Of a DNA stretch of 64,000 bases, positions 1 through 64,000 are shown piece after piece. A model generated the notes under the pieces. The model saw only the letters and a list, made by a program, of their open reading frames with translations, ran no database searches and had not been told where the DNA came from. A program made the position numbers and the translations under genes. Source of the DNA: Proteinivorax hydrogeniformans (GTDB taxonomy: Bacteria > Bacillota > Proteinivoracia > Proteinivoracales > Proteinivoracaceae); NCBI RefSeq assembly GCF_040515995.1, contig NZ_CP159485.1, positions 2,418,001-2,482,000 of the forward strand, written 5' to 3'. Each line of letters opens with the position of its first letter. Within the stretch, counting starts at the first letter, position 1.

Positions 1-105
1 AGCGGGATAATAGATGTAATTTGTTCTCTTCTTTTGGCTTGTTTTGTACTTTTTTAACATGTTTTGCACCCTTTCCGTCCTGCATTGGACGGCAGAATGC
101 AAAAA

Positions 106-134
106 GAGTCTGTGGTGAAGATGTCCACAGACTC
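106..134 (-). terminator. Intrinsic terminator downstream of possible small RNA
   Basis: Perfect 10-bp stem GAGTCTGTGG/CCACAGACTC with a 9-nt loop. On the minus strand it is followed directly by a run of five T. It would end any minus-strand transcript coming from 140-260. Confidence 0.6.
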
Positions 135-139
135 CGCTT

Positions 140-251
140 GTCCTAAAAATGGGCGCACGAAATCACGGTGGGTGCATCTCCACTCCTAGCAAGGCTTTAA
201 TACCATGCTCAGAAGTCTTATGCATCCCGCCGTCCGTATGCGCACTAGGAC
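140..251 (-). ncRNA. Candidate small structured RNA
   Basis: The two ends pair (GTCCTA at 140-145 with TAGGAC at 246-251). Further stems nest inside: GCGC/GCGC, CGGTGGG (166-172) with CCCGCCG (226-232), TGCAT (173-177) with ATGCA (220-224), and AGCAAGG with CCATGCT near the tip, with one mismatch. The result is a rod-like fold of about 112 nt, followed on the minus strand by an intrinsic terminator at 134-106. It lacks the signatures I know for SRP RNA, 6S, tmRNA or T-box leaders. It could instead be the end of a mobile element running off the window. Strand is inferred from the terminator. Confidence 0.33.
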
Positions 252-355
252 ATTGAGATATTATTTAGAAAGCAACACTGCTTATCTATAACTAAAGTAA
301 CACGGATTTTTTTATAAAAATGGACATGCCATGTCCCGTCAAAATCCGTGCAAAT

Positions 356-416
356 AAAAAAGCCGGAGTTATCCTTTTTCAGCCTTTATGGCTTACTTAG
401 ATAACTCCGGCTTTTT
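356..416. terminator. Strong bidirectional terminator
   Basis: A 17-bp perfect stem pairs AAAAAGCCGGAGTTATC with GATAACTCCGGCTTTTT around a 26-nt loop. T-runs are available in both directions. It closes the minus-strand XRE gene cluster. Confidence 0.8.
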
Positions 417-457
417 GCTCCTCGATTGGTTACGGGGCAGATTGCGGTAGTTTCTGT

Positions 458-641
458 TTACTTATTTGCTGCCCTTGCAGCTTTTACCTGATGTACAACA
501 TCCTCCCAAGGAATTGTCACAAACTTATTTTTACTGATTTTCTGTTCGAGATAGACTTTTTCACCATCAACGATAACATCGCAGAAACGTGGGGGAACTG
601 TATTGGGGGTGTGAAGATTTCGTATGGGTTTTTTTTATCAT
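458..641 (-). pseudogene. Small frameshifted gene after the XRE regulator
   Basis: An ATG at 641 sits behind a good ribosome binding site (GGAGGAAGGCGA), just downstream of the XRE gene. Its frame closes after 24 codons. The neighbouring frame then reads a protein-like stretch (DVIVDGEKVYLEQKISKNK, then FVTIPWEDVVHQVKAARAANK) to a TAA at 458. One indel in a run of C (around 584-602) or A would join them into a protein of about 60 residues. I do not recognise the product. It could be a broken gene, a sequencing error, or a chance open frame behind a real ribosome binding site. Confidence 0.35.
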
Positions 642-664
642 TCGCCTTCCTCCAAACATTTTAT

Positions 665-1453
665 TTAAAATGGAATTGTATCATCGTCATCACTTACATC
701 ATCCTTCATAAAGGAGTCAATGACATATTGAAGTTCTCCCTTGACCCTTGGGTGTTTCATACGCTCACTTACAGTTGAGTACAGCTCATCTACTAGGTCC
801 GCCAGTGGAGATATTTCGTTATTCCTACATAGGAAATTGGTTCCAGTACCAGGTATATACATCCAAATTTCTTTAGCAAAAGCATTAGGATCATTTACTC
901 GATAAACGCTCTTGCTGATATTCATAATGTAAAGAATTGATCCATTTTTTAAACGTAAATTGAAACAATCACCATAGATGCTGGTTTTACAGTCAAAACT
1001 CTTAGAAACAAAAACAACTCTAGAAACTTCGTTTGGGTAATCTCCTTCACCTTCTTCGTAAAAAGTTTCATAACTAAGAAGCGGATGATCTGAATAACTA
1101 TTTTTATCAGTTTCAGCTCGATTTAGCCAGTCTGCGGACTCACAATTCCAATCTAATTTATCATCTATTGTGTCCTTATTTAATTTCTCCAAGAAAGATA
1201 AGAGATATCTTTCGTTAGGTGTCATTTCCGTAAGTTCTACATTTAATAGTGTGTTAATGCTTACGTTCAAAGAGTCTGCAACATTCATAATAAAGTCGAT
1301 CCCCGGTTTTGTATTACCCTCTTTGCTTATCCTTGATATGTAACCAGGGCTTACACCTGCATCGCTTTCCAACTCACCAATTTTCTTCCCAGCATCTTTC
1401 AAAAGATAAGCTATATTGTCAAGCATCAACTTTTTGTTGAACTTTTTCGTCAT
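665..1453 (-). CDS. XRE-family transcriptional regulator
   Basis: Residues about 10-70 form a Cro/C1-type helix-turn-helix (LLKDAGKKIGELESDAGV, SPGYISRISKEG). The remaining 190 residues are acidic and of unknown fold. The start has a clear GGAGGTGG site. The 160-bp AT-rich gap upstream, before the peptidase gene, probably holds its operator. It lies downstream of an ImmA/IrrE-type peptidase gene on the same strand. Such pairs often form a switch in which the peptidase removes the XRE repressor after damage. Here that is inference from neighbourhood only; the peptidase also has its own HTH. Confidence 0.75.
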   Translation of the reverse strand: MTKKFNKKLMLDNIAYLLKDAGKKIGELESDAGVSPGYISRISKEGNTKPGIDFIMNVADSLNVSINTLLNVELTEMTPNERYLLSFLEKLNKDTIDDKLDWNCESADWLNRAETDKNSYSDHPLLSYETFYEEGEGDYPNEVSRVVFVSKSFDCKTSIYGDCFNLRLKNGSILYIMNISKSVYRVNDPNAFAKEIWMYIPGTGTNFLCRNNEISPLADLVDELYSTVSERMKHPRVKGELQYVIDSFMKDDVSDDDDTIPF

Positions 1454-1566
1454 TATCCCACCTCCTTTTTACTTGTCTAGGATGATAATATCACGATTTA
1501 ACATAACTGTCAAATAATATTTGTAACTTTACCTATCATTCAAGTTATTTTTTTATTTGACGAACA

Positions 1567-1598
1567 AAAAGCAGACCATTACTTCAGGCCTGCTTTTA
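1567..1598 (-). terminator. Terminator of the IrrE-like peptidase gene
   Basis: On the minus strand AAAAGCAGGCC pairs with GGTCTGCTTTT around a 9-nt loop, ending in a short T-run. It lies 15 nt past the stop codon of the 1613-3502 gene. Confidence 0.7.
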
Positions 1599-1612
1599 AT
1601 TAAGTGGACAAG

Positions 1613-3502
1613 TCATGTCCATTTTTTAACGTTTTTTTTTTTAAGTTCTATCCCATAGGGCGCCAAGTACTCTTGAATCGCCCATAGTGGCTCCGGATAT
1701 TTCAGTAGAAGAGCTTCTTTTATCCATTGATGCTCAACTTTCATCGGTTGTAATTTACAGTTCAATACATCCATAAGTTTTTCACTTAATATAGGTGGTA
1801 AATTTAGTCCAAAACAAATAAGTGCCGCTGTCTCAACAGATGGAGCTGTTTCACCCCTAACAGTACGGCTTATTGTTTTAGGGTCGCGATCAATTGCATC
1901 GCCCAAATCAGTGTATTTCATCTCTCGCCAGTCTAATAGTAGCTTCATGCATTGTTCAGGGTCATCGGTCATCTGCTTTCGGATAGCAACGTACTCTTCA
2001 TGTTGTTTTCTCCTCATAGCAACTTGACGCTCCTGTGGGGCGTTCTGGTATCCGTTATGATATTTAATCTCGAAAGTTATATCACTCGACTCACGGTTCA
2101 AGAAACACTCCGTATGGTATTTACCCGCAACCTTGCTTCTAACAGACATATCAAAAACAAGGCAGCATTCATCCATATGAAAACGAGCATAATCGGTTAG
2201 GTCAAGTTTGCCGTTTTCATCAACCTGAACATACAGAGGAGCATTATAGACATAGTGATTATCAATAAACAGATAGTCACCATTTTCAGTTAAAGCACGA
2301 AGTTCAGGGTTAATGATACGTTCGACGGCCGCGTCCTGAGCAGATATAGAAAAAGTCTGATTTCTCTTAAGCGTTCCTTTTTTGAATCCATGAGGTTTAA
2401 TGTATCGGCCATCTAGGTAAGTAAATGTACCTATAGCCTCTTCATATCCAGCGTCAATCATACGTATTTTAGCCGCTAGCCTTGATACACAAAAGAATGC
2501 TGCTAAAGCATCTATAACTGGTTCCATCACATCAATAAGCATGGTGGTTCCAAATTGTTGTTTATACTGCTTAATAAGCTCAAAAGCCTTTGTCTTAAAC
2601 ATAGGTAGGGGCATTTGGATTCTTGGTGCTAGGGCATTTGCTTGCCATTCCATCCAATCAGTAGCCTCTTTATTGTTGTTTTTTATTCCTCCAGCTACCT
2701 GACACTTTATTTTGGTTGCACTGCTATTATAGAGCTTTTCCAGTTCAAATGCTTTTCTGTGTTTATCCCAGTGCACACATTCATGAACAATGGTATTATT
2801 TACAGCACCCAAATTACGTAGAAAATAGGCTTTAGGATCAACAAATATAGTCTGGGCTCTGACTGATGTACTTATGTATTCATGCTCATCTGGGTCATAG
2901 AAATCTGCCTCGCTCTCGTGAAAAAATATCTGCCCAAAAACAGATAAGTCTTCTGTAATATCCCTCAAGATAACTTCCAGGCCCATTTTTTCAGCAAGTT
3001 TTTTTGGTTCAAGCGGCATAGGTTTTTTCAAGACCGCAGGATAGTGCCTTTGCAAAAAATCATTGGCTACAGCATCAAGCTGTTCCTTTTTAATATAAGG
3101 AACCAACGAGTCCGATAACGGTTGGGGGTTCTTGTTCTTTTGGCTGTAGAGACATATTTCTCTGATTACAAAATCATCCAGGCTACATTCTAAATCCCCA
3201 GAGCATCGTAACAAAAACCACTTGTTAAATAGATCGTAATCATCATAGTGGTAATCGCCCTCTGTGACCTCGATTTCCGCATCTATGATAACATCAAACT
3301 CAATTTTGAGCTCTGGTAGATCCCCCACTGATACAAATTTGACTTCAATTTCTGAAAGAGATATTTCTCCAATATTCTTAACATTTTTCAAGTCTAGATC
3401 TAAGTTGTCGGGGTTTTCTTCAATATACTTTTCAATAGCAGAATAAAATTCGTTATAAAACCTGCTGGAAACATAGTCAGTAAAAGAACGATTAGCCGCC
3501 AT
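1613..3502 (-). CDS. ImmA/IrrE-type metallopeptidase with C-terminal HTH
   Basis: A 629-residue protein. Residues 1-135 are of unknown fold. Residues about 140-330 form an IrrE-like zinc peptidase domain with the HEXXH motif HECVH at 240-244. A C-terminal XRE-type HTH lies near 515-570 (MKYTDLGDAIDRDPKTISRT). ImmA/IrrE peptidases cleave repressors in mobile elements and stress responses; a peptidase carrying its own DNA-binding tail is a known but less usual arrangement. The start has a GGGGGAG site. It sits between an XRE gene and a type IIG-like restriction enzyme, which suggests an accessory or defence locus. Substrate unknown. Confidence 0.75.
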   Translation of the reverse strand: MAANRSFTDYVSSRFYNEFYSAIEKYIEENPDNLDLDLKNVKNIGEISLSEIEVKFVSVGDLPELKIEFDVIIDAEIEVTEGDYHYDDYDLFNKWFLLRCSGDLECSLDDFVIREICLYSQKNKNPQPLSDSLVPYIKKEQLDAVANDFLQRHYPAVLKKPMPLEPKKLAEKMGLEVILRDITEDLSVFGQIFFHESEADFYDPDEHEYISTSVRAQTIFVDPKAYFLRNLGAVNNTIVHECVHWDKHRKAFELEKLYNSSATKIKCQVAGGIKNNNKEATDWMEWQANALAPRIQMPLPMFKTKAFELIKQYKQQFGTTMLIDVMEPVIDALAAFFCVSRLAAKIRMIDAGYEEAIGTFTYLDGRYIKPHGFKKGTLKRNQTFSISAQDAAVERIINPELRALTENGDYLFIDNHYVYNAPLYVQVDENGKLDLTDYARFHMDECCLVFDMSVRSKVAGKYHTECFLNRESSDITFEIKYHNGYQNAPQERQVAMRRKQHEEYVAIRKQMTDDPEQCMKLLLDWREMKYTDLGDAIDRDPKTISRTVRGETAPSVETAALICFGLNLPPILSEKLMDVLNCKLQPMKVEHQWIKEALLLKYPEPLWAIQEYLAPYGIELKKKNVKKWT

Positions 3503-3679
3503 AGAACTCCCCCTTAATTTAACAAATTAGCCACTAGATTTTCTTCAATGGCATTCCCCATAATATTCAATTCCAAAATGTAACCGGTCGCAACACGCTT
3601 TCCCTTAACACTGTACTTACATCACTCCCTTGTTGACGACATATTTAATAATATACCATAGTCACATATTTTCAGAAGA

Positions 3680-3713
3680 AGAGCACAACAATTATGATTA
3701 AGAGTTGTGCTCT
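3680..3713. terminator. Hairpin after the restriction-modification gene
   Basis: AGAGCACAAC pairs with GTTGTGCTCT over 10 bp. The minus-strand downstream side is pyrimidine-rich (TCTTC) but lacks a clean T-run. It is probably the terminator of the 3795-7148 gene. Confidence 0.5.
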
Positions 3714-3794
3714 CAAAATAGTTTTAATTAATCTTTAATGTGATACCAATGTTTCAGTGATCTACAAAGTAGCAGATTTAATGTATTTCTCGCT

Positions 3795-6700
3795 TTACTC
3801 TTGAGCTTCCTCTATTTTTTCATCTTCAAGTTTTAACGCCTGAGTATAAAGATCATCTGCCTTCTTACGTACTGTCTCAATATATTTTTCATCATCGTAT
3901 TTTTCGTGTGCTTTTTGGGATATATATGACAGTTGTCGATGAACCTTAATTTTTTTATCAAACTTAGGGATTCTGATTGGCAGCCTAATTTTAAAAGTTC
4001 TCTTGTCTGAGGACGACAAAATAAACTTTTCAACGATATTCGAGTTTAGAATCGCACAAATATAATGGGCTTCACTTTTTGTAATAAAATCTCCGTCTAC
4101 ATTTTGCGATATAGATACACAATGGTTTTGAAAAGCTGGTGGTTTTTCTCCACCCCAATCAGTTTTAATAGTACCTGTAACAGCTGAAACCCATTTAGTA
4201 TTATCTCTAAATAATACATAATATGGTGCATGTGAATAAGCACCTGTTCTTGCTAATGCATAAAACTCTGCAGTATCATCGTTAATAAGTTTGTTGCTAT
4301 ATTGTGTCTGCCCTTCAAGATAAGGTCTGTTCTCCATAAAATAATTATACAAGAGCTTCGAATTTTCATATATTTCGCTGGAGGGGATAGGGGTTTTACT
4401 TCTCTCGCGATCATACGGAAAAGCCACAATGTATTTCGATTCTTCAATATGAAATCTTTTTATGTCAACTCCTTTTACCAGAGGCCTAAGGTATTTAGTT
4501 TCTATTTCTCTTTGTTTCTTTGGAACTTTAAATTTCGACCGATTGCTTTGGTAGTTTTCAACTTTAACTTTATTGCCTTTTATTTCGATTAATTTAAGTA
4601 ATTGAACCTCTTGAGGATAAAACTCAACCCCTTCTCTCCCAATATAGTTACTACTTCCCGAAATTAATCTAAAGTTTTCTGCCTCACTATTATTTAATGA
4701 ATAACTAAAAGCTGTAATATTTTTATTAAGTCTTTCCAACTTCGCTTCGTCAACATTAAAATATTCATTAAAATTAGTGCTAGATATTTTGTTGGAAATC
4801 CGTCGTAAGTTTAGCCCATCTTTCAATTTTACAAATTTTAGGCTAACTCCATTTTGATAACTCTGTTTTTTGTCAGATATAATATAGGTGCAAAACAATT
4901 GTTGTACTGGATGAAATGGGTGACCAGATCGGGTCCAATCTGTAACCTCTTGTAAATATAACTGCCTTCCATCCTTAAGTTTTAAATTCCTAAAGCCTTC
5001 ATAGCTCTGTTGAAATAAAATAGATTGGGGCATTAGAAAAGCTAATACACCGTTTTCTTTTAACCAGTTTTCAGCCGCGATATTTGTTATTAGTGCACAT
5101 ATATTTAAACTTATCCCTCCAGTTCTTACATCTCCTGAAAATAAATCTCGCGAAACACAAGAAGCTTTTATGTTTTCTCTATAAACTGAAGGAAGCGATT
5201 TCCAATCAACCCACGGTGGATTCCCCACAATAAGATCAAACTTTCCAAGGGTATTAGTTATGAAAAAATTAGTAATGCTATTTATGAGACTGGTTGTAAG
5301 CAAGCCCTCTTCATTAAGCTTTTTGAAGTTGCCAAGAATATGATCCAAATCTTCTTCAGAAGCATCTTCACTTAGTTGTGAAAGTTTTCCCTTTATTTTT
5401 TCATCGTCATTTGTCCTTAAATAGACTTGTATATCTTGCATGATTTGAGTATATCTGTCCTTACTTGATAAAAGATCCACCGGAAATCTAATTTCTACGT
5501 TCTCATTAGACGCTTGAATGGTTTTACAAATATATTTTTTATCTTCACTCATCATATCAGCATTAGAAACAGTTGAATCACCAATATAAACAGGTATATG
5601 GAAATCATAAGCTTCGCTAATGATATCGGATACACCTATAAAATAATTTATTCTAGCAAGAATAACAGCTAGGATGTTAGCATCTATCATTGCAACTTCA
5701 TTCAATATTTTTTTCAATTTGATATCATGTTCAAAATTTTTATAGGCTTCTCTTTTTCTGTGTATAAAATCAATAATGAAAGTTCCAGATCCACCAGTTG
5801 GGTCTAACACTCGTAAACCATCATGATATTCTATTGGCAAATGATCCAGCGCTTGATTGTTAACATTCTCTGTTAACCACATGTCTGTGTAATATTCACC
5901 TAAAGAGTGTCTAACACTTGATGGCATAATTGCCATGTACAAATCTCTAAAAAGGTCCTCTGTTCTCTCTGTTAAAGCAGGCCTATCTTCATATTTTTTA
6001 AGTATTTTTATTATTGAATCTATTGACAGGTATATGTCTCGTGACCACTGTTCACTTCTAAATGGCCACACAAAACACTCTATCTCAAGCAAGTTATATA
6101 TACCAATGCTGTTTGAAGCATTCCCGTTCGCAATATTTTCTAATTCTGTTCTAGCTACCTGGTAATCTAGATTGGTGAAATCAGCCAACGAAAAATCAAT
6201 TCTATCGTGTTTTATTGTAGACACAATCTTGTAAGCTAATAAGATTGCAATTATTGCAACTGAAGTCTGCAAAGCGAATAAAATTTTATACTCCTCTTCT
6301 GCTTTTATTTCATCAAGGTCCACAATAGCAGATAAATCTCTTCTTCTGTTCTCAATTGCTGTTTGTTGAGAGATGTCTTCGTGAGATAGTCCAAAGTTAC
6401 TTTTCCAAAACTCAAAGTCCAGTTTTGTAGTTGAAGTCATTTCACTAAGCGAAGCATATAAAGATTTTGTTAAACTATCGACAGGACTACTACCCGCTGA
6501 TTTCTTCTCAATTAAATCTCGAATCAGGTTTTCTGAACTTAAAGCGGCTAGAGATAATTCCATGATAGAACGAATAAGCCTGTCTAAAGCTTGAGCATTA
6601 AAATCTTGCCTAGCTTCTTCTACTATCGAACCATTTGTCATCTGAATAAATTGGCACTTTAATCCATCAGTAATAATAGCTAAATAGTCACCTTCTTCTT

Positions 6701-7148
6701 CAGCATATAAAGCATTTAAGTAGTCAATTGCTTGATTTGCCGCATCTTTAATCAGGTTGTTAGTGTTGTAGTTATCCTTGTATTTGTACTCTATTATAAC
6801 CGTATTGATTTTCGAATCTATTCTACCGCTTTTTTTATTTGGGGATGATAATGGATGAAATTTCGTACCATCAGGTTCTGGAAATTTTACAGTTCTTTCC
6901 TTAAAAGGTCTATATCCTTCAAACCCCAGTGGTTCCAATACATCATTAGATATATTAAGTAATGTGTGATCTACAATGAAGGCAGTATCCGCCTCACTAT
7001 TTGCAGATTCCGCATGGTCATTTATTTTTCTTGTCATATTATCTAAAAAGCTTGAAAACTCTTTACTGCTTAGACAGTACTCCAGCCCTTTCCTTTTACT
7101 CTCCTTCATTATTTCCTCTAACAATCCCAGTCTTGTGTTATTGCCCAT
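3795..7148 (-). CDS. Single-chain type IIG-like restriction-modification enzyme
   Basis: About 1117 residues. The N-terminal domain has a PD-(D/E)XK-like nuclease signature (D112, then E121-Y-K123). A helical connector follows. An N6-adenine methyltransferase carries SAM motif I DPTGGSGTF at 450-458 and catalytic motif IV NPPW at 644-647. The last 350 residues resemble a target-recognition region. Nuclease, methylase and specificity in one chain is the type IIG/IIL (Eco57I-like) plan, so no partner gene is needed. The start at 7148 (ATG) has GGAGG six bases upstream; a TTG at 7151 is also in frame. Recognition sequence unknown. Its presence beside regulator and peptidase genes suggests a horizontally acquired defence block. 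Confidence 0.85.
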   Translation of the reverse strand: MGNNTRLGLLEEIMKESKRKGLEYCLSSKEFSSFLDNMTRKINDHAESANSEADTAFIVDHTLLNISNDVLEPLGFEGYRPFKERTVKFPEPDGTKFHPLSSPNKKSGRIDSKINTVIIEYKYKDNYNTNNLIKDAANQAIDYLNALYAEEEGDYLAIITDGLKCQFIQMTNGSIVEEARQDFNAQALDRLIRSIMELSLAALSSENLIRDLIEKKSAGSSPVDSLTKSLYASLSEMTSTTKLDFEFWKSNFGLSHEDISQQTAIENRRRDLSAIVDLDEIKAEEEYKILFALQTSVAIIAILLAYKIVSTIKHDRIDFSLADFTNLDYQVARTELENIANGNASNSIGIYNLLEIECFVWPFRSEQWSRDIYLSIDSIIKILKKYEDRPALTERTEDLFRDLYMAIMPSSVRHSLGEYYTDMWLTENVNNQALDHLPIEYHDGLRVLDPTGGSGTFIIDFIHRKREAYKNFEHDIKLKKILNEVAMIDANILAVILARINYFIGVSDIISEAYDFHIPVYIGDSTVSNADMMSEDKKYICKTIQASNENVEIRFPVDLLSSKDRYTQIMQDIQVYLRTNDDEKIKGKLSQLSEDASEEDLDHILGNFKKLNEEGLLTTSLINSITNFFITNTLGKFDLIVGNPPWVDWKSLPSVYRENIKASCVSRDLFSGDVRTGGISLNICALITNIAAENWLKENGVLAFLMPQSILFQQSYEGFRNLKLKDGRQLYLQEVTDWTRSGHPFHPVQQLFCTYIISDKKQSYQNGVSLKFVKLKDGLNLRRISNKISSTNFNEYFNVDEAKLERLNKNITAFSYSLNNSEAENFRLISGSSNYIGREGVEFYPQEVQLLKLIEIKGNKVKVENYQSNRSKFKVPKKQREIETKYLRPLVKGVDIKRFHIEESKYIVAFPYDRERSKTPIPSSEIYENSKLLYNYFMENRPYLEGQTQYSNKLINDDTAEFYALARTGAYSHAPYYVLFRDNTKWVSAVTGTIKTDWGGEKPPAFQNHCVSISQNVDGDFITKSEAHYICAILNSNIVEKFILSSSDKRTFKIRLPIRIPKFDKKIKVHRQLSYISQKAHEKYDDEKYIETVRKKADDLYTQALKLEDEKIEEAQE

Positions 7149-7351
7149 CAAACTCCTCCTCGATTTTTGTTTATTTTTTAAATCTAAAATTCAGAAATAC
7201 TCTTATAGCAGTTACCTTAGTAATTTATCATGCCCACTAAATTATATCAGAACACTCGTGTTTTTGTCAATCTTATTCTGATTTTTTCTTGCTATGTTCT
7301 CGCAACAGAGGTAATATATTCATGCTAAATACTAATTAAGGAGGTTATTAT

Positions 7352-7669
7352 TTGAATACTATTGCTATATCCAATCAAGTTAAACACAAGCTTCCCACAC
7401 AGGCTCGAACAATTATTTGCGGTCTATATGACAAGTTCAGGTGTTATGGTAAAATCCACTATCTCAGAATCGAAAAAGATATTAACAATTCCAGTAAACC
7501 TGGCATAACAAGATTTACACATTTTGTGCCTGAGCTTAATCTAGAGTACTGTATCCTTGTCAGGAGAATGTTTTCAAGTGAAACAGTAGATGTTATAATT
7601 TTTCATCACAACAATAAGAAGTATATGATTTTAGCAAAAGAATTTAATGAAATGGTTAATAAGTATTAA
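7352..7669 (+). CDS. Small hypothetical protein
   Basis: A 105-residue basic protein on the plus strand, unlike its neighbours. The TTG start is supported by an excellent AAGGAGG eight bases upstream. The sequence mixes beta-like stretches (TVDVIIFHHNNKKYMILA) with no transmembrane segment or recognisable motif. It is monocistronic: a hairpin follows at 7751-7772. I do not recognise the family. It could belong to the adjacent restriction locus or be an independent orphan. Confidence 0.55.
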   Translation: MNTIAISNQVKHKLPTQARTIICGLYDKFRCYGKIHYLRIEKDINNSSKPGITRFTHFVPELNLEYCILVRRMFSSETVDVIIFHHNNKKYMILAKEFNEMVNKY

Positions 7670-7750
7670 CCAGGGGTTTTATTCTCTAAATGCATTATTT
7701 TAAGATTACTGCACACATCAAAGAAATTTAAACATCTATCTTGTCTCCAC

Positions 7751-7772
7751 AACCCCTATGAAAATAGGGGTT
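7751..7772 (+). terminator. GNRA-type hairpin downstream of the small plus-strand gene
   Basis: AACCCCTAT and ATAGGGGTT pair perfectly around a GAAA tetraloop. The following T-tract is weak. Position fits termination of the 7352-7669 transcript. Confidence 0.5.
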
Positions 7773-7839
7773 ATCTAATCTGTCAACTCAACCCTATCAC
7801 ATTCAAGACAGTTGATATGTTCCCGAAAACAAAAAAAAT

Positions 7840-7907
7840 AAGGGTTTCCTAATATGAGCACCTCCGGCAAAACAGCCTCGAGAAAAACTCAATATCTGGA
7901 AACCCTT
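7840..7907 (-). terminator. Long multi-tier terminator of rlmD
   Basis: The outer stem AAGGGTTTCC/GGAAACCCTT is continued by imperfect ATATTGAG/CTCATAT pairing and an inner GGC/GCC hairpin. On the minus strand it is followed by TTATTTTTTTTG. It is unusually elaborate for a simple terminator. Confidence 0.65.
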
Positions 7908-7929
7908 TATTTATAAGCTTTTTCAGTAT

Positions 7930-9306
7930 CTAAAACATCGTATTCACCTTTACCCTTGACATCAATACTACACACTCCACATGCCCACTATGAGGGAACA
8001 TGTCCACTGGCTGAACTTGCTTTAGTTCATACTTTTTTTCTTGGCATAGATACTTTAAATCTCTGGCTAAGGTTGAGGGGTTACAGGATACATATACCAC
8101 CTTGTGTGGTGATATTTCTTTTATTGCATCTAGCAGCTTTTCATCGCACCCTTTTCTTGGTGGATCCACCACTACTACGTCATATTTATCTCCTTTTTTA
8201 GCTTGATCTACTATAACTTCTTCCGCTTTTCCTACCTTGAAGTGGGCATTTTTTATGCCGTTTATTTTTGCATTTTCTTTGGCATCTTCTATGGCTTGTG
8301 GCACTATTTCCACTCCTAGCACCTCTTTTGCTTGCTGGGCTAAAAATAGCGAGATGCTTCCTATACCGCAATATGCATCTAACACTTTTTCTTTGCCGGT
8401 GAGGCTGGCATATTCTAAGGTTTTGCCATAGAGGATTTCCATTCCCTTAGGGTTAATCTGGAAAAAAGACAGCGGGGAAATCTTGTACTCTATACCACTT
8501 ACTTGTTCTGTTATGTAGCCATTTCCAAACATGGTTAAATTCTTAGTTCCCATAACGACGTTGGTTTTTTTAGAGTTGATATTAAAAACTAGAGTATCTA
8601 CTGCTTCTAAACTTTTAATCCTATCGACAAGCTCTTTCTTTTTATGGAAATCTTCTTTTGTAACTACTAGTATCGCCATTAGCTCATCGGTGTTAAAGCC
8701 AATTTTAGTAACTATGTGACGGACTATGCCTTTGCCTGTTTTCTCGTTGTAAGTAGGTATGTTAAGGTGATGTAGTTCTTTAGAAATTCTGTCGAGCACT
8801 TGATTACTTTTAGGATGCTGGATATGACAGTTTTCTAGCGGTACTATTTCGTGGCTCTTAGGCTTATAAAATCCTGCCACTGTTTTCCCGTCAACTACCC
8901 CTACCGGTGATTGAACTTTGTTGCGATATTTTTTATCTCCAGCTGTTAAGGTATGGTGGATTATTGGATCATTAAATCCTCCGATTCTCTCTAGTGCATC
9001 TTTTACAAGCTTTCTCTTTAGCTTCAGCTGATATGAGTAGTCAGTATGCTGAAGATTGCAGCCACCGCATTCATGATAAGTTGGGCAATTTGGTTTTATC
9101 CTTTGTGGCGATGGGTTTAAAACTTCTTTGATTAAACCACGGCCGTAATTTTTCTTTAAGCTGATTATTTCTATTTCCACCTTATCTTCAGGAAGGCCTT
9201 GGGGCACAAAAACCGTAAAACCATCTATTTTTCCCACACCTTCCCCTTGGTGGGTAACATCTTCAATTGTAACTATGTATTTATTTCCTTTTTGTAAATT
9301 AGACAT
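7930..9306 (-). CDS. rlmD: 23S rRNA (uracil-5-)-methyltransferase, RlmD/RlmCD type
   Basis: A 458-residue protein of the TrmA/RlmD family. A TRAM domain occupies residues 1-60. An iron-sulfur cysteine motif (CPTYHECGGCNLQH) lies around 74-87. The C-terminal SAM methyltransferase has motif DAYCGIGSISLF, DPPRKGCDEKLLD and the catalytic cysteine in SCNPSTLARDL. It methylates uracil C5 in 23S rRNA using SAM; in Firmicutes one such enzyme often modifies both U747 and U1939. Which site it uses here cannot be told from sequence. It forms a single-gene unit with its own terminator. Confidence 0.9.
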   Translation of the reverse strand: MSNLQKGNKYIVTIEDVTHQGEGVGKIDGFTVFVPQGLPEDKVEIEIISLKKNYGRGLIKEVLNPSPQRIKPNCPTYHECGGCNLQHTDYSYQLKLKRKLVKDALERIGGFNDPIIHHTLTAGDKKYRNKVQSPVGVVDGKTVAGFYKPKSHEIVPLENCHIQHPKSNQVLDRISKELHHLNIPTYNEKTGKGIVRHIVTKIGFNTDELMAILVVTKEDFHKKKELVDRIKSLEAVDTLVFNINSKKTNVVMGTKNLTMFGNGYITEQVSGIEYKISPLSFFQINPKGMEILYGKTLEYASLTGKEKVLDAYCGIGSISLFLAQQAKEVLGVEIVPQAIEDAKENAKINGIKNAHFKVGKAEEVIVDQAKKGDKYDVVVVDPPRKGCDEKLLDAIKEISPHKVVYVSCNPSTLARDLKYLCQEKKYELKQVQPVDMFPHSGHVECVVLMSRVKVNTMF

Positions 9307-9430
9307 CTATAGTTTCTCCCTCGTTTCTCTTTTTTGCTTACAATTATTATAACTGTTTTAATAGGCGAAAACAAAATTTACTATAAAGTAAAACTTCAAT
9401 CAGTGTTTTTTTCTTCTTCCCTGCGATAAA

Positions 9431-9474
9431 AAAACTCCAATTCCCTCTTTCAAACTTAAGGGATTTGAAGTTTT
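9431..9474 (-). terminator. Terminator of the DUF2892 gene
   Basis: AAAACTCCAATTCCCT pairs with AGGGATTTGAAGTTTT with two mismatches. On the minus strand the hairpin runs into seven T. It lies about 50 bp past the stop of the small gene at 9523-9699. Confidence 0.7.
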
Positions 9475-9522
9475 GTCTGAAATTTATTTATAGGTTGACC
9501 AACCTAATATATCATATATTAT

Positions 9523-9699
9523 TCAGTATCTAATCAATCCTTCTGCTATATTTACTAAACCAGCAATAACTAAAAAGTATGCTACTAGATGATGGATATT
9601 TAATATGTTTAGCGCGCCTATTATAATAAAGATTGATCCTAAACTGATTCGAATTACCCTATCTACATCTCCAACATTTTTTCTAAAGTTTGACCGCAT
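9523..9699 (-). CDS. DUF2892 small membrane protein
   Basis: A 58-residue protein beginning MRSNFRKNVGDVDRVIRISL. It has two hydrophobic segments (residues about 18-32 and 38-52). The N-terminal N-V-G-x-x-D-R-x-x-R pattern followed by a short two-helix membrane domain is typical of the DUF2892 (YgaP-like membrane) family. The ATG has an AGAGGTGA site six bases upstream and a terminator follows. Function of the family is unclear; some members are fused to rhodanese domains. No rhodanese gene is adjacent here. Confidence 0.75.
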   Translation of the reverse strand: MRSNFRKNVGDVDRVIRISLGSIFIIIGALNILNIHHLVAYFLVIAGLVNIAEGLIRY

Positions 9700-9756
9700 T
9701 TAATCACCTCTAAATTAATGCCTAACTAGTATTATTATGGTGATTAAGCGTACTTT

Positions 9757-10380
9757 CTATCCTCGGCTTTTTAAATACAAATGTTCTACGCTGTTTGCTT
9801 TTAAAAGTATTGTGTCTTTTTTTGTAATCTCAAAAACGTGAAAGCCTGTATCTGAAGTAGGAAATCTAATATTTGTATTTACCGGCAACTTAAAAATTGC
9901 TTTATACAGCATCGAAATAGTCCCTCCATGAGCTACAATGCAAACAGTTTTCTGCCGGTTATTTTCGAGGTTTTCATCTTTAAATTTATGCCAAAATAAT
10001 TCTATTCTAAATCTAAAATCTATTGTAGATTCGCCATTTGGTAACGGTCTGTAAATCTTTTCTTCCGATTGTGGAGGAAATCTCTTCTCAGCTTCTTCAA
10101 AGGTAAGACCTGCTAAGTCGCCGTTGTTTATTTCCAATAACTGATCAACTTCAATGGGCTGACGCATAATCTTTCTACCCAAGATCTGAGCCGTTTCTTT
10201 CGCCCTTTTTAAAGGACTGCAGTATACCTCGTCAATTCCAAAATATGTAGATAAGTAGTTGGCCAACGCCTTAGCTTGTTCTTTGCCTAGACTTGTCAAT
10301 TCAAAGTCAGCTCTACCTTCATGCCGACCAGAAATATCTGCTTCTGATTGCCCATGTCTTAACAAAATTAACCTTAACAT
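9757..10380 (-). CDS. Histidine phosphatase family protein
   Basis: A 207-residue phosphoglycerate-mutase-like enzyme. The catalytic phospho-histidine motif LRHGQSEADISGRHEG is at the N terminus, the second conserved Glu lies in the middle (LLEINNGDLAGLTFEEAEKRF) and the second catalytic His is in IVAHGGTI. The length fits broad-specificity or alpha-ribazole-type phosphatases. No cobalamin genes are nearby, so the substrate is unknown. The start codon abuts the stop of the diguanylate cyclase gene upstream, so the two are probably co-transcribed. Confidence 0.8.
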   Translation of the reverse strand: MLRLILLRHGQSEADISGRHEGRADFELTSLGKEQAKALANYLSTYFGIDEVYCSPLKRAKETAQILGRKIMRQPIEVDQLLEINNGDLAGLTFEEAEKRFPPQSEEKIYRPLPNGESTIDFRFRIELFWHKFKDENLENNRQKTVCIVAHGGTISMLYKAIFKLPVNTNIRFPTSDTGFHVFEITKKDTILLKANSVEHLYLKSRG

Positions 10381-11753
10381 CAGCCCTCTTCCCTTCTATG
10401 TTTATTGTAGAGCTCATCCTTACTTTTGTACATTTTTGTATCTGAAATCCCAACTAATTTATTGTAATCTATGGCTTCGTCTGGAAAGGTTGCTATTCCA
10501 TAACAAAAACTTGTGTTTATGGATATCCCATTTACATCAATAGGATTTTCTACTTTTTTCTTAATAAGCTCTAACCTTTCTTTTAATTGTCCCTTGCCAC
10601 AGTTAGAAAAAACGGCAACAAACTCATCTCCGCCAAGTCTTGCCACATACTCATCTTGCTTTAATGCTTGTTTTAATATATTAGCGAAATTTTTAATCAA
10701 TGAGTCTCCAGCTAAGTGCCCGAAAGTGTCGTTAATATCTTTAAGACGGTTTAAGTCAAATATCACTAAATAGAACTTATTTTCGTTATCTATTTTTTCA
10801 TTAATAAGGGTTTCAAAGTATCTTCTGTTATAAACACCTGTCAAGTCATCATATCTGCTTAGATACAGTGTCTTTTCATGCAGCTGTCGTTTGTTAATAG
10901 CTATCGCTACTTGCTTTCGTACATACTCCATTAAATTCCAATCTACTTCATCAAAAATATCGTTTTCTTCACATTCTATGCTCACAAAGCCATATAACTT
11001 ATTGTCCACAAAAATAGGCCCACACATCGAAGATCTTGGTATTATGTCCATGTCATTATCTAGGATTGTATGGTATTGTGTCGGAAGATCTTCTTTTAGG
11101 TTATTTATAATGACTGTTTTATGAATTCGACCACCTGTCTTTTGGTAGATAAAGGCATCTTCTAATTTTATTTTAAACTTGTCAACTTGTCCTTTGCTAT
11201 ACCCTTTACTTGCACTAATTCTCAATTCATTGTTTTCATCAAGAACTAGTACGGATGCTAAGTCGCTCTTATTAATTGCTGCAGTTATTTTGTTTAATAT
11301 GAAATCAAACAACTCATCTGCTTTTTCTATCTCTACTATGGCATGACTGATTTCTAACATCGCATCCTTTATTTTTAGTGATTGGGCTAGTTTTTCCTTT
11401 CTTAGCTTAAAGGGTGTAAAATCCTGAATTATCCCATGGGTTACATCTTTTTTAAAATCATATTCAAACCTTAATCCAAGCCACTTTACTTGACCAAGGT
11501 GGTTATACCGCCCTTCATACCAATCACTTTTTCCTTTTGCTTGTTTATTAAGAAGTCTATGTATGATTTGGTCTTTTTGTGAGCTGAAATAAGTGGTTAT
11601 TATATTTCTAATATCATTTCGCTCATAGTTTTTTAAACCCAAAAAACTTAATACTTGATTTGATACTTTGCTGCTACCTTTACTATGATCAAACTCCCAA
11701 CTTCCAACGCCAGCAAGCTCCTCGGTTATTATACTATCTTCATTTCTATTCAT
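10380..11753 (-). CDS. Diguanylate cyclase with PAS and GAF sensor domains
   Basis: About 457 residues from the ATG at 11753, chosen because AGGGGG lies five bases upstream; a GTG at 11789 is in frame but poorly placed. The N-terminal 110 residues look like a PAS fold (GVGSWEFDHSKG). The middle is a GAF-like domain. The C-terminal domain has an intact GGDEF signature (RLGGDEFVAVF) and DDLTGVYNRRYFE, so cyclic di-GMP synthesis is expected. The RxxD inhibitory site normally five residues before GGDEF is absent. There is no membrane segment, so it senses a cytosolic signal. Co-transcribed with the phosphatase gene downstream. Confidence 0.88.
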   Translation of the reverse strand: MNRNEDSIITEELAGVGSWEFDHSKGSSKVSNQVLSFLGLKNYERNDIRNIITTYFSSQKDQIIHRLLNKQAKGKSDWYEGRYNHLGQVKWLGLRFEYDFKKDVTHGIIQDFTPFKLRKEKLAQSLKIKDAMLEISHAIVEIEKADELFDFILNKITAAINKSDLASVLVLDENNELRISASKGYSKGQVDKFKIKLEDAFIYQKTGGRIHKTVIINNLKEDLPTQYHTILDNDMDIIPRSSMCGPIFVDNKLYGFVSIECEENDIFDEVDWNLMEYVRKQVAIAINKRQLHEKTLYLSRYDDLTGVYNRRYFETLINEKIDNENKFYLVIFDLNRLKDINDTFGHLAGDSLIKNFANILKQALKQDEYVARLGGDEFVAVFSNCGKGQLKERLELIKKKVENPIDVNGISINTSFCYGIATFPDEAIDYNKLVGISDTKMYKSKDELYNKHRREEG

Positions 11754-11815
11754 AACTACCCCCTGAGAAATTGTAATCATAACTTTCACCCAGTTTTAAA
11801 TCAAGCATTTTTAGG

Positions 11816-12631
11816 CTATTTTATATTTTTCATAACAAAGCCAAGGAGTATGCTATTAAGAATGTCTGGTTTTTCAAAAATAGTCACATGACCACAATCA
11901 GGTATAATAACGTGTTCAGAGTTCGGAATATTATCTGCAATTATTTTCGAGAATTTTCTAGGCTTTAGTATATCATCTTCTCCACACACCACCAAAGCAG
12001 GACATTGAATGTTACACAGTTCTTCTGTCATATGTACATCCTGCTCAAAAGTATCATATAGCTGTACCTGTCCATCAAAATAATCATCAGGCGCGTTAGC
12101 CACACCTTTAGCTCTTGCCTTCAATGTATTTAAATTTTTTTCAATAAAGCTATTATGATAAATAGTCGGCGCCATACCCCAGAAGAATTTTTCAGCGTCC
12201 CTATCTTCAGCTGCAGTTTTCCACCCTCTAACAAAAAGTTTTAAAGTTTCATCTAATTCACTTACAGAGTCTATAATGGAGATGGTTTTTACAAACTCAG
12301 GGTGATCGATTGCCATGCGCATTGCCACCTCACCACCATAAGATGTTCCTATAAGGTGTGCTTTTTTTATGCCTAAGCTTTTCATAAGTTCAACTGTTTC
12401 GTCAGAGTGTTCCGAAAAGGTATAAGGTCCTTTAGGTTTATCTGATAGCATTTGCCCTTTAAAGTCATGAAGCAGGATTTTGAAATTATGATTTTCAAAT
12501 ATAGGCAGCTGTAATATCCAGCTACTGACCGACGCCATAACCCCATTTAAAAAGACTATAGCTTCTTCGGCATCTGGGTTTCCTTTTATATCATAGTATA
12601 GGTTAACACCGTTAATGTTTTTTTTAGGCAT
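11816..12631 (-). CDS. Alpha/beta hydrolase
   Basis: A 271-residue alpha/beta hydrolase. The nucleophile elbow is GTSYGGEVA. The likely catalytic acid is in CGEDDILKP and the catalytic His in PDCGHVTIFEKP. The oxyanion region is FLNGVMASVSSW. It resembles the broad esterase/MhpC-like group; substrate unknown. No signal peptide, so cytosolic. It lies just upstream of the diguanylate cyclase gene on the same strand and may be its operon partner. Confidence 0.82.
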   Translation of the reverse strand: MPKKNINGVNLYYDIKGNPDAEEAIVFLNGVMASVSSWILQLPIFENHNFKILLHDFKGQMLSDKPKGPYTFSEHSDETVELMKSLGIKKAHLIGTSYGGEVAMRMAIDHPEFVKTISIIDSVSELDETLKLFVRGWKTAAEDRDAEKFFWGMAPTIYHNSFIEKNLNTLKARAKGVANAPDDYFDGQVQLYDTFEQDVHMTEELCNIQCPALVVCGEDDILKPRKFSKIIADNIPNSEHVIIPDCGHVTIFEKPDILNSILLGFVMKNIK

Positions 12632-12756
12632 AATAATACGCTCCTTTTATAATAACTTTTTACAGCATCAAAAATTTCTTGTCAGTATACCCTAATCATA
12701 CTATTTAAATAATCTGTTAGCAATATTTTATGATTAAAAGTAAAAATAAAAATGTT

Positions 12757-12775
12757 TGCCTATTTTTATTAGGCA
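12757..12775 (+). promoter_or_regulatory. Dyad upstream of the CDF transporter
   Basis: TGCCTA and TAGGCA are separated by 7 bp, about 90 bp upstream of the CDF start codon and within the divergent gap. It looks like an operator for a dimeric repressor. A metal-responsive regulator would fit the gene, but I cannot assign one. Confidence 0.3.
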
Positions 12776-12863
12776 TATCAATTAATTTTCTAGCAGCTAT
12801 TTTATGCACGAACCCTTCTGCCTCTCATACTATAAAACAGTATCTACTTAGGGAGGGAGTAAG

Positions 12864-13718
12864 GTGACTAAGGAAAAATCAGCTCTGCTAGCTATTTTAG
12901 CTAGTATTTTTTTAGTAGTATTAAAACTTTCTGTTGGTATAGCTGCTAATTCCGTTAGTATAATATCTGACGCTATGCATTCATTTATGGATGTATTAGC
13001 TTCCACTATGACCTTTTTTGCAATTCGATTTGCTCAAAAGCCGCCTGATAAATGCCATAATTTTGGTCACGGGAAAATTGAAGACCTAGCCGCAGTAATT
13101 CAAAGTATACTAATCTTGATGGTTTCTGTTACGATAATTAGGCAAGCGTATATTCGTATAGTTGAGCAAAATTATATTACAGATACGACGTTAGGTATAG
13201 TTGTAATGCTTGTATCTATTGCCATTCATGGCTTAGTGGTTTGGAATATGTTAACTGTTGCCAAAAAAGAAAATTCCATTGCTTTGCGTGCTAATGGGTT
13301 ACATCTTTTAACGGATATTATCACTTCTGTAGGAGTTGTTATAGGTCTTGTCTTTATCCATTTCACTGGACTTAAAATATTAGATCCTATAATAGCAATG
13401 GTTGTCGCGCTAATAATAATAAAAACCGGATTTTCCATAGGCAGGGATTCTTTAAAAAGTTTGTTGGACAGTTCGTTAAGTGAAAAAGATATTCAAAAGG
13501 TCAAAGATATTATTGAGAAATACTCACCACCAATTATGGAGTACCATAAGCTACGGACTAGGAAGATGGGTGGAGATAAGCAAATGGATGTTCATATAGT
13601 GCTACCTAAAGATATGAATATAAAAGAGGCGCATGATCTGAGTATTGATGTACAGTCGGAGATAGAGAAGAGTTTTAGAGACGCTAAGGTTGTAATTCAT
13701 TTAGAGCCTAAAGAATAG
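12864..13718 (+). CDS. Cation diffusion facilitator (CDF) metal exporter
   Basis: A 284-residue CDF transporter with six membrane helices. The metal-site motifs SDAMHSFMD in TM2 and NFGHGKIEDLAA after TM3 are present, and a further helix carries HLLTDIITS. The C-terminal 80 residues form the cytosolic ferredoxin-like domain. Family members export Zn2+, Mn2+ or Fe2+ in exchange for protons; the exact metal cannot be fixed. The GTG start has GGGAGGGAG upstream. A single plus-strand gene with its own terminator. Confidence 0.9.
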   Translation: MTKEKSALLAILASIFLVVLKLSVGIAANSVSIISDAMHSFMDVLASTMTFFAIRFAQKPPDKCHNFGHGKIEDLAAVIQSILILMVSVTIIRQAYIRIVEQNYITDTTLGIVVMLVSIAIHGLVVWNMLTVAKKENSIALRANGLHLLTDIITSVGVVIGLVFIHFTGLKILDPIIAMVVALIIIKTGFSIGRDSLKSLLDSSLSEKDIQKVKDIIEKYSPPIMEYHKLRTRKMGGDKQMDVHIVLPKDMNIKEAHDLSIDVQSEIEKSFRDAKVVIHLEPKE

Positions 13719-13727
13719 TTCGATAAT

Positions 13728-13773
13728 CAAAAAAGATAGACCATATCAACTTTTGATATGGTCTATCTTTTTT
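13728..13773. terminator. Bidirectional terminator between convergent genes
   Basis: AAAAAAGATAGACCATATCA pairs perfectly with TGATATGGTCTATCTTTTTT around a short loop. It serves both the CDF gene on the plus strand and the GNAT gene on the minus strand. Confidence 0.9.
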
Positions 13774-13788
13774 GACATTATTAAAGTT

Positions 13789-14391
13789 TTACTTTATAGG
13801 CTGCTTCATTATATAAAAAGAAAATTTCTCTTTGTTTATAGTAGCGCTTACTTTCTCATACTTCTTCATACCGATATCTTGATATAAAGATATCGCTTTT
13901 TCATTGTCTGCTTCTACATCTAGTACTATATTTTTTAAACCTAGGTTTTTGCTTTCATTATATACATAATCTAGCAACTTTTTTCCTAAGCCTTTTTTTC
14001 TGAAATTCGGTGAAATAGCTAGATTGCTTAGATAAAATTCATCATCTTCTACTTTTAAAAACTTCTTCTCCGCGAGGATAGACCTAATTAAAACCACTGG
14101 GGAATATAGCTTATAATGCTTTAAAATTACCAGTCCAGATTTAAAAGTTCTTATAAATTCACCTTTTCCTGTATATCCCAACACTAGTCCCGCATGGCGT
14201 CCATCTACCATAATAAATTTACAATATTGATAACTAAAGATTGATGAAGGAGTTTTATATAGCTTATTAATCAACACTCTAAAATCAGATCCCAACAAAG
14301 CTCTAAAAAAGCTGGGAGCAGACATTTCAATCAACATTGTAGCTATTTCACTATCTTCTATTGTCCCTTGTTTAAATTGTATATTTTCCAA
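13789..14391 (-). CDS. GNAT-family N-acetyltransferase
   Basis: A 200-residue acetyltransferase. The acetyl-CoA loop is in NFRKKGLGKKLLDYV, preceded by the beta4 strand FYLSNLAISP. A typical C-terminal strand-helix with DVEADNEKAISLYQDIGMKK follows, resembling RimI-like enzymes. The TTG start is supported by GGGGG seven bases upstream. Substrate unknown. It ends against a shared terminator and starts about 45 bp after a lipase-like gene on the same strand. Confidence 0.8.
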   Translation of the reverse strand: MENIQFKQGTIEDSEIATMLIEMSAPSFFRALLGSDFRVLINKLYKTPSSIFSYQYCKFIMVDGRHAGLVLGYTGKGEFIRTFKSGLVILKHYKLYSPVVLIRSILAEKKFLKVEDDEFYLSNLAISPNFRKKGLGKKLLDYVYNESKNLGLKNIVLDVEADNEKAISLYQDIGMKKYEKVSATINKEKFSFYIMKQPIK

Positions 14392-14437
14392 TTTGTTTCC
14401 CCCTGATATATGCCTTTACTTTATTATAAGTTTGCTA

Positions 14438-15103
14438 TTAATGTTTGTTACTTTCGGAAGCAAAATGTCCTGTTTTTAAAAAAGAGAAAACATGCTTTTG
14501 GACCTTTGAGGAGTTCATGATAAAGGTGTGGTTTTCTTCAACCGTGATGAAATCTTTCATTCCCTCAATTTTTGTATTTTCTACAGTAACCTTGCCGTCG
14601 TTTTTTTTACCCTTGAGAAAAAAACGAGAAAAGATTCTGTTTATGCTGCTAGTACCAGCGATAACTCCTAAAGAAAAGTCCACTCTTTGGGGCAATTTTT
14701 GAGCTATCCCCTGCGAGTCTGTGCCCAGTTCTAAAGCAGCAGGACCCAAAACCCAATACAATAAAGGGGTTTTTCGCATATAGTCCACCACCTGACTCCC
14801 TTTGTTGGGGGGAGCCAACATTACCACATGCCCCCAATTTCTCAAATGGTGTTTTTCAGCTATAACCCGTAAAATAATTCCTCCTAAAGAGTGCGTTACA
14901 AAATTCAGCTCTTTTACTTCAGTTAACTTTTTTTCTTCTAGCATTTTATACACTAGGTCAGCAAGCTTGTTAATTTTATGTTTAGTAGAAGGATAGTGAA
15001 GGTTATAAACTATGAATCCACTCTCACTTAAAAATCTTTCCATTTTTTCCATAGCAGTGTTGGTTCTTCCTAATCCATGAAGAAGCACTACATATTTACC
15101 CAT
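14438..15103 (-). CDS. Lipase/PGAP1-like alpha/beta hydrolase
   Basis: About 221 residues from the ATG at 15103; an in-frame GTG at 15112 overlaps the ribosome binding site and is less likely. It begins with the HG oxyanion motif YVVLLHGLGRTNTAM and has the nucleophile elbow THSLGGII, typical of triacylglycerol-lipase and PGAP1-like hydrolases. No signal peptide, so probably cytosolic. The preceding HAD gene ends at 15114, so the two are translationally close. Substrate unknown. Confidence 0.78.
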   Translation of the reverse strand: MGKYVVLLHGLGRTNTAMEKMERFLSESGFIVYNLHYPSTKHKINKLADLVYKMLEEKKLTEVKELNFVTHSLGGIILRVIAEKHHLRNWGHVVMLAPPNKGSQVVDYMRKTPLLYWVLGPAALELGTDSQGIAQKLPQRVDFSLGVIAGTSSINRIFSRFFLKGKKNDGKVTVENTKIEGMKDFITVEENHTFIMNSSKVQKHVFSFLKTGHFASESNKH

Positions 15104-15113
15104 TTTTATCACC

Positions 15114-15770
15114 CTACCTGTTAAGGCATTTTAGTATTTCATAAGGGCTATCTACAACCTCATCGGCCCCATTTTCTCTAAGCTCCTGCGCACCTCGAAA
15201 TCCCCAAGATACTCCTACGCCGAAAACGTCGGCATTTTGTGCGGTAACCATGTCTACATCGGAGTCTCCTACATAGGCAACCTCACTTTGTTTCACCTTT
15301 AACTTGTCTGCTATAGCTAAGAGAGATTTGGGGTCAGGCTTTAAAGGAGCTTTATCAGGGTCCCAGCCTTGAACCACGTCAAATTCCCATTTATCTAAGT
15401 ATTTATCATATGCCTCTAAAGTAAAACTGTGAGGTTTATTTGATAAAATAGCAAGTTTAGTTCCTTGCTCTTTTAAATTAGTTAAAGCCTTTCCTATTCC
15501 AGGGTAAAGTTTTGTTTTGTTGTCCCAGTTTTTTGCAAAGGTTTGACGCATATTTTCTGTGAATTTTTCAATATTTTCTCTATCTCGCATTTGCTTTGGT
15601 AACGCTCTTTTTACCATCTTGGGCATACCATTTCCCACAAAGTGTTTATAGCTATCAACAGGATGGGTAGGTAGGTTGGCTTCGCTAAGAACTAGGTTCA
15701 TAGAATCGGCTATATCTTCTATAGTATCTAAAAGTGTTCCATCTAAGTCAAAAATAACTGCTTTTTTCAT
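15114..15770 (-). CDS. HAD-family phosphatase, phosphoglycolate-phosphatase-like
   Basis: About 218 residues from the ATG at 15770, six bases after AAGGAGAGG; an upstream ATG at 15794 would put the ribosome binding site inside the gene. Motif I is FDLDGTLLDT, motif II is ILSNKP, and the motif III/IV region is KPDPKSLLAIA with YVGDSDVDMVTA. A helical cap lies between motifs I and II. This matches Gph/PpaX-like phosphatases. The exact substrate cannot be assigned. Overlapped by the flavoprotein gene upstream. Confidence 0.83.
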   Translation of the reverse strand: MKKAVIFDLDGTLLDTIEDIADSMNLVLSEANLPTHPVDSYKHFVGNGMPKMVKRALPKQMRDRENIEKFTENMRQTFAKNWDNKTKLYPGIGKALTNLKEQGTKLAILSNKPHSFTLEAYDKYLDKWEFDVVQGWDPDKAPLKPDPKSLLAIADKLKVKQSEVAYVGDSDVDMVTAQNADVFGVGVSWGFRGAQELRENGADEVVDSPYEILKCLNR

Positions 15771-15783
15771 ATACATCCTCTCC

Positions 15784-17016
15784 TTATTTAACATTTATTC
15801 CCGCTAGATATCCTGTTGAAAAAGCTATCTGTAGGTTAAATCCTCCGGTGTATGCATCTAAATCTAGCACTTCACCGGCAAAGTACAATCCTTGTACTAT
15901 CTTAGATTCCATAGTTGATGGATCAACTTCCTTAACATCCACTCCCCCAGCAGTAATAATGGCTTCCTTAAACCCTCGCAGCGACAGCGGCGTTATTACA
16001 AGCCCCTTTAAAAGGTGAACAAGTCTTTGTCGTTCCTCTTTTGATATTTGATTTACCGGCTTGTCTTCGGGAATTTCGCTTAATTTTATCATCACCGGTA
16101 TTAACTTTTTAGGCAGCAGCTCACCTAAGGAGTTTGCAAATATCTTTCTAGAATATTTTTGAAAATCTTTTTGTATTCTTTCGTCTAGCTTTTTTTCATC
16201 TAAGGCGGGCTTTAAATCTATCTTTATGGAAAAATCCCCTTTTTTAATATCTTGAATATGCCCGCTAGCGGATAAAGCCATGGGACCAGAAATGCCGTAA
16301 TGGGTAAATAGCATCTCACCAAAATCCTCAAAAATCAGCTTTCCATCTTTAAACAATTTTAGCTCTGTATTTTTAAGAGATAGTCCCTGTAAGTCTTTTA
16401 CCCAGTCTTCCTTAACTTCCAAAGGAGTGAGAGCTGGCTTTGGTGGTATTATGTTGTGGCCAAGCCTTTTGGCAAAATGATAGCCATCTCCTGTGGAGCC
16501 TGTGCCTGGATAGGATTTCCCGCCAGTAGCGACTACAACGCTGTCACAGGGTATGCTTGTTTCATCTTTTAGTACCACTTTAGAAACTTTATTATCCTCA
16601 GCTTTAATTGATTTAACTACGCTATTATACTTTATCTCTACCCCTTGTCTTTTGGCATGCCTTTTTAAGGCATTTACCACATCAGCAGATTTGTCTGAGA
16701 CAGGGAAAACTCGGCCTCCCCTTTCTACTTTGGTTGGCACATTTTGCTTTTCAATAAGCTGTATCACAGCGTTATTGTCAAAGGTATAAAAGGCGCTATA
16801 TAAAAATTCTTTGTTATGTACAACGTTTGATATCAGAGTTTCTACGTCAGCGCTATTTGTAATATTGCACCTACCCTTTCCTGTTATCAAAAGTTTTGTG
16901 CCTAATCTATCATTTTTTTCAAGCAAGGTTACGGCATGTCCCCTGCTAGCTGCCGTAGCAGCTGCTAAAAGACCAGCAGCTCCCCCGCCTATAACTACAA
17001 TTTGTTTATTATCCAA
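15784..17016 (-). CDS. BaiN/HI0933-family FAD-dependent oxidoreductase
   Basis: About 410 residues. An N-terminal Rossmann motif VVIGGGAAGLLAAATAA binds FAD. KLLITGKGRCNITN is a hallmark of the HI0933/YhiN/BaiN family. The C terminus has GLYFAGEVLDLDAYTGGFN. The start is either GTG at 17025, which overlaps the Shine-Dalgarno, or TTG at 17016 with GAGGTGA five bases upstream; I chose the latter. Family function is poorly defined and a bile-acid role does not follow from homology. It overlaps the HAD gene downstream. Confidence 0.82.
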   Translation of the reverse strand: MDNKQIVVIGGGAAGLLAAATAASRGHAVTLLEKNDRLGTKLLITGKGRCNITNSADVETLISNVVHNKEFLYSAFYTFDNNAVIQLIEKQNVPTKVERGGRVFPVSDKSADVVNALKRHAKRQGVEIKYNSVVKSIKAEDNKVSKVVLKDETSIPCDSVVVATGGKSYPGTGSTGDGYHFAKRLGHNIIPPKPALTPLEVKEDWVKDLQGLSLKNTELKLFKDGKLIFEDFGEMLFTHYGISGPMALSASGHIQDIKKGDFSIKIDLKPALDEKKLDERIQKDFQKYSRKIFANSLGELLPKKLIPVMIKLSEIPEDKPVNQISKEERQRLVHLLKGLVITPLSLRGFKEAIITAGGVDVKEVDPSTMESKIVQGLYFAGEVLDLDAYTGGFNLQIAFSTGYLAGINVK

Positions 17017-17125
17017 AGCTGTCACCTCGTTTTCATTAAGAACCTATACTATTAATGTTAGCATATTTTAGCATTGTTAACCATATGAGAAGTTGGATGT
17101 GGGAGGTTAGAAGTGTAAAAGTAAA

Positions 17126-17151
17126 ATAGTAAAGCCATGAGGCTTTACTAT
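17126..17151 (-). terminator. Terminator after a membrane-protein gene
   Basis: ATAGTAAAGCC pairs with GGCTTTACTAT over 11 bp with a 4-nt loop. The minus-strand side continues TTTACTTTTAC. Confidence 0.65.
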
Positions 17152-17178
17152 ATGCTGGTTCATATGAGCTCGGTGCAA

Positions 17179-18198
17179 TCATTCCTCGCTATCTGACATT
17201 GCTTTGTATTCTTCTACATAAGCGTCTATAACCATTCTAAAATATTTGGCATGTTTTTCTGGGCTTTTATCCTCCTTAAAGGATATGTCTTGTATGGTGC
17301 CTGAAATATTTTTGTATGCCCTTTTCAGTTGTTCAACTTCTTTATGAGCTTTTTCGAGGTCTGCTCTGTCTATTGCATCTTGGGTAGCATTAAGCTTATC
17401 ATCATAAAAGTTAAAAATATCATAGGCACTTAAAAGACCGTAATTAAGAAGGTATTCCGAAGCATAAAGTTGAAAGTGTCTGTCCAAAAATCCTCTAGCT
17501 GTTTTAATGCGTTCCTTTGATTGTTTTACCTCTTTTAGGTGTGCCTTTTTTTCTTTGCTGTCTAAATTGGACCAGTTTTCATTTAAGTTATTAAGTGTAG
17601 AGTAAGTAGCTGTAATTTGCTCTTCCATGTAGCCAAATTGATTCGTTCTTTCTAAATAAGCTTTTTTGTCACCTTCTAAAGCATTATTATGTGCTGATAA
17701 TGATATTACTAAAAGAGTTGCCATAAGAGAAAAAACTAAAGTATCTTTTACGCTAAGCTTCGTTACCTTCACATATAAGTACCGCTCAAAGATTATAAAC
17801 AATGATATTGGCAGTATTAAAAAAACAATAACCAAAATAACATCAAATAGTAAGTTATAATGTATTTTGGCAGAAAAATTTAGTATATGCGATAAAACAG
17901 GAATTTCAAACTTGATGTTGTAAAGCAGCCAAACAAATACCAAAGTAGATATAGCAATAACTAAGCTTAGAATAAACTTAAGTATACTTGACATCAAAAT
18001 CGGATTTTCTTTACTGTTAGAGTTGTTCACTTTTTTAGAGTATCCTGCGAAATAGTGGATGGATATAGCAAGCCATACTAAAGCATATACAGCCTTTGCA
18101 AAGCTAATAGAAACGCCAGAATACAGCACCATAAAAGCAGATAGTAAAGCAAGCGGCAGCACCACTTGTACTATTTTACCCCAATGTGTTTTTTCCAT
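17179..18198 (-). CDS. Membrane protein of unknown function, paralogue A
   Basis: A 339-residue protein. About five hydrophobic segments occupy the first 175 residues. A charged, mostly helical cytosolic region fills the C-terminal half (around 185-339, rich in E, K and Y, probably helical bundle or coiled coil). Topology, length and the positions of short motifs match the gene at 18917-19888, so these are duplicated paralogues flanking a DUF2164 gene. I do not recognise the family. Start ATG with GGGGGGAAG upstream. Nothing around it indicates a pathway. Confidence 0.7.
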   Translation of the reverse strand: MEKTHWGKIVQVVLPLALLSAFMVLYSGVSISFAKAVYALVWLAISIHYFAGYSKKVNNSNSKENPILMSSILKFILSLVIAISTLVFVWLLYNIKFEIPVLSHILNFSAKIHYNLLFDVILVIVFLILPISLFIIFERYLYVKVTKLSVKDTLVFSLMATLLVISLSAHNNALEGDKKAYLERTNQFGYMEEQITATYSTLNNLNENWSNLDSKEKKAHLKEVKQSKERIKTARGFLDRHFQLYASEYLLNYGLLSAYDIFNFYDDKLNATQDAIDRADLEKAHKEVEQLKRAYKNISGTIQDISFKEDKSPEKHAKYFRMVIDAYVEEYKAMSDSEE

Positions 18199-18358
18199 TT
18201 ACTTCCCCCCTCGATTAGTCATCATTGTATCATTTTAGTAAATAATTGCAATTACCCATTTAAGTAATATGCATTTTTACGCTAAGATACCATAGGATGG
18301 CAACCTTATTATCTGTTCCCAACAAATGCCCAGATTCTGGGGTGAGTACGGCGGTGAT

Positions 18359-18385
18359 TGTCATCCTGAACAAAGTGAAGGATCT
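18359..18385 (+). repeat. Interspersed REP-like repeat, copy 1
   Basis: TGTCATCCTGAACAAAGTGA followed by AGGATCT. A diverged copy lies inverted at 20061-20087. Such TGTCATCCTGA...AGGATCT elements occur between genes in many unrelated bacteria. Confidence 0.6.
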
Positions 18386-18391
18386 GTGGGT

Positions 18392-18622
18392 TTATTTCTT
18401 TTGTATAGCTAAGAGGTCCTCTACCCTATCTGTCATTAGCTGATATGAATCGTAAACTCCTTGATTGTAAATTTCCGGTCCAATTTTTTCTATGAAAAAG
18501 TCCAAAATCAGTCCAGCGGCTAAGTCCCCTAGCTCTTCATCTCTTTCTTTTTGAAAATAATATTTGATTTCTTCTATCATGTTCTTTTTAATTTCATTTT
18601 CTAGTTTTATTTTGCTACTCAT
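18392..18622 (-). CDS. DUF2164 protein
   Basis: A 76-residue soluble protein. The pattern KNMIEEIKYYFQKERDEELG followed by DLAAGLILDFF and GPEIYNQGV matches DUF2164, a family of short helical proteins in Firmicutes and Proteobacteria with no established function. The start has AGGAGAG seven bases upstream. It lies between two paralogous membrane-protein genes but has long gaps on both sides, so it is probably transcribed alone. Confidence 0.8.
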   Translation of the reverse strand: MSSKIKLENEIKKNMIEEIKYYFQKERDEELGDLAAGLILDFFIEKIGPEIYNQGVYDSYQLMTDRVEDLLAIQKK

Positions 18623-18916
18623 TTTACTCTCTCCTTTATAACCTATTATAGAAGATGGTTTGATTATTAAATAGAAAGGGCTTATTATTAGCCACCAAAT
18701 ACTGTCGGGGCCGGCACAGAGGCACAGCCCCTACCTCTTCGAGGTAATACATTTATTAACCTCTGACCTCCAATTACATATTACTACTACTGCCCCAGCA
18801 AAATTAGCTAATTGGGACGGTTACTTGGGCTTTACTTATTTAGGTTCTGCTTTTTGGTTAGTTGGATAGAAGATGGTTGGATGGTTGGATAGGAAGGGCT
18901 GTGTGGCCAACTAAGC
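18623..18916. other. Non-coding gap with low-complexity repeats
   Basis: No gene is visible. It has a small GGGGC/GCCCC hairpin near 18710-18735, an ACCTCTTCGAGGT hairpin near 18740, and a short GGTTGGAT-type tandem repeat around 18855-18890. Its composition is more GC-rich than the neighbouring intergenic DNA, like the interspersed-repeat regions beside it. Confidence 0.45.
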
Positions 18917-19888
18917 CTATCGTATTAACCTATGGTCTATATCATATTTAGAGTACGCTTTTATTACATCCATAAAATGCTGATAAGTTATTTCAGCATT
19001 GCTCTCTCTACTTTCAGCTATGTCATAGATGTGGTTATAGGATCTTTTTAGCCATTTAACAATTTTTTTTGCTTTATCTAAGTCACCATCTTCTATTGCC
19101 TCTTGCGCTCTTATAAACTTTGTTCCATAAACCATAAAAACTGTGTAATGTTCTGAGCCGAATAGTGGAAGGTATTCTTGGTTATTGTTTTCAAATACTC
19201 TATAGTAATTATCTAGGGACTCCCTGAGAGTTGCTGCAAATTGTTTATGTTTTCTTGCGTTATTAATTTTTTCTTTTATCTCTACCGTATCAAATTCCTC
19301 CCAATTTTGACTTACTCGTTTTAAATAATAATTGGTCCAATAAATCTCTCTTTCCCAGTTTCTTAAATAACTTAGGTTTACTCTAGCTGCGTCCTGTCTC
19401 GTTTCAACTCCACCTTTATAGCTTGCAAAAAGTGATACTAATAAAATAGCTATTAGAGAGTACACTATAGCGTCTTTTATAGAAAAGAGTTCTAATCTCT
19501 TATACAATACTTTTTGAATTATAATATATAAAATCAAAAGAGGAATCACCAAAATAGCTAAAAACAAATAAACGGATTTTCGCACAAGCACCGAAAGCAT
19601 AGGAATGCTGTATACAAATTCAGATATTAACAAGTTTAAAAAGATTGCACAACAAATAGCAACAGCTACACTTAAAATTAACTTTGGAAAGTTTTCACGC
19701 TCCCACATCTTTTGATCAGAAATGTAAACATTGCATTGATAGCTTGTGTAGCAATAATAGTAGATGGCTATTGCAACCCATACCGCTATATGTAAAACTT
19801 TTGCTTCAACTAAAATCATCAAAAACATTAATGTTGTCCAAACTAAAATTTCCCCTAGAATTTTTGACGTTTTAAATAGCCTATTCAA
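18917..19888 (-). CDS. Membrane protein of unknown function, paralogue B
   Basis: About 323 residues from a TTG at 19888, five bases after GGGGGAG; the longer TTG reading at 19903 overlaps that site. Five hydrophobic segments come first, then a charged helical C-terminal half, the same plan as the gene at 17179-18198. The two copies share short motifs such as FSIKDAIVYSLIAILLVSLF here against LSVKDTLVFSLMATLLVISL there. Function unknown. Confidence 0.68.
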   Translation of the reverse strand: MNRLFKTSKILGEILVWTTLMFLMILVEAKVLHIAVWVAIAIYYYCYTSYQCNVYISDQKMWERENFPKLILSVAVAICCAIFLNLLISEFVYSIPMLSVLVRKSVYLFLAILVIPLLILYIIIQKVLYKRLELFSIKDAIVYSLIAILLVSLFASYKGGVETRQDAARVNLSYLRNWEREIYWTNYYLKRVSQNWEEFDTVEIKEKINNARKHKQFAATLRESLDNYYRVFENNNQEYLPLFGSEHYTVFMVYGTKFIRAQEAIEDGDLDKAKKIVKWLKRSYNHIYDIAESRESNAEITYQHFMDVIKAYSKYDIDHRLIR

Positions 19889-20060
19889 ACTAAACTCCCC
19901 CAATCTTTATGCCCATTTTTAAATATTAATTATATTGTATCAAATTCAGATAAAAACTAAAGGCACAATATAGCTACTTCTATAATATAAAAACCAATTA
20001 TCAAGCCATTTTCTTATTGATGTTTAGGGGCAGTTATAGGTGGTTGTAGGCCTAAAATCT

Positions 20061-20087
20061 AGATCCTTCGCTGTGGCTCAGGATGAC
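20061..20087 (-). repeat. Interspersed REP-like repeat, copy 2 (inverted)
   Basis: AGATCCTTCGCTGTGGCTCA followed by GGATGACA, the reverse complement of the 18359-18385 element with several changes. Confidence 0.6.
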
Positions 20088-20121
20088 AACAACGGTAAAG
20101 ATGAAATGAAATTTCTAAACT

Positions 20122-20158
20122 AAAAAAAGTTGCACTTAAATTAAAGTGCAACTTTTTT
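20122..20158 (-). terminator. Terminator of the purine operon
   Basis: AAAAAAGTTGCACTT pairs with AAGTGCAACTTTTTT. Seven T follow on the minus strand. It begins exactly where the frameshifted GNAT reading frame ends, supporting that extended frame as coding. Confidence 0.85.
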
Positions 20159-20731
20159 AGTTTACGTCGCTAAATATTACAGCGGAGCATTTACATGGTG
20201 GTTTACCACAGTATTGGCATACAAATCCAGTTTGTAAGCTTTCTTCCTTCCAGTATAGCGGAAGCTCTAGCACCGGTTTTAGTTGATTTTTTTGTAGGAT
20301 TTTTCTATGTTAATTCCTACTGGGGTTTTCCAAGCCACTGAACAAATGACCTGAGCATAGTCTCGCATTTGAGTTATTAAATCTTTAGCCAGCCTAGAGC
20401 CAATGCCTAGCTTTGTGCATTCTTTTTTAACAGCTATCGTTTTGAAAACACCTACTTTATCTGCTGTGCCAGCGACAAGTTTCACCTTTTCCCTTGGGAT
20501 TTTTAGCTGCTTTGTCAAATCTGCAGCGGTAATCAAACTACCAAAGGAAAATCCTAGGACATTTTCTTTTTCATCAACAGCTACGTTGGCAACTTTTTCA
20601 GGTGAAGCAGCTAAATTTTCTAAGGTAGACTTATCCACATAGTCAATTCCAAGCTGCTCATTTGCTACTTCTATCATTTTTGCAAAATGTTGTTTCTCTG
20701 CTTGAACAATATTTATTTGTTTAATTTCCAT
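20157..20731 (-). pseudogene. GNAT acetyltransferase with C-terminal cysteine finger, frameshifted at an A7 run
   Basis: The first frame, from an ATG at 20731 overlapping the end of purD, encodes a GNAT-like domain (GVFKTIAVKKECTKLGIGSR is the acetyl-CoA loop region) and stops at 20279 after IEKSYKKIN. A run of seven A on the coding strand (20293-20287) lies nine codons or fewer before that stop. Shifting by -1 there opens about 43 more codons: NQLKPVLELPLYWKEES, then GFVCQYCGKPPCKCSAVIF, ending at the operon terminator. The four-cysteine tail looks like a small zinc knuckle. Either one A has been lost (mutation or sequencing) or the A run is a programmed slippage site. Function unknown. Confidence 0.6.
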
Positions 20732-21971
20732 CAAAATCTTGTCCGATATCTCTTCTATACATTTTTCCATCAAAGCTAATACTACTAACTTCCTTGTAAA
20801 TTTTATTACGGCATTGGGTTACATTATCTGCTACCGAGACAAGGTTTAGCACTCTACCACCATTTGTTAAAAGTTTTCCACCTTCTAAGATGGTGCCGCT
20901 GTGGTACAGGTGACAGTCTTTTAGATCCTTTTCGATTATCTCTACACCTTTAGGGTATTTTGCTGGATAACCATCCATGGCTAGCACTACCGTCATAGCT
21001 TCTTTATCCATAATCTTTGGCTGCTTATCTAGTTCTCCGTTTATACAGTTCTTAATTAATATAGCTAAGTCTTCGTCAATAAGCTGCAAAATAGCTTGTG
21101 TTTCGGGGTCTCCAAATCTTGTGTTATACTCTAGCACCTTTGGTCCATTGTTAGTTAACATCAGTCCAGCATATAATACACCGGTAAATTCCATCTGACG
21201 CTTTTGTAAACTAGCTAAAGTAGGGCTAATAATTTTAGACATAATTTCCTGGTTAAGGTCCTCATCTATTAAGCGATTGCTGGCGATAGCTCCCATCCCA
21301 CCGGTGTTAGGACCTTTATCATTATCGTAAGCACGTTTGTAGTCTTGTGCAGGCACCAACGGGAAAGCTTTATTTTTGCTTACTAGCACAATAAAGGACA
21401 ACTCTCTTCCTTCAAGGAATTCTTCAGCAAAAACCTTTTGATTAGGATGACTTTCCATCAGTTTTTTAAGCTCTCTCTTGCCTTGTTCTTTTTCATTAAC
21501 GATGATGACACCTTTTCCACCGGCTAAACCGTCAACCTTAAATACCAACGGAAGCCCCATTGAGTCCATAAGTTCTTGACCATGGTTTAAGTCCTTTACC
21601 TTTATATAAGATGCTGTAGGGACATTTCCATCTTCCATTATCTGCTTGGCAAAGGTTTTACTGCCCTCTAGTTGTGCTGCCTCCTTTGAAGGCCCAAAAA
21701 TCAGCAAATTGTTTTTCTGAAAATAATCGACGATACCTTCAGTCAAAGGCAACTCCGGTCCTACAACTGTAAAATCAACATCATTATTTTTAGCAAAATC
21801 CGCTAACTGTTTAAAATCTTTAACATCAATCTCAGAGATTATTTTTATCTTGTGCAAATCAGGCTTAGGGGCAGTTCCTACCCAATATACTGTTTCAACC
21901 GAAGGACTTTGAGCTATTTTTTCACAAAGTACATGCTCTCGCCCTCCAGCACCTATAACCATAACACGCAT
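20721..21971 (-). CDS. purD: Phosphoribosylamine-glycine ligase (GARS)
   Basis: About 416 residues. PurD joins phosphoribosylamine and glycine with ATP, step 2 of purine synthesis. The N terminus is VIGAGGREHVLCEKIA. The ATP-grasp domain includes VFKVDGLAGGKGVII and YNTRFGDPETQAILQ. The ATG at 21971 follows GGAGGTGA; an in-frame GTG at 21989 lies in the Shine-Dalgarno itself. Last of the core pur genes in the operon; the GNAT-like gene overlaps its 3' end. Confidence 0.97.
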   Translation of the reverse strand: MRVMVIGAGGREHVLCEKIAQSPSVETVYWVGTAPKPDLHKIKIISEIDVKDFKQLADFAKNNDVDFTVVGPELPLTEGIVDYFQKNNLLIFGPSKEAAQLEGSKTFAKQIMEDGNVPTASYIKVKDLNHGQELMDSMGLPLVFKVDGLAGGKGVIIVNEKEQGKRELKKLMESHPNQKVFAEEFLEGRELSFIVLVSKNKAFPLVPAQDYKRAYDNDKGPNTGGMGAIASNRLIDEDLNQEIMSKIISPTLASLQKRQMEFTGVLYAGLMLTNNGPKVLEYNTRFGDPETQAILQLIDEDLAILIKNCINGELDKQPKIMDKEAMTVVLAMDGYPAKYPKGVEIIEKDLKDCHLYHSGTILEGGKLLTNGGRVLNLVSVADNVTQCRNKIYKEVSSISFDGKMYRRDIGQDFDGN

Positions 21972-22012
21972 AGTAATCCTCACCTCCACACTTTCTACTT
22001 TCTACTTACCTC

Positions 22013-23530
22013 TTAGTGTTTAAAATGTCTCATTTTTGTTAGTATCATTGTTATTCCATGTTTTTTGCAGGCTTCTATCGACAGGTGATCATTTTTAGAG
22101 CCGCCTGGTTGTAGAATGTATTTAATATTGTAATTTGCTGCTGCGTTTACTACATCTTCAAAAGGGAAGAAAGCGTCTGAAGCTAAAATCTCTCCACCAC
22201 CATTTTCTTTGGCTTGCTCTAAAGCTTTGTAGGCGGCATCGATTCTCTTTGTGGCCCCGCATCCTAATCCGACGGTGGCTGTCCCTTTTATTACTGCTAT
22301 TGCATTTGATTTTACATGTTTTACTGATTTGTAAGCAAATAGGATTTCTTCCATTTTATCTTTCGGTAGATCACCACAGGCTACCTTGATATCCTCAGTT
22401 AAAAATTTGCTTTGATTTTTACTTTGTCTTAGCAGTCCACCGTTTATGGACTTAAATTCCCAACTTGCCTCTTCTTTACTCATATCAACTTCTAGTAACC
22501 TTAGGTTCTTTTTCTTTTTTAGAACTTCCAAGGCTTCTTTGGTAAAACTTGGAGCAATCACTATTTCTAAAAAGATTTGATTCATTTCTTTAGCTGTATC
22601 CTCATCTACTTTTGTATTTACCGCTACAATCCCACCAAAGATCGACTTTTCATCACATTTTCGTGCCTTTATAAAAGCGTCCTTTAGGTTTTCAGCTTGA
22701 CCAATACCACATGGAGTTGCGTGCTTTACAGCTACCACAGCTGGTTTTTCAGTCCCAAACTCCACCACTGCATTTAGCGCAGCGTCTGCATCGTTATAGT
22801 TGTTGTATGAAAGTTCTTTTCCGTTAAGTTTATTTGCATTTATAAGGGATACCGACTTGTCGTTGGGGTTAGAGAATACATCTGCCTGTTGGTGAGGGTT
22901 TTCGCCATATCTTAAGGCATCTTTTTTCTTTGCTAAGATGCTTAGATATTCTCCTTGAGATAGGTATTCAGTTATAGCACCATCATACTTGGCGGTATGA
23001 CTAAAAGCTTTTACTGCAAGCTTCTTTCTCAGCTCTGTTGACACGTCGTCCTCATTTTTAAGCTCATCTAAAACGAGGTTGTAGTCTTGTGTATCTACTA
23101 ACACCACACACTTTTTGTAATTTTTAGCAGCAGCTCTTACCATTGTTGGTCCGCCTATATCAATGTTTTCTAAGGCTGTGTCTAAGTCGGTATCTTTCGA
23201 TTTAATTACCTCTGTAAAGGGGTATAAATTAACTGCCACCAAATCAATTCTCTTTATATCCAGCTTATCAAGCTCAGCTTGATGAGCAGTACTTTCCTTT
23301 GCCAAAATGCCCCCATGAATCTTAGGGTGCAACGTTTTTACCCTGCCGTCTAGTATTTCAGGAGATCCCGTCACCTTTTCCACAGGGGTTACCTCCACGC
23401 CATTTTCCTCTAAAAATTTAGCGGTATTTCCGGTAGAAACTATCTCTACTCCCATCTGTTGTAAGCTTTTAGCTAGCTTTTCTGCTCCTTCTTTATCCCA
23501 CAGTGAGATTAGCGCTCTTTTTATCTTCAC
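22013..23530 (-). CDS. purH: Bifunctional AICAR transformylase/IMP cyclohydrolase
   Basis: A 505-residue protein of normal length. It performs the last two steps to IMP: formylation of AICAR with 10-formyl-THF, then ring closure. The N-terminal cyclohydrolase (MGS-like) domain has ALISLWDKEGAEKLAKSL and GRVKTLHPKIHGG. The C-terminal transformylase domain has KYGENPHQ-type RYGENPHQQADVF and AVKHATPCGIGQA. The start overlaps the end of purN by 4 nt, consistent with translational coupling. Confidence 0.97.
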   Translation of the reverse strand: MKIKRALISLWDKEGAEKLAKSLQQMGVEIVSTGNTAKFLEENGVEVTPVEKVTGSPEILDGRVKTLHPKIHGGILAKESTAHQAELDKLDIKRIDLVAVNLYPFTEVIKSKDTDLDTALENIDIGGPTMVRAAAKNYKKCVVLVDTQDYNLVLDELKNEDDVSTELRKKLAVKAFSHTAKYDGAITEYLSQGEYLSILAKKKDALRYGENPHQQADVFSNPNDKSVSLINANKLNGKELSYNNYNDADAALNAVVEFGTEKPAVVAVKHATPCGIGQAENLKDAFIKARKCDEKSIFGGIVAVNTKVDEDTAKEMNQIFLEIVIAPSFTKEALEVLKKKKNLRLLEVDMSKEEASWEFKSINGGLLRQSKNQSKFLTEDIKVACGDLPKDKMEEILFAYKSVKHVKSNAIAVIKGTATVGLGCGATKRIDAAYKALEQAKENGGGEILASDAFFPFEDVVNAAANYNIKYILQPGGSKNDHLSIEACKKHGITMILTKMRHFKH

Positions 23531-24120
23531 TTTTTCTCCTCCTCTACGTATACCGTTCGATTTTTTATGGTTATTTTATCGTCACAAAGAAGTTTTACAA
23601 CTTGTGGGTAAAGCTTATGTTCTTTGGTTTGAATTTTAGCAAGTAAGCTTTCTGCACAATCATTTTCACTTACGCTTACAGACTCCTGAGCTATTATTGG
23701 ACCGTGGTCAAGTTTGTCATCTACAAAGTGCATTGTACAACCTGTAACCTTAACACCGTAGTTTAATGCCTGCTGTACAGCATTTAAACCAGGAAAAGCT
23801 GGTAGCAAGGAAGGGTGTACGTTTATAATTTGGTTAGGGTATCTATCCACCACTTCTTTTTTTAAGATACGCATAAAGCCAGCCAATAAAATGTAGTTAG
23901 GGCTGACCTTTGCTAAAATTTTTATAAGTTCTTCGGTAAAGTCCCTAGTTTTAAGTTTAAAAACTGGGATATTGTGCTTTTTGGCTATCTCTTCTGCCCC
24001 GCACGTTTTATCCACAATCAGCGCGGATATTCTTCCGTTTATTTCATCTTTTTTTACATGGTCTAGTATCGTGGCAAAATTACTACCTTTTCCCGACGCC
24101 ATTACCACTAGTTTCTTCAT
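23527..24120 (-). CDS. purN: Phosphoribosylglycinamide formyltransferase 1
   Basis: A 197-residue folate-dependent GAR transformylase (step 3). The N terminus is VMASGKGSNFATIL. The catalytic Asn-His-Asp set is visible in NVHPSLLPAFPGLNA and HFVDDKLDHGPIIAQ. It overlaps purM by 4 nt upstream and purH by 4 nt downstream, so translation is probably coupled. No PurT gene is seen, so formyl-THF is the expected donor. Confidence 0.96.
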   Translation of the reverse strand: MKKLVVMASGKGSNFATILDHVKKDEINGRISALIVDKTCGAEEIAKKHNIPVFKLKTRDFTEELIKILAKVSPNYILLAGFMRILKKEVVDRYPNQIINVHPSLLPAFPGLNAVQQALNYGVKVTGCTMHFVDDKLDHGPIIAQESVSVSENDCAESLLAKIQTKEHKLYPQVVKLLCDDKITIKNRTVYVEEEKK

Positions 24121-25115
24121 TTCAAAATCACTTTCTTGCTACCGTCTATAAGTTTTCCTACACAGCTAGCACTATGTCCTGCAGCATCGATTAACTCTAA
24201 GGCTTTGTCCGCTTCATCTTGTGGAACAACTACAACATAACCTACACCCATGTTAAATGTGGTGTACATTTCTTGATCATCTATTTTACCTAAACTTTGC
24301 ATCTTTTTAAATATTTTAGGAGTATCAATTTTTTCTGTATAAATTTCACAACTTAAACCTTCTGGCAGCACTCTAGGAATGTTATTAAAAATTCCACCTC
24401 CGGTTATATGCGCCATGGCCTTAACCTCTAACTCGTCTATAAGCTTTTGTGCAACGGGAACATAAATTTCTGTAGGAGTTAATATATCATCTATGTCTTC
24501 TTCAAGCTCAGGATAATGCTCTATTAACTTTCTCACTAGAGAAAAGCCATTGGAGTGGATACCGTTTGAAGCTATGCCGATAACTACATCCCCTGCTTTA
24601 CACTTTGAGCCATCTATAATATTGTCTTTTTCAACAACACCCACTGAAAAGCCAGCCACATCATATTTTGATGGTGCATAAAATCCTGGCATTTCTGCTG
24701 TTTCCCCACCTACAAGGGCCATCTCGCTCTTTTTACAGGCAGATGTAATACCCTCTAAAAGTTGTTTAACTGTACCAGGTTCTAGCTTGCCTACAGCTAA
24801 ATAATCTAAGAAAAACAGGGGTTTGGCCCCACAGGTAATTATATCGTTTACACACATGGCAACTACATCTTGACCGACCACCGAGTGGGCATTGTACTTA
24901 ATGGCAAGTTCTAGCTTGGTACCAACACCATCGGTTCCAGATACTAAGATAGGCTGTTTGTACTTTGAGGTGTCTAGCTGAAACATCCCCCCAAATCCGC
25001 CTAAACCACCTACCACGCCTTCTGTAGTTGTAGATTTTGCTAGGTCTGAGTAAGTGTCCACCATCTTATCTGCTTTTTCTATATCTACTCCTGATGATTT
25101 GTAATTAAATTTCAT
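24117..25115 (-). CDS. purM: Phosphoribosylformylglycinamidine cyclo-ligase (AIR synthetase)
   Basis: About 332 residues from the ATG at 25115, which overlaps the purF stop as ATGA; an in-frame upstream start at 25157 would lie deep inside purF. It closes the imidazole ring with ATP (step 5). Motifs include LVSGTDGVGTKLELA, AMCVNDIITCGAKPLFFLDY and MALVGGETAEMPGFY of the PurM/AIRS superfamily. The order purF-purM-purN matches other Firmicutes. Confidence 0.96.
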   Translation of the reverse strand: MKFNYKSSGVDIEKADKMVDTYSDLAKSTTTEGVVGGLGGFGGMFQLDTSKYKQPILVSGTDGVGTKLELAIKYNAHSVVGQDVVAMCVNDIITCGAKPLFFLDYLAVGKLEPGTVKQLLEGITSACKKSEMALVGGETAEMPGFYAPSKYDVAGFSVGVVEKDNIIDGSKCKAGDVVIGIASNGIHSNGFSLVRKLIEHYPELEEDIDDILTPTEIYVPVAQKLIDELEVKAMAHITGGGIFNNIPRVLPEGLSCEIYTEKIDTPKIFKKMQSLGKIDDQEMYTTFNMGVGYVVVVPQDEADKALELIDAAGHSASCVGKLIDGSKKVILK

Positions 25116-26488
25116 TTGCAGCACCCCATTTTCACTGGATAGTTGCCGGTAAAGCATGCGTCACAAAGACCATCATCTACTCCTATTCCCTCTAGTAGCT
25201 GCTTTGGTGTCAAAAAGGCTAAGCTGTCTGCTTTTATCGCTTTAGTCATTTCTTTTAAGCTGTTATTTGCAGCTAGTAGCTCTCCTTGAGAGGAGGTGTC
25301 GATGCCTAAATGACAAGGATGAGTTACTGGCGGAGCTGATATCCGGACATGCACCTCTTTGGCACCACCTTGCTTTAGCATTTCTACAATTTTGCGGCTG
25401 GTGGTACCCCTTACTATAGAATCATCTACCATGATAACTCTTTTTCCTTTTATTACGCTATTTATAACATTTAACTTTAGGTTAACGCCGGCTATTCTAC
25501 CTTCTTGACTAGGTTTTATAAATGTCCTGCCGACATATCTGTTGCGGATAAGAGCTGATTCATAAGGGATACCTAACCCTTCCGCTAGGCCGGCTGCAGC
25601 AGATAATGAAGAATCCGGCACACCTGTGACAATATCCCCTTCTGCCGGATGGTACTTTGCCAAGACCTTGCCTAGGTTTTTGCGTACAGCGTGAACGTTT
25701 TTGCCCATAAAATCACTGTCAGGGCGAGAGAAGTAGATATATTCAAAAGAACAAAAAGCCCTTTTTTTGCTATATAAGATGTTATCCCACTGCAGACCCT
25801 CAGATGAGATAGTTAGCATTTCGCCTGGCTCGATTTCTCGCACCATCTTAGCCCCAACTATATCTAATGCACAGCTTTCAGAAGCTACTATATATTCATT
25901 ACCTCGTTTACCTAACACAAGGGGCCTAATTCCCAAAGGATCACGGATGGCGATTAGCTTATCCTCTGTCATCAGTAAAAGTGAATAAGCTCCCCTTACT
26001 TGACCTAAGGCGGAAGTAATTGCGCCTTCTAGGTCATCACTACTTGCCCGTGAAAGCAGGTGTGCGATCACTTCGCTATCGTTTGTGCTATGAAATATAG
26101 ACCCTTGCTGCTCTAACTGATGACGTAGCGTGCTTGCATTTACTAGGTTGCCATTATGGGCTAAAGCTGCCTGACCAAGTTTACATTTAAATAGTAGGGG
26201 TTGGCAGTTTTCTATACTGCCTCCCCCTGACGTTGAGTATCGCACATGCCCTATACCTAAGTGGCCCTTATATTCATTACTTTTAAAATCTTTAAAAACT
26301 TCATCAACTAAACCTATTCCTTTGTGACTTTTAATGTTTTTACCGTCACTTACCACGATTCCCGCACTTTCTTGCCCTCTATGCTGCAAGGAAATAAGTC
26401 CATAATAAAGAGAGGATGCTACATCTTTTGCGCCAAATATGCCGAAAACTCCACACTCCTCCGGCATTCTGTCTAAATTATCCTTCAC
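25112..26488 (-). CDS. purF: Amidophosphoribosyltransferase
   Basis: A 458-residue enzyme for the committing step, PRPP plus glutamine to phosphoribosylamine. A short N-terminal propeptide precedes the catalytic Cys of the Ntn glutaminase domain ([20 protein letters not shown]). The PRPP loop is [17 protein letters not shown]-terminal cysteines ([17 protein letters not shown]) match the [4Fe-4S]-containing Bacillus-type enzyme, fitting an anaerobe. Ten nucleotides of overlap with purL upstream. Confidence 0.97.
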
Positions 26489-28664
26489 TGTCCATCACTC
26501 CCTGCAGATAGTTATTGTAAAGTTTCGCAAGCTGAGCTATTTCTAAAGAAACTATCTGGCTATCATAGTTATTTACCATAACTTTGTCACCTACTGTTTT
26601 GCCTATCTTTCTCACAGCTACAGGTTCCATATGTTTTTCAAACTGCTCTTTGTCTTTAGGAGAAACAGTTACTAAATAACCTCCGTGCTCACCATAAAGC
26701 GTTCCATTTAAATCATCAGCTTTTAGATTAAGCTCAGCTCCAATTTGTCCTTTTACACTGCTTTTCATTACTGCTACTGCCAGGCCACCTTGTGAGATGT
26801 CTACAGCAGATTTAACAAGTGGTTTGTTTATAGCAGAAATTAGCTTTTTAGAAATCTGTTTTTCCTGCTCTAAATTAGGCTTATCAACTTCTCCCTCCAC
26901 CTTATCATTTGTAATGTTTTGGGCTAAGCTACCGCTTAAGTTGTAATTGATATCTCCAATTAAATAAATAAGATGATTATCACCTTTAAAGGCTGAAGTT
27001 ACAGTTTTTTCTACGTCTTCAGTGATTCCAACCATTCCTACAACTGGTGTCGGCAGAATTTTATGAGTTGGTCCTTCGTTATACAGACTTACATTACCGC
27101 CTACCACAGGTGTGTCTAGCACCTTAGTAGCTTCTGCCATTCCCTTAACCACGTTGGAGTAAACCCAATAGTTTTCACTGTCTTCGGGATTTGGAAAGTT
27201 AAGACAATCAGTTACAGCTGCTGGTGTTATACCTGTAGCTGTTAGGTTACGATAGGCCTCTAACACTACATTCATGCCACCATTATATGGAGATAGGTAC
27301 GGATATTGAGGATTACAATCGGTAGTTACTCCAATGCCTTTGTTTGTTTCTTTTATACGAAATACTCCGGCGTTTTGCCCAGGAGATAATACCGTGTTGG
27401 TACCTACATGCTGATCATACTGTTGATATACCCATTTTTTCGAAGCTACGTTAGGATGTGATATCATCTCTGTCCACATACTATTATGATTAAGCTCACC
27501 TAAACTAGCTGGGGTTTTAGGCATCTCTTCGATATATTTAGGTTTTTTAGCTTCCGGCTTTCTTACAGGAACGCCCTCTGTTATGGACTTTGCTGGAATT
27601 TTTCCTTCAAGCCTACCTTTGTGATACATAGAAATAATTCCGTCCTCCGTTACCTCACCAATTATGCTGGCGGATAGGTCCCACTTCTCAAAAGCTCTTT
27701 TTACTTCTTCAGCCCCTTCGGGCTTAACTACATAAAGCATACGTTCTTGAGATTCAGAAAGCATTATTTCTGTGGCGTTCATGTGCTGCTCTCTTAAATG
27801 AACATTATCTAGGTTAATCTTCATTCCTGTACCGCTTCTTTCTGCCATTTCACAGCAGGCAGAAGTTAGTCCAGCAGCACCTAAGTCCTGTACACCTACT
27901 ATATTTTCATTATCTATAAGCTCAAGACAAGCTTCTAGCAAAAGCTTTTCCATAAATGGATCTCCCACCTGAACTTGTGGACGACTACTTTCAGTGTCCT
28001 CTTCTAGATCTGCAGATGCAAAGGAGGCCCCTGCTATACCATCTCTACCGGTGCTTGCACCTACTAGCATGACAAGATTTTTAGGTCCTTTTGCAGTTCC
28101 TTTTTTAATTTTGTCTAAATCGACAAGACCAAGACACATAGCATTAACCAAGGGATTTTGCTGATAGCTTTCATCAAAGTAAACTTCACCACCAACGTTA
28201 GCTATGCCAAGACAGTTTCCATAGTGAGAAATTCCGCTTACCACTCCATCTAGAAGATACTGAGTTCTAGGACTTTTGATATCTCCAAAACGGAGAGAGT
28301 TTAAAATAGCTACAGGTCTTGCACCCATAGAGAATATATCTCTAACAATACCTCCAACTCCTGTTGCTGCTCCTTGGAATGGTTCAACTGCTGAAGGATG
28401 GTTATGACTTTCAATTTTGAAAGCAAGGCCTTTGTTATCTCCGATATCTATAATACCTGCATTTTCACCAGGTCCTTGAACTACTTTATCCCCTTCTGTG
28501 GGAAAGTGCTTTAATAGGGGTTTTGAATGTTTATATGAACAGTGCTCGCTCCACAGCACACCGTACATATTTAACTCTAAGTCGTTTGGTTTACGCCCTA
28601 AGTGCTCGCAAATTGTGTTGTATTCATGCTCTGTAAGTCCTACGCTTTGCCATACATTATCCAT
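26478..28664 (-). CDS. purL: FGAM synthase large subunit (small type)
   Basis: A 728-residue protein, the short PurL that lacks the glutaminase and PurS domains of the long enzyme and therefore needs PurQ and PurS, both encoded just upstream. It converts FGAR to FGAM with ATP and glutamine (step 4). The start region [30 protein letters not shown] and [15 protein letters not shown], with [10 protein letters not shown], are typical. It overlaps purQ and purF slightly. Confidence 0.97.
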
Positions 28665-29340
28665 TTTGCTGCCCCCTCCCCTGATGGTGACTGATTATAG
28701 ATTGGAAAATTTTAACCCCATCTTCTCCGCCTAGGATGCTATCTACTGCACGCTCTGGGTGTGGCATCATACCCATGACATTTCCTTTTTCGTTTTTTAC
28801 CCCTGCAATACCGTATGACGAACCATTGGGGTTGTCGTTATAGGTAAATAAGATTTGGTTGTTTTTTTTGATTTCTTCATACTTCGACTCAGGCACATAA
28901 TAGTTTCCATCTCCATGGGCTATAGGTAGGCTAATGCTTTCATCTTGCTGGTACTGGTTTGTAAATACTGTTTTATTGTTGACTACCTTAAGGGATTGCT
29001 CTTTGCAAATAAACTTGGTGCTTTTATTTTTCATTAAAGCTCCAGGAAGCAAGCCGCTTTCTACTAAGATTTGAAAACCGTTGCAAATACCTACTACAAT
29101 ACCATCATCTTCTGCAAACTTTTTAACAGCTTCCATAATGGGGGAAAATCTTGCGATGGCACCGCTTCGTAGATAATCACCGTACGAAAAACCTCCAGGA
29201 AGTATTATACAGTCTACATCCTTTGGCAAATCAGTATCTTTATGCCATATAAGCTGACAGCTATGTCCTAAGCTTTCCACAGCATACTGTGCATCTTTGT
29301 CGCAATTTGAACCAGGAAAAACCACCACACCAAAATTCAT
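28657..29340 (-). CDS. purQ: FGAM synthase glutaminase subunit
   Basis: A 227-residue class I glutamine amidotransferase. It supplies ammonia to PurL. The nucleophilic Cys is in [19 protein letters not shown] and the His/Glu pair in [10 protein letters not shown]. The N terminus [16 protein letters not shown] is the family hallmark. It starts 2 nt after purS and ends inside the purL start region. Confidence 0.97.
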
Positions 29341-29342
29341 GG

Positions 29343-29591
29343 CTACTCCTCCTCCACAGTATATTCGTAGTCCTCTATAGCTGGATTAGCCAACAGCTTT
29401 TGGCAAATTTCATCTAACTCTTTATTTGCTTGATCTTTACTTGCACAATCTAACTTTAGAAAAAACTCTTTTCTTTGCTCAACCTCTTGTACGCTGTCGT
29501 AACCAAGACTTTTTACAGCTCTGTGTATTGCCTGAGCTTGAGGGTCTAAAATACCATTTCTATACTGAACAGTTACTTTGCCGTTATACAT
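29343..29591 (-). CDS. purS: FGAM synthase PurS subunit
   Basis: An 82-residue scaffold protein that bridges PurL and PurQ. The sequence [20 protein letters not shown] and the [17 protein letters not shown] strand are characteristic of PurS. It overlaps the purC stop by one base and precedes purQ by 2 nt, the standard purC-purS-purQ-purL order of Firmicutes. Confidence 0.95.
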
Positions 29592-30307
29592 TAGTTAAGC
29601 CTCCCTTTGATTCTGTCGTATATTTCGGTGTATTTATCCATTACAGAGCCTTTGTCTTGTCTAAAAATATCTTTATCTAAACTCTCCAAGGTTTCTTTAT
29701 CCCAAAGACGACAGGTATCAGGGGAAATCTCATCAGATAAAATTAACTTCCCATCGTTTGTCACACCAAACTCCAATTTATAATCAACAAGCACCACGTT
29801 TATATCATCGAAAAGCTGCTTTAATATCTCATTAACCTTTAGTGATATTTCTTCCATTTTTTCTACTTGCTGCTCAGTTGCTAGGTTCATTAGCTTAATA
29901 TGCTCTTTATTTATAAGGGGGTCTTTTAAGTCGTCATTTTTATAGAAAAACTCCACTAAAGGAAAAGGCATTTCCATCTTCTGCTCAAGACCTAAACGCC
30001 TGCAAATGCTACCAGCAGCATAGTTTCTAATAACCACTTCTACCGGTAAAATTTCCACCTTTTTAACTAGCATTTCGTTATCAGAAATTTGCTTAACAAA
30101 GTGATTGTCTACGTTCTGCTCTTTAAGGTAGTCAAATAACAATGCTGAAATTTTGTTGTTTAATTTTCCTTTGTCCTGTTCGCTGCCTACCTTGTCTCCA
30201 TCACCAGCTGTAAGTGCATCGGTATATTCTAGCCACAAAATATCCTTGTCATCTGTATAATAAACCTTTTTAGCTTTCCCTCTGTATAACTCTTCTAATT
30301 TTTTCAC
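29591..30307 (-). CDS. purC: SAICAR synthetase
   Basis: A 238-residue enzyme that joins CAIR and aspartate with ATP (step 8 of the pathway). The N terminus LYRGKAKKVYYTDDKDI and the motifs EVVIRNYAAGSICRRLG and LSDEISPDTCRLWD are diagnostic. It lies 23 nt after purB with GGGAGG upstream of the start. Confidence 0.97.
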   Translation of the reverse strand: MKKLEELYRGKAKKVYYTDDKDILWLEYTDALTAGDGDKVGSEQDKGKLNNKISALLFDYLKEQNVDNHFVKQISDNEMLVKKVEILPVEVVIRNYAAGSICRRLGLEQKMEMPFPLVEFFYKNDDLKDPLINKEHIKLMNLATEQQVEKMEEISLKVNEILKQLFDDINVVLVDYKLEFGVTNDGKLILSDEISPDTCRLWDKETLESLDKDIFRQDKGSVMDKYTEIYDRIKGRLN

Positions 30308-30330
30308 TTAAAAAACCTCCCTAAAATTTT

Positions 30331-31623
30331 TTATATATTTAACTTGGTAAATATATTGTCTACTTCTTTTGCGCAAAAACTTAGATCAAAAATTCCTTCT
30401 AAGTCTTCCTTGCTTATCTTTTCTGATAAGCTTTGATCAGCCATAAGCAGTTCTTTAAAGTCAGTTTTTTGTTCCCAAGCCTGCATTGCATATTTTTGAA
30501 CTAAGTCGTAAGCTTCTTCTCTTTTTAAGCCTTTTTGAACTAAAGATAATAGTACGCGACCTGAGAAGGTCAAGTTGTAGCTTTTAGCTATATTCTCAGC
30601 CATGTTTTCTGGATACACATGTAAATCTGAAATTATTCTAGTTAGCTTAGCTAACATATAATCCACTAAAATAGTGCTATCTGGGACAATTACCCTTTCA
30701 ACGGAAGAGTGAGAAATATCTCTTTCATGCCATAGCGCTTGGTTTTCCATAGCAGCTATAGAGTTGCTTCTTACTACTCTTGCTAAACCACAAAGTTGCT
30801 CGCAGTTAACAGGATTTCTTTTATGTGGCATTGCTGATGAACCCTTTTGTCCTGCATAGAAAGGTTCTTCAACCTCCCTGGTTTCTGTTTTTTGTAAGCT
30901 TCTTATTTCCAAGGCAATCTTTTCTATGCTACCAGCAACTATAGCTAAGGTAGTTAAGTACTGGGCGTGTCTATCTCTTTGAAGAACTTGAGTGGAAATA
31001 GGAGAAGGATTTAAGCCAAGTTCTTTACAAACTAGCTGTTCAACTTCTGGAGCTATGTTACCGTAAGTCCCTACTGCTCCGGAGAGCTTTCCGTATCTCA
31101 TGTTTTCCAGTGCATGATCAAGTCTTTCTAGGTTGCGCTCCATTTCTGAATACCAAAGGGCAAATTTAAGTCCTAAAGTTGTAGGCTCAGCATGAACACC
31201 GTGGGTCCTACCCATCATCACAGTATATTTGAATTCATTTGCTTTCTCTTTTAAAGCTTCCATCAGTTTTCTAAGCTCTGCTACAATCATATCGCCAGCT
31301 TCAACCATAAGCATCGCCATCGCTGTATCAACGACATCTGACGAAGTTAAACCATAATGGACGTATTTAGATTCCTCACCTAAGCTTTCTGCAACACATC
31401 TGGTAAAAGCTATTACGTCATGGCGAGTATCCTTTTCAATCTCTAAAATCCTATCAACAGAAAAGCTAGCATTTTTTTCGATTTTTTCTACATCTTCTTT
31501 TGGGATAACACCTAGTTTAGTCCAAGCTTTGCAAGCGGCTATTTCCACATCCAACCACTTCTGAAACTTATTTTCTAAGCTCCAGATTTTAGCCATCTTT
31601 TCTCTTGAATACCTTTCAATCAT
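30331..31623 (-). CDS. purB: Adenylosuccinate lyase
   Basis: A 430-residue member of the fumarase/aspartase superfamily. It removes fumarate from SAICAR and from adenylosuccinate. The signature GSSAMPHKRNPVNCE contains the mobile-loop catalytic Ser, and TSSDVVDTAMAM and GRTHGVHAEPTTLG are further conserved regions. Its ATG overlaps the purE stop by one base. Confidence 0.97.
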   Translation of the reverse strand: MIERYSREKMAKIWSLENKFQKWLDVEIAACKAWTKLGVIPKEDVEKIEKNASFSVDRILEIEKDTRHDVIAFTRCVAESLGEESKYVHYGLTSSDVVDTAMAMLMVEAGDMIVAELRKLMEALKEKANEFKYTVMMGRTHGVHAEPTTLGLKFALWYSEMERNLERLDHALENMRYGKLSGAVGTYGNIAPEVEQLVCKELGLNPSPISTQVLQRDRHAQYLTTLAIVAGSIEKIALEIRSLQKTETREVEEPFYAGQKGSSAMPHKRNPVNCEQLCGLARVVRSNSIAAMENQALWHERDISHSSVERVIVPDSTILVDYMLAKLTRIISDLHVYPENMAENIAKSYNLTFSGRVLLSLVQKGLKREEAYDLVQKYAMQAWEQKTDFKELLMADQSLSEKISKEDLEGIFDLSFCAKEVDNIFTKLNI

Positions 31624-32126
31624 TAAAGTTCCTCCTCTAAAATCTTGTCTAGTTTTTCTTGTTTTATTTTAACTTTATCCTGCATTTCTTCTTTAAGGAG
31701 GGTTAATTTCACAGCTACTTTGTTGTCAAACCCTGCGATTATTTGTCCGGCAAGGATAGCAGCGTTTTTGCTTCCGTCTATTGCCACTGTTGCAACAGGA
31801 ACCCCTGGTGGCATTTGAGCTATAGAATAAAGAGCGTCTTGTCCTGCCAATGACCCTGCAGAGATTGGAACACCTATTACCGGTAAGGTTGTAAAAGCTG
31901 CCATTACTCCTGGTAGATGTGCTGCTAATCCAGCTGCTGCGATTATAGCTGAAAACCCATTATCTTTAGCATTTTTGGAAAGCTTAGCTGCCTGCTCAGG
32001 AGTCCTATGAGCAGAACAAATTTTAACCTCTGGAGTTATTCCCAGATCCTTTAATGTAACCACACAATCTTTCATCTTACCCCAGTCACTGTCACTTCCC
32101 ATTACAATTAATACTTTAGACATCAT
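31623..32126 (-). CDS. purE: N5-CAIR mutase (class I PurE)
   Basis: A 167-residue protein with the class I PurE motifs VMGSDSDWGKM, KICSAHRTPEQ and AAGLAAHLPGV. It converts N5-CAIR to CAIR. Class I enzymes normally need PurK, but no purK is visible between purE and purB where it usually sits. It may be elsewhere, or high CO2 may suffice. ATG with GGAGG six bases upstream. Confidence 0.95.
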   Translation of the reverse strand: MMSKVLIVMGSDSDWGKMKDCVVTLKDLGITPEVKICSAHRTPEQAAKLSKNAKDNGFSAIIAAAGLAAHLPGVMAAFTTLPVIGVPISAGSLAGQDALYSIAQMPPGVPVATVAIDGSKNAAILAGQIIAGFDNKVAVKLTLLKEEMQDKVKIKQEKLDKILEEEL

Positions 32127-32172
32127 TAACTACCTCCTAAGTTTTATTATTTTAAATATTCTAGATAAAGTT

Positions 32173-32203
32173 AATACCCGAGCTAAAGTTAAACTCGGGT
32201 ATT
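32173..32203. terminator. Intra-operon hairpin between permease gene and purE
   Basis: AATACCCGAG/CTCGGGTATT forms a perfect 10-bp stem with an 11-nt loop. The T-tract after it on the minus strand is poor (TATTAAC), so it may cause partial termination or protect the upstream mRNA end. Confidence 0.5.
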
Positions 32204-32222
32204 TACATTGTACTAAATCCTT

Positions 32223-33521
32223 CTAAAATACTCCAGCTTCAATCATTAGATGTAATATAGAAGCTAGGGCTAGCACATAAATAAACCAGTGTACTTCTTT
32301 ATATTTTCCGGAAAAAACTTTAACTAGCGGGTAAGCAATAAATCCAACAGAAATACCATGTGCGATACTAAAAGCGAAAGGCATAAAAATTATAGTTAAA
32401 AATGCCGGAAACGCCTCCGTAAAATCTTCAAAATCTATATCTTTAACTGCACCCATCATAAGCACCCCAACAATTACAAGAGCAGGGGCTGTTGCTGCAC
32501 CAGGAACCACTAAAGCTAAAGGTGAAAAGAATATAGCTACTAAAAATAAAAGTCCTGCTACCACAGCTGTTAGACCAGTTCTGCCACCTTCAGTAACTCC
32601 GGCAGTACTTTCAACATAGGTTGTTACAGTACTAGTTCCTACCATAGAACCAAAGATTGTTCCTACAGAGTCCACTAACATTGCATTTTTTACCTTAGGA
32701 AGGTTGCCATTTTTATCAAGATAGCCAGCTCTTGCACCGGTACCCATTAGTGTGCCCATGGTATCAAATAGATCCACAAAGATAAGTGCAAAGATTGTCA
32801 TAAAACCAAGCCCAGTAATAGCTCCTCTTATATCTAGCTGAAAAACAATCCCTTCTAGGGTAGGCATAGCGGTAATACCATTTTCTACGCTACCAGAAAC
32901 GCCCATCGGGAATCCAATTAAAGTAGTGACTACGATTCCGATTAATAGCGCACCTTTTACTTTTAAAGCCATTAAAGCACCAGTTATAATAATACCAATT
33001 AAGGCTAATAGTGTAGCAGGTTCTGTTATATCACCTAAAGCTAATAAAGTTGGCTCATAAGAAACAATGATTTCAGCATTTTTAAGACCGATAAATGCAA
33101 TAAACAAACCTATACCAGCTGAAACAGCTCTTTTAAGAGAAGTAGGTACGGCATGATCGATTTTAGTTATTATTCCAGTTATAGCTAAAACTGCAAAAGC
33201 AACACCTGAGATAAACACAGCACCTAGCGCTACTTCCCAGCTAGATTGTCCTGCAATGGTGTAAGCAAAGAAGGCATTAAGCCCCATACCACTAGCTAAG
33301 GCAAACGGATAATTAGTGAAAAAGCCCATCAAAATTGTAGTTAGGGCAGCTGCCAAAGCTGTAGCTGTTAACACGGCCTCTTTAGGCATACCAGCATCTG
33401 ATAAAATATCTGGGTTGACAAACAAAATATAGGCCATAGTCATAAAAGTTGTTAGACCTGCGATTATTTCTGTACTTACGTTAGTTTTTCTTTCCTTTAA
33501 TTTAAAAATCCTCTCCAACAT
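32223..33521 (-). CDS. NCS2-family purine permease (AzgA/PbuG-like)
   Basis: A 432-residue membrane protein with about 12 hydrophobic segments. The N-terminal half contains NVSTEIIAGLTTFMTMAYIL and ASGMGLNAFFAYTIAG and the second half MGTGARAGYLDKNG and TSTVTTYVESTAGVTEGGRT, all hallmarks of the AzgA branch of NCS2 (guanine/hypoxanthine or adenine permeases). The guanine riboswitch upstream argues for guanine/hypoxanthine uptake. Ribosome binding site GAGGG six bases before the ATG. First gene of the purine operon. Confidence 0.93.
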   Translation of the reverse strand: MLERIFKLKERKTNVSTEIIAGLTTFMTMAYILFVNPDILSDAGMPKEAVLTATALAAALTTILMGFFTNYPFALASGMGLNAFFAYTIAGQSSWEVALGAVFISGVAFAVLAITGIITKIDHAVPTSLKRAVSAGIGLFIAFIGLKNAEIIVSYEPTLLALGDITEPATLLALIGIIITGALMALKVKGALLIGIVVTTLIGFPMGVSGSVENGITAMPTLEGIVFQLDIRGAITGLGFMTIFALIFVDLFDTMGTLMGTGARAGYLDKNGNLPKVKNAMLVDSVGTIFGSMVGTSTVTTYVESTAGVTEGGRTGLTAVVAGLLFLVAIFFSPLALVVPGAATAPALVIVGVLMMGAVKDIDFEDFTEAFPAFLTIIFMPFAFSIAHGISVGFIAYPLVKVFSGKYKEVHWFIYVLALASILHLMIEAGVF

Positions 33522-33560
33522 GTTAAACCCTCCTATTTATAAATAAGTAATAAGAAAACA

Positions 33561-33590
33561 AAAAAATCCCTGTCGTAAATGACCGGGATT
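33561..33590 (-). terminator. Riboswitch-controlled attenuator
   Basis: AATCCCGGTC pairs with GACAGGGATT with one mismatch, followed by seven T on the minus strand. It lies between the guanine aptamer and the permease gene and would form when guanine is bound. Confidence 0.85.
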
Positions 33591-33650
33591 GGAGCACAAC
33601 ATTACTTAAACAAATAACAAACACCATTTGTTAAAACGTAATTTTGCGCT

Positions 33651-33722
33651 ATCCCGTAGTCGGAAAGTTTACGGCTTCCGGTAGAGACTTGTGGACCATA
33701 TCACCACATTTATACGAGTGCG
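33651..33722 (-). promoter_or_regulatory. Guanine riboswitch aptamer
   Basis: All three stems of the purine aptamer are present on the minus strand. P1 is CTCGTA/TACGGG. P2 is TGTGG/CCACA closing a TGATATGGT loop. P3 is CGGAAG/CTTTCCG closing a CCGTAAA loop. The joining region reads GACTACGGG, so the nucleotide equivalent to position 74 is C, the guanine-specific form. The downstream attenuator makes it a transcriptional OFF switch for the permease-pur operon. Confidence 0.95.
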
Positions 33723-33750
33723 TATATGCTTTTTTGATGTTTCTAACTAT

Positions 33751-33779
33751 ATTTTAAGACACATGACAGATTTCGTCAA
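33751..33779 (-). promoter_or_regulatory. Sigma-A-type promoter of the purine operon
   Basis: On the minus strand TTGACG (33779-33774) and TAAAAT (33756-33751) are separated by 17 bp. The expected start point near 33743 lies about 20 nt before the aptamer. Confidence 0.8.
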
Positions 33780-33985
33780 CGTTTTCAAGAACATTTTTTC
33801 CTTTTTTAAATTTAATGTTCGTGTTTTGCTGTTTATGTGTGTAAAATATACTTTAAATGTATGTGTTTATTAAAACATTTTTTTCTCTGTATGTCCACAG
33901 GAAAAATTAATAATATAGATACCACCTTTACTTCATATTTTCTTTTATTAATCCTTTGAAGACGTGTCGCTGTAATAGGCAAAAA

Positions 33986-34026
33986 AATAGAAAGGGTAAG
34001 GCGAAAATAGCCTTATCCTTTCTATT
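33986..34026 (-). terminator. Terminator of the H2-oxidoreductase operon
   Basis: AATAGAAAGGATAAGGC pairs with GCCTTACCCTTTCTATT, with one G-T/C-A irregularity, followed by a run of T on the minus strand. It lies 15 nt past the rnfD stop and separates this operon from the purine operon. Confidence 0.85.
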
Positions 34027-34041
34027 TATCAGTTGTTGTGC

Positions 34042-34965
34042 TTACATTTTTTGAGAGTTTGCAATCGGACGTCTTTTAACGGTTAAACTCTCTATAACAG
34101 GAACTAGAGCATTCATGATTAAGATTGAAAATGCAACTCCACCTGTTGATGGAAGGAAAAATCTAAAGATACAGATTAGCACTCCAATGCTTATTCCATA
34201 CACAATTTTACCACGAAGGTTATCTGGACAAGTAACCCAGTCAGTGGCCATGAAAATTGCACCTAGTAGCACTCCACCTGTTAAAACACTATAAAAAGGA
34301 TCTTGATTTAAAAACATCGATAGGAAAAATACTGTGGCTATAATGGATACAGGTAGTCGCCACTCAATCTGTCTTTGATACAACAAGTATATTCCTCCAA
34401 GTATCAAAGCTAAAGCTGAGACCTCACCAAATGACCCTCCAGGGAAGGCAGCCAATAGGCTTCCGTAGCTTGGCATTTCAACCCCCTGATGCAGCATGGT
34501 TAATGGAGTTGCCTGGGTAGCTACATCTACCTCTCCAAATATATGAGGCTCATTTACTCTAAATATCCAACCAAACCCTATAGTGGCTACATATCCAAAT
34601 AATGCAGGGTTAAACCGGTTCCAGCCTAGGCCCCCCATCAGCTCTTTTGCTAGCCCAACACCAATTACTGCAGCTATAATAGCGCGCCATGCAGTAACCG
34701 AAGAAGGTAGCACTAAGGCAATCAACATGCCAGTTACAACTGCACTTAAATCAGATATTTTATTTTCCTTACCTAGTATTTTTCTTATCACACTTTCTGT
34801 AATTACAGCCGCTGCTACAGAAACCCCCATAACTATCAGAAAGTTAATCCCATAAAAGTATAGAGATACTAAGCTAACCGGAAGCAAAGCTATAATTACA
34901 TCTAGCATACTATCTTTTATAGTAATGTTTGCTTTTAGCCTTTTCCGGGGAGAGAAAATACTCAT
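34042..34965 (-). CDS. rnfD: RnfD-like FMN-binding membrane subunit (stand-alone)
   Basis: A 307-residue protein with about nine membrane helices. RnfD hallmarks are GGLGWNRFNPALFGYV (111-126), the covalent-FMN region VATQATPLTML with the acceptor Thr at 153, and PGGSFGEVSALALILGG (175-191). The usual SGAT motif reads TQAT, but the Thr is kept. In the RNF complex RnfD carries FMN and helps pass electrons across the membrane, coupled to Na+ or H+ movement. Here RnfA, B, E and G are all missing. It follows the HydA-RnfC fusion by 25 nt and ends the sigma-54-type operon. Inference: it is the transmembrane electron conduit from HydA-RnfC to the exported reductase. Confidence 0.88.
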   Translation of the reverse strand: MSIFSPRKRLKANITIKDSMLDVIIALLPVSLVSLYFYGINFLIVMGVSVAAAVITESVIRKILGKENKISDLSAVVTGMLIALVLPSSVTAWRAIIAAVIGVGLAKELMGGLGWNRFNPALFGYVATIGFGWIFRVNEPHIFGEVDVATQATPLTMLHQGVEMPSYGSLLAAFPGGSFGEVSALALILGGIYLLYQRQIEWRLPVSIIATVFFLSMFLNQDPFYSVLTGGVLLGAIFMATDWVTCPDNLRGKIVYGISIGVLICIFRFFLPSTGGVAFSILIMNALVPVIESLTVKRRPIANSQKM

Positions 34966-34990
34966 AATTCTTCCTCCTTTCCATTAAAAT

Positions 34991-37900
34991 CTAATTTGAT
35001 TTTAATGCTTCTTTTGTTTGCTTTATCATACTAGAAATCGGTCTATTTGATGGACATACATAAGCACATATGCTGCAACCTATACAGCTATCCACGTTAA
35101 ACAACCTACTTTTATTTAACTGCATTGTTTCAGCAAATAAGCTTAGATGATTAGGGTTAAGTTCCATAGGACACCCTTCTACGCATCTCCCACAGTGAAC
35201 ACAATCTTCATAGTTGTTTAACTTGGTTTTTGACAAATCTGCCAAGTTTAAAATACCGTGAACGTCCCTTGTGATAGGATCTTCTAAGGACACCTCTTGT
35301 AACTGCCCATTAGCATCACTAATATAAATACTTGAGGAGTTTCCGTCAATTTGGTTGATATCCACCCCGGCATCTATTAGCAATGATTTTATAGTAACTC
35401 CTAGTTTTACCCTATAGTTAGCGGGATGAGCCACATGGACTCCGTCAACTGTAATAACAGTATCTAAAGTAGGAGCACCTACAAAAATACAACGGTAAAG
35501 ACTTAACACCTTCGAAACATCAGTAATTATACATTCTTGAGAAGATTTGCCTGTGCCGAAGATTCTTTCTACCAGCATATCTTCCTTATTTGTAGGGTAT
35601 CTGTCAGTTACCGTAACAACATCTATCTGCTCGTCATCTTTAAGTTTTTGTGCTAGCAAGTTAGTAACAGTTGTATCGGCTATATTTAGAGCAATTACGC
35701 ACTCATTTAAACTACAAACTTTAAGCAAGGTTTTTATACCTTTTAGGAACTCATTCATGTGTTCTAAAATTAACCGATGATCTTTAGTGATAAAGCTATT
35801 ATTTCCTACTACGTTCACCACAAGTTTATCTTTATGTCTACTGTCCCAATCAATCCCTTTTTCAAATAATGGGATGTTAGACTTTTTATTGCTAATTCCA
35901 AAGTCTTTTGCTAATCCCATATCCACCATCTTTTGCTTTATAACAGCGTTAGGAATTTCTTCTAAGTGCTCAGCTCCTTCAGTTGCCGCAGACACTTCTG
36001 CTGTTGAGGAATCAAAAGGTTCTTTGGGGGTGATCACTATGTCGGCACCTTCATCGTTTACTTTGCTCACTTTACCCGCTACTCCTGAGTAGATAGGGCG
36101 TCCATAAAAGCCATTTGCATCAGCTATTTTTTGTCCCAACATAACCTCATCGCCTGGCTTAACTAAAACTTTTGCTTGCTTACCATCTTCTTGGGTTAGT
36201 GGGTAAATTAACACATCGGAAAGTCCCGCTTCTTTAATCTCTTTATGTTTAGTGCTAACTTGTTGGCGCTGAGTGTACTCTGTGTGTAAAAGTTCATGAG
36301 ATTTATGACCTAAGGGATCTCCTAAAAACTCTTTATACAGTTGCTTTACTGCGGGGTTTTCATGAGACTTCCTAATAGGCAAGTTTTTATCCACTTCATA
36401 TATAGCATTTATCCTTGCATGACGCTTCTCTTTTGTTGCAGGAAGTGGTTGGCCTCCACCCCCGATGCAACCTCCAGGGCAGGTCATCACTTCAACAAAG
36501 TGATAAAAAGCGTCACCGTTTTTAATCATTTCAAATAATTTCCTTGCATTAGTTAAACCATGCACTACAGCCACTTTAACATCTAACTCTCCGACAGGTA
36601 AAGTAGCTTCTTTAATGCCGTCATAACCTCTAACCTGCTCAAATTCTAACCTTCCTAGTTCCTCACCGGTGATTACTTCAACTGCTGTACGCAGAGCAGC
36701 TTCCATAACACCTCCTGTAGCTCCAAAAATAGCTCCTGCACCTGTGGAAATGCCAAGTGGGTTGTCATGCTCCTGAGGATCTAAGTTTTCAAAATCAATT
36801 TTAGCTTTTTTTACCATTCGGGCAAACTCTCTTGTAGTAAGCACAGCGTCAACATCTTGAGTATCCGCTCTTCCCATCTCCGGTCGGTTTGCTTCATACT
36901 TTTTAGCGGTGCAAGGCATAACTGAAACGGAAAAAATATTTTTAGGGTCTATGCCCATTTTTTCAGCATAAAAGGTTTTTGCCAACGCCCCAAACATTTG
37001 CTGCGGAGACTTACAGGTCGATAGGTGATTTAAATATTTAGGGTAATTATGCTCCACAAACTTTATCCAACCAGGACTACAAGAGGTAAACATCGGTAGA
37101 TTTTCACCTTTGTTCACTCTATCAATAAATTCATGTCCTTCTTCCATAATTGTTAAGTCCGCTGTAAAGTTTGTATCAAACACTTTATCAAACCCTAGCT
37201 CCTTTAAGCTAGCTACCATCTGTCCGGTACTAACCCCGCCGGGAGTAATACCAAATTCTTCGCCTATAGAAACCCTTATAGCTGGTGCTGTCTGAGCAAT
37301 TACATGCATATTAGGGTCTTGTATGGCCTCTAATACTCTTTCCTCATGACTTTTTTCTGTCAAAGCTCCTACAGGACAAACTGTAATACATTGACCACAC
37401 TCAACACAAGCAGTGTCTTTAAGCTGCCTATGATATTGAGGTGATACTTCATCGGAAAAAGGCGGAATCACCTGGTCAGGATAACCCTCATACTGATAAC
37501 TCAGTATATCTGTGCTTTGAGTTTCGCTGCAAACTCTTACACAGCGTCCACATAAAATACACTTTTGAGGATCCCTTTTTATCCCTTCTCCACTAATATC
37601 TATGGTATCTTCCTGACGCTTCACGCTGGTAGTATCTAAGTCATTTAACTCAAATTTCTCTGCCAAAGTCATAAGCTCACACTTTTTCTCTCGCAGACAA
37701 TTATCACAATCAACTAGGTGGTTTTCCAAAATTGACTCTAAGATAACCTTTCTAGCTTGTTTAATCTTTCTACTAGATGAGTTTATCACCATTTTATCGG
37801 AAACAGGATGTACACAGCTTGGTACCATTTTATCGTTAGCCACATCTTCTACCATACAAATACGGCAGGCACCATTTTTGTGAACTTCTGGAGGAAAAAT

Positions 37901-38014
37901 GTCTTTATGATGACATAAGGTTGGTATATCTATGCCAGCTTTTTGTGCAGCTTCCAGTATGGTAGTTCCTTTAGGAGTACTAACCTGTTTGCCGTCTATA
38001 GTTATAGTTAGCAA
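34991..38014 (-). CDS. HydA-RnfC fusion: [FeFe]-hydrogenase joined to an RNF electron-input subunit
   Basis: A 1007-residue protein. Residues 1-80: [2Fe-2S] domain with C34, C50, C53, C67. Residues 95-115: His-ligated cluster (H99, C103, C106, C112). Residues 150-215: two [4Fe-4S] motifs. Residues 225-525: H-cluster domain with L1 TSCSPGW (310-316), L2 MPCTAKKYE and L3 EVMTCPGGCIGGGGQP (508-523). Residues 528-575: Fe-hydrogenase small-subunit domain. Residues 598-1000: RnfC with its sandwich-hybrid domain, SLBB region (845-885) and two [4Fe-4S] motifs (C938-C948, C977-C987). The RnfC NADH/FMN motifs (GxGGxxFPT and ECEPY) are absent. TTG start, GGGAGGGG seven bases upstream. I infer that H2, not NADH, supplies electrons to RnfD. 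A single uninterrupted frame rules out an assembly join by eye. Confidence 0.93.
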   Translation of the reverse strand: MLTITIDGKQVSTPKGTTILEAAQKAGIDIPTLCHHKDIFPPEVHKNGACRICMVEDVANDKMVPSCVHPVSDKMVINSSSRKIKQARKVILESILENHLVDCDNCLREKKCELMTLAEKFELNDLDTTSVKRQEDTIDISGEGIKRDPQKCILCGRCVRVCSETQSTDILSYQYEGYPDQVIPPFSDEVSPQYHRQLKDTACVECGQCITVCPVGALTEKSHEERVLEAIQDPNMHVIAQTAPAIRVSIGEEFGITPGGVSTGQMVASLKELGFDKVFDTNFTADLTIMEEGHEFIDRVNKGENLPMFTSCSPGWIKFVEHNYPKYLNHLSTCKSPQQMFGALAKTFYAEKMGIDPKNIFSVSVMPCTAKKYEANRPEMGRADTQDVDAVLTTREFARMVKKAKIDFENLDPQEHDNPLGISTGAGAIFGATGGVMEAALRTAVEVITGEELGRLEFEQVRGYDGIKEATLPVGELDVKVAVVHGLTNARKLFEMIKNGDAFYHFVEVMTCPGGCIGGGGQPLPATKEKRHARINAIYEVDKNLPIRKSHENPAVKQLYKEFLGDPLGHKSHELLHTEYTQRQQVSTKHKEIKEAGLSDVLIYPLTQEDGKQAKVLVKPGDEVMLGQKIADANGFYGRPIYSGVAGKVSKVNDEGADIVITPKEPFDSSTAEVSAATEGAEHLEEIPNAVIKQKMVDMGLAKDFGISNKKSNIPLFEKGIDWDSRHKDKLVVNVVGNNSFITKDHRLILEHMNEFLKGIKTLLKVCSLNECVIALNIADTTVTNLLAQKLKDDEQIDVVTVTDRYPTNKEDMLVERIFGTGKSSQECIITDVSKVLSLYRCIFVGAPTLDTVITVDGVHVAHPANYRVKLGVTIKSLLIDAGVDINQIDGNSSSIYISDANGQLQEVSLEDPITRDVHGILNLADLSKTKLNNYEDCVHCGRCVEGCPMELNPNHLSLFAETMQLNKSRLFNVDSCIGCSICAYVCPSNRPISSMIKQTKEALKSN

Positions 38015-38016
38015 CT

Positions 38017-38769
38017 TTATACCCCTCCCTTATCTTTCTTATATTTTGCCTGTAAATTTTTCACCTTGCGGGTGTGGAATGCGTTAAAGGCCAACAAACC
38101 TCCTCCTACCGCTAGTAATAATGTCTTAAACGGTATATGTTTCCACACCTTTAGCCCAAATGGAATTTGTGGATCGCGAGGTAGATTATACTTTACAGGG
38201 TCGTCTTTTAGCACTGTTAAAACCTTCAAACCATTTAACTCATGTTCACCATAAAGATATGCGTTAGCGTAACCTTGTTCTTTTAATTGGGCAACTCTTT
38301 TTTGACCTATTTTTAGCAGTTCACCTCTGTCACCAAACTTAACAGCTCTAGTTGTACAAACATCTGAGCAAAATGGCTCCTTATTTTGTTTTATTCTGCC
38401 TGAGCATAATGTGCATTTCTCAATAGTGCCATTTGTTCGATCCGGTTCAACTGCATCGAAGGGACAGTTATTAACGCACCAATTACATGTAATACAAAGG
38501 CTTGAGTTAATTATCGTTAAACCGTCTTCATCTTTTTGGCAAGCCCCTGTAGGACAAGCTTTAACACAAGCTGCATCGGTGCAGTGAAAACAAGCCCTCT
38601 TGTCAGTTACTTCCGTAACTGCAGGATAAGTCCCTGAAGACACCTTATTAATTTTTGTCCTATGAACACCACTTGGTAACTCATATAACTGTTTGCAAGC
38701 AACGGTACAGGCATGACATCCGGCACATACTGATTCATCTACTAACATCGCCTTGTTTCCTTCTATCAT
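38017..38769 (-). CDS. Four-cluster Fe-S subunit with C-terminal membrane anchor
   Basis: A 250-residue DmsB/PsrB/FdnH-type ferredoxin subunit. Four cysteine groups are visible: CAGCHACTVAC, CFHCTDAACVKAC, CITCNWCVNNC and CTLCSGRIKQNKEPFC. Residues about 208-228 form one transmembrane helix (TLLLAVGGGLLAFNAF), followed by a basic tail. It has no signal peptide, so it probably crosses the membrane bound to the Tat-exported catalytic subunit encoded upstream. It passes electrons to the molybdopterin subunit. The usual NrfD/PsrC or cytochrome b partner is not encoded; HydA-RnfC follows 2 nt downstream instead. Confidence 0.88.
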   Translation of the reverse strand: MIEGNKAMLVDESVCAGCHACTVACKQLYELPSGVHRTKINKVSSGTYPAVTEVTDKRACFHCTDAACVKACPTGACQKDEDGLTIINSSLCITCNWCVNNCPFDAVEPDRTNGTIEKCTLCSGRIKQNKEPFCSDVCTTRAVKFGDRGELLKIGQKRVAQLKEQGYANAYLYGEHELNGLKVLTVLKDDPVKYNLPRDPQIPFGLKVWKHIPFKTLLLAVGGGLLAFNAFHTRKVKNLQAKYKKDKGGV

Positions 38770-38836
38770 GGGTTTTTCCTCCCCCTTTCGCTAATCTTTC
38801 CTTGTAATATCATCAAAAAGTTTACTACATAAGTCT

Positions 38837-41083
38837 CTATGCCTTTCTAACGTTTAAACAAACTTCAGACATGCAGGCACCGGCTCCAGGGTCATTTAGC
38901 TTTCTAAACTCTTCTACACTAAAGTCTGGAATTAGGTCGCCGTCATTGGCCCCTTTTCCATGTGCAACTTTTAACCCTTTGGCCCAACGACCAAAACCGT
39001 GTTCAATCATTATAGTGTCTGGTCTAATGCCTTCAATCAGTTTTGCCTTTAACTTAATCTCACTGATTTTAGATTCGACAATTACTTCCTCTCCATCTTT
39101 TATGCCCATCTTCTGCGCTACCTGAGCGTTCATCACAGCATAATTCTCAGGAGAGATTTCATCAGCAATAGGGTTATTTTGTGTCCTATGCATCTTATGA
39201 ACATTAGGTCTGTTAATAACTAGATAGAAAGGGTACTTGTCCGATTTTTCCTCAAGTTTCGGCCGCCAAGTAGGAAGTGGGTCAAATCCCTTCTCCTCAA
39301 AGAGAGTTGCGTATAACTCAATTTTACCACTAGGGGTGTTAAACGTTTCTCTTGGCTCTAGGGCTTTTTCATCTCCCCAAAGACCGTTAGGGCTTTTTGA
39401 AAACTCTTCCCAGCTAGTGCCTAGGGCTTTAAGGCGTTCGTCGTTAAACTTACCACCAGAAACACCTTCAAAATATTTTCCTAGACCCATTTTTTCCGCA
39501 ATCTCCATAGTTATAGTTCCCCAACCTTTGGTGTTATAGAGTGAATCATGAACTGGAAGTTTTAAGGCAAGCTGTGGATACATGGAGTTATACGCCCTGT
39601 CAGCAAAACCAGACCCTTCTAACCAATGGGGTTCCGGAAGAACTATATCTGACAATTGCGCTAGCTCTGAAGGAAGTATTTCTAAGGTTACTAAAAAGTC
39701 CATTTCTGCAAAAGCTTTGGTCATTCGCTTAGCATTTGGGAATGTCAATGTATTATAACCTCTTACTAAGGCTGCTTTTACAGGGTAAGGATCTTCGTTT
39801 AAGATGCCATCAGCTACTGTAGCCATGTTCCCCCTATAGTAGGTATGCATTAAAGGCTCCTCTTCCCAACCATCTATTCTCTTTGTAACCATATCTGGAA
39901 ATTCAGGTGGCGGGAATATGGCATCAAAACCAGGCATGCTTGGATTTCTTGGAAGCAAGCTTCCTCCCGGCCGATCTATAGTTCCAACAAGTGCATTTAG
40001 TATTACCTGCGTTTGGGCAAGCTTAGTACTATTTACATAGTTCGGCCCTGCAGCGTCACGTTTATGACTTGGTATGTGAGCAGGTGGTGTTTGTGCAAAT
40101 TCTCTTGCTATCCTTACAATTACATCAGCAGGAACTTCTGTCTTGCCTTCCGCCCACTGTGGCGTGTATTGTTTAGAAAACTCTTTTACTTCTTCAAATC
40201 CTTTGGTGTATTTTTCCACAAACTCTTTGTCATACAACTCTTCTTTAATAATCACATGAATCATAGCCAAGGTAAAAGCTAAGTCAGTTCCTGGTTTGAT
40301 AGGAATCCACTCATGAGCTTTACCCGCTGTTATAGATTTATAAGGATCTAAAACAACTAACTTAGCTCCCTTTCGCATAGCGTCCGTTACATGTTGCATA
40401 TGCATGTTTTTCGCTTTTCCTAAAAGGTCAGTACCAAAACACAAAATATACTTAGAATTTTTTAGATCATATGTCCAAGGCTTACCACTTCCAGTTACCA
40501 TAGCGTGCCAAGCAGCCTCCTGGGTGGTAAAGCATGTGCTTTGGTGAGCTATAAAGTTAGGTGTTCCTATAGCTCTACCTAACCTTTGGGAGAAGGGATT
40601 ACTTCTATGCATAAAGCTAATAGCATGTCCTCCGTATTCCTCTTTAATTTCATTGAATTTGTTGGCGATAGTTTCGATAGCCTCTTCCCAGGATATCTCT
40701 ACAAATTTTGGGTCGACACCTATCCCTTTTTCTGGGTTAGTTCTTTTTAGAGGTTGTTTTAGCCTATCGGGATCATATAAAGTCTCTATGGAGTTATAAG
40801 CTTTGACACATAAACGTCCTTGAGCGGCTAAGTCATCTGGATTTCCTTTTAAATGTACTACCCTTCCATTTTTAACGTAAGCTTTGATAGCGCAGTTTCC
40901 ACTACAAACACCACAAAAACTCGGCACAACCTTGGCCTCTTCTTCATTTAATGGCAGCCTGTCTTGTTCTTTTGCCTTTACAAATTTAGGCACACTTAAG
41001 CCAACTCCAGCTGCTAACCCTGCCCCTATTGATGTCTTTAAAAAATCCCTTCGATTTATCTTAAATTTTTCACGGTCGCTCAC
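38837..41083 (-). CDS. Tat-exported molybdopterin oxidoreductase (PsrA/PhsA-like)
   Basis: A 748-residue complex-iron-sulfur-molybdoenzyme catalytic subunit. A twin-arginine signal (RRDFLK at 11-16, then a hydrophobic stretch to about 36) sends it out of the cytoplasm. The N-terminal [4Fe-4S] site is CGVCSGNC, with the last Cys in GRLCVKA. The predicted Mo ligand is C184 in AHQSTCFTTQEAAW, as in thiosulfate, polysulfide and related reductases. The C-terminal dinucleotide-binding domain begins near NRPNVHKMHRTQNN. GTG start with AAGGAGTG upstream, overlapping torD closely. The substrate is not readable; sulfur compounds are the likeliest guess, and arsenate or others cannot be excluded. Confidence 0.88.
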   Translation of the reverse strand: MSDREKFKINRRDFLKTSIGAGLAAGVGLSVPKFVKAKEQDRLPLNEEEAKVVPSFCGVCSGNCAIKAYVKNGRVVHLKGNPDDLAAQGRLCVKAYNSIETLYDPDRLKQPLKRTNPEKGIGVDPKFVEISWEEAIETIANKFNEIKEEYGGHAISFMHRSNPFSQRLGRAIGTPNFIAHQSTCFTTQEAAWHAMVTGSGKPWTYDLKNSKYILCFGTDLLGKAKNMHMQHVTDAMRKGAKLVVLDPYKSITAGKAHEWIPIKPGTDLAFTLAMIHVIIKEELYDKEFVEKYTKGFEEVKEFSKQYTPQWAEGKTEVPADVIVRIAREFAQTPPAHIPSHKRDAAGPNYVNSTKLAQTQVILNALVGTIDRPGGSLLPRNPSMPGFDAIFPPPEFPDMVTKRIDGWEEEPLMHTYYRGNMATVADGILNEDPYPVKAALVRGYNTLTFPNAKRMTKAFAEMDFLVTLEILPSELAQLSDIVLPEPHWLEGSGFADRAYNSMYPQLALKLPVHDSLYNTKGWGTITMEIAEKMGLGKYFEGVSGGKFNDERLKALGTSWEEFSKSPNGLWGDEKALEPRETFNTPSGKIELYATLFEEKGFDPLPTWRPKLEEKSDKYPFYLVINRPNVHKMHRTQNNPIADEISPENYAVMNAQVAQKMGIKDGEEVIVESKISEIKLKAKLIEGIRPDTIMIEHGFGRWAKGLKVAHGKGANDGDLIPDFSVEEFRKLNDPGAGACMSEVCLNVRKA

Positions 41084-41085
41084 TT

Positions 41086-41703
41086 CTAATTCACTCCTTC
41101 CTTAATATTCAAGTTACATTCTTGAAGCTTAAACTTTCTTCGCTCAACCTCAAGAAAGGCTACAGCATAGTCAATTAGTTTTGTGTAAAAACAGGAGGTA
41201 GTTTTGTCTTTAGCGTCCACTAGTAACTGTGGGACCCACTGATTGATATGGTCGCGATAAAACTCACACTGCAAATCATGCTCTTTTTGTTCTATCAAAT
41301 GCGACATAAAAATTAACTCTGCAGAAACATGGTCCTCTAATAAACGACTACTTGGATCAAGTTTAAACCCACAATCTAAATAAAACTTTTTTACTTTAAG
41401 CCAAGGCTCCTGCTTTAACTGAAACTTCTCTCCCCTATAAACAGATTCGTATGGCCTTACCCCAGTGGGCAACAAAAATGTACTGGTAAATTCTGCTTGC
41501 AACTGAGAAATTTGTTGACCTTTTAATGCAGTTTCCATAGCATTTAATAGTTCATCTGTCACTTTAGTCTCCATATCAAAATATGACGAGGAAGCTTCAG
41601 TTATTTCTATTGCAGTTTGCAAAGTTTCTAGTTCAATTTGTTTGTAAAGCAGACTAGATAGCATTGTATAATTTAATCCCCTTAGATTGTCCTCGGCCGT
41701 CAT
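41086..41703 (-). CDS. TorD-family molybdoenzyme chaperone
   Basis: About 205 residues from the ATG at 41703; a GTG at 41715 overlaps AGGAGG. All-helical, with the TorD/DmsD-type region RPYESVYRGEKF and EDHVSAELIFMSHLIEQ. These chaperones bind the Tat signal and hold the apo-enzyme until the cofactor is inserted. It is the first gene behind the sigma-54-type promoter and overlaps the gene of its presumed client. Confidence 0.85.
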   Translation of the reverse strand: MTAEDNLRGLNYTMLSSLLYKQIELETLQTAIEITEASSSYFDMETKVTDELLNAMETALKGQQISQLQAEFTSTFLLPTGVRPYESVYRGEKFQLKQEPWLKVKKFYLDCGFKLDPSSRLLEDHVSAELIFMSHLIEQKEHDLQCEFYRDHINQWVPQLLVDAKDKTTSCFYTKLIDYAVAFLEVERRKFKLQECNLNIKEGVN

Positions 41704-41758
41704 CAAAGATAGCACCTCCTTTAAGTTTGTGATAAATCCACTAGCAACCTAAATATAT

Positions 41759-41774
41759 AGCAAAAACCTTGCCA
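41759..41774 (-). promoter_or_regulatory. Sigma-54 (-24/-12) promoter
   Basis: The minus strand reads TGGCAAGGTTTTTGCT, an exact GG-N10-GC match (consensus TGGCAC-N5-TTGCW). Transcription would start near 41748, giving a leader of about 45 nt to the torD ATG. The gene just upstream encodes a sigma-54 activator. Confidence 0.85.
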
Positions 41775-41816
41775 ACTCCTCTTAAACTGAAAGAGGCAGG
41801 TGTAAGCAAGGTTTTT
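41762..41816 (-). terminator. Nested hairpin, terminator of the activator gene overlapping the promoter
   Basis: The outer arms AAAAACCTTGC (41762-41772) and GCAAGGTTTTT (41806-41816) pair over 11 bp. An inner CCTCTT/AAGAGG stem lies at 778-796 of this kilobase. On the minus strand it ends in five T. Its 3' arm and T-run are the same bases as the -24/-12 promoter. Confidence 0.7.
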
Positions 41817-41838
41817 AATATAACTTCTTCTTTATAAG

Positions 41839-41856
41839 TGTAGATTTTCGTCTACA
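41839..41856 (-). promoter_or_regulatory. Candidate activator site 1
   Basis: Perfect dyad TGTAGA-N6-TCTACA centred about 75 bp upstream of the -24 box, where sigma-54 activators usually bind. Other TCTACA(A) half-sites occur at 41894-41900 and 41929-41935. Confidence 0.65.
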
Positions 41857-41935
41857 AACTTTTTCATTTTAATATATATTCAGTCATATCCCTTCTACAA
41901 CAACGAATGTCAGTTGTGTATACATTCTTCTACAA

Positions 41936-41955
41936 CTGTAGCGCTTTGTCTACAG
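41936..41955 (-). promoter_or_regulatory. Candidate activator site 2
   Basis: Dyad CTGTAG-N8-CTACAG, sharing the TGTAG/CTACA core with site 1 and centred about 175 bp upstream of the -24 box. It overlaps the 3' end of the activator gene. Confidence 0.55.
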
Positions 41956-44211
41956 CAATTTATGTTTTCTCAACTTCTTGTATAAACTAGTTCTGTGTAT
42001 CCCAAGAAGTTCGGCAGCTTTTGTACGGTTGTTATTAGTTTTTTCTAAAACAAGTTCTAAAGTTTCTTTTTCCACCGAGTCCATAATATCGTCTAAACCT
42101 CTCTTAGAAGTTACATGGTGTTCCACGATATTATTCTTTACTAGATAGTCAGGGAGGTGGTGGAGATAAACTATTCTATCTTCGACCAAGTTAAGCAACC
42201 TTTCAATCATGTTTTCCATCTCCCTTATATTGCCAGGCCAATCGTAGTTATAAAAAGCTTCTAAAACTTTAGGATGAAATTGCTTTTTAGGAAGATTTTT
42301 TTCAACACATAATTTCTTTTTTAGTTCTTCCACTAACACTACTGTATCATCTTTTCGCTCTCTTAAAGGGGGCAAAGTTATATTAAGTACATTTAAACGA
42401 TAAAATAAATCCTCGCGAAACTTCCCTTTTTTGATTTGGTTGCTCAAATTTTTATTTGTTGCTGCTATAACTCTTACATCAACGTCAACAGGGCTAGCCC
42501 CACCTAGACGTTGGATAGTTTTATCTTGTAGCGCACTCAATAAATTTGACTGCATTTCAAGTGGCATATCTCCTATTTCATCTAAAAAGATAGTACCACC
42601 GTGGGCCTGTTCAAATTTGCCTGTTTTTCCACCCTTTAAAGCACCTGTAAAAGCCCCTTCCTCATAACCAAACAGTTCTGATTCTAGTAATGTTGGGGCA
42701 ATAGAGCTACAATCTACTTTAACAAAAGGTTTATCACAACGCTTGCTACTTTCGTGAATTATTTGGGCATACAAACCTTTACCCGTACCACTTTCTCCTA
42801 AAAGAAGTACCGTTGAATCGCTTTGGCTAGCTTTATAGACAAAGGATTTTGTATTTTCGACCTTTTGCGAAACTCCTACTATTTCTTTTAATTTTTCATG
42901 AGCGTTATTGTATCCCGACTCTAATTTATGCTTTTTTATATCGCTGCTTACTTTATTTTGCATATAAGGCCAACACATCTCAGCTTCAGAAATTCCACTG
43001 TATGCTGCAGCTGCTTTTTGCTTACAGGTATCATATCCGCAAACTCCACAGTTTAACTCATCTTCATCGCTAAATTTATCAGTACGCTTTAAAATTTCTC
43101 TTAACTCTTCTTCAGTAGGTTGTAAGTTATCCTGACTATATTTTCCCATAAAGCAGCGGTTTAGATTAATTTTTTGAGCCTTGAAGTCCGATGTACTTTT
43201 TTCGGATTCACTATCGGAAGAACTGTAGTAACTTCTATCATTATGAGATTGTATGACCCGCCTTTTTCTTTCATAATAGCTTATATCTCTATCTAACCCC
43301 GGCCCACTTATACATCCTTTACAAAACAAAATATCGATTAAGGCGGGTTTTTGAATTTCTTGATTTCGTATAGCTTCTAAAACCTCTAATACATCATCTT
43401 TTCCCTCTACTGTCATTATTCTGTTATCCAAAGCATCACTATCTTGCATTTTTGCTAGCTTGCTTAGCTCTCCCGCAAATGGCAACACCGGACCATTCTC
43501 TGGATATGGAGGATCTAAAGGTAAAGAAACCTCGTTTTTTAGATCAATGCTTTTATTAGCAAATATTTTTTTCAATTCCGTAAAAGTTATAGCGACGTCA
43601 ACGCTATTTTTTAAACACTCATGTTCGATTTCATCTTTTTTGCCGATACATGCCCCAATAAAGACCACATTTAATTCTTCATCTTTATAATAATTTCTAA
43701 CCAGCCTTGCCATGGCAATCATAGGGGAAACGAACCTTGTGATATTGCATAACAAATCGTTATAATGATGTTCAATTAAATTACATATTACAGGACAGAC
43801 AGAGCTTAAAAGTATCTCATCAGACTTTAGTATATCTTTGTTGTTTTTATTAAATTCACTTATGATTAGTTCAGCACCAGCAGATATATCACAAACTTCA
43901 TCAAAGCCAACTTTTTTAAGTGCGCCTATCACTTTATCTGCTCCACTATCAAACGCTGCTGGAAAAGATGGATCCAACAGCGCCACTGTTTTTTTCTTGC
44001 TATCTAAAAGTCTTTCCACTTCGTTTATATCTTCTTTTAGCTGTTTAGCTTCTTGCGAGCAAACCTTATAACACAGACCGCATTTAACGCAATCTTCTTT
44101 TATTATTTCAGCCCCACCATCTATAACCTTTATTGCATTAACAGGGCAAGCCCGGAGACAGTTGAAACATTTTTTACAAAGCTCTTCTTTGGACTTTACA
44201 ACAGAAAGCAT
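41950..44211 (-). CDS. Sigma-54 activator with N-terminal [FeFe]-hydrogenase-like sensor
   Basis: About 753 residues from the ATG at 44211, eight bases after GGAGG; an ATG at 44217 is closer to it. Residues 12-55: two [4Fe-4S] ferredoxin motifs. Residues 75-310: Fe-hydrogenase large-subunit-like domain with degenerate H-cluster motifs SSVCPVIC (138-145), GACIGKKDE (188-196) and CKGCISGPG (299-307), keeping the cluster-type cysteines. Residues 388-420: four-cysteine Fe-S domain (CGVCGYDTCKQ). Residues 450-690: AAA+ domain with Walker A GESGTGKG, GAFTGA at 521-526 and Walker B GTIFLDEI. Residues 705-753: Fis-type HTH. It probably senses H2 or redox state and activates the operon downstream. Confidence 0.92.
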   Translation of the reverse strand: MLSVVKSKEELCKKCFNCLRACPVNAIKVIDGGAEIIKEDCVKCGLCYKVCSQEAKQLKEDINEVERLLDSKKKTVALLDPSFPAAFDSGADKVIGALKKVGFDEVCDISAGAELIISEFNKNNKDILKSDEILLSSVCPVICNLIEHHYNDLLCNITRFVSPMIAMARLVRNYYKDEELNVVFIGACIGKKDEIEHECLKNSVDVAITFTELKKIFANKSIDLKNEVSLPLDPPYPENGPVLPFAGELSKLAKMQDSDALDNRIMTVEGKDDVLEVLEAIRNQEIQKPALIDILFCKGCISGPGLDRDISYYERKRRVIQSHNDRSYYSSSDSESEKSTSDFKAQKINLNRCFMGKYSQDNLQPTEEELREILKRTDKFSDEDELNCGVCGYDTCKQKAAAAYSGISEAEMCWPYMQNKVSSDIKKHKLESGYNNAHEKLKEIVGVSQKVENTKSFVYKASQSDSTVLLLGESGTGKGLYAQIIHESSKRCDKPFVKVDCSSIAPTLLESELFGYEEGAFTGALKGGKTGKFEQAHGGTIFLDEIGDMPLEMQSNLLSALQDKTIQRLGGASPVDVDVRVIAATNKNLSNQIKKGKFREDLFYRLNVLNITLPPLRERKDDTVVLVEELKKKLCVEKNLPKKQFHPKVLEAFYNYDWPGNIREMENMIERLLNLVEDRIVYLHHLPDYLVKNNIVEHHVTSKRGLDDIMDSVEKETLELVLEKTNNNRTKAAELLGIHRTSLYKKLRKHKLL

Positions 44212-44562
44212 AAACATTACCTCCCCAACTATACGGCCGTAAGCTTTTCTGCCTTTTCTTTAATATAATACTTATAGTGGTAAATTTCAATATTAATTTT
44301 CATCGCATAAGGTGCTACCCTCTAATTTTTAAGGTTGTAATGATTTTTTAACTACTGACTTAAGTTATACCTTCAACAACAAACATATTATAAACACATT
44401 TTTTTAGAGGTTTATATGTGTAAGATTTTGTGATAGAATAAATTTAATAAGCTTGAAATAATTTTTAATAAACTCTAAGATATTTACTTCTTACTTAACA
44501 GCATATTAAACAGTATATCATAAAAGAATCATAGCAAGTATAATAAAAAAGGAGTGTTTTAA
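44212..44562. other. Divergent intergenic gap between activator and tatA
   Basis: About 350 AT-rich bases. I see no gene, no clear GG-N10-GC element and no copy of the TGTAG/CTACA dyads. It must hold the promoters of both flanking genes, but I cannot fix them. Confidence 0.5.
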
Positions 44563-44739
44563 ATGTTTGGTAGATTCGGTATGCAAGAGTTGATTATTAT
44601 CTTAGCAGTAGCGCTTTTAGTTTTTGGCCCAACTAAGCTGCCTGAAATTGGCAAGTCCATAGGTAAAGCTATTGGTGAGTTTAAAGGACATGCAAAAAGT
44701 ATATCAGACGATATTACGGATGATGATTCCAAAAAATAG
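44563..44739 (+). CDS. tatA: Twin-arginine translocase subunit TatA
   Basis: A 58-residue protein: MFGRFGMQELIIILAVALLV, then FGPTKLPEIGKSIGKAIGEFK. A single N-terminal membrane helix, the FGPxKLPE hinge and an amphipathic helix are diagnostic of TatA/E, followed by a short acidic tail. ATG with AAGGAG eight bases upstream. It forms the pore of the Tat system that exports folded, cofactor-loaded enzymes. The Tat-signal molybdoenzyme encoded close by is the obvious client. No TatB is visible, as in most Firmicutes. Confidence 0.95.
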   Translation: MFGRFGMQELIIILAVALLVFGPTKLPEIGKSIGKAIGEFKGHAKSISDDITDDDSKK

Positions 44740-44748
44740 CCTGCGATC

Positions 44749-44780
44749 TAGAAGACACTACTTAAAGGTAGTGTCTTCTA
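44749..44780 (+). other. Hairpin between tatA and tatC
   Basis: TAGAAGACACTAC/GTAGTGTCTTCTA forms a perfect 13-bp stem with a 6-nt loop but no T-run. It may set the ratio of tatA to tatC mRNA. Confidence 0.6.
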
Positions 44781-44805
44781 AACTGCAAGCTAAGAGGAGG
44801 TGCCT

Positions 44806-45534
44806 TTGTTTGTGACTACTAAACTAACATTGATCGATCACTTTGCAGAGTTACGCAAAAGGTTAATCATTATATTCATATCTACTATTGGAGCTGCCGC
44901 TTTAACTTATATGCACATTGACCCAATTATAGGGATTCTTTTAAAACCAGCGGATAACATAGAATTTATTTACGTTAGCCCGCCAGAACTTCTATTAACC
45001 TACATAAGGGTATCCATTATATTAGGTGTTTTCTTTGCATCCCCCATTATCCTTTTCCAGCTTTGGTTGTTTTTAAGTCCTGCATTGAAAAAGAAAGAAC
45101 AAAGATACTTGTTGTTGGCACTATTTGTAGGTATTTTGCTCTTTATTGTGGGAGCAGTTTTTGCTTATTTTATAATTATTCCGTTAACCTTAGACTTTTT
45201 TGTTAGGTTATCTGCAGGGCAAATTGATGCAATGTTTTCAATTGCTAATTATATCTCTTTTATCAAATCTCTAATATTGGCTTTTGCGCTAGTTTTTCAA
45301 CTACCGTTAATAATTGTTTTGCTAAGTCAGCTAGGTCTAGTCACTGCAAAATCATTAAGGAAATTTAGAAGGTATTTCCTTCTTATAATCATCATTGTAG
45401 CTGCGCTCATTACACCACCTGACATAATTTCTCAATTTTTGATGGCCGGCCCGATGATTGTATTGTATGAGATAAGTATTCTAATATCTGCTCTTATTGA
45501 CAGAAGAAGAAAGAAAAAGCGAAAGAAGAAGTAA
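44806..45534 (+). CDS. tatC: Twin-arginine translocase subunit TatC
   Basis: About 242 residues with six membrane helices. The N terminus LTLIDHFAELRKRLIIIF is the TatC signal-recognition segment, and FASPIILFQLWLFLSPAL matches the conserved loop; RLSAGQIDAMFSIANYISF follows later. TatC binds the twin-arginine motif. Start uncertain: TTG at 44806 (five bases after GAGGAGG) or GTG at 44812; a GTG at 44800 lies in the ribosome binding site. Basic C-terminal tail (DRRRKKKRKKK). Confidence 0.95.
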   Translation: MFVTTKLTLIDHFAELRKRLIIIFISTIGAAALTYMHIDPIIGILLKPADNIEFIYVSPPELLLTYIRVSIILGVFFASPIILFQLWLFLSPALKKKEQRYLLLALFVGILLFIVGAVFAYFIIIPLTLDFFVRLSAGQIDAMFSIANYISFIKSLILAFALVFQLPLIIVLLSQLGLVTAKSLRKFRRYFLLIIIIVAALITPPDIISQFLMAGPMIVLYEISILISALIDRRRKKKRKKK

Positions 45535-45570
45535 AATACGACGATTCATTAAATTAATTTCTACCATTAT

Positions 45571-45625
45571 ACTAGCCCTTATATTAAGTGGAGCAGTTTC
45601 ATATCTACTTAATATAAGGGCTAGT
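45571..45625 (+). terminator. Terminator after tatC
   Basis: ACTAGCCCTTATATTAAGT pairs with ACTTAATATAAGGGCTAGT in a perfect 19-bp stem, followed by CTTTACATTTTT on the plus strand. Confidence 0.75.
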
Positions 45626-45676
45626 CTTTACATTTTTAAAATATTTCTAAAACAGAATGCTAAGCCCTGATCAAAA

Positions 45677-45721
45677 AAATCCCAGCCCCGCGTTTAAAAA
45701 TAAAACGTGGGACTGGGATTT
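45677..45721 (-). terminator. Terminator of the last NuoL-like gene
   Basis: AAATCCCAGTCCCACGTTT pairs with AAACGCGGGGCTGGGATTT, with two mismatches, and a run of seven T follows on the minus strand. It closes the Mrp cluster. Confidence 0.85.
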
Positions 45722-45734
45722 AATATTTACTTTT

Positions 45735-47924
45735 CTACTTTACCATAAAGAAAAACACTAATAAAAATGTCAAGATTATAGAATATATAATTACATCACT
45801 ATTTATAAAGGAGATTTCGCATTTATTAACTTCTTTATCGACACATTTAACAAACTTTTCTATCAAACTTGCTTCCTCTATATCCCCATTTATTGTTCCT
45901 TTACTATAAGCATTAAGGTGTTGTAGCCTTTCTCTTTTATCTTCAACTACCACAGAATTCGCAGAATAAAATGTGTCGGCATGCTTCGAAGTGCTAACCT
46001 TATGAGATAATAAGACTACAAATTCTTTTAACTTAACAAACGGTAAAATTAAAACCCCTTCAATACTGAACCATTTAGGGAAATGTAGGTGAAACAATTG
46101 ATATTTTATTCCTAGATAAAAGATAATACCACCCATAACATATACTGGAATCATTCCTAGTAAATCAGATGTTGCAAATATGTTCATATCAACTATATAG
46201 TTGTTTATAAATTCCGGGTCATAGGTTACAGCACTAGCGGCAGGTACAATAAATATATCTAATAAAAAGTTAGGAAAAATTCCAATTAGAACTATCACTA
46301 GCGCCAGACCAGCCATAGCTATATTCATCATGGGAAATTCCCCCTTAACGTTTTCGAGTTCTTTTGGGGATTTACCCAAAAATATGAATGAAGTCCATTT
46401 AATAAATGAACAAGCGGTTCCGGCACTTATAATTATAAAAAGAACTTCTGCAATTTTAAAAGAAGGGTGTCCATATATAAAAGCTTCTTCTATAGCATGA
46501 TGTAACAGTGTTTTACTTGCAAAACCGTTAAACAAAGGCATACCAGTTATTCCTAAAGCAGCAACGGTACTAACTGCGAAAGTAAATGGCATTTTTCTCC
46601 AAAGGCCACCCATTTTATACATATCTAAAGTACCAACCTTTAAATAAACAGCTCCTGTAACCATAAAGAGTAAGCTTTTAAAAAGCGCATGATTTATAAT
46701 ATGATACATAGCACCTGAATATCCCATAGCACCTTTGTATCCTAAATATACCGCGACTCCGATACCCATAATAATATAACCCATTTGACTTACGCTATGA
46801 AAGGCTAGCATCTTTTTTATGTTTCCTTGTTGAAGAGCCATAAAAACACCTAACCCCATAGTCGCTATGCCAAGCCAGATAATTATGGCACCTAATGTTT
46901 GAGCAGAAATCCAAATACTATCTGAAAACCCTTCAGTGACTTGGTGCATTTCCGGAAAGAAAAAACTGGTCGTAGTTCTAATAATCCCGTAGGCACCTAT
47001 TTTAACCATTATCCCTGAAAGCAATGCACTTGCAGGTGTCGGAGCTATTGGATGTGCTTTGGGGAGCCAAATATGAAGTGGTGCAAGCCCTGCTTTAACA
47101 CCAAAACCAATAATAAAAAGTCCCATAATAAAATATTCTAAACCACCTAAGTTTTGCATTTCAATGGCTAGGTTAGCGTATTCTAAAGTTCCGACATTTA
47201 TAAATAACAATATCATTGCTAATAATATACATAGCCCGCCCATTATTCCCATATAAATATAGCTATTACCTGCCTCGATGCACTCTTTTGTTTCACAGTG
47301 CACTACCAACATATAAGAACTAAAGGTCATCGCTTCAAAAAACAAGAAGGTTGTAAAAACACAGCCAGACATTACCGTCCCTAAAATAAAACCAAAAGTT
47401 AGCATCAAAAAAAGATAAAATCTATTTCTGTGAGCCTCTTTGTTCATATAATCCGGTGCATAAATAGTAACCATTAACCAAATAAACGAGGATAACAACG
47501 CTATTACTAGGGAGGTCATATCAATCCTAATGTTAATTCCATAACCTAAAAGCTCTGAAATACGCAAAAATATAGCTTCTTCTCTTACAACAGGATAAAG
47601 AAGCAATATCATTATAAAGGTTAAAAAAGTAATATCTACAACTAGTATATCCCTTAACTGCTCATGGTTCGAAAACATGCCGACAGCCAATACTCCAAAA
47701 ATTATTGGAAACAATATTATCAACAACGGATAAAATCTAAAATTAAATATAGTATCTATTAGCACTTCCTTAAATCCGCTGAAATAGCCAAATTCCATAC
47801 TCAAGATAACTACCAGAGCTAAGGCTGATAATGCTATCACCGACACATTGTTTATTACTGTCAATGCTTCATTTTTAGCGTCAGCAGACTCTGCTTTTTC
47901 CCCCTTGTGTAATATCCTTTCCAT
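45735..47924 (-). CDS. NuoL/MrpA-like proton-conducting subunit, paralogue 3
   Basis: A 729-residue protein with about 16 membrane helices. The antiporter core has the conserved Glu in FLFFEAMTFSSYMLVVH and the Lys in GFGVKAGLAPLHIWLPKAHP. Both residues are needed for ion translocation in NuoL/M/N and MrpA/D. A soluble loop after about residue 640 and a final helix (YSIILTFLLVFFFMVK) extend it beyond a normal NuoM-type protein. It is one of three near-identical-length paralogues in this cluster. A 416-nt gap and hairpins precede it, so it may be a separate transcript. Confidence 0.85.
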   Translation of the reverse strand: MERILHKGEKAESADAKNEALTVINNVSVIALSALALVVILSMEFGYFSGFKEVLIDTIFNFRFYPLLIILFPIIFGVLAVGMFSNHEQLRDILVVDITFLTFIMILLLYPVVREEAIFLRISELLGYGINIRIDMTSLVIALLSSFIWLMVTIYAPDYMNKEAHRNRFYLFLMLTFGFILGTVMSGCVFTTFLFFEAMTFSSYMLVVHCETKECIEAGNSYIYMGIMGGLCILLAMILLFINVGTLEYANLAIEMQNLGGLEYFIMGLFIIGFGVKAGLAPLHIWLPKAHPIAPTPASALLSGIMVKIGAYGIIRTTTSFFFPEMHQVTEGFSDSIWISAQTLGAIIIWLGIATMGLGVFMALQQGNIKKMLAFHSVSQMGYIIMGIGVAVYLGYKGAMGYSGAMYHIINHALFKSLLFMVTGAVYLKVGTLDMYKMGGLWRKMPFTFAVSTVAALGITGMPLFNGFASKTLLHHAIEEAFIYGHPSFKIAEVLFIIISAGTACSFIKWTSFIFLGKSPKELENVKGEFPMMNIAMAGLALVIVLIGIFPNFLLDIFIVPAASAVTYDPEFINNYIVDMNIFATSDLLGMIPVYVMGGIIFYLGIKYQLFHLHFPKWFSIEGVLILPFVKLKEFVVLLSHKVSTSKHADTFYSANSVVVEDKRERLQHLNAYSKGTINGDIEEASLIEKFVKCVDKEVNKCEISFINSDVIIYSIILTFLLVFFFMVK

Positions 47925-48340
47925 TATAATCTCCTCCAGTTTCCCCTTACTATTCTAATATTAAAAAGGCTTTATTATCGACAGATTATTATAGTACTAG
48001 TACCTGCCTATGCCGAGGCGCCATCCACTACTACACTTTGGATGGCGCCTTTTCTGATTAGCTTTGCATTCTTGCTGTAACTGGTTGAATCTGTCAATAG
48101 CGTGCACGCTGGGTCATAAAGTCAATAACCAACTGACTGGCTCCAGTCAGTTGATTAAGCTACTTTATTTTAGGTATTAAATTAAATTAAAATCAACCAT
48201 TTATTTGTGAAAATCTATTTTAAATTAAAATTAAAGTTTACATAATATATCTTATATCATAACACTAAAAACACACTTCGTTAAACATACAAGGCTTTTA
48301 CCCATTAAACTAGGCGACATTTAAGCCGCCTAGTTTAATG
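47925..48340. other. Hairpin-rich gap between two NuoL-like genes
   Basis: No gene. Three perfect hairpins occur: AGGCGCCATCC/GGATGGCGCCT (48016-48050, T-run only on the plus side), AACTGACTG/CAGTCAGTT (48131-48152) and CATTAAACTAGGCG/CGCCTAGTTTAATG (48303-48340), the last directly after the upstream gene's stop. The middle part, near 48160-48250, is very AT-rich and probably holds the promoter of the downstream gene. Confidence 0.5.
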
Positions 48341-50494
48341 TTATTTTACTACAAAGAAAAACACTAAAATAAAAGTTAAAATCATTGAGTATAACAAGAC
48401 ATCTGATTTGATAAAGGGTGTCTCACATTTACAGCAAATTTGTTTATCAACAAAACCTGCAAATTTTCTTACCATGCTATCTTCTTCTATTTCTTCCTTT
48501 GGTATCTCAACATTTGCTTCACAAGATGAGGTGGTATATATTACCATATCATCTCTCCTTGTTAAATTTAATTTTTTCATTATCTTAAAAGCTATTTCAA
48601 TAAGTTTTCTTACTGGTAGGGTAATTAAGCACTCAAAGCATAACCATTGAGGAAATCTAACTTTGAATAAAGAACCTTTGATCCCCCAGTAAAACAAACC
48701 TGCTCCCATTAAATATACCCATACCATTCCAACTAGGTCATCTCTGGCGAAAATATTTATCCCAACAATATAACTATCGATGAACTCTGGGTCATATGTT
48801 AAACCCTGAGCAGCAGGGATAATAAAATTATCCAATAAAAAGTTAGGAAAAACTCCTATTAACACAATCGCTGCTGCAACCCCACCCATAGCAATATTCA
48901 TTATGGGAAATCCTTCTTTTATATGCTCATGTTCGTTTGGACATTCGCCAAAAAAGATTCCATATGTCCACTTAAATAAAACACATGCTGTTCCTGCACT
49001 TATAATAACAAATAAATAGTCCGCCACTAAAAACATGGAATGCCCATACATATGCGCTTCTTCGATACCATGGTGCAGAACTGTTTTACTAGCAAAACCA
49101 TTAAAAAGGGGCATTCCTGTGATGCCAAGGGCAGCAATTGTACTAACTACAAAAGTAAAGGGCATTTTTTTCCAAAGCCCGCCCATTTTATTTATATCTA
49201 AAGTGTGTACTTTTAAATAAACTGCTCCAGCTACCATAAACAGAAGGCTTTTATATAAGGCATGGTTAATAATATGGTAAAGTACTCCAGAGTAACCCAT
49301 TGCACCTTTATAACCAAGGTAAACCGCTACTCCAATTCCTAATATAATATAACCCATTTGGCTTACAGTACTAAATGCCAACATTTTCTTTATATTTGTC
49401 TGTTGCATAGCCATAAAAATTCCTATACCCATAGTAGCAATTCCAAGCCAAATTACTATAGCTCCTAGGGTTTGGGCGGAAATCCAAATGCTATCTTCAA
49501 AGCCCTGTGTCACCTGAGAAAATTCCGGAAAGAAAAAGCTTGTAGTGGTACGAAGCATCCCATAAGCTCCCACTTTAACCATTATCCCGGAAAGCAATGC
49601 GCTGGCAGGAGTTGGAGCTACAGGGTGAGCTTTAGGAAGCCAAATATGCAGAGGAACTAAACCTGCTTTTACCCCAAAACCTATTATAAATAGTGCTAAA
49701 ATAAAATACTCCAAACCTCCTAAGGTTTGCATCTCGTACGCTAAGTTCTCATACTGCAAAGTCCCCGTGTTAATAAACAATAGAATCATTGCCAATAATA
49801 TACATAGGCCACCCATTATACCCATATATATATAGCTGTCTCCAGCATCAAGTGCTTCCTTAGATTCGGAGTGCACAACCAACATATAAGAACTAAATGT
49901 CATCGCTTCGAAAAATAAAAATGTTGTAAACACTCCACCAGCTAGTACAGTACCTAATATTCCACAATAGGTTATTGATAAAAACAAATAAAACCTACAT
50001 CGATGGTCTTCTTTATTCATATAGTCTGGTGCATAAATCATTACCATAAGCCAAATAAAGGCTATTAATGTCGCTAAGGTTAACGAAGTCATATCTGCTG
50101 TGAAGTTTAATCCGTATCCCAACACTTTATCAATTGCTAAAGTGAGGTTTCCATTTATAACCGAAGGGTAAAGGGATAGCAACATAGCAAAAGTAGCAAA
50201 GGTTATATTTACTAATAAAATATCTCTAAGATTTTCCCATTTTCCACCAAGTGGTGCTGTAAAGACTCCCAACAACGGTAAAAGAACGATTACTAAAAGA
50301 TAAGCAGGGTATTTTTCTACAAAACTTTCCAACCATTGACTTAACTCAATAAAGTTACCCGCCGCCATTGAAAACGTAACTATTAGAGCACCTATAGCTA
50401 GAAGGAATATAAAAATGCTATTTCCCTTTTGTATTAATGAGCCAAAATTATTCTGTGGCGGATCAACATTTATATTTACTTTTGCGTTATTCAT
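48341..50494 (-). CDS. NuoL/MrpA-like proton-conducting subunit, paralogue 2
   Basis: A 717-residue paralogue of the proteins at 45735 and 57487. The same key residues are present (Glu in FFEAMTFSSYM, Lys in GVKAGLVPLHIWLPKAHP), as is the C-terminal soluble loop followed by a last helix (ILTFILVFFFVVK). The loop carries a local CxC (QICCKCETPF) absent from paralogue 1. Strong GGAGGGG site before the ATG. A 34-nt element shared with the Cache gene lies 29 nt upstream of the start, suggesting its own promoter. Confidence 0.85.
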   Translation of the reverse strand: MNNAKVNINVDPPQNNFGSLIQKGNSIFIFLLAIGALIVTFSMAAGNFIELSQWLESFVEKYPAYLLVIVLLPLLGVFTAPLGGKWENLRDILLVNITFATFAMLLSLYPSVINGNLTLAIDKVLGYGLNFTADMTSLTLATLIAFIWLMVMIYAPDYMNKEDHRCRFYLFLSITYCGILGTVLAGGVFTTFLFFEAMTFSSYMLVVHSESKEALDAGDSYIYMGIMGGLCILLAMILLFINTGTLQYENLAYEMQTLGGLEYFILALFIIGFGVKAGLVPLHIWLPKAHPVAPTPASALLSGIMVKVGAYGMLRTTTSFFFPEFSQVTQGFEDSIWISAQTLGAIVIWLGIATMGIGIFMAMQQTNIKKMLAFSTVSQMGYIILGIGVAVYLGYKGAMGYSGVLYHIINHALYKSLLFMVAGAVYLKVHTLDINKMGGLWKKMPFTFVVSTIAALGITGMPLFNGFASKTVLHHGIEEAHMYGHSMFLVADYLFVIISAGTACVLFKWTYGIFFGECPNEHEHIKEGFPIMNIAMGGVAAAIVLIGVFPNFLLDNFIIPAAQGLTYDPEFIDSYIVGINIFARDDLVGMVWVYLMGAGLFYWGIKGSLFKVRFPQWLCFECLITLPVRKLIEIAFKIMKKLNLTRRDDMVIYTTSSCEANVEIPKEEIEEDSMVRKFAGFVDKQICCKCETPFIKSDVLLYSMILTFILVFFFVVK

Positions 50495-50522
50495 TTCATC
50501 CCCTCCTTTATTAAAATTTGCT

Positions 50523-50556
50523 TTGGCAATTGTAAAACTTTACAATACCTGATATA
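50523..50556 (-). promoter_or_regulatory. Shared upstream element, copy near NuoL-like paralogue 2
   Basis: On the minus strand it reads TATATC, then AGGTATTGTAAAGTTTTACA, then ATTGCCAA. About 24 of 33 positions match the element at 53354-53386, and both start 29 nt before an ATG. It includes a dyad ATTGTAAA/TTTACAAT and a TACAAT -10-like box. Likely a promoter with an operator. Confidence 0.5.
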
Positions 50557-50698
50557 AAACGCTTCAAAAAGCCTCGCCAAATCACGCAAGTGTTATTTTG
50601 AGACTAAGGTTTAAACTCTGATCATTTTGCAATACCCATAAATCTATTTAATCCATTTCAAAAATTTACAGCGTCTTAATTCATTTCATAATTTGATC

Positions 50699-52309
50699 TT
50701 AAAAGAAATTTACAGCTTGATCAAAGATATTCATCAAAATCTGTGGAAAGACCCCTAATATTATACACCCAGTTCCTAAAATAATCAATGGTACGGTCAT
50801 GGTATTGGGAAGTCTGTCCCATTCCATATCCTCGTGCTCATCTTCATCATTTTTTCTTTTAAGATATGCAGAAATTATAATCGGCAAATAATACATAGCA
50901 TTTAAAAATGAACTCAGCAGTATAACAAATACAAATACAGATCTACCAGCCTCTATAGCTGCTATACTTAAATACCACTTGCTCATAAACCCATTGACAC
51001 CAGGAATCCCTATCATAGATAAGGCACCTATGGTAAAAACCCCCATAGTTATGGGCATTTTGTATCCAATACCTTTAAATCCTTCAATATCTCTCCTGCC
51101 CGTTTGGTACATAACTGCACCGGCACTTAAAAATAGTGCAGCTTTCATCAATAAATGAGTGGAGATATGAAACATTGAAGCTTTGACGCCCAATGAAGTA
51201 GCCAATCCTAGACCCAGAACCATATATCCTACCTGAGCCACTGTTGAATAAGCCAACATTCTTTTAATATCAGTTTGCCGTAAAGCAAACAGCGACCCTC
51301 CTATCATCCCTACTGCAGCAATAAGTGGCAAATAATCAGAAACTTTAAGAACGTTAATTAAATCTAATCCCAAACCTATATACAAAAACTTAATCAACGA
51401 AAATATATAAACTTTTATAACCATCCCAGACAGCACAGCGCTAGCTGGAGAAGGAGCTGAAGAATGTGCATCAGGCAACCAAAAATGCAACGGAAATACC
51501 GCGGCTTTGATAGCAAAACCAAGTAACATAAATACCAAGGCTAAAAACAGTACATTACCTGCACCACTAGATGACATATCTATAGCTGTACTAAGTTCAT
51601 GTAAGTTAAATGTCCCGGTATATACGTACAACACACAGATAGCCAGCAACATTGACAATCCTCCGATAACGCCCATGTAAATATATCTATTTCCAGCTTT
51701 TATTGCAGTTTTGGAGCTATTATGGGCCACTAAAAAATAGCAGCTTATATACATAATTTCAAAAAATAAAAACATAGTTATTAAGCTATCAGCCATTATG
51801 GCACCCATAACCCCTCCATAGGTTATCATAAACCACAAATAGAACCTACTGCGATGTTGCTCTTTTTTTATAAGGTAAGAATGAGAAAATACTGTTACTA
51901 AAAGCCATAACAAACTTGCTGCCATGAGCATATAAAATGTAAGCATCTCAACCCTAAAGGCTAGTCCAAATCCCAAAATGTTGGAAAGCTCTAAATACAA
52001 CCCTTCAGAACTAGCCAAGGGGTACATTAGAGATACTAGTATTACCACAGCAAAGTTTGTATACAATAATATTATATCACGACTTTGCTCTTGTTTTAGT
52101 GTAAAAAATGTGGAAGAAGGCCCTAAAACAAAAATTAAAAACAAAATAACTAGAGGTATATTATTGCTGCTGATGATAGCGTTTAGTATCCTTTGCCCCC
52201 CTTCTGTTACCAAAAAAAACATCAACATAAGTGAACAAAAAAACACCAATAATGTTTTACAGCTCTTTGCAAACTTGTCACTGCCATTTACTTCAATGTT
52301 TCTTTGCAT
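50699..52309 (-). CDS. MrpD/NuoN-like antiporter subunit, second copy
   Basis: A 536-residue membrane protein with about 14 helices, closest by eye to the MrpD-like protein at 53475. The conserved Glu lies in MFLFFEIMYISCYFLVAH and the Lys in GFAIKAAVFPLHFWLPDAHS. A further Lys-containing helix has VYIFSLIKFLYIG, and HLLMKAALFLSAGAVMYQTG is also conserved. Start ATG with AGGGGG upstream, 23 nt after the Cache gene. In Mrp and complex I such subunits form one ion half-channel each. Confidence 0.85.
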   Translation of the reverse strand: MQRNIEVNGSDKFAKSCKTLLVFFCSLMLMFFLVTEGGQRILNAIISSNNIPLVILFLIFVLGPSSTFFTLKQEQSRDIILLYTNFAVVILVSLMYPLASSEGLYLELSNILGFGLAFRVEMLTFYMLMAASLLWLLVTVFSHSYLIKKEQHRSRFYLWFMITYGGVMGAIMADSLITMFLFFEIMYISCYFLVAHNSSKTAIKAGNRYIYMGVIGGLSMLLAICVLYVYTGTFNLHELSTAIDMSSSGAGNVLFLALVFMLLGFAIKAAVFPLHFWLPDAHSSAPSPASAVLSGMVIKVYIFSLIKFLYIGLGLDLINVLKVSDYLPLIAAVGMIGGSLFALRQTDIKRMLAYSTVAQVGYMVLGLGLATSLGVKASMFHISTHLLMKAALFLSAGAVMYQTGRRDIEGFKGIGYKMPITMGVFTIGALSMIGIPGVNGFMSKWYLSIAAIEAGRSVFVFVILLSSFLNAMYYLPIIISAYLKRKNDEDEHEDMEWDRLPNTMTVPLIILGTGCIILGVFPQILMNIFDQAVNFF

Positions 52310-52332
52310 TTCTATGCCCCCTAAAATATCTT

Positions 52333-53325
52333 TTACCCTTTTGCATTTTTACCTCTGCGACTTATAGTAAACACCATCAACCCTATAAAAGTTAATATAC
52401 CGCCGACTACGATAATGTTAACTAAACCCTTAGAGGTTGAAGTTAGCTCTGACAGTTTAACCACCGCTACAATATGCCAATCCCAAGGCTCAAACTGTTT
52501 AAAACGAGCATATTTTTCTTCACCTTGGTACCTAAATTCTAAAGAGCCATTTGCTTTTTCAATTATCTCATCAGTAGCAGCATGTTCAGCTATTTGATGC
52601 TTTTTTTCGGTAGGAGAAAATACTAGCTCTTTTTCTGAATCCATTATATAAAGATATCCGGTCTTGCCTATCTTTACATCCGACAAAATTTCTTTAAGAT
52701 TGTCATCTATTTCCTCCAACCCAGAGTAGATCATCCCAATCACTTCACCACTTTTATCTTCAAGGGGATAATAATTGGTTATATTCCATGAATTAGCCAC
52801 CCAATCCCTAGAGTAATAGCTCTCCCCTTGTGATACAGTATTGTATATGTCTGTGCCATCCTCTATATAGGTTCCTGTAATTCTTTCTCCGTCATCATCT
52901 AATACAGTGGTACTAACTCTAATAAATTTATCTTCTTCTTTTACAAATACCGTAAAGTCTCCTCCTACTAGCTCAGATAACTCATCTACAAAGTCATTAT
53001 CCCCGGTTAAATTAACACTTCCAGCCTTTAAATTAGGAGCTTCAACACCGTTTAAGTCTGCAACTTCACTATAATCAACTTCTAAAACTCCATAATTATT
53101 TAACTTATCCATAGCAACATCTATTTTGTTGCTAATAGTTTTTTTGACCAACTTTTCTCTATATTCAATTAAGGTATAGACAGAGTTTAGCGCAAAATCC
53201 ACTTTTTCCTTTTCATCTTCTATTTTTTCAGCTTGGTTTTGCTGAAAACTAAAATAGGATAGAGTGCCTACAACTAGTAGTATTGTTAATAAATAAACTA
53301 CCAAAAGTCCAATTTTGTTTTTCAT
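52333..53325 (-). CDS. Orphan Cache-domain membrane sensor
   Basis: A 330-residue protein: an N-terminal membrane helix (residues 5-27), an extracytoplasmic Cache_3/Cache_2-like domain (about 30-300) and a second helix near 303-323, followed by a short basic tail. Recognisable segments are SYYSRDWVANSWNITNYYP and GKTGYLYIMDSEKELVFSP. It resembles the ligand-binding part of chemoreceptors and sensor kinases but has no HAMP, MCP, kinase or GGDEF output. It lies within the Mrp cluster between two MrpD-type genes. Perhaps it senses an extracellular solute and acts on the complex directly. Confidence 0.8.
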   Translation of the reverse strand: MKNKIGLLVVYLLTILLVVGTLSYFSFQQNQAEKIEDEKEKVDFALNSVYTLIEYREKLVKKTISNKIDVAMDKLNNYGVLEVDYSEVADLNGVEAPNLKAGSVNLTGDNDFVDELSELVGGDFTVFVKEEDKFIRVSTTVLDDDGERITGTYIEDGTDIYNTVSQGESYYSRDWVANSWNITNYYPLEDKSGEVIGMIYSGLEEIDDNLKEILSDVKIGKTGYLYIMDSEKELVFSPTEKKHQIAEHAATDEIIEKANGSLEFRYQGEEKYARFKQFEPWDWHIVAVVKLSELTSTSKGLVNIIVVGGILTFIGLMVFTISRRGKNAKG

Positions 53326-53353
53326 TTATATCCCCCCTAAGGTTAGTTTAATA

Positions 53354-53386
53354 TTGGCGATTGTAATGCTCTACTATGCCTTATAT
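53354..53386 (-). promoter_or_regulatory. Shared upstream element, copy near the Cache gene
   Basis: On the minus strand TATATAAGGCATAGTAGAGC is followed by ATTACAATCGCCAA. It aligns without gaps to 50523-50556 and sits at the same 29-nt distance from its ATG. TACAAT may be a -10 box. Confidence 0.5.
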
Positions 53387-53474
53387 AGCAACGTTTTTTA
53401 AGATAATATCATCTAGCTATTAGTTAAGGCTTAAAAATAGAGTTACACTTCAATTACTAAAAAGCCTCAAACAG

Positions 53475-54962
53475 TTAATTTAAAAATGTGGGTACAACGT
53501 TTTCAATAGTATCCATTAACAAATTAGGGAAAAAGCCAAATAATACACAACTGAAACCTAATAAAACCAAAGGAATTAGCATAGTTACTGGGATTTTATC
53601 TAGTATCAATGTTTTAATTCTAGATTTATCCTCTTTAATAAATGCAGAAATGATTATCGGCAGATAATAAATGGCATTTAGAAAGGAACTTAAAAGAATC
53701 ACTATGATAAAACCTGATTGTCCAGCTTCTAAAACTGCAACACCTAAATAAAACTTGCTCATAAACCCTATTATACCAGGTATTCCTACCATTCCTAAAG
53801 CAGCAATTGTAAATACCGTCATAGTCACTGGCATCTCATATCCTATTCCATCCAGCTTAGTAATGTTTCTCTGATTTTTTTTGTATATTATAGTCCCTGC
53901 ACTTAAAAATAGTGCTGCTTTCATCATTGCATGGGAAAAAATGTGGAAAAAACCAGCCGCTAAGCCAAATTCAGTTGCAAGCCCTATACCTAAAAACATA
54001 TATCCAATCTGAGCAACAGAGGAATATGCTAGCATTCTCTTTATATCTTTTTGACCTATAGCAAAAATAGACCCCATTATCATACTTAATGCCGCAAAGT
54101 ACGTTAAAAAAGTTGTTATATCCAATGCTTGGGAAATCTCAACACCGATAACATTAAAGATAATCTTTGCCATTGTAAAAACATAAACCTTTACTACTAA
54201 CCCTGATAGCAAAGCGCTAGAGGGAGTCGGCGCACTGGAGTGGGCGTCAGGAAGCCATACATGAAGCGGAAACATAGCCGCTTTTATCCCCAAACCCGTA
54301 AACATAAAACCAACAGCCAATAAAATATTAGTTGGATAATATTGCCAAACATCTGCTATAACATTATTAACTTCTACTATATTCAAATGTCCCGTCACCA
54401 TATAAAGCAAAGCAATTCCAAACATAAACGATATTGACCCTAAAGTATTTAGAATTAAATATCTAAATGAAGCCAAAAAATTGACTTTTTTATGTTTAAT
54501 AGAAATAATTCCACAAGAGGTTAAAGATAAAATCTCCATAAAAACATATATATTAAATAAATCATTACTAAAAGTAATTCCTACCATTGCAAATATCAAA
54601 GTAAATACAATAGTATAGTAGCTCAAAGTCTTCGAGGAATCTACTTCATGCTCAATATCCTCTAAAGAAAACAACACAACTATTGCCGACACTGACACAA
54701 TCAACAAAGTAAGAAGAGCAGAAAATCCATCTATGGCAAACTCAATCCCTAACTGCCTACTCCAGTTACCAAAGTTATAAGTAAAGGGGCCTTCAGCCTG
54801 GACATATAAAAAAGTAAGAGCGGATAAAATAATTGCCACGCCAAAAGTACCCATCAACATAAACTTTACAACATTGTCAAACCGCTTTTTTATTACAGGA
54901 GTGGATACACCCACTATTAAAAACAAGGACATAATTATTATTGGAAAATGAGTACTATTCAT
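53475..54962 (-). CDS. mrpD: Na+/H+ antiporter subunit D (MrpD/MbhH)
   Basis: About 495 residues from the ATG at 54962, which overlaps the mrpC stop; an in-frame GTG at 54974 overlaps the ribosome binding site. About 14 helices. The conserved Glu is in IYVFMEILSLTSCGIISI and the Lys in GIKAAMFPLHVWLPDAHS. A later channel Lys lies in AMMKAALFLSAGTIIYKKN. MrpD is one of the ion-translocating subunits of Mrp antiporters. The E-F-G-x-x-B-C-D gene order identifies it. Confidence 0.92.
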   Translation of the reverse strand: MNSTHFPIIIMSLFLIVGVSTPVIKKRFDNVVKFMLMGTFGVAIILSALTFLYVQAEGPFTYNFGNWSRQLGIEFAIDGFSALLTLLIVSVSAIVVLFSLEDIEHEVDSSKTLSYYTIVFTLIFAMVGITFSNDLFNIYVFMEILSLTSCGIISIKHKKVNFLASFRYLILNTLGSISFMFGIALLYMVTGHLNIVEVNNVIADVWQYYPTNILLAVGFMFTGLGIKAAMFPLHVWLPDAHSSAPTPSSALLSGLVVKVYVFTMAKIIFNVIGVEISQALDITTFLTYFAALSMIMGSIFAIGQKDIKRMLAYSSVAQIGYMFLGIGLATEFGLAAGFFHIFSHAMMKAALFLSAGTIIYKKNQRNITKLDGIGYEMPVTMTVFTIAALGMVGIPGIIGFMSKFYLGVAVLEAGQSGFIIVILLSSFLNAIYYLPIIISAFIKEDKSRIKTLILDKIPVTMLIPLVLLGFSCVLFGFFPNLLMDTIENVVPTFLN

Positions 54963-55332
54963 TGGGTAAATCACTCCTTATTTCCATGATTTCATCCATA
55001 TCTAATGTGCCATACTCGTCATAAATTCTAATAATTAAACTTAAAGCATAAGCAGTCAAGCTTATGGCAACTACTATACCGGTTAAAATAATAATAGAGG
55101 GAAGGGGGTTTACATAAATAGCATCGCTATTTTCTCCAATTATAGGCGCTTCTCCCCCTGCTACATAACCTATAGAAACAAAAAATAAAAACACCGATGT
55201 CTCCATGATGTTAATGCCTATTACTTTTTTTAACAAGTTGGAATGGGTAAGAACTGTATATAATCCTATTACAAACAACACAGCCGCTCCTACATAATTT
55301 ATATGATCTAGAAGCTCATTAATTAGCTCCAT
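54955..55332 (-). CDS. mrpC: Na+/H+ antiporter subunit C (MrpC/NuoK-like)
   Basis: A 125-residue protein with three membrane helices, the NuoK fold. Typical segments are VIGINIMETSVFLFFVSIGY and PLPSIIILTGIVVAISLTAYALSL, the latter with the Leu-Thr-Gly-Ile-Val motif seen in MrpC. An acidic C-terminal tail follows. It overlaps the MrpD start and lies 2 nt after the MrpB gene. Required for assembly and ion transport in Mrp. Confidence 0.93.
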   Translation of the reverse strand: MELINELLDHINYVGAAVLFVIGLYTVLTHSNLLKKVIGINIMETSVFLFFVSIGYVAGGEAPIIGENSDAIYVNPLPSIIILTGIVVAISLTAYALSLIIRIYDEYGTLDMDEIMEIRSDLPNE

Positions 55333-55334
55333 AG

Positions 55335-55757
55335 CTAGTCCTCCTCAATAATGGTGTGAAATAACGTTATTAAAGTACTTGCCACCTTCATACCTATAGC
55401 CATAGTTGCAATAGGTATAAAACCAGCACTTAAAATTCTGCCAGTTTGACCTAAATCAAAACCAGCATCAGCATTGGTTAAAAAATTATTTCCTGTTACA
55501 ATGCCAACCATCCCCAAGGCTAAAAGCAGTAAAATTGCGCTGGATTCTATGACCTTGGACACATGGTGAGGCATTTTTTTTGATGCACCTTCTAGCCCAA
55601 AGGCCAAAGTCAAAAGTATAATACTAGCACCTAAAATAGCACCTCCGGCAAAACCGCCTCCCGGCGAAAGATGCCCGTGCATTATTATAAAAATCCCGTA
55701 TAGCTGAATAAAAGGAATCGTTAATCTACTTATTACTTTTACTATTAAATCATTCAT
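55335..55757 (-). CDS. mrpB: Na+/H+ antiporter subunit B (MrpB/MbhF)
   Basis: A 140-residue protein with four helices. The MrpB signature is IFIIMHGHLSPGGGFAGGAI, with the conserved HGHLSPGGGFxGG. In standard Mrp operons MrpB follows MrpA; here it follows two small proteins equivalent to the C-terminal part of MrpA, as in archaeal Mbh hydrogenases. Two nucleotides separate it from mrpC. Confidence 0.93.
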   Translation of the reverse strand: MNDLIVKVISRLTIPFIQLYGIFIIMHGHLSPGGGFAGGAILGASIILLTLAFGLEGASKKMPHHVSKVIESSAILLLLALGMVGIVTGNNFLTNADAGFDLGQTGRILSAGFIPIATMAIGMKVASTLITLFHTIIEED

Positions 55758-56063
55758 TTAGTTTTCCCCCTCATTTCCATGCTGAGGTGCATTTCCTCTC
55801 TTTAGAACCGATACAACTACAGTAATTCCTGTAAAAAGCACCACTGTTTCACCTAGAGTGTCAAAAAACCTGTAGTCTGTTAGTAACGCTGAAATTACAT
55901 TAGGTGAATTGGTATCTTCTATTGAGTTTTCTAAATAGTATTCAGTAACTTCTTCAGTGTAGGCAGGGTTGTCGACACTGCCAAGGGCAGGCATTTCCAA
56001 TATCCCTGATATTAACACTATCAACAATCCAAACAACAATATCGCCAGTATTCCTTTTTTCAC
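55758..56063 (-). CDS. MbhE-like subunit
   Basis: A 101-residue protein with two helices (residues 3-22 and about 74-92) and an extracytoplasmic acidic loop between them. It contains YLENSIEDTNSPNVISALLT and DYRFFDTLGETVVLFTGIT, matching MbhE and the last part of MrpA (the NxVTxxLxxxRxxDTxGE-type pattern). Directly adjacent to mrpB on one side and overlapping the MbhD-like gene on the other. It substitutes, with MbhD, for the missing MrpA C-terminal domain. Confidence 0.85.
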   Translation of the reverse strand: MKKGILAILLFGLLIVLISGILEMPALGSVDNPAYTEEVTEYYLENSIEDTNSPNVISALLTDYRFFDTLGETVVLFTGITVVVSVLKRGNAPQHGNEGEN

Positions 56064-56299
56064 TTTTCAGTCCTCCTTGTCCTACTAATGACAGCTACGA
56101 AAAGCATGGTGGTTACCCCTGCACCCATGGCAGCTTCAGTTAAGGCGATATCGGGAGCTTTTAAAAGCAACCATAGCACCGCCATTGTAACACTATATGC
56201 ACCAAAAATTACTACAGCACTTAACAAGTCCTTTGTACGCTCTACTGCTAAAGCACAACATATTAAAAATAAAATTAAAACTACATTTAACACTAACAT
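56060..56299 (-). CDS. MbhD-like (DUF4040) subunit
   Basis: A 79-residue protein with three helices. AVERTKDLLSAVVIFGAYSV and LKAPDIALTEAAMGAGVTT match the DUF4040 domain found in MrpA C termini, MbhD and NuoJ-like proteins; the Asp-x-Ala-xx-Glu pattern lies on a functional helix. It overlaps the MbhE-like gene by 4 nt, so translation is probably coupled. Confidence 0.88.
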   Translation of the reverse strand: MLVLNVVLILFLICCALAVERTKDLLSAVVIFGAYSVTMAVLWLLLKAPDIALTEAAMGAGVTTMLFVAVISRTRRTEK

Positions 56300-56315
56300 T
56301 TTTCCACCTCCACCA

Positions 56316-56606
56316 TTACTTTTTTTGGTTATAGTCTGCCTTTGCTATTATATGTGCTGCAGTGGGATTGGTAAGCCAAATAAAAACAATAACCAAAAAT
56401 AGTTTTATGGCGACATCTAATTCTCCATGAGAATACACCATAAGACCTAAAAGTATTAGCCCCGCACCCAAAGTATCGCATTTAGTAGTTGCATGCATCT
56501 TAGAATAAACATCGGGCATTCTCAAAAGACCTATTGTGCCTACCAAAAAGAAAAAAGCACCCGCTAGCAATAAAGTTCCTGATAAAATATTCACTATCAA
56601 CTCCAT
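56316..56606 (-). CDS. mrpG: Na+/H+ antiporter subunit G (MrpG)
   Basis: A 96-residue protein with three helices. It contains FFFLVGTIGLLRMPDVYSKM followed by HATTKCDTLGAGLILLG, the MrpG/PhaG signature (GLLRxPDxxxRxHAxTKxDTLG). Located 11 nt after mrpF. Together with MrpE and MrpF it forms the small-subunit end of the antiporter. Confidence 0.93.
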   Translation of the reverse strand: MELIVNILSGTLLLAGAFFFLVGTIGLLRMPDVYSKMHATTKCDTLGAGLILLGLMVYSHGELDVAIKLFLVIVFIWLTNPTAAHIIAKADYNQKK

Positions 56607-56617
56607 ATGATCACTCC

Positions 56618-56884
56618 TTAATCCAATCGGCCTTTTTCTAGGTATTTGGAAACTGACACTGTAGCGACAAAGCCCATCATAGCATATACAAGGGCCACAT
56701 CTACAAAAGCTCCTTGTCCATTAACTATGGCTAACAATGCTATAATAATGGCAACTTTAGTAAAAATAACGTTAATTGCTATTACTCTATGAGCAGCCTT
56801 TGGCCCTTTATATGCTACATACAGTCCAACAAAAGCCAGTAAAGCTAAAAAAACTAGTATCCCTTGCATTATTAAAGCTATCAT
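56618..56884 (-). CDS. mrpF: Na+/H+ antiporter subunit F (MrpF)
   Basis: An 88-residue protein with three helices. The order RVIAINVIFTKVAIIIALLA, then VDVALVYAMMGFVATVSVSKY, fits MrpF/PhaF, with the conserved Asp and Tyr of the third helix; the first helix lacks the common RxxxGPxxxDR form and reads YKGPKAAHRV instead. Three nucleotides after mrpE. Confidence 0.88.
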   Translation of the reverse strand: MIALIMQGILVFLALLAFVGLYVAYKGPKAAHRVIAINVIFTKVAIIIALLAIVNGQGAFVDVALVYAMMGFVATVSVSKYLEKGRLD

Positions 56885-56887
56885 ATC

Positions 56888-57382
56888 TTATTCCTCCATT
56901 TTTTTTGCGTATTGTTCCATAGGAGAATCTTCTAATCCTTCTGCTACGCCATCAGTCAAAGCATGAATAATAAACTCGTTTTCTTTAATATCTACAGTCA
57001 AGGTCCCTGGCGTTAAAGTTATAGAATTACCATATAACACTTTGATAAAATCATTTTTAAAGCTAAGCTTCTTTTTTACAAAGTGAGGTTTTACAGGTAA
57101 TGAAGGACTAAGAACTATTTTCGCTACATAAATTCCTGACTTAAATATTTCAATAATCAAAACAGGAATGTAGGTGAAAAAAATCACTAGTTTTTTCATA
57201 GAATATAACGGCATTTCTTCTTTTCTTAACAATATATCTCTTGAGTAAATAAGAATTGTCCAACAAACCACAAACCCTATGGCTATAGACTCCATTGTTA
57301 CTTTTGGAGATAACACCAACCAAAAACCAAGCAATGGAAAAAACATTACAATCATTTCTAAAAGACCAGCTTTTTTTTGCAT
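56888..57382 (-). CDS. mrpE: Na+/H+ antiporter subunit E (MrpE)
   Basis: A 164-residue protein. Two or three N-terminal helices precede a cytosolic domain. KLVIFFTYIPVLIIEIFKSG and YGNSITLTPGTLTVDIKENE are the MrpE hallmarks (ANSITLTPGTxTxD). It is the first small gene of the Mrp module, about 105 bp after the NuoL-like paralogue 1. Confidence 0.92.
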   Translation of the reverse strand: MQKKAGLLEMIVMFFPLLGFWLVLSPKVTMESIAIGFVVCWTILIYSRDILLRKEEMPLYSMKKLVIFFTYIPVLIIEIFKSGIYVAKIVLSPSLPVKPHFVKKKLSFKNDFIKVLYGNSITLTPGTLTVDIKENEFIIHALTDGVAEGLEDSPMEQYAKKMEE

Positions 57383-57486
57383 ATACTCACCCCTTTATTA
57401 AATCAAGTGAAGTTCCTCAATTAAAATATTACATCTTAAAATGAATAATGGCAATAGCTAAAAAAGGATAAGTTCCAATATTGATA

Positions 57487-59637
57487 TCATTTGACAACAA
57501 ATAAAAAAACCAACATTAAAGTAAGTACCACAGAATATATGATTATATCGCAGTTTATAATAGAGTACTCTACCTTATTAGCTCCTTTGTATACAAGGCT
57601 TACAAATTTGTTTATAACTCCTTCTCCGCTTTTGTTATTTTCACTATTTAAAGTAACCTTTTTATTTATATTACTATTCTTATCTGATCGCTGTTTTTTC
57701 CTATTTATTTTTTTATCAAAAAACTCAACCGCTTTTAGCACTACAGTCAAAGGTAACGCACAAATATAACCTACACTCAACCACCTAGGAAAGTTTAAGT
57801 GAAACAAATGAAACTTGGTTCCTAAACAAAATATAGTTAACCCCATCAAATAAACTGGTATCATCCCTAACAAATCTGATCGAGCAAAAATATTAATATC
57901 AACAATATAGTTGTCTATAAATTCAGGGTCATATGTTACACTTTCAGCTGAGGGTATTATAATTGTATCTAGCAAAAAATTGGGGAATATCCCTATAAAG
58001 ATAATCATAATAGCTATTCCTGACATCGCTAAATTCATCATGGGGTATTCACCCTTGACATTCTTAAGATTCTCGGGACACTTGCCTAAAAAGATATAGT
58101 AAGTCCATTTAATAAAAGAACAGGCTGTACCTGCACTTATTAGCACAAATAAAAGTTCTGCTAATTTAAAAGAGGAATGACCATACATAAAAGATTCTTC
58201 TATAGCGTGATGTAGTAAAGTTTTACTGGCAAATCCATTAAATAACGGCATTCCAGTAATTCCTAAAGCTGCAATAGTGCTAACTGCAAATGTAAAAGGA
58301 AGTTTTCTCCACAATCCACCCATTTTATACATATCTAAAGTGCCTATTTTAAGGTAAACTACTCCAGCGACCATAAACAATAAGCTCTTAAATAAAGCGT
58401 GGTTTATAATATGGTACACCGCTCCAGAATACCCCATAGCCCCTTTATATCCAAGATACACCGCCACACCAATTCCCATAATAATATAACCCATTTGGCT
58501 TACACTATGGTAAGCTAACATTCTTTTCATATTACCTTGCTGGAGAGCCATAAATACCCCAATTCCCATAGTAAGAATACCCATCCAGATTAGCACAAAC
58601 CCTATATTTTGAGATGTCATCCAAACACTATCTGTAAATCCTTCCAATACTTGATAAGGTTCAGGAAAAGAGAAGGTAGTGAGTATCCTAATCATCCCAT
58701 ATGCGCCTATTTTAACCATTATGCCCGACAGTAATGCACTAGCAGGTGTAGGTGCTATAGGATGAGCTTTTGGCAACCAAATATGCAACGGCACTAACCC
58801 TGCCTTTACGCCAAATCCGACTATAAACAAAGCTAAAATAACATACTCTATACCGCCTAAGTTTTGCAACTCTACAGCTAAGTTTGAGTATTCTAAGGTG
58901 CCGACATTTACAAATAAAAGAACCATTGCTAACAGTATACATAAGCCTCCCATGATTCCCATATAAATATAGCTATCCCCGGCTTCGATACATTTTTTTG
59001 TTTCACAATGAACAACTAGCATATAAGAACTAAAAGTCATTCCTTCAAAGAATAAAAAGGTAGTAAAAAGACAACCAGACAATATTGTTCCCAGTATAAA
59101 GCCAAATGTTAGCATCAGGAACAGATAAAATCTGTTCCTGTGCTCTTCCATATTCATGTAATCTGGAGCGTATATAGTAACCATTAGCCATATAATGGTG
59201 GTGAGTAGGCCTAAAACCAGCGCTAACATATCAAGAGTAAAATTTAAACCTAATCCCAAAACTTCTGAAACCTGTAGTGTTATAACACCTTCAGATACAG
59301 CGGGGATTGTAATTACCATCAATATGAAGGTAATAAAGGTTACATTAACTACTAAAATATCTCTTAAAACTTCGTGATTTGAAAACATTAACACAGCTAA
59401 GGTTCCAAATATCAAAGGTATAAATATTATTAACAACACGTAACCATTAAAACCATATACAAAGCTAATTAGTTCTGTTCTAAAGTTGCTAAAATAGCCT
59501 AACTCCATGCTAAAGATAACAGCCAAAGCTGCTATTGTTAGCAAAAATATTATCCCATTATTAATCGCTGTTAGGGAGTTTAACGACCTTTTAGATTCTC
59601 TTGGTGAGCATATATTTTTTTGCTTTTGAAGTTCCAT
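57487..59637 (-). CDS. NuoL/MrpA-like proton-conducting subunit, paralogue 1
   Basis: A 716-residue membrane protein with about 16 helices. Channel residues are conserved: Glu in FLFFEGMTFSSYMLVVH, Lys in GFGVKAGLVPLHIWLPKAHP. A C-terminal hydrophilic loop (around 630-690, Lys/Asn/Ser-rich) and a last helix (VVLTLMLVFLFVVK) are shared in outline with the paralogues at 48341 and 45735. It stands in the place of MrpA, at the start of the Mrp module, but lacks the MrpA C-terminal DUF4040/MbhE part, which is encoded separately downstream. Confidence 0.87.
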   Translation of the reverse strand: MELQKQKNICSPRESKRSLNSLTAINNGIIFLLTIAALAVIFSMELGYFSNFRTELISFVYGFNGYVLLIIFIPLIFGTLAVLMFSNHEVLRDILVVNVTFITFILMVITIPAVSEGVITLQVSEVLGLGLNFTLDMLALVLGLLTTIIWLMVTIYAPDYMNMEEHRNRFYLFLMLTFGFILGTILSGCLFTTFLFFEGMTFSSYMLVVHCETKKCIEAGDSYIYMGIMGGLCILLAMVLLFVNVGTLEYSNLAVELQNLGGIEYVILALFIVGFGVKAGLVPLHIWLPKAHPIAPTPASALLSGIMVKIGAYGMIRILTTFSFPEPYQVLEGFTDSVWMTSQNIGFVLIWMGILTMGIGVFMALQQGNMKRMLAYHSVSQMGYIIMGIGVAVYLGYKGAMGYSGAVYHIINHALFKSLLFMVAGVVYLKIGTLDMYKMGGLWRKLPFTFAVSTIAALGITGMPLFNGFASKTLLHHAIEESFMYGHSSFKLAELLFVLISAGTACSFIKWTYYIFLGKCPENLKNVKGEYPMMNLAMSGIAIMIIFIGIFPNFLLDTIIIPSAESVTYDPEFIDNYIVDINIFARSDLLGMIPVYLMGLTIFCLGTKFHLFHLNFPRWLSVGYICALPLTVVLKAVEFFDKKINRKKQRSDKNSNINKKVTLNSENNKSGEGVINKFVSLVYKGANKVEYSIINCDIIIYSVVLTLMLVFLFVVK

Positions 59638-59683
59638 ACTTAATCCCCCACAGTAATTATTAAGCGAGAAATTTTTACCTTTC

Positions 59684-60169
59684 CTACTTAATTATATTTC
59701 TTTTTATAGCTGGCCAAATAGTTATAGCTAATATTCCACCTAAGGTCGCTGTAAACAACTGAGGCAGTTGTAACATAGCGGCGGGCTCTGGCGGTATGTC
59801 CACAATTAAACGAACCACAAAAGTTAAAATAAGGAACTTACCAAAAGAACTACAAGCAACAGCTATAAACTTATTCCTTTTATAAAAGATCATAAAAATA
59901 ATTATCAAAGCCCAGTTGCTTATTATTATAAACGGAATTACCGGGCCTAAAATTGGTGGCAATATCCCTCTAATAAAGGCTATCAAAGGCGTTAGCCCTC
60001 CAACTATTATAGAACCATATATCCCAACAGAAAGAGCAGCTAACACTAACATTGCATTTACTACAATTCCCGTCACCATTTGCGGAAGACCTAGCATTTG
60101 AAATGTCAAAGTAATAGCTAACAAAATACCAGTTTGAGTTATAAATCTTACATGTTTATGTCTCCCCAT
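59684..60169 (-). CDS. ECF-transporter S-component-like membrane protein
   Basis: A 161-residue protein with five or six helices. The start MGRHKHVRFITQTGILLAIT, the glycine-rich GIYGSIIVGGLTPLIAFIRG and PPILGPVIPFIIISNWALII look like the S-component fold of ECF vitamin transporters. No EcfA or EcfT genes are near. Similar small proteins sit beside clostridial hydrogenase and formate dehydrogenase genes and have been called HymD; whether they bind a vitamin or are part of a redox complex is unknown to me. Fifteen bases or so after the gene upstream, so co-transcribed. Confidence 0.6.
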   Translation of the reverse strand: MGRHKHVRFITQTGILLAITLTFQMLGLPQMVTGIVVNAMLVLAALSVGIYGSIIVGGLTPLIAFIRGILPPILGPVIPFIIISNWALIIIFMIFYKRNKFIAVACSSFGKFLILTFVVRLIVDIPPEPAAMLQLPQLFTATLGGILAITIWPAIKRNIIK

Positions 60170-60189
60170 AATTTTTTTCTCTCCCCTAT

Positions 60190-61185
60190 CTACAATAGAC
60201 TAGGATTTGGGGAAACCTCTTTTTTGCCTTCAGTTTTGCTCAAGTTAGCAAAGATGTCAGATACTCCTCTTACCGCTATTACTGATCCAAAAGCAATTGT
60301 ACCAAGTTTTCCTCCTGCTCCACCCATGTAAGGATTTGTATAAATAAAAGCCAAGGCGCTTATCAGTGCAGCTAAAGCTAAATATTTTTCATTTGGGATT
60401 CGATGTTTACCAGCCATACCTGCAAAGGAAGCACATATCGCCATAATTGCTAAACTTCCTCCACTTTCAGGAAAGGCTGCTGGAAGAACAAGTCCTGCAA
60501 TTAAGCCTACAATACCGGAAGCCATGACTGGTCCATGACCTAAGCGGTGAGATATGGCATAGGTCATAACACCTGCAATTACTGAACATAATATTATTTT
60601 TACCATCATATCTACGTTAGGAATTTCTGCACTTAAAAATTCCTGACCTGTTAACAACCCGGTAACTACACACCCTGTAAAGGCAATAGTACCAAATTTA
60701 CCACCAAACCCGTTAAAGACTATTTTAGATATGACAAATACTATACCTGCAATTGCTCCTGCAACAATTATTGCTATATAAGAAGAGAGCAGTGCCTCCG
60801 AAGCCATACCCACAAAAGCTCCTGTATATAATGGTGCACCTAGTTTGGGAACTAATAAAGCCGCTAAAACGCCCACAGCCCCTGCAGCTACCACTGCACC
60901 AAGCTGAAGCTCTACACTTAAAAAGTACGTTATAACAGCTCCTATAATTATTGAAAGGAAGTTATAAAAATCATTGATATCAAACTTAGTTGTCTCATAA
61001 TTACTAACTAGATTTAACGATATTTCCTTTTTCATTGCGTATATAATACCTACAATTGCGATAGTTAAAACCGAAGAAGTAAAGAAGTGGTTTGCATCAA
61101 AGGCAGCATAAAGCCCTGCAGTATATAAAATTAAACACATAACAACTAAAATTACATAGCCTAAGGTCCAAATTGCTTTTTGCAT
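60190..61185 (-). CDS. Unknown polytopic membrane protein with internal repeats
   Basis: A 331-residue protein with about ten helices. I do not recognise the family. A motif repeats: GGKFGTIAFTGCVVTG (residues around 167-182) and GGKLGTIAFGSVIAVRG (about 298-314), with a weaker third version PKLGAPLYTGAFVGM near 120. This suggests an internal duplication with glycine-rich re-entrant loops, as in channels or ion transporters. It lies directly downstream of the selenocysteine formate dehydrogenase gene and upstream of an Mrp module, so it may anchor the dehydrogenase or move formate, Na+ or protons. Good AAGGAGG site. Confidence 0.7.
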   Translation of the reverse strand: MQKAIWTLGYVILVVMCLILYTAGLYAAFDANHFFTSSVLTIAIVGIIYAMKKEISLNLVSNYETTKFDINDFYNFLSIIIGAVITYFLSVELQLGAVVAAGAVGVLAALLVPKLGAPLYTGAFVGMASEALLSSYIAIIVAGAIAGIVFVISKIVFNGFGGKFGTIAFTGCVVTGLLTGQEFLSAEIPNVDMMVKIILCSVIAGVMTYAISHRLGHGPVMASGIVGLIAGLVLPAAFPESGGSLAIMAICASFAGMAGKHRIPNEKYLALAALISALAFIYTNPYMGGAGGKLGTIAFGSVIAVRGVSDIFANLSKTEGKKEVSPNPSLL

Positions 61186-61207
61186 AGTTTGCCTCCTTTT
61201 TTTTAAT

Positions 61208-61248
61208 TTTCAACAATGTGGCTCAACGATAGAGCCACATTGTTGAAA
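61208..61248. terminator. Hairpin between fdhA and the membrane protein gene
   Basis: TTTCAACAATGTGGCTC pairs with GAGCCACATTGTTGAAA in a 17-bp perfect stem. The T-run is on the plus-strand side; on the minus strand, A-rich DNA follows. For the fdh transcript it is more likely a partial terminator or mRNA-stabilising structure. Confidence 0.6.
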
Positions 61249-61253
61249 TTTTT

Positions 61254-63950
61254 TTAACCCAGTTTTTCTATATTAACACCTGTAACCTTCAAGCTTGGAA
61301 TGCTAGCTTTAGCATCTAATAGTTCGGAGTTAGTTAACACGTTTGCTCCATCTTTAAAGTGGAAAGGCACACTAACTACATTGTCAGAAACTAACTCTGT
61401 TATAAACGCTCTAGGTTTTATTTCACCTCTCGGAGAGCTTACCTTTATTACTTCTCCATTTTCTATCCCAAGCTTTTCAGCTGTGTTAGGACTGATTTCT
61501 ACAAAGGTTTCATTTACAAGTTTGTTTACGCCCTCTGTTTTATCAGTCATTGTCGAGGTATGGTAGTGATATAGAACACGGCTGCTAGTCATAATATAAG
61601 GGTAATTATCTTTATCAGATAGCTCCGGCGTTTCTTCAAACTCAACTGGCACTAGCAAACCCTTACCCCTTACTGGCTGGTTTGCGTGTAAGAATTTGGT
61701 GCCTGGATGCTCTTCATTTGGACAAGGCCACTGAATTCCGTCATCTTTAATACGGTCGTATGTGATACCAGAATAAGATGGAGTGACAGCTCTTATTTCT
61801 TCGAACACCTCTTCGGCAGTTTCAAAGTTATTCTCATATCCTAAAGTTCTCATTAGCTCAACAAATATTTGCCAATCTGGTTTTGCTTCTCCAGGAGCAC
61901 TCACTGCTTTTCTTACCCTTTGGACTCTTCGTTCGGTATTAACAAACGTTCCGTCTTTTTCTGCAAAAGCAGCAGCTGGTAAAACAACATCAGCAAGCTC
62001 TGCTGTTTCCGTTAAAAATATATCCTGTACAACTAAGAAACTTTCTTTTAGCCCCTTAATTACATGGTTTGTATCAGGATCAGATAACACAGGGTTTTCT
62101 CCCATAATGTAAAGCATTTTAATTTTTCCGCTTTCTGCATGTTTCATCATATGAGTCATGGTCATCCCAGTTTCACCAGATAGCTTTGTTCCCCAAGCCT
62201 TTTCAAACTTTTCCTGAACTTTTTTATCGCCAATAGGCTGATATCCAGTATAAACGACAGGTAAAGCACCCATATCACAGGCTCCCTGTACGTTGTTTTG
62301 ACCCCTTAGCGGGTTAATTCCTGTTCCTTCTCTACCCAAGTTGCCAGTAACCAAAGCTAGATTAGATAGACTGATAACACCGTCTGTTCCTTTATGATGC
62401 TGAGTTATTCCCATGCAGTAGAAAATACTTCCTCTATCGTATTTAGCGTACATTCTGGCAGCTTTTCGGATATCTTCTGCATCTACCTCACAAATCTCTG
62501 CTACCTTTTCAGGGGTGTATTTTTTCAATACTTCTTTCAACTGCTGGAAACCTTCAGTATTTTTCTCAATATACTCTTTGTCCTCTAGACCTTCCTCTAA
62601 AATCACATTTAGCATTCCATTTGATAATGCAATACTGGTACCTGGTTTGATTTGTAAAAATACGTCAGATACATCCTCCAGTGAAATTTTGCGAGGATCA
62701 GCTACTATTAATTTGGCACCTTTTTTAACCGCTCTTCTAATACGCGCTCCAATAACAGGGTGATTTTCTTCTGTATTTGTACCTGTTAAAAATATAACTT
62801 CTGCCTTGTCTATCTCTGCGATACTATTTGTCATAGCTCCACTTCCAAGTGTAGTTGCAAGACCTGCAACTGTAGAGCTGTGTCAGAGTCGAGCACAGTG
62901 ATCAACGTTGTTTGTACCGATACCTGCCCTAAAAAACTTAGTCATCATATAATTATCTTCTGTTATAGCTCTAGCGGAAGAAAATCCACCGATAGCATCA
63001 GGTCCATCTTGTTCTTTAATTTCAGTTATTTTGTCCGCTATTCTTTGATAAGCTTTCTCCCAAGTTGCTTCTTTGAGCTCACCATTTTCTCTTACAAGTG
63101 GTTTGCTTAGTCTATCAGGGTGGTTAATAAAATCAAAAGCAAACTTGCCCTTTACACAAAGCAAACCTTGATTCAACTTACCTTTTACGGGATTGACCTC
63201 AACTATCTTGTCATCTTTAGTGGAAAGTTCTAGCTGACAACCAACTCCACAGTATGAACAGGTGGTTTCAACTTTTTCTGTTTCCCAGTGCCTATATTTA
63301 TGTTTTGCTTTCGGCATCAGTGCTCCTACTGGACAATTTGAGACGCAATTTCCACAGGACACACAATCTGTCTTTGTTAACTCTTTGACAATGTTTTGGG
63401 GAGCTTTAACATACCCTTGCATACCTTGTCTTACTAAAGATAACCCTTCTACACCCTGTAACTGTGTGCAGATTTCCACACATTTTCCGCACGCGATACA
63501 TTTCTCTCTATCAATGTAGTAAAAAGGATTTTTATCGAAAAGTTCCTTTGGAGCAATATTTTCTCTAAAATAGTCAGGTCCTTTAACATCGTATTTATAG
63601 CAATACGTTTGCAAATCACAATGCCCTGACTTTTCACAGGTTAAACAATCTAAAGGATGATCAGCCAAAACTTCTTTAAGAATCTCTTGTCTAGCTCTAA
63701 CCACATTGTTAGATTCCGTCCAAATCTCCAAATTATCCTTTACCATTACATCAGTAGAATCGACTAGACTCTCTTCTCCTTTTATTTCGACAATGCTTAA
63801 GTCAGCTCCGCTATCTACAGTTTTCATCTCAAAGCGTTCGTCATAATTTAAAGTTGGTATATTTATATTGTTCAAGCGAGCTGCATTAAAAACACTTATT
63901 CCTTCTTCACATTGGACAGGTCGTCCGTTAATTTTAATTGTTATCATCAT
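61254..63950 (-). CDS. fdhA: Selenocysteine formate dehydrogenase, NuoG-like alpha subunit
   Basis: One gene read through an in-frame UGA (62885-62883), giving about 898 residues. Layout: a [2Fe-2S]-type fold (1-80) without its cysteines; a His-ligated cluster (HPLDCLTCEKSGHC); two [4Fe-4S] motifs (CIACGKCVEIC, CVSCGNCVSNC); the molybdopterin Fe4S4 domain (CSYCGVGC); then VDHCARL-Sec-HSSTVAGLATT, the selenocysteine that binds Mo or W. The downstream part has NPLRGQNNVQGACDMGALP and the C-terminal dinucleotide-binding domain. It oxidises formate (or reduces CO2) in the cytosol. ATG at 63950 follows AGGGG by five bases; a GTG at 63956 is in frame. Confidence 0.93.
62853..62871 (-). promoter_or_regulatory. 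SECIS element for selenocysteine insertion
   Basis: Eleven nucleotides after the UGA the minus strand reads AGTTGCA-GGTCT-TGCAACT: a perfect 7-bp stem with a GGUCU loop, the same apical loop as in E. coli fdhF. This is what SelB needs, and it shows that the UGA is selenocysteine, not a stop. Confidence 0.93.
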
Positions 63951-64000
63951 GTTCACCCCTTACATCAACATTTTTCGTAGAGCGATCAATATAGTGGGTA
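63934..64000 (-). CDS. 3' end of an upstream gene (partial)
   Basis: A reading frame entering from the right edge ends at a TAA at 63936-63934, overlapping the fdhA start by 17 nt. Its visible C terminus reads THYIDRSTKNVDVRGEHDDNN. Position suggests a NuoF/HydB-type or other fdh-partner subunit, but too little is visible to say, and the frame might be fortuitous. Confidence 0.35.
   Translation of the reverse strand, partial: THYIDRSTKNVDVRGEHDDNN

Follow-up and report, generated by a model that had tools for sequence, protein, structure and literature searches.

A HydA-RnfC fusion, RnfD and a Tat-signal molybdoenzyme encoded in one operon: a probable quinone-free membrane complex

The window, the whole 64-kb stretch of DNA analysed here, contains an operon of five genes on the minus strand in the order TorD, molybdoenzyme, Fe-S protein, HydA-RnfC and RnfD, with intergenic gaps of 2, 67, 2 and 25 nt. 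The preliminary description had reported five tightly packed genes, and we find each of them where it was placed and confirmed by profiles; the 1007-residue HydA-RnfC fusion it had called is a single intact frame with both domains matched by profiles, and the operon encodes, as claimed, no RnfA, RnfB, RnfE or RnfG, no NrfD/PsrC, no cytochrome b and no quinone-binding subunit. The TorD reading frame starts at 41715 and not at 41703, the end of the region previously given. The features are as follows.

41086-41715, minus: TorD-type chaperone (Nitrate_red_del profile)
38837-41083, minus: molybdoenzyme with Tat signal, PsrA/PhsA-like (profiles, PDB comparison)
38017-38769, minus: Fe-S subunit, FdnH/NrfC-like (profiles; Cys alignment across five genomes)
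38071-38130, minus: membrane helix at the C terminus of the Fe-S subunit, with a basic tail after it (sequence; alignment of relatives)
34991-38014, minus: HydA-RnfC fusion, 1007 aa, one ORF, TTG start (profiles; same fusion in L007 and L115)
36266-38014, minus: HydA domain, residues 1-583 (NF040763 profile; PDB matches)
34991-36265, minus: RnfC domain, residues 584-1007 (rnfC profile; 7zc6_C match; Foldseek)
35786-35932, minus: site of the former RnfC FMN/NADH loops (motif alignment; structure model)
35054-35203, minus: two RnfC [4Fe-4S] motifs, CVHCGRCVEGCP and CIGCSICAYVCP (alignment, eight Cys invariant)
34042-34965, minus: RnfD, membrane flavin subunit (PF03116, TIGR01946; 9eri_D; residue mapping)
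41759-41774, minus: probable sigma-54 (-24/-12) promoter, TGGCAAGGTTTTTGCT (10/11 consensus match)
41950-44217, minus: sigma-54 activator with HydS-like domain (profiles, sequence)
44800-45534, plus: TatC, Tat export channel (adjoins the operon)

Residues 3-583 of the fusion match the NCBIfam model FeFe_hydrog_A6 (NF040763) at 866 bits against a cut-off of 765, and form a complete [FeFe] hydrogenase of group A6, with [2Fe-2S]/[4Fe-4S] domains at the N terminus and the H-cluster motifs TSCSPGW, MPCTAKK and CPGGCIGGGGQP. The best PDB matches of this domain are HydA1 of T. kivui (8a6t, 628 bits) and of A. woodii (7q4v, 587 bits), and its sequence identity to free-standing A6-like HydA proteins is ~50-57%. 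TSCSPGW was suspected of being a defective H-cluster motif, which we reject because HydA1 of the solved A. woodii bifurcating complex carries the same motif. Neither HydB, the NuoF-like FMN/NADH partner, nor HydC is encoded in this operon; a separate HydABC-type operon lies elsewhere in the genome.

The NCBIfam rnfC model matches residues 583-1005 at 215 bits, under its cut-off of 246; the domain matches 7zc6_C at 149 bits, and Foldseek on the RnfC-domain model returns 9eri_C as best match (E 1e-26, TM 0.69). The FMN/NADH motifs GMGGAxFPT and NGAECEPYLT are present in all 14 unfused RnfCs but in none of the three fusions, which have unrelated sequence instead, modeled as a low-confidence loop in the predicted structure. 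Both CxxCxxCxxxCP motifs are present, with all eight Cys invariant in fusions and unfused RnfCs alike. Loss of the FMN/NADH site with retention of both clusters argues that the fused RnfC can only carry electrons, and would thus be a wire through two [4Fe-4S] clusters and not an NADH enzyme. The model of the full-length 1007-aa fusion is moderate (pLDDT 72.5, pTM 0.59), with a domain placement too uncertain for cluster distances.

RnfD scores 236 bits with TIGR01946 (NCBIfam rnfD, cut-off 207) and 289 bits with PF03116, and its best PDB match is A. woodii RnfD (9eri_D, 190 bits). Residue mapping reveals that the FMN-attachment Thr153 and the riboflavin-site residues Asn119, Met239 and Asp242 are retained, with Thr153, Asn119 and Asp242 equivalent to A. 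woodii T156, N123 and D249. The protein is a single domain, and no FMN-binding gene is present in the operon. In RNF, the published route runs from RnfG-FMN to RnfD-FMN, riboflavin and then the RnfC clusters (PMC11889175, PMC9588780, PMC12174285).

The molybdoenzyme combines Molybdopterin domains with a TAT_signal, above cut-off, and in PDB comparison scores 384 bits with PsrA (2vpw), 243 with ArrA and 179 or less with formate dehydrogenases (FDHs); its best NCBIfam model is PhsA, at 462 bits and under the cut-off of 694. All PsrA-type members, the window enzyme included, contain QSTCF and lack the FDH-type Cys/Sec-His, and the Cys of this motif is the likely Mo ligand. The Fe-S subunit has no signal peptide of its own; its 16 cluster-type Cys (four [4Fe-4S]) are conserved in five genomes, and its C-terminal anchor aligns in all five relatives. 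A tatC gene adjoins the operon in the window and in the three PsrA-type relatives. The putative sigma-54 site lies ~45 nt upstream of the TorD start and is one of two such sites in the 64 kb when both strands are scanned; none was found before the operon in relatives. The activator encoded beyond it, with GAFTGA, a Fis HTH and an N-terminal HydS-like [FeFe]-hydrogenase sensor domain, probably regulates the operon, and is not adjacent to it in relatives.

A genome search for HydA-RnfC fusions and their neighbourhoods, as the preliminary description had suggested, finds the complete operon in three genomes from two lineages, all of them anaerobic bacteria: that of the window, Natronincola peptidivorans and one related genome. 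The fusion is therefore not confined to one contig, the outcome that would have told against it, and its presence in two other genomes at ~70% identity (L007, 1027 aa; L115, 1012 aa) rules out a chance event or a frameshift. Identities among the three operons are 80-81% for the Mo subunit, 75% for the Fe-S subunit, 77-79% for RnfD and 53-58% for TorD, and within the fusion 80-82% for the HydA part and 54-57% for the RnfC part. With dN/dS of ~0.05-0.17 in every part with computable dS, the operon is under purifying selection, which together with its recurrence establishes that it is not an artefact. The fusion is probably common to both lineages by horizontal transfer, and the three genomes are therefore not fully independent cases. 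Apparent fusions in Thermosediminibacter and Fervidicola (query residues 1-1001 matched) prove to be unfused hydA and rnfC genes lying in neighbouring hyd and rnfCDGEAB clusters, and RnfC matches in the window's class (G001, G004, G006-G008, G010) belong to canonical RNF operons.

Two further genomes have the same architecture minus HydA. That of G414 pairs a PsrA-like enzyme with an unfused NADH-type RnfC, and that of G349 a selenocysteine FDH (in-frame TGA, then His, at the Mo site) with RnfC-RnfD. A Mo subunit, an anchored Fe-S subunit, RnfC and RnfD thus share one operon in at least five genomes, a lower bound given that the searches returned the RnfCs closest to the fused RnfC. In the RnfC and RnfD trees a 100/100 branch separates the Mo-linked proteins from the others. 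The genes for the molybdoenzyme, the Fe-S subunit and TorD accompany RnfC/RnfD in four genomes, with the FDH version in the fifth. The HydA-less sister operons thus place the H2 version within a larger set of RnfCD-coupled molybdoenzymes, where it has a hydrogenase instead of the NADH site; the wider novelty is the RnfCD-Mo core, with HydA as a derived input to it. The composition had been put forward as undescribed, and we found no paper describing HydA-RnfC fusions or RnfCD-molybdoenzyme operons, but it is not isolated, as these relatives exist. A suggestive case is an organism from a soda lake that has only RnfC, RnfD and two RnfG (PMC6295475).

Elsewhere in the genome, at 1.14 Mb, lies a complete rnfCDGEAB with apbE; the only two Rnf-Nqr genes genome-wide are both within it. 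A canonical RNF lacking RnfC/D, which would have claimed the window's subunits for itself, had been named as grounds for refutation; this objection fails because the separate operon has its own RnfC and RnfD. UbiA (PF01040, quinone synthesis) was not found in the three fusion genomes and is present in 14 of 14 controls; NrfD (PF03916) was also not found in the three.

In textbook chains, electrons from inside donors reach outside molybdoenzymes via quinones and a subunit of the NrfD or cytochrome b type; here, components of RNF seem to make that link directly. We propose that the operon probably encodes one quinone-free membrane complex that connects an [FeFe] hydrogenase in the cytoplasm with a molybdoenzyme on the outer side of the membrane. 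That the five proteins assemble is likely, and that H2 is the partner only slightly less so; chances are about even that net flow is outward to a sulfur-type acceptor, and coupling to Na+ or H+ export is rather doubtful. H2 would be split at the HydA H-cluster, and its electrons would travel via the HydA clusters and the two [4Fe-4S] clusters of the NADH-blind RnfC to RnfD, which crosses the membrane and would receive them first on riboflavin and next on covalent FMN. Outside, the Fe-S subunit, docked beside RnfD via its C-terminal helix, would replace RnfG and deliver electrons to the PsrA/PhsA-like Mo site and an external acceptor; guessing from homology, this would most probably be polysulfide, thiosulfate or some other sulfur or oxyanion compound. 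We found no precedent in the literature for direct hand-over between an Fe-S subunit and RnfD-FMN. In the ancestral state, as in G414, NADH would have fed RnfC, the hydrogenase being fused later and the NADH site decaying. The path from H2 through RnfC and RnfD to an outside reductase, already suggested in the preliminary description, is favoured by the conserved HydA-RnfC-RnfD-FeS-Mo unit, the absence of UbiA and NrfD and the separate RNF, and is amended in that the RnfC part has no FMN/NADH site and HydA-less relatives exist.

The complex might instead run inward, the outside molybdoenzyme oxidising a low-potential donor and electrons entering via RnfD and RnfC to cytoplasmic HydA, which would make H2 and build membrane potential in a redox-loop, lyase-like manner. 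RnfD does move electrons from outside to inside in RNF forward mode (PMC12174285), the related FDH-RnfCD operon of G349 is consistent with electron flow from formate to NAD+, and energy is conserved in that direction; yet the window enzyme has QSTCF where G349 has Sec-His, and is nearest PsrA, an enzyme whose typical substrates have potentials too high for driving H2 production, so we regard inward flow as unlikely. HydA could also serve chiefly as an electron valve, accepting ferredoxin electrons via the N-terminal clusters and relaying them to RnfD and on to the reductase outside, while H2 would be an overflow product or second donor. The complete complement of N-terminal cluster domains in HydA and a separate HydABC-type operon that could set H2 and ferredoxin levels are compatible with this, but the whole H-cluster domain is strongly conserved (80-82%) and a HydS-domain regulator adjoins, which favours H2 as a real partner and makes a valve distinctly unlikely.

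It is very improbable that HydA-RnfC and RnfD swap into an RnfABEG core as a ferredoxin:H+ reductase Na+ pump, leaving the molybdoenzyme an unrelated operon-mate: RnfA, B, E and G are encoded elsewhere and RnfC and RnfD retain the parts that normally bind each other, but the canonical RNF is fully equipped, and both the five-genome linkage and the separate branch of the Mo-linked RnfC/RnfD speak against such an exchange. Hardly credible is the idea that the cluster moved recently and is a functionless or dispensable leftover with a decaying RnfC part; that part evolves faster (54-57% versus 75-82%) and has lost its FMN site, but its eight cluster Cys and the RnfD flavin residues are retained, and dN/dS is far under 1 in all measured parts.

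For the proposed hydrogenase-to-molybdoenzyme complex, H2 oxidation inside with outward electron flow is electrogenic in the wasteful direction, and dissipates membrane potential unless cations accompany the electrons. We know of no RnfD function established outside RNF/NQR or RNF-like flavinylated systems, and one RNF model reportedly locates the pump in RnfA/E, which this operon does not contain. It is a long shot that RnfD alone, without RnfA/E, couples outward electrons to Na+ export in quinone-free H2 respiration. If it did, H2 oxidation would free protons inside while Na+ exits with electrons; the complex would pump Na+ by redox power and acidify the cytoplasm, which would suit life in alkaline, salty habitats, and RnfD/NqrB would stand as the smallest ion-coupling unit in the RNF/NQR family. 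The group is a natural dissection of RNF, with RnfC and RnfD operating without RnfA/E, B or G, and is relevant to the current debate on whether RnfD or RnfA/E is the ion-translocating part; fusion to HydA together with NADH-site loss exemplifies exchange of a respiratory input module.

Compared with the RNF complexes of A. woodii (9ERI-9ERL) and C. tetanomorphum (7ZC6), the operon shares the RnfC fold with two [4Fe-4S] clusters, the FMN-Thr and riboflavin-site residues of RnfD and presumably that half of the electron path which runs through RnfD and RnfC, but has no RnfA/RnfE pair with its membrane [2Fe-2S] site, no RnfB and no RnfG, in whose place stands the Mo/Fe-S pair; its RnfC is fused to HydA and devoid of the FMN/NADH site. 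With PsrABC/PhsABC it has in common the Tat-exported Mo subunit, the four-cluster Fe-S subunit and TorD, whereas the quinol-oxidising NrfD/PsrC is absent, the genome has no quinone synthesis, the membrane link is RnfD and the Fe-S subunit is anchored C-terminally like FdnH. Bifurcating HydABC (A. woodii 7Q4V, T. kivui 8A6T) has the same accessory clusters and H-cluster motifs, but here HydB/HydC are missing, the NuoF-like partner is the fused, flavin-site-less RnfC and the assembly is predicted to be membrane-bound. FdnGHI likewise has a Tat-exported Mo subunit and an Fe-S subunit with a C-terminal anchor helix, and the G349 operon is an FDH-N-like version with RnfCD; in the operon RnfC-RnfD replaces cytochrome b/menaquinone, and the window enzyme is without the FDH active-site signature. 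NQR/RNF-like flavinylated systems also use an RnfD/NqrB-type protein outside RNF, with one-way electron flow to the exterior, and in those of Meheust et al. 2021 an NqrF NAD domain is fused to RnfD and the acceptors bind FMN (PMC8238504); the operon differs in its HydA-RnfC input and Mo/Fe-S output, with no FMN-binding domain protein.

We find that the five closely packed genes of the preliminary description are all intact in the window, with gaps of 2, 67, 2 and 25 nt between them and their parts named by profile searches:

41086-41715, minus strand, TorD
38837-41083, minus strand, molybdoenzyme
38017-38769, minus strand, Fe-S protein
34991-38014, minus strand, HydA-RnfC fusion
34042-34965, minus strand, RnfD

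The HydA part scores 866 bits against the group A6 [FeFe] hydrogenase model (cut-off 765), and the RnfC part aligns to the full RnfC model at 215 bits, below the cut-off of 246; two unfused RnfCs encoded with molybdoenzymes reach 498 and 534 bits. The molybdoenzyme bears a Tat signal, and among solved structures it comes closest to the polysulfide reductase PsrA of T. thermophilus (384 bits), with ArrA (243 bits) and formate dehydrogenases well behind. The Fe-S subunit has no signal peptide of its own and is presumably exported together with the Tat-bearing subunit; its 16 cluster-type cysteines and C-terminal helix with a basic tail are kept in all relatives. RnfD is the sole multi-helix membrane protein encoded in the operon, and tatC adjoins the operon in the window and three PsrA-type relatives.

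The HydA-RnfC fusion is not an artefact. The preliminary description had allowed that it might be confined to one contig, and a genome search recovers the same five-gene operon in Natronincola peptidivorans (L007) and a second genome of its family (L115), where the fusion is a single ORF of 1027 and 1012 aa, respectively. Identity to the window is 80-81% for the molybdoenzyme, 75% for the Fe-S subunit, 77-79% for RnfD and 53-58% for TorD and, within the fusion, 80-82% for HydA and 54-57% for RnfC; selection is strongly purifying (dN/dS ~0.05-0.17) in each part where dS is computable, two of the dS values between the window and the L115 genome being saturated. The fusion is rare, present in one of 13 genomes searched from the window's class and 2/20 from Natronincola's family, with no others among 394 sampled order genomes or 398 sampled phylum genomes at the threshold used. 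The operon was likely transferred horizontally, because ApbE (36%) and TatC (40-43%) of the same genomes are far less similar than the operon proteins.

In canonical RnfC, which binds FMN and reacts with NAD(H), two [4Fe-4S] clusters pass electrons to or from the RnfD riboflavin (PMC9588780, PMC11889175, PMC12174285). All 14 unfused RnfCs examined have the flavin/nucleotide loops GxGGAxFP and NGxECEP; all three fusions lack both loops, while both CxxCxxCxxxCP motifs are intact in 3/3. The predicted model retains the RnfC fold: its best Foldseek match is A. woodii RnfC (E 1e-26, TM 0.69), with other RnfCs next and NqrA after them. Model confidence is low across the loop that was replaced. The fused domain would now act as an electron wire, the attached hydrogenase having removed the need for an NADH site. 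The operon RnfD keeps the FMN-attachment Thr153 and riboflavin-site Asn119 and Asp242, residues whose importance in A. woodii is shown by mutation or structure.

Two further genomes have the architecture without HydA:

L119 (G414:C2:197000-214000), 7444-13518, counterpart of the window's operon with an NADH-type RnfC: TorD, PsrA-like, Fe-S, RnfC, RnfD
L120 (G349:C9:117000-136000), 8087-14293, Sec formate dehydrogenase-RnfC-RnfD operon

In L119, the PsrA-like subunit is 59-60% identical and the unfused RnfC has intact FMN/NADH motifs; tatC adjoins the operon, and a NuoE/NuoF/NuoG-like cluster lies a few kb downstream. L120 encodes a Tat-signal formate dehydrogenase (938 bits against the FDH-N model) whose gene has an in-frame TGA where selenocysteine belongs (CARL-U-HSS), an FdnH-like Fe-S protein, RnfC and RnfD. 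Together they probably form a transmembrane formate:NAD+ enzyme that uses neither cytochrome b nor quinone; a Mrp-type antiporter cluster adjoins the operon. In RnfC and RnfD trees, a 100/100 branch splits the five molybdoenzyme-linked members from all canonical RNF proteins, though long branches meet at this split and the internal order is unsure. In the simplest history, extracytoplasmic molybdoenzymes would have taken on RnfC-RnfD to draw on NAD(H) and bypass quinones, and one PsrA-type line would then have joined a hydrogenase to RnfC and given up the NADH site. The soda-lake acetate oxidiser Ca. Syntrophonatronum acetioxidans, which is reported to have only RnfC, RnfD, two RnfG and a Tat-exported FDH (PMC6295475), may hold another RnfCD-linked system.

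We infer a path in which electrons from H2 (or ferredoxin) would enter HydA and pass through the RnfC clusters, the riboflavin and FMN of RnfD, four Fe-S clusters and the Mo site to an external acceptor. Oxidizing H2 inside with outgoing electrons would lower the membrane potential unless cations also leave. Ion export by this RnfD-only complex is a candidate function; some models propose RnfD/NqrB as the Na+ path, another RnfA/E (PMC12174285, PMC11889175). Inward electron flow would be the energy-conserving direction but would need a low-potential donor, and the molybdoenzyme active site is not formate-dehydrogenase-like. Known quinone pathways require a UbiA-family prenyltransferase. A quinol link to the molybdoenzyme is unlikely, since neither UbiA (found in 14/14 control genomes) nor NrfD is detected in the three fusion genomes, two of them drafts. 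Nor is the operon the missing piece of a canonical RNF lacking RnfC/D, as had been considered, because the window's genome (one contig, 2.83 Mb, 99.9% complete) has a complete rnfCDGEAB with its own RnfC and RnfD, plus apbE, at ~1.142-1.148 Mb. In that canonical RnfD (L116 4041-5039), the riboflavin-site Asp is replaced by Cys (MATCYVTSP), yet mutating its equivalent, D249, abolishes activity in A. woodii.

A full-text search of open-licence papers finds no description of HydA-RnfC fusions or RnfCD-molybdoenzyme complexes, in keeping with the initial impression that no complex of such composition had been described. The nearest precedent is flavinylated systems with RnfD/NqrB fused to an NqrF domain (PMC8238504); each module is already known, unlike the assembly and the repurposing of RnfC.

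A strong -24/-12 promoter-like site, TGGCAAGGTTTTTGCT (41774-41759, 10/11 match), one of two such sites on both strands of the whole window, lies between the operon and an activator gene:

41950-44217, sigma-54 activator carrying a HydS-like sensor domain of [FeFe]-hydrogenase type

In the HydS-like domain, Cys is retained where the H-cluster motifs have it, and the activator is possibly an H2-sensing regulator. This arrangement suggests control of the operon by H2 or redox state in P. hydrogeniformans; no such activator adjoins the operon in the relatives. Beside tatC, at 45735-59637, lies a Na+/H+ antiporter-like cluster of unusual size, split by a Cache-domain gene; it comprises an Oxidored_q2 gene and five membrane genes of Mrp/NDH antiporter type.
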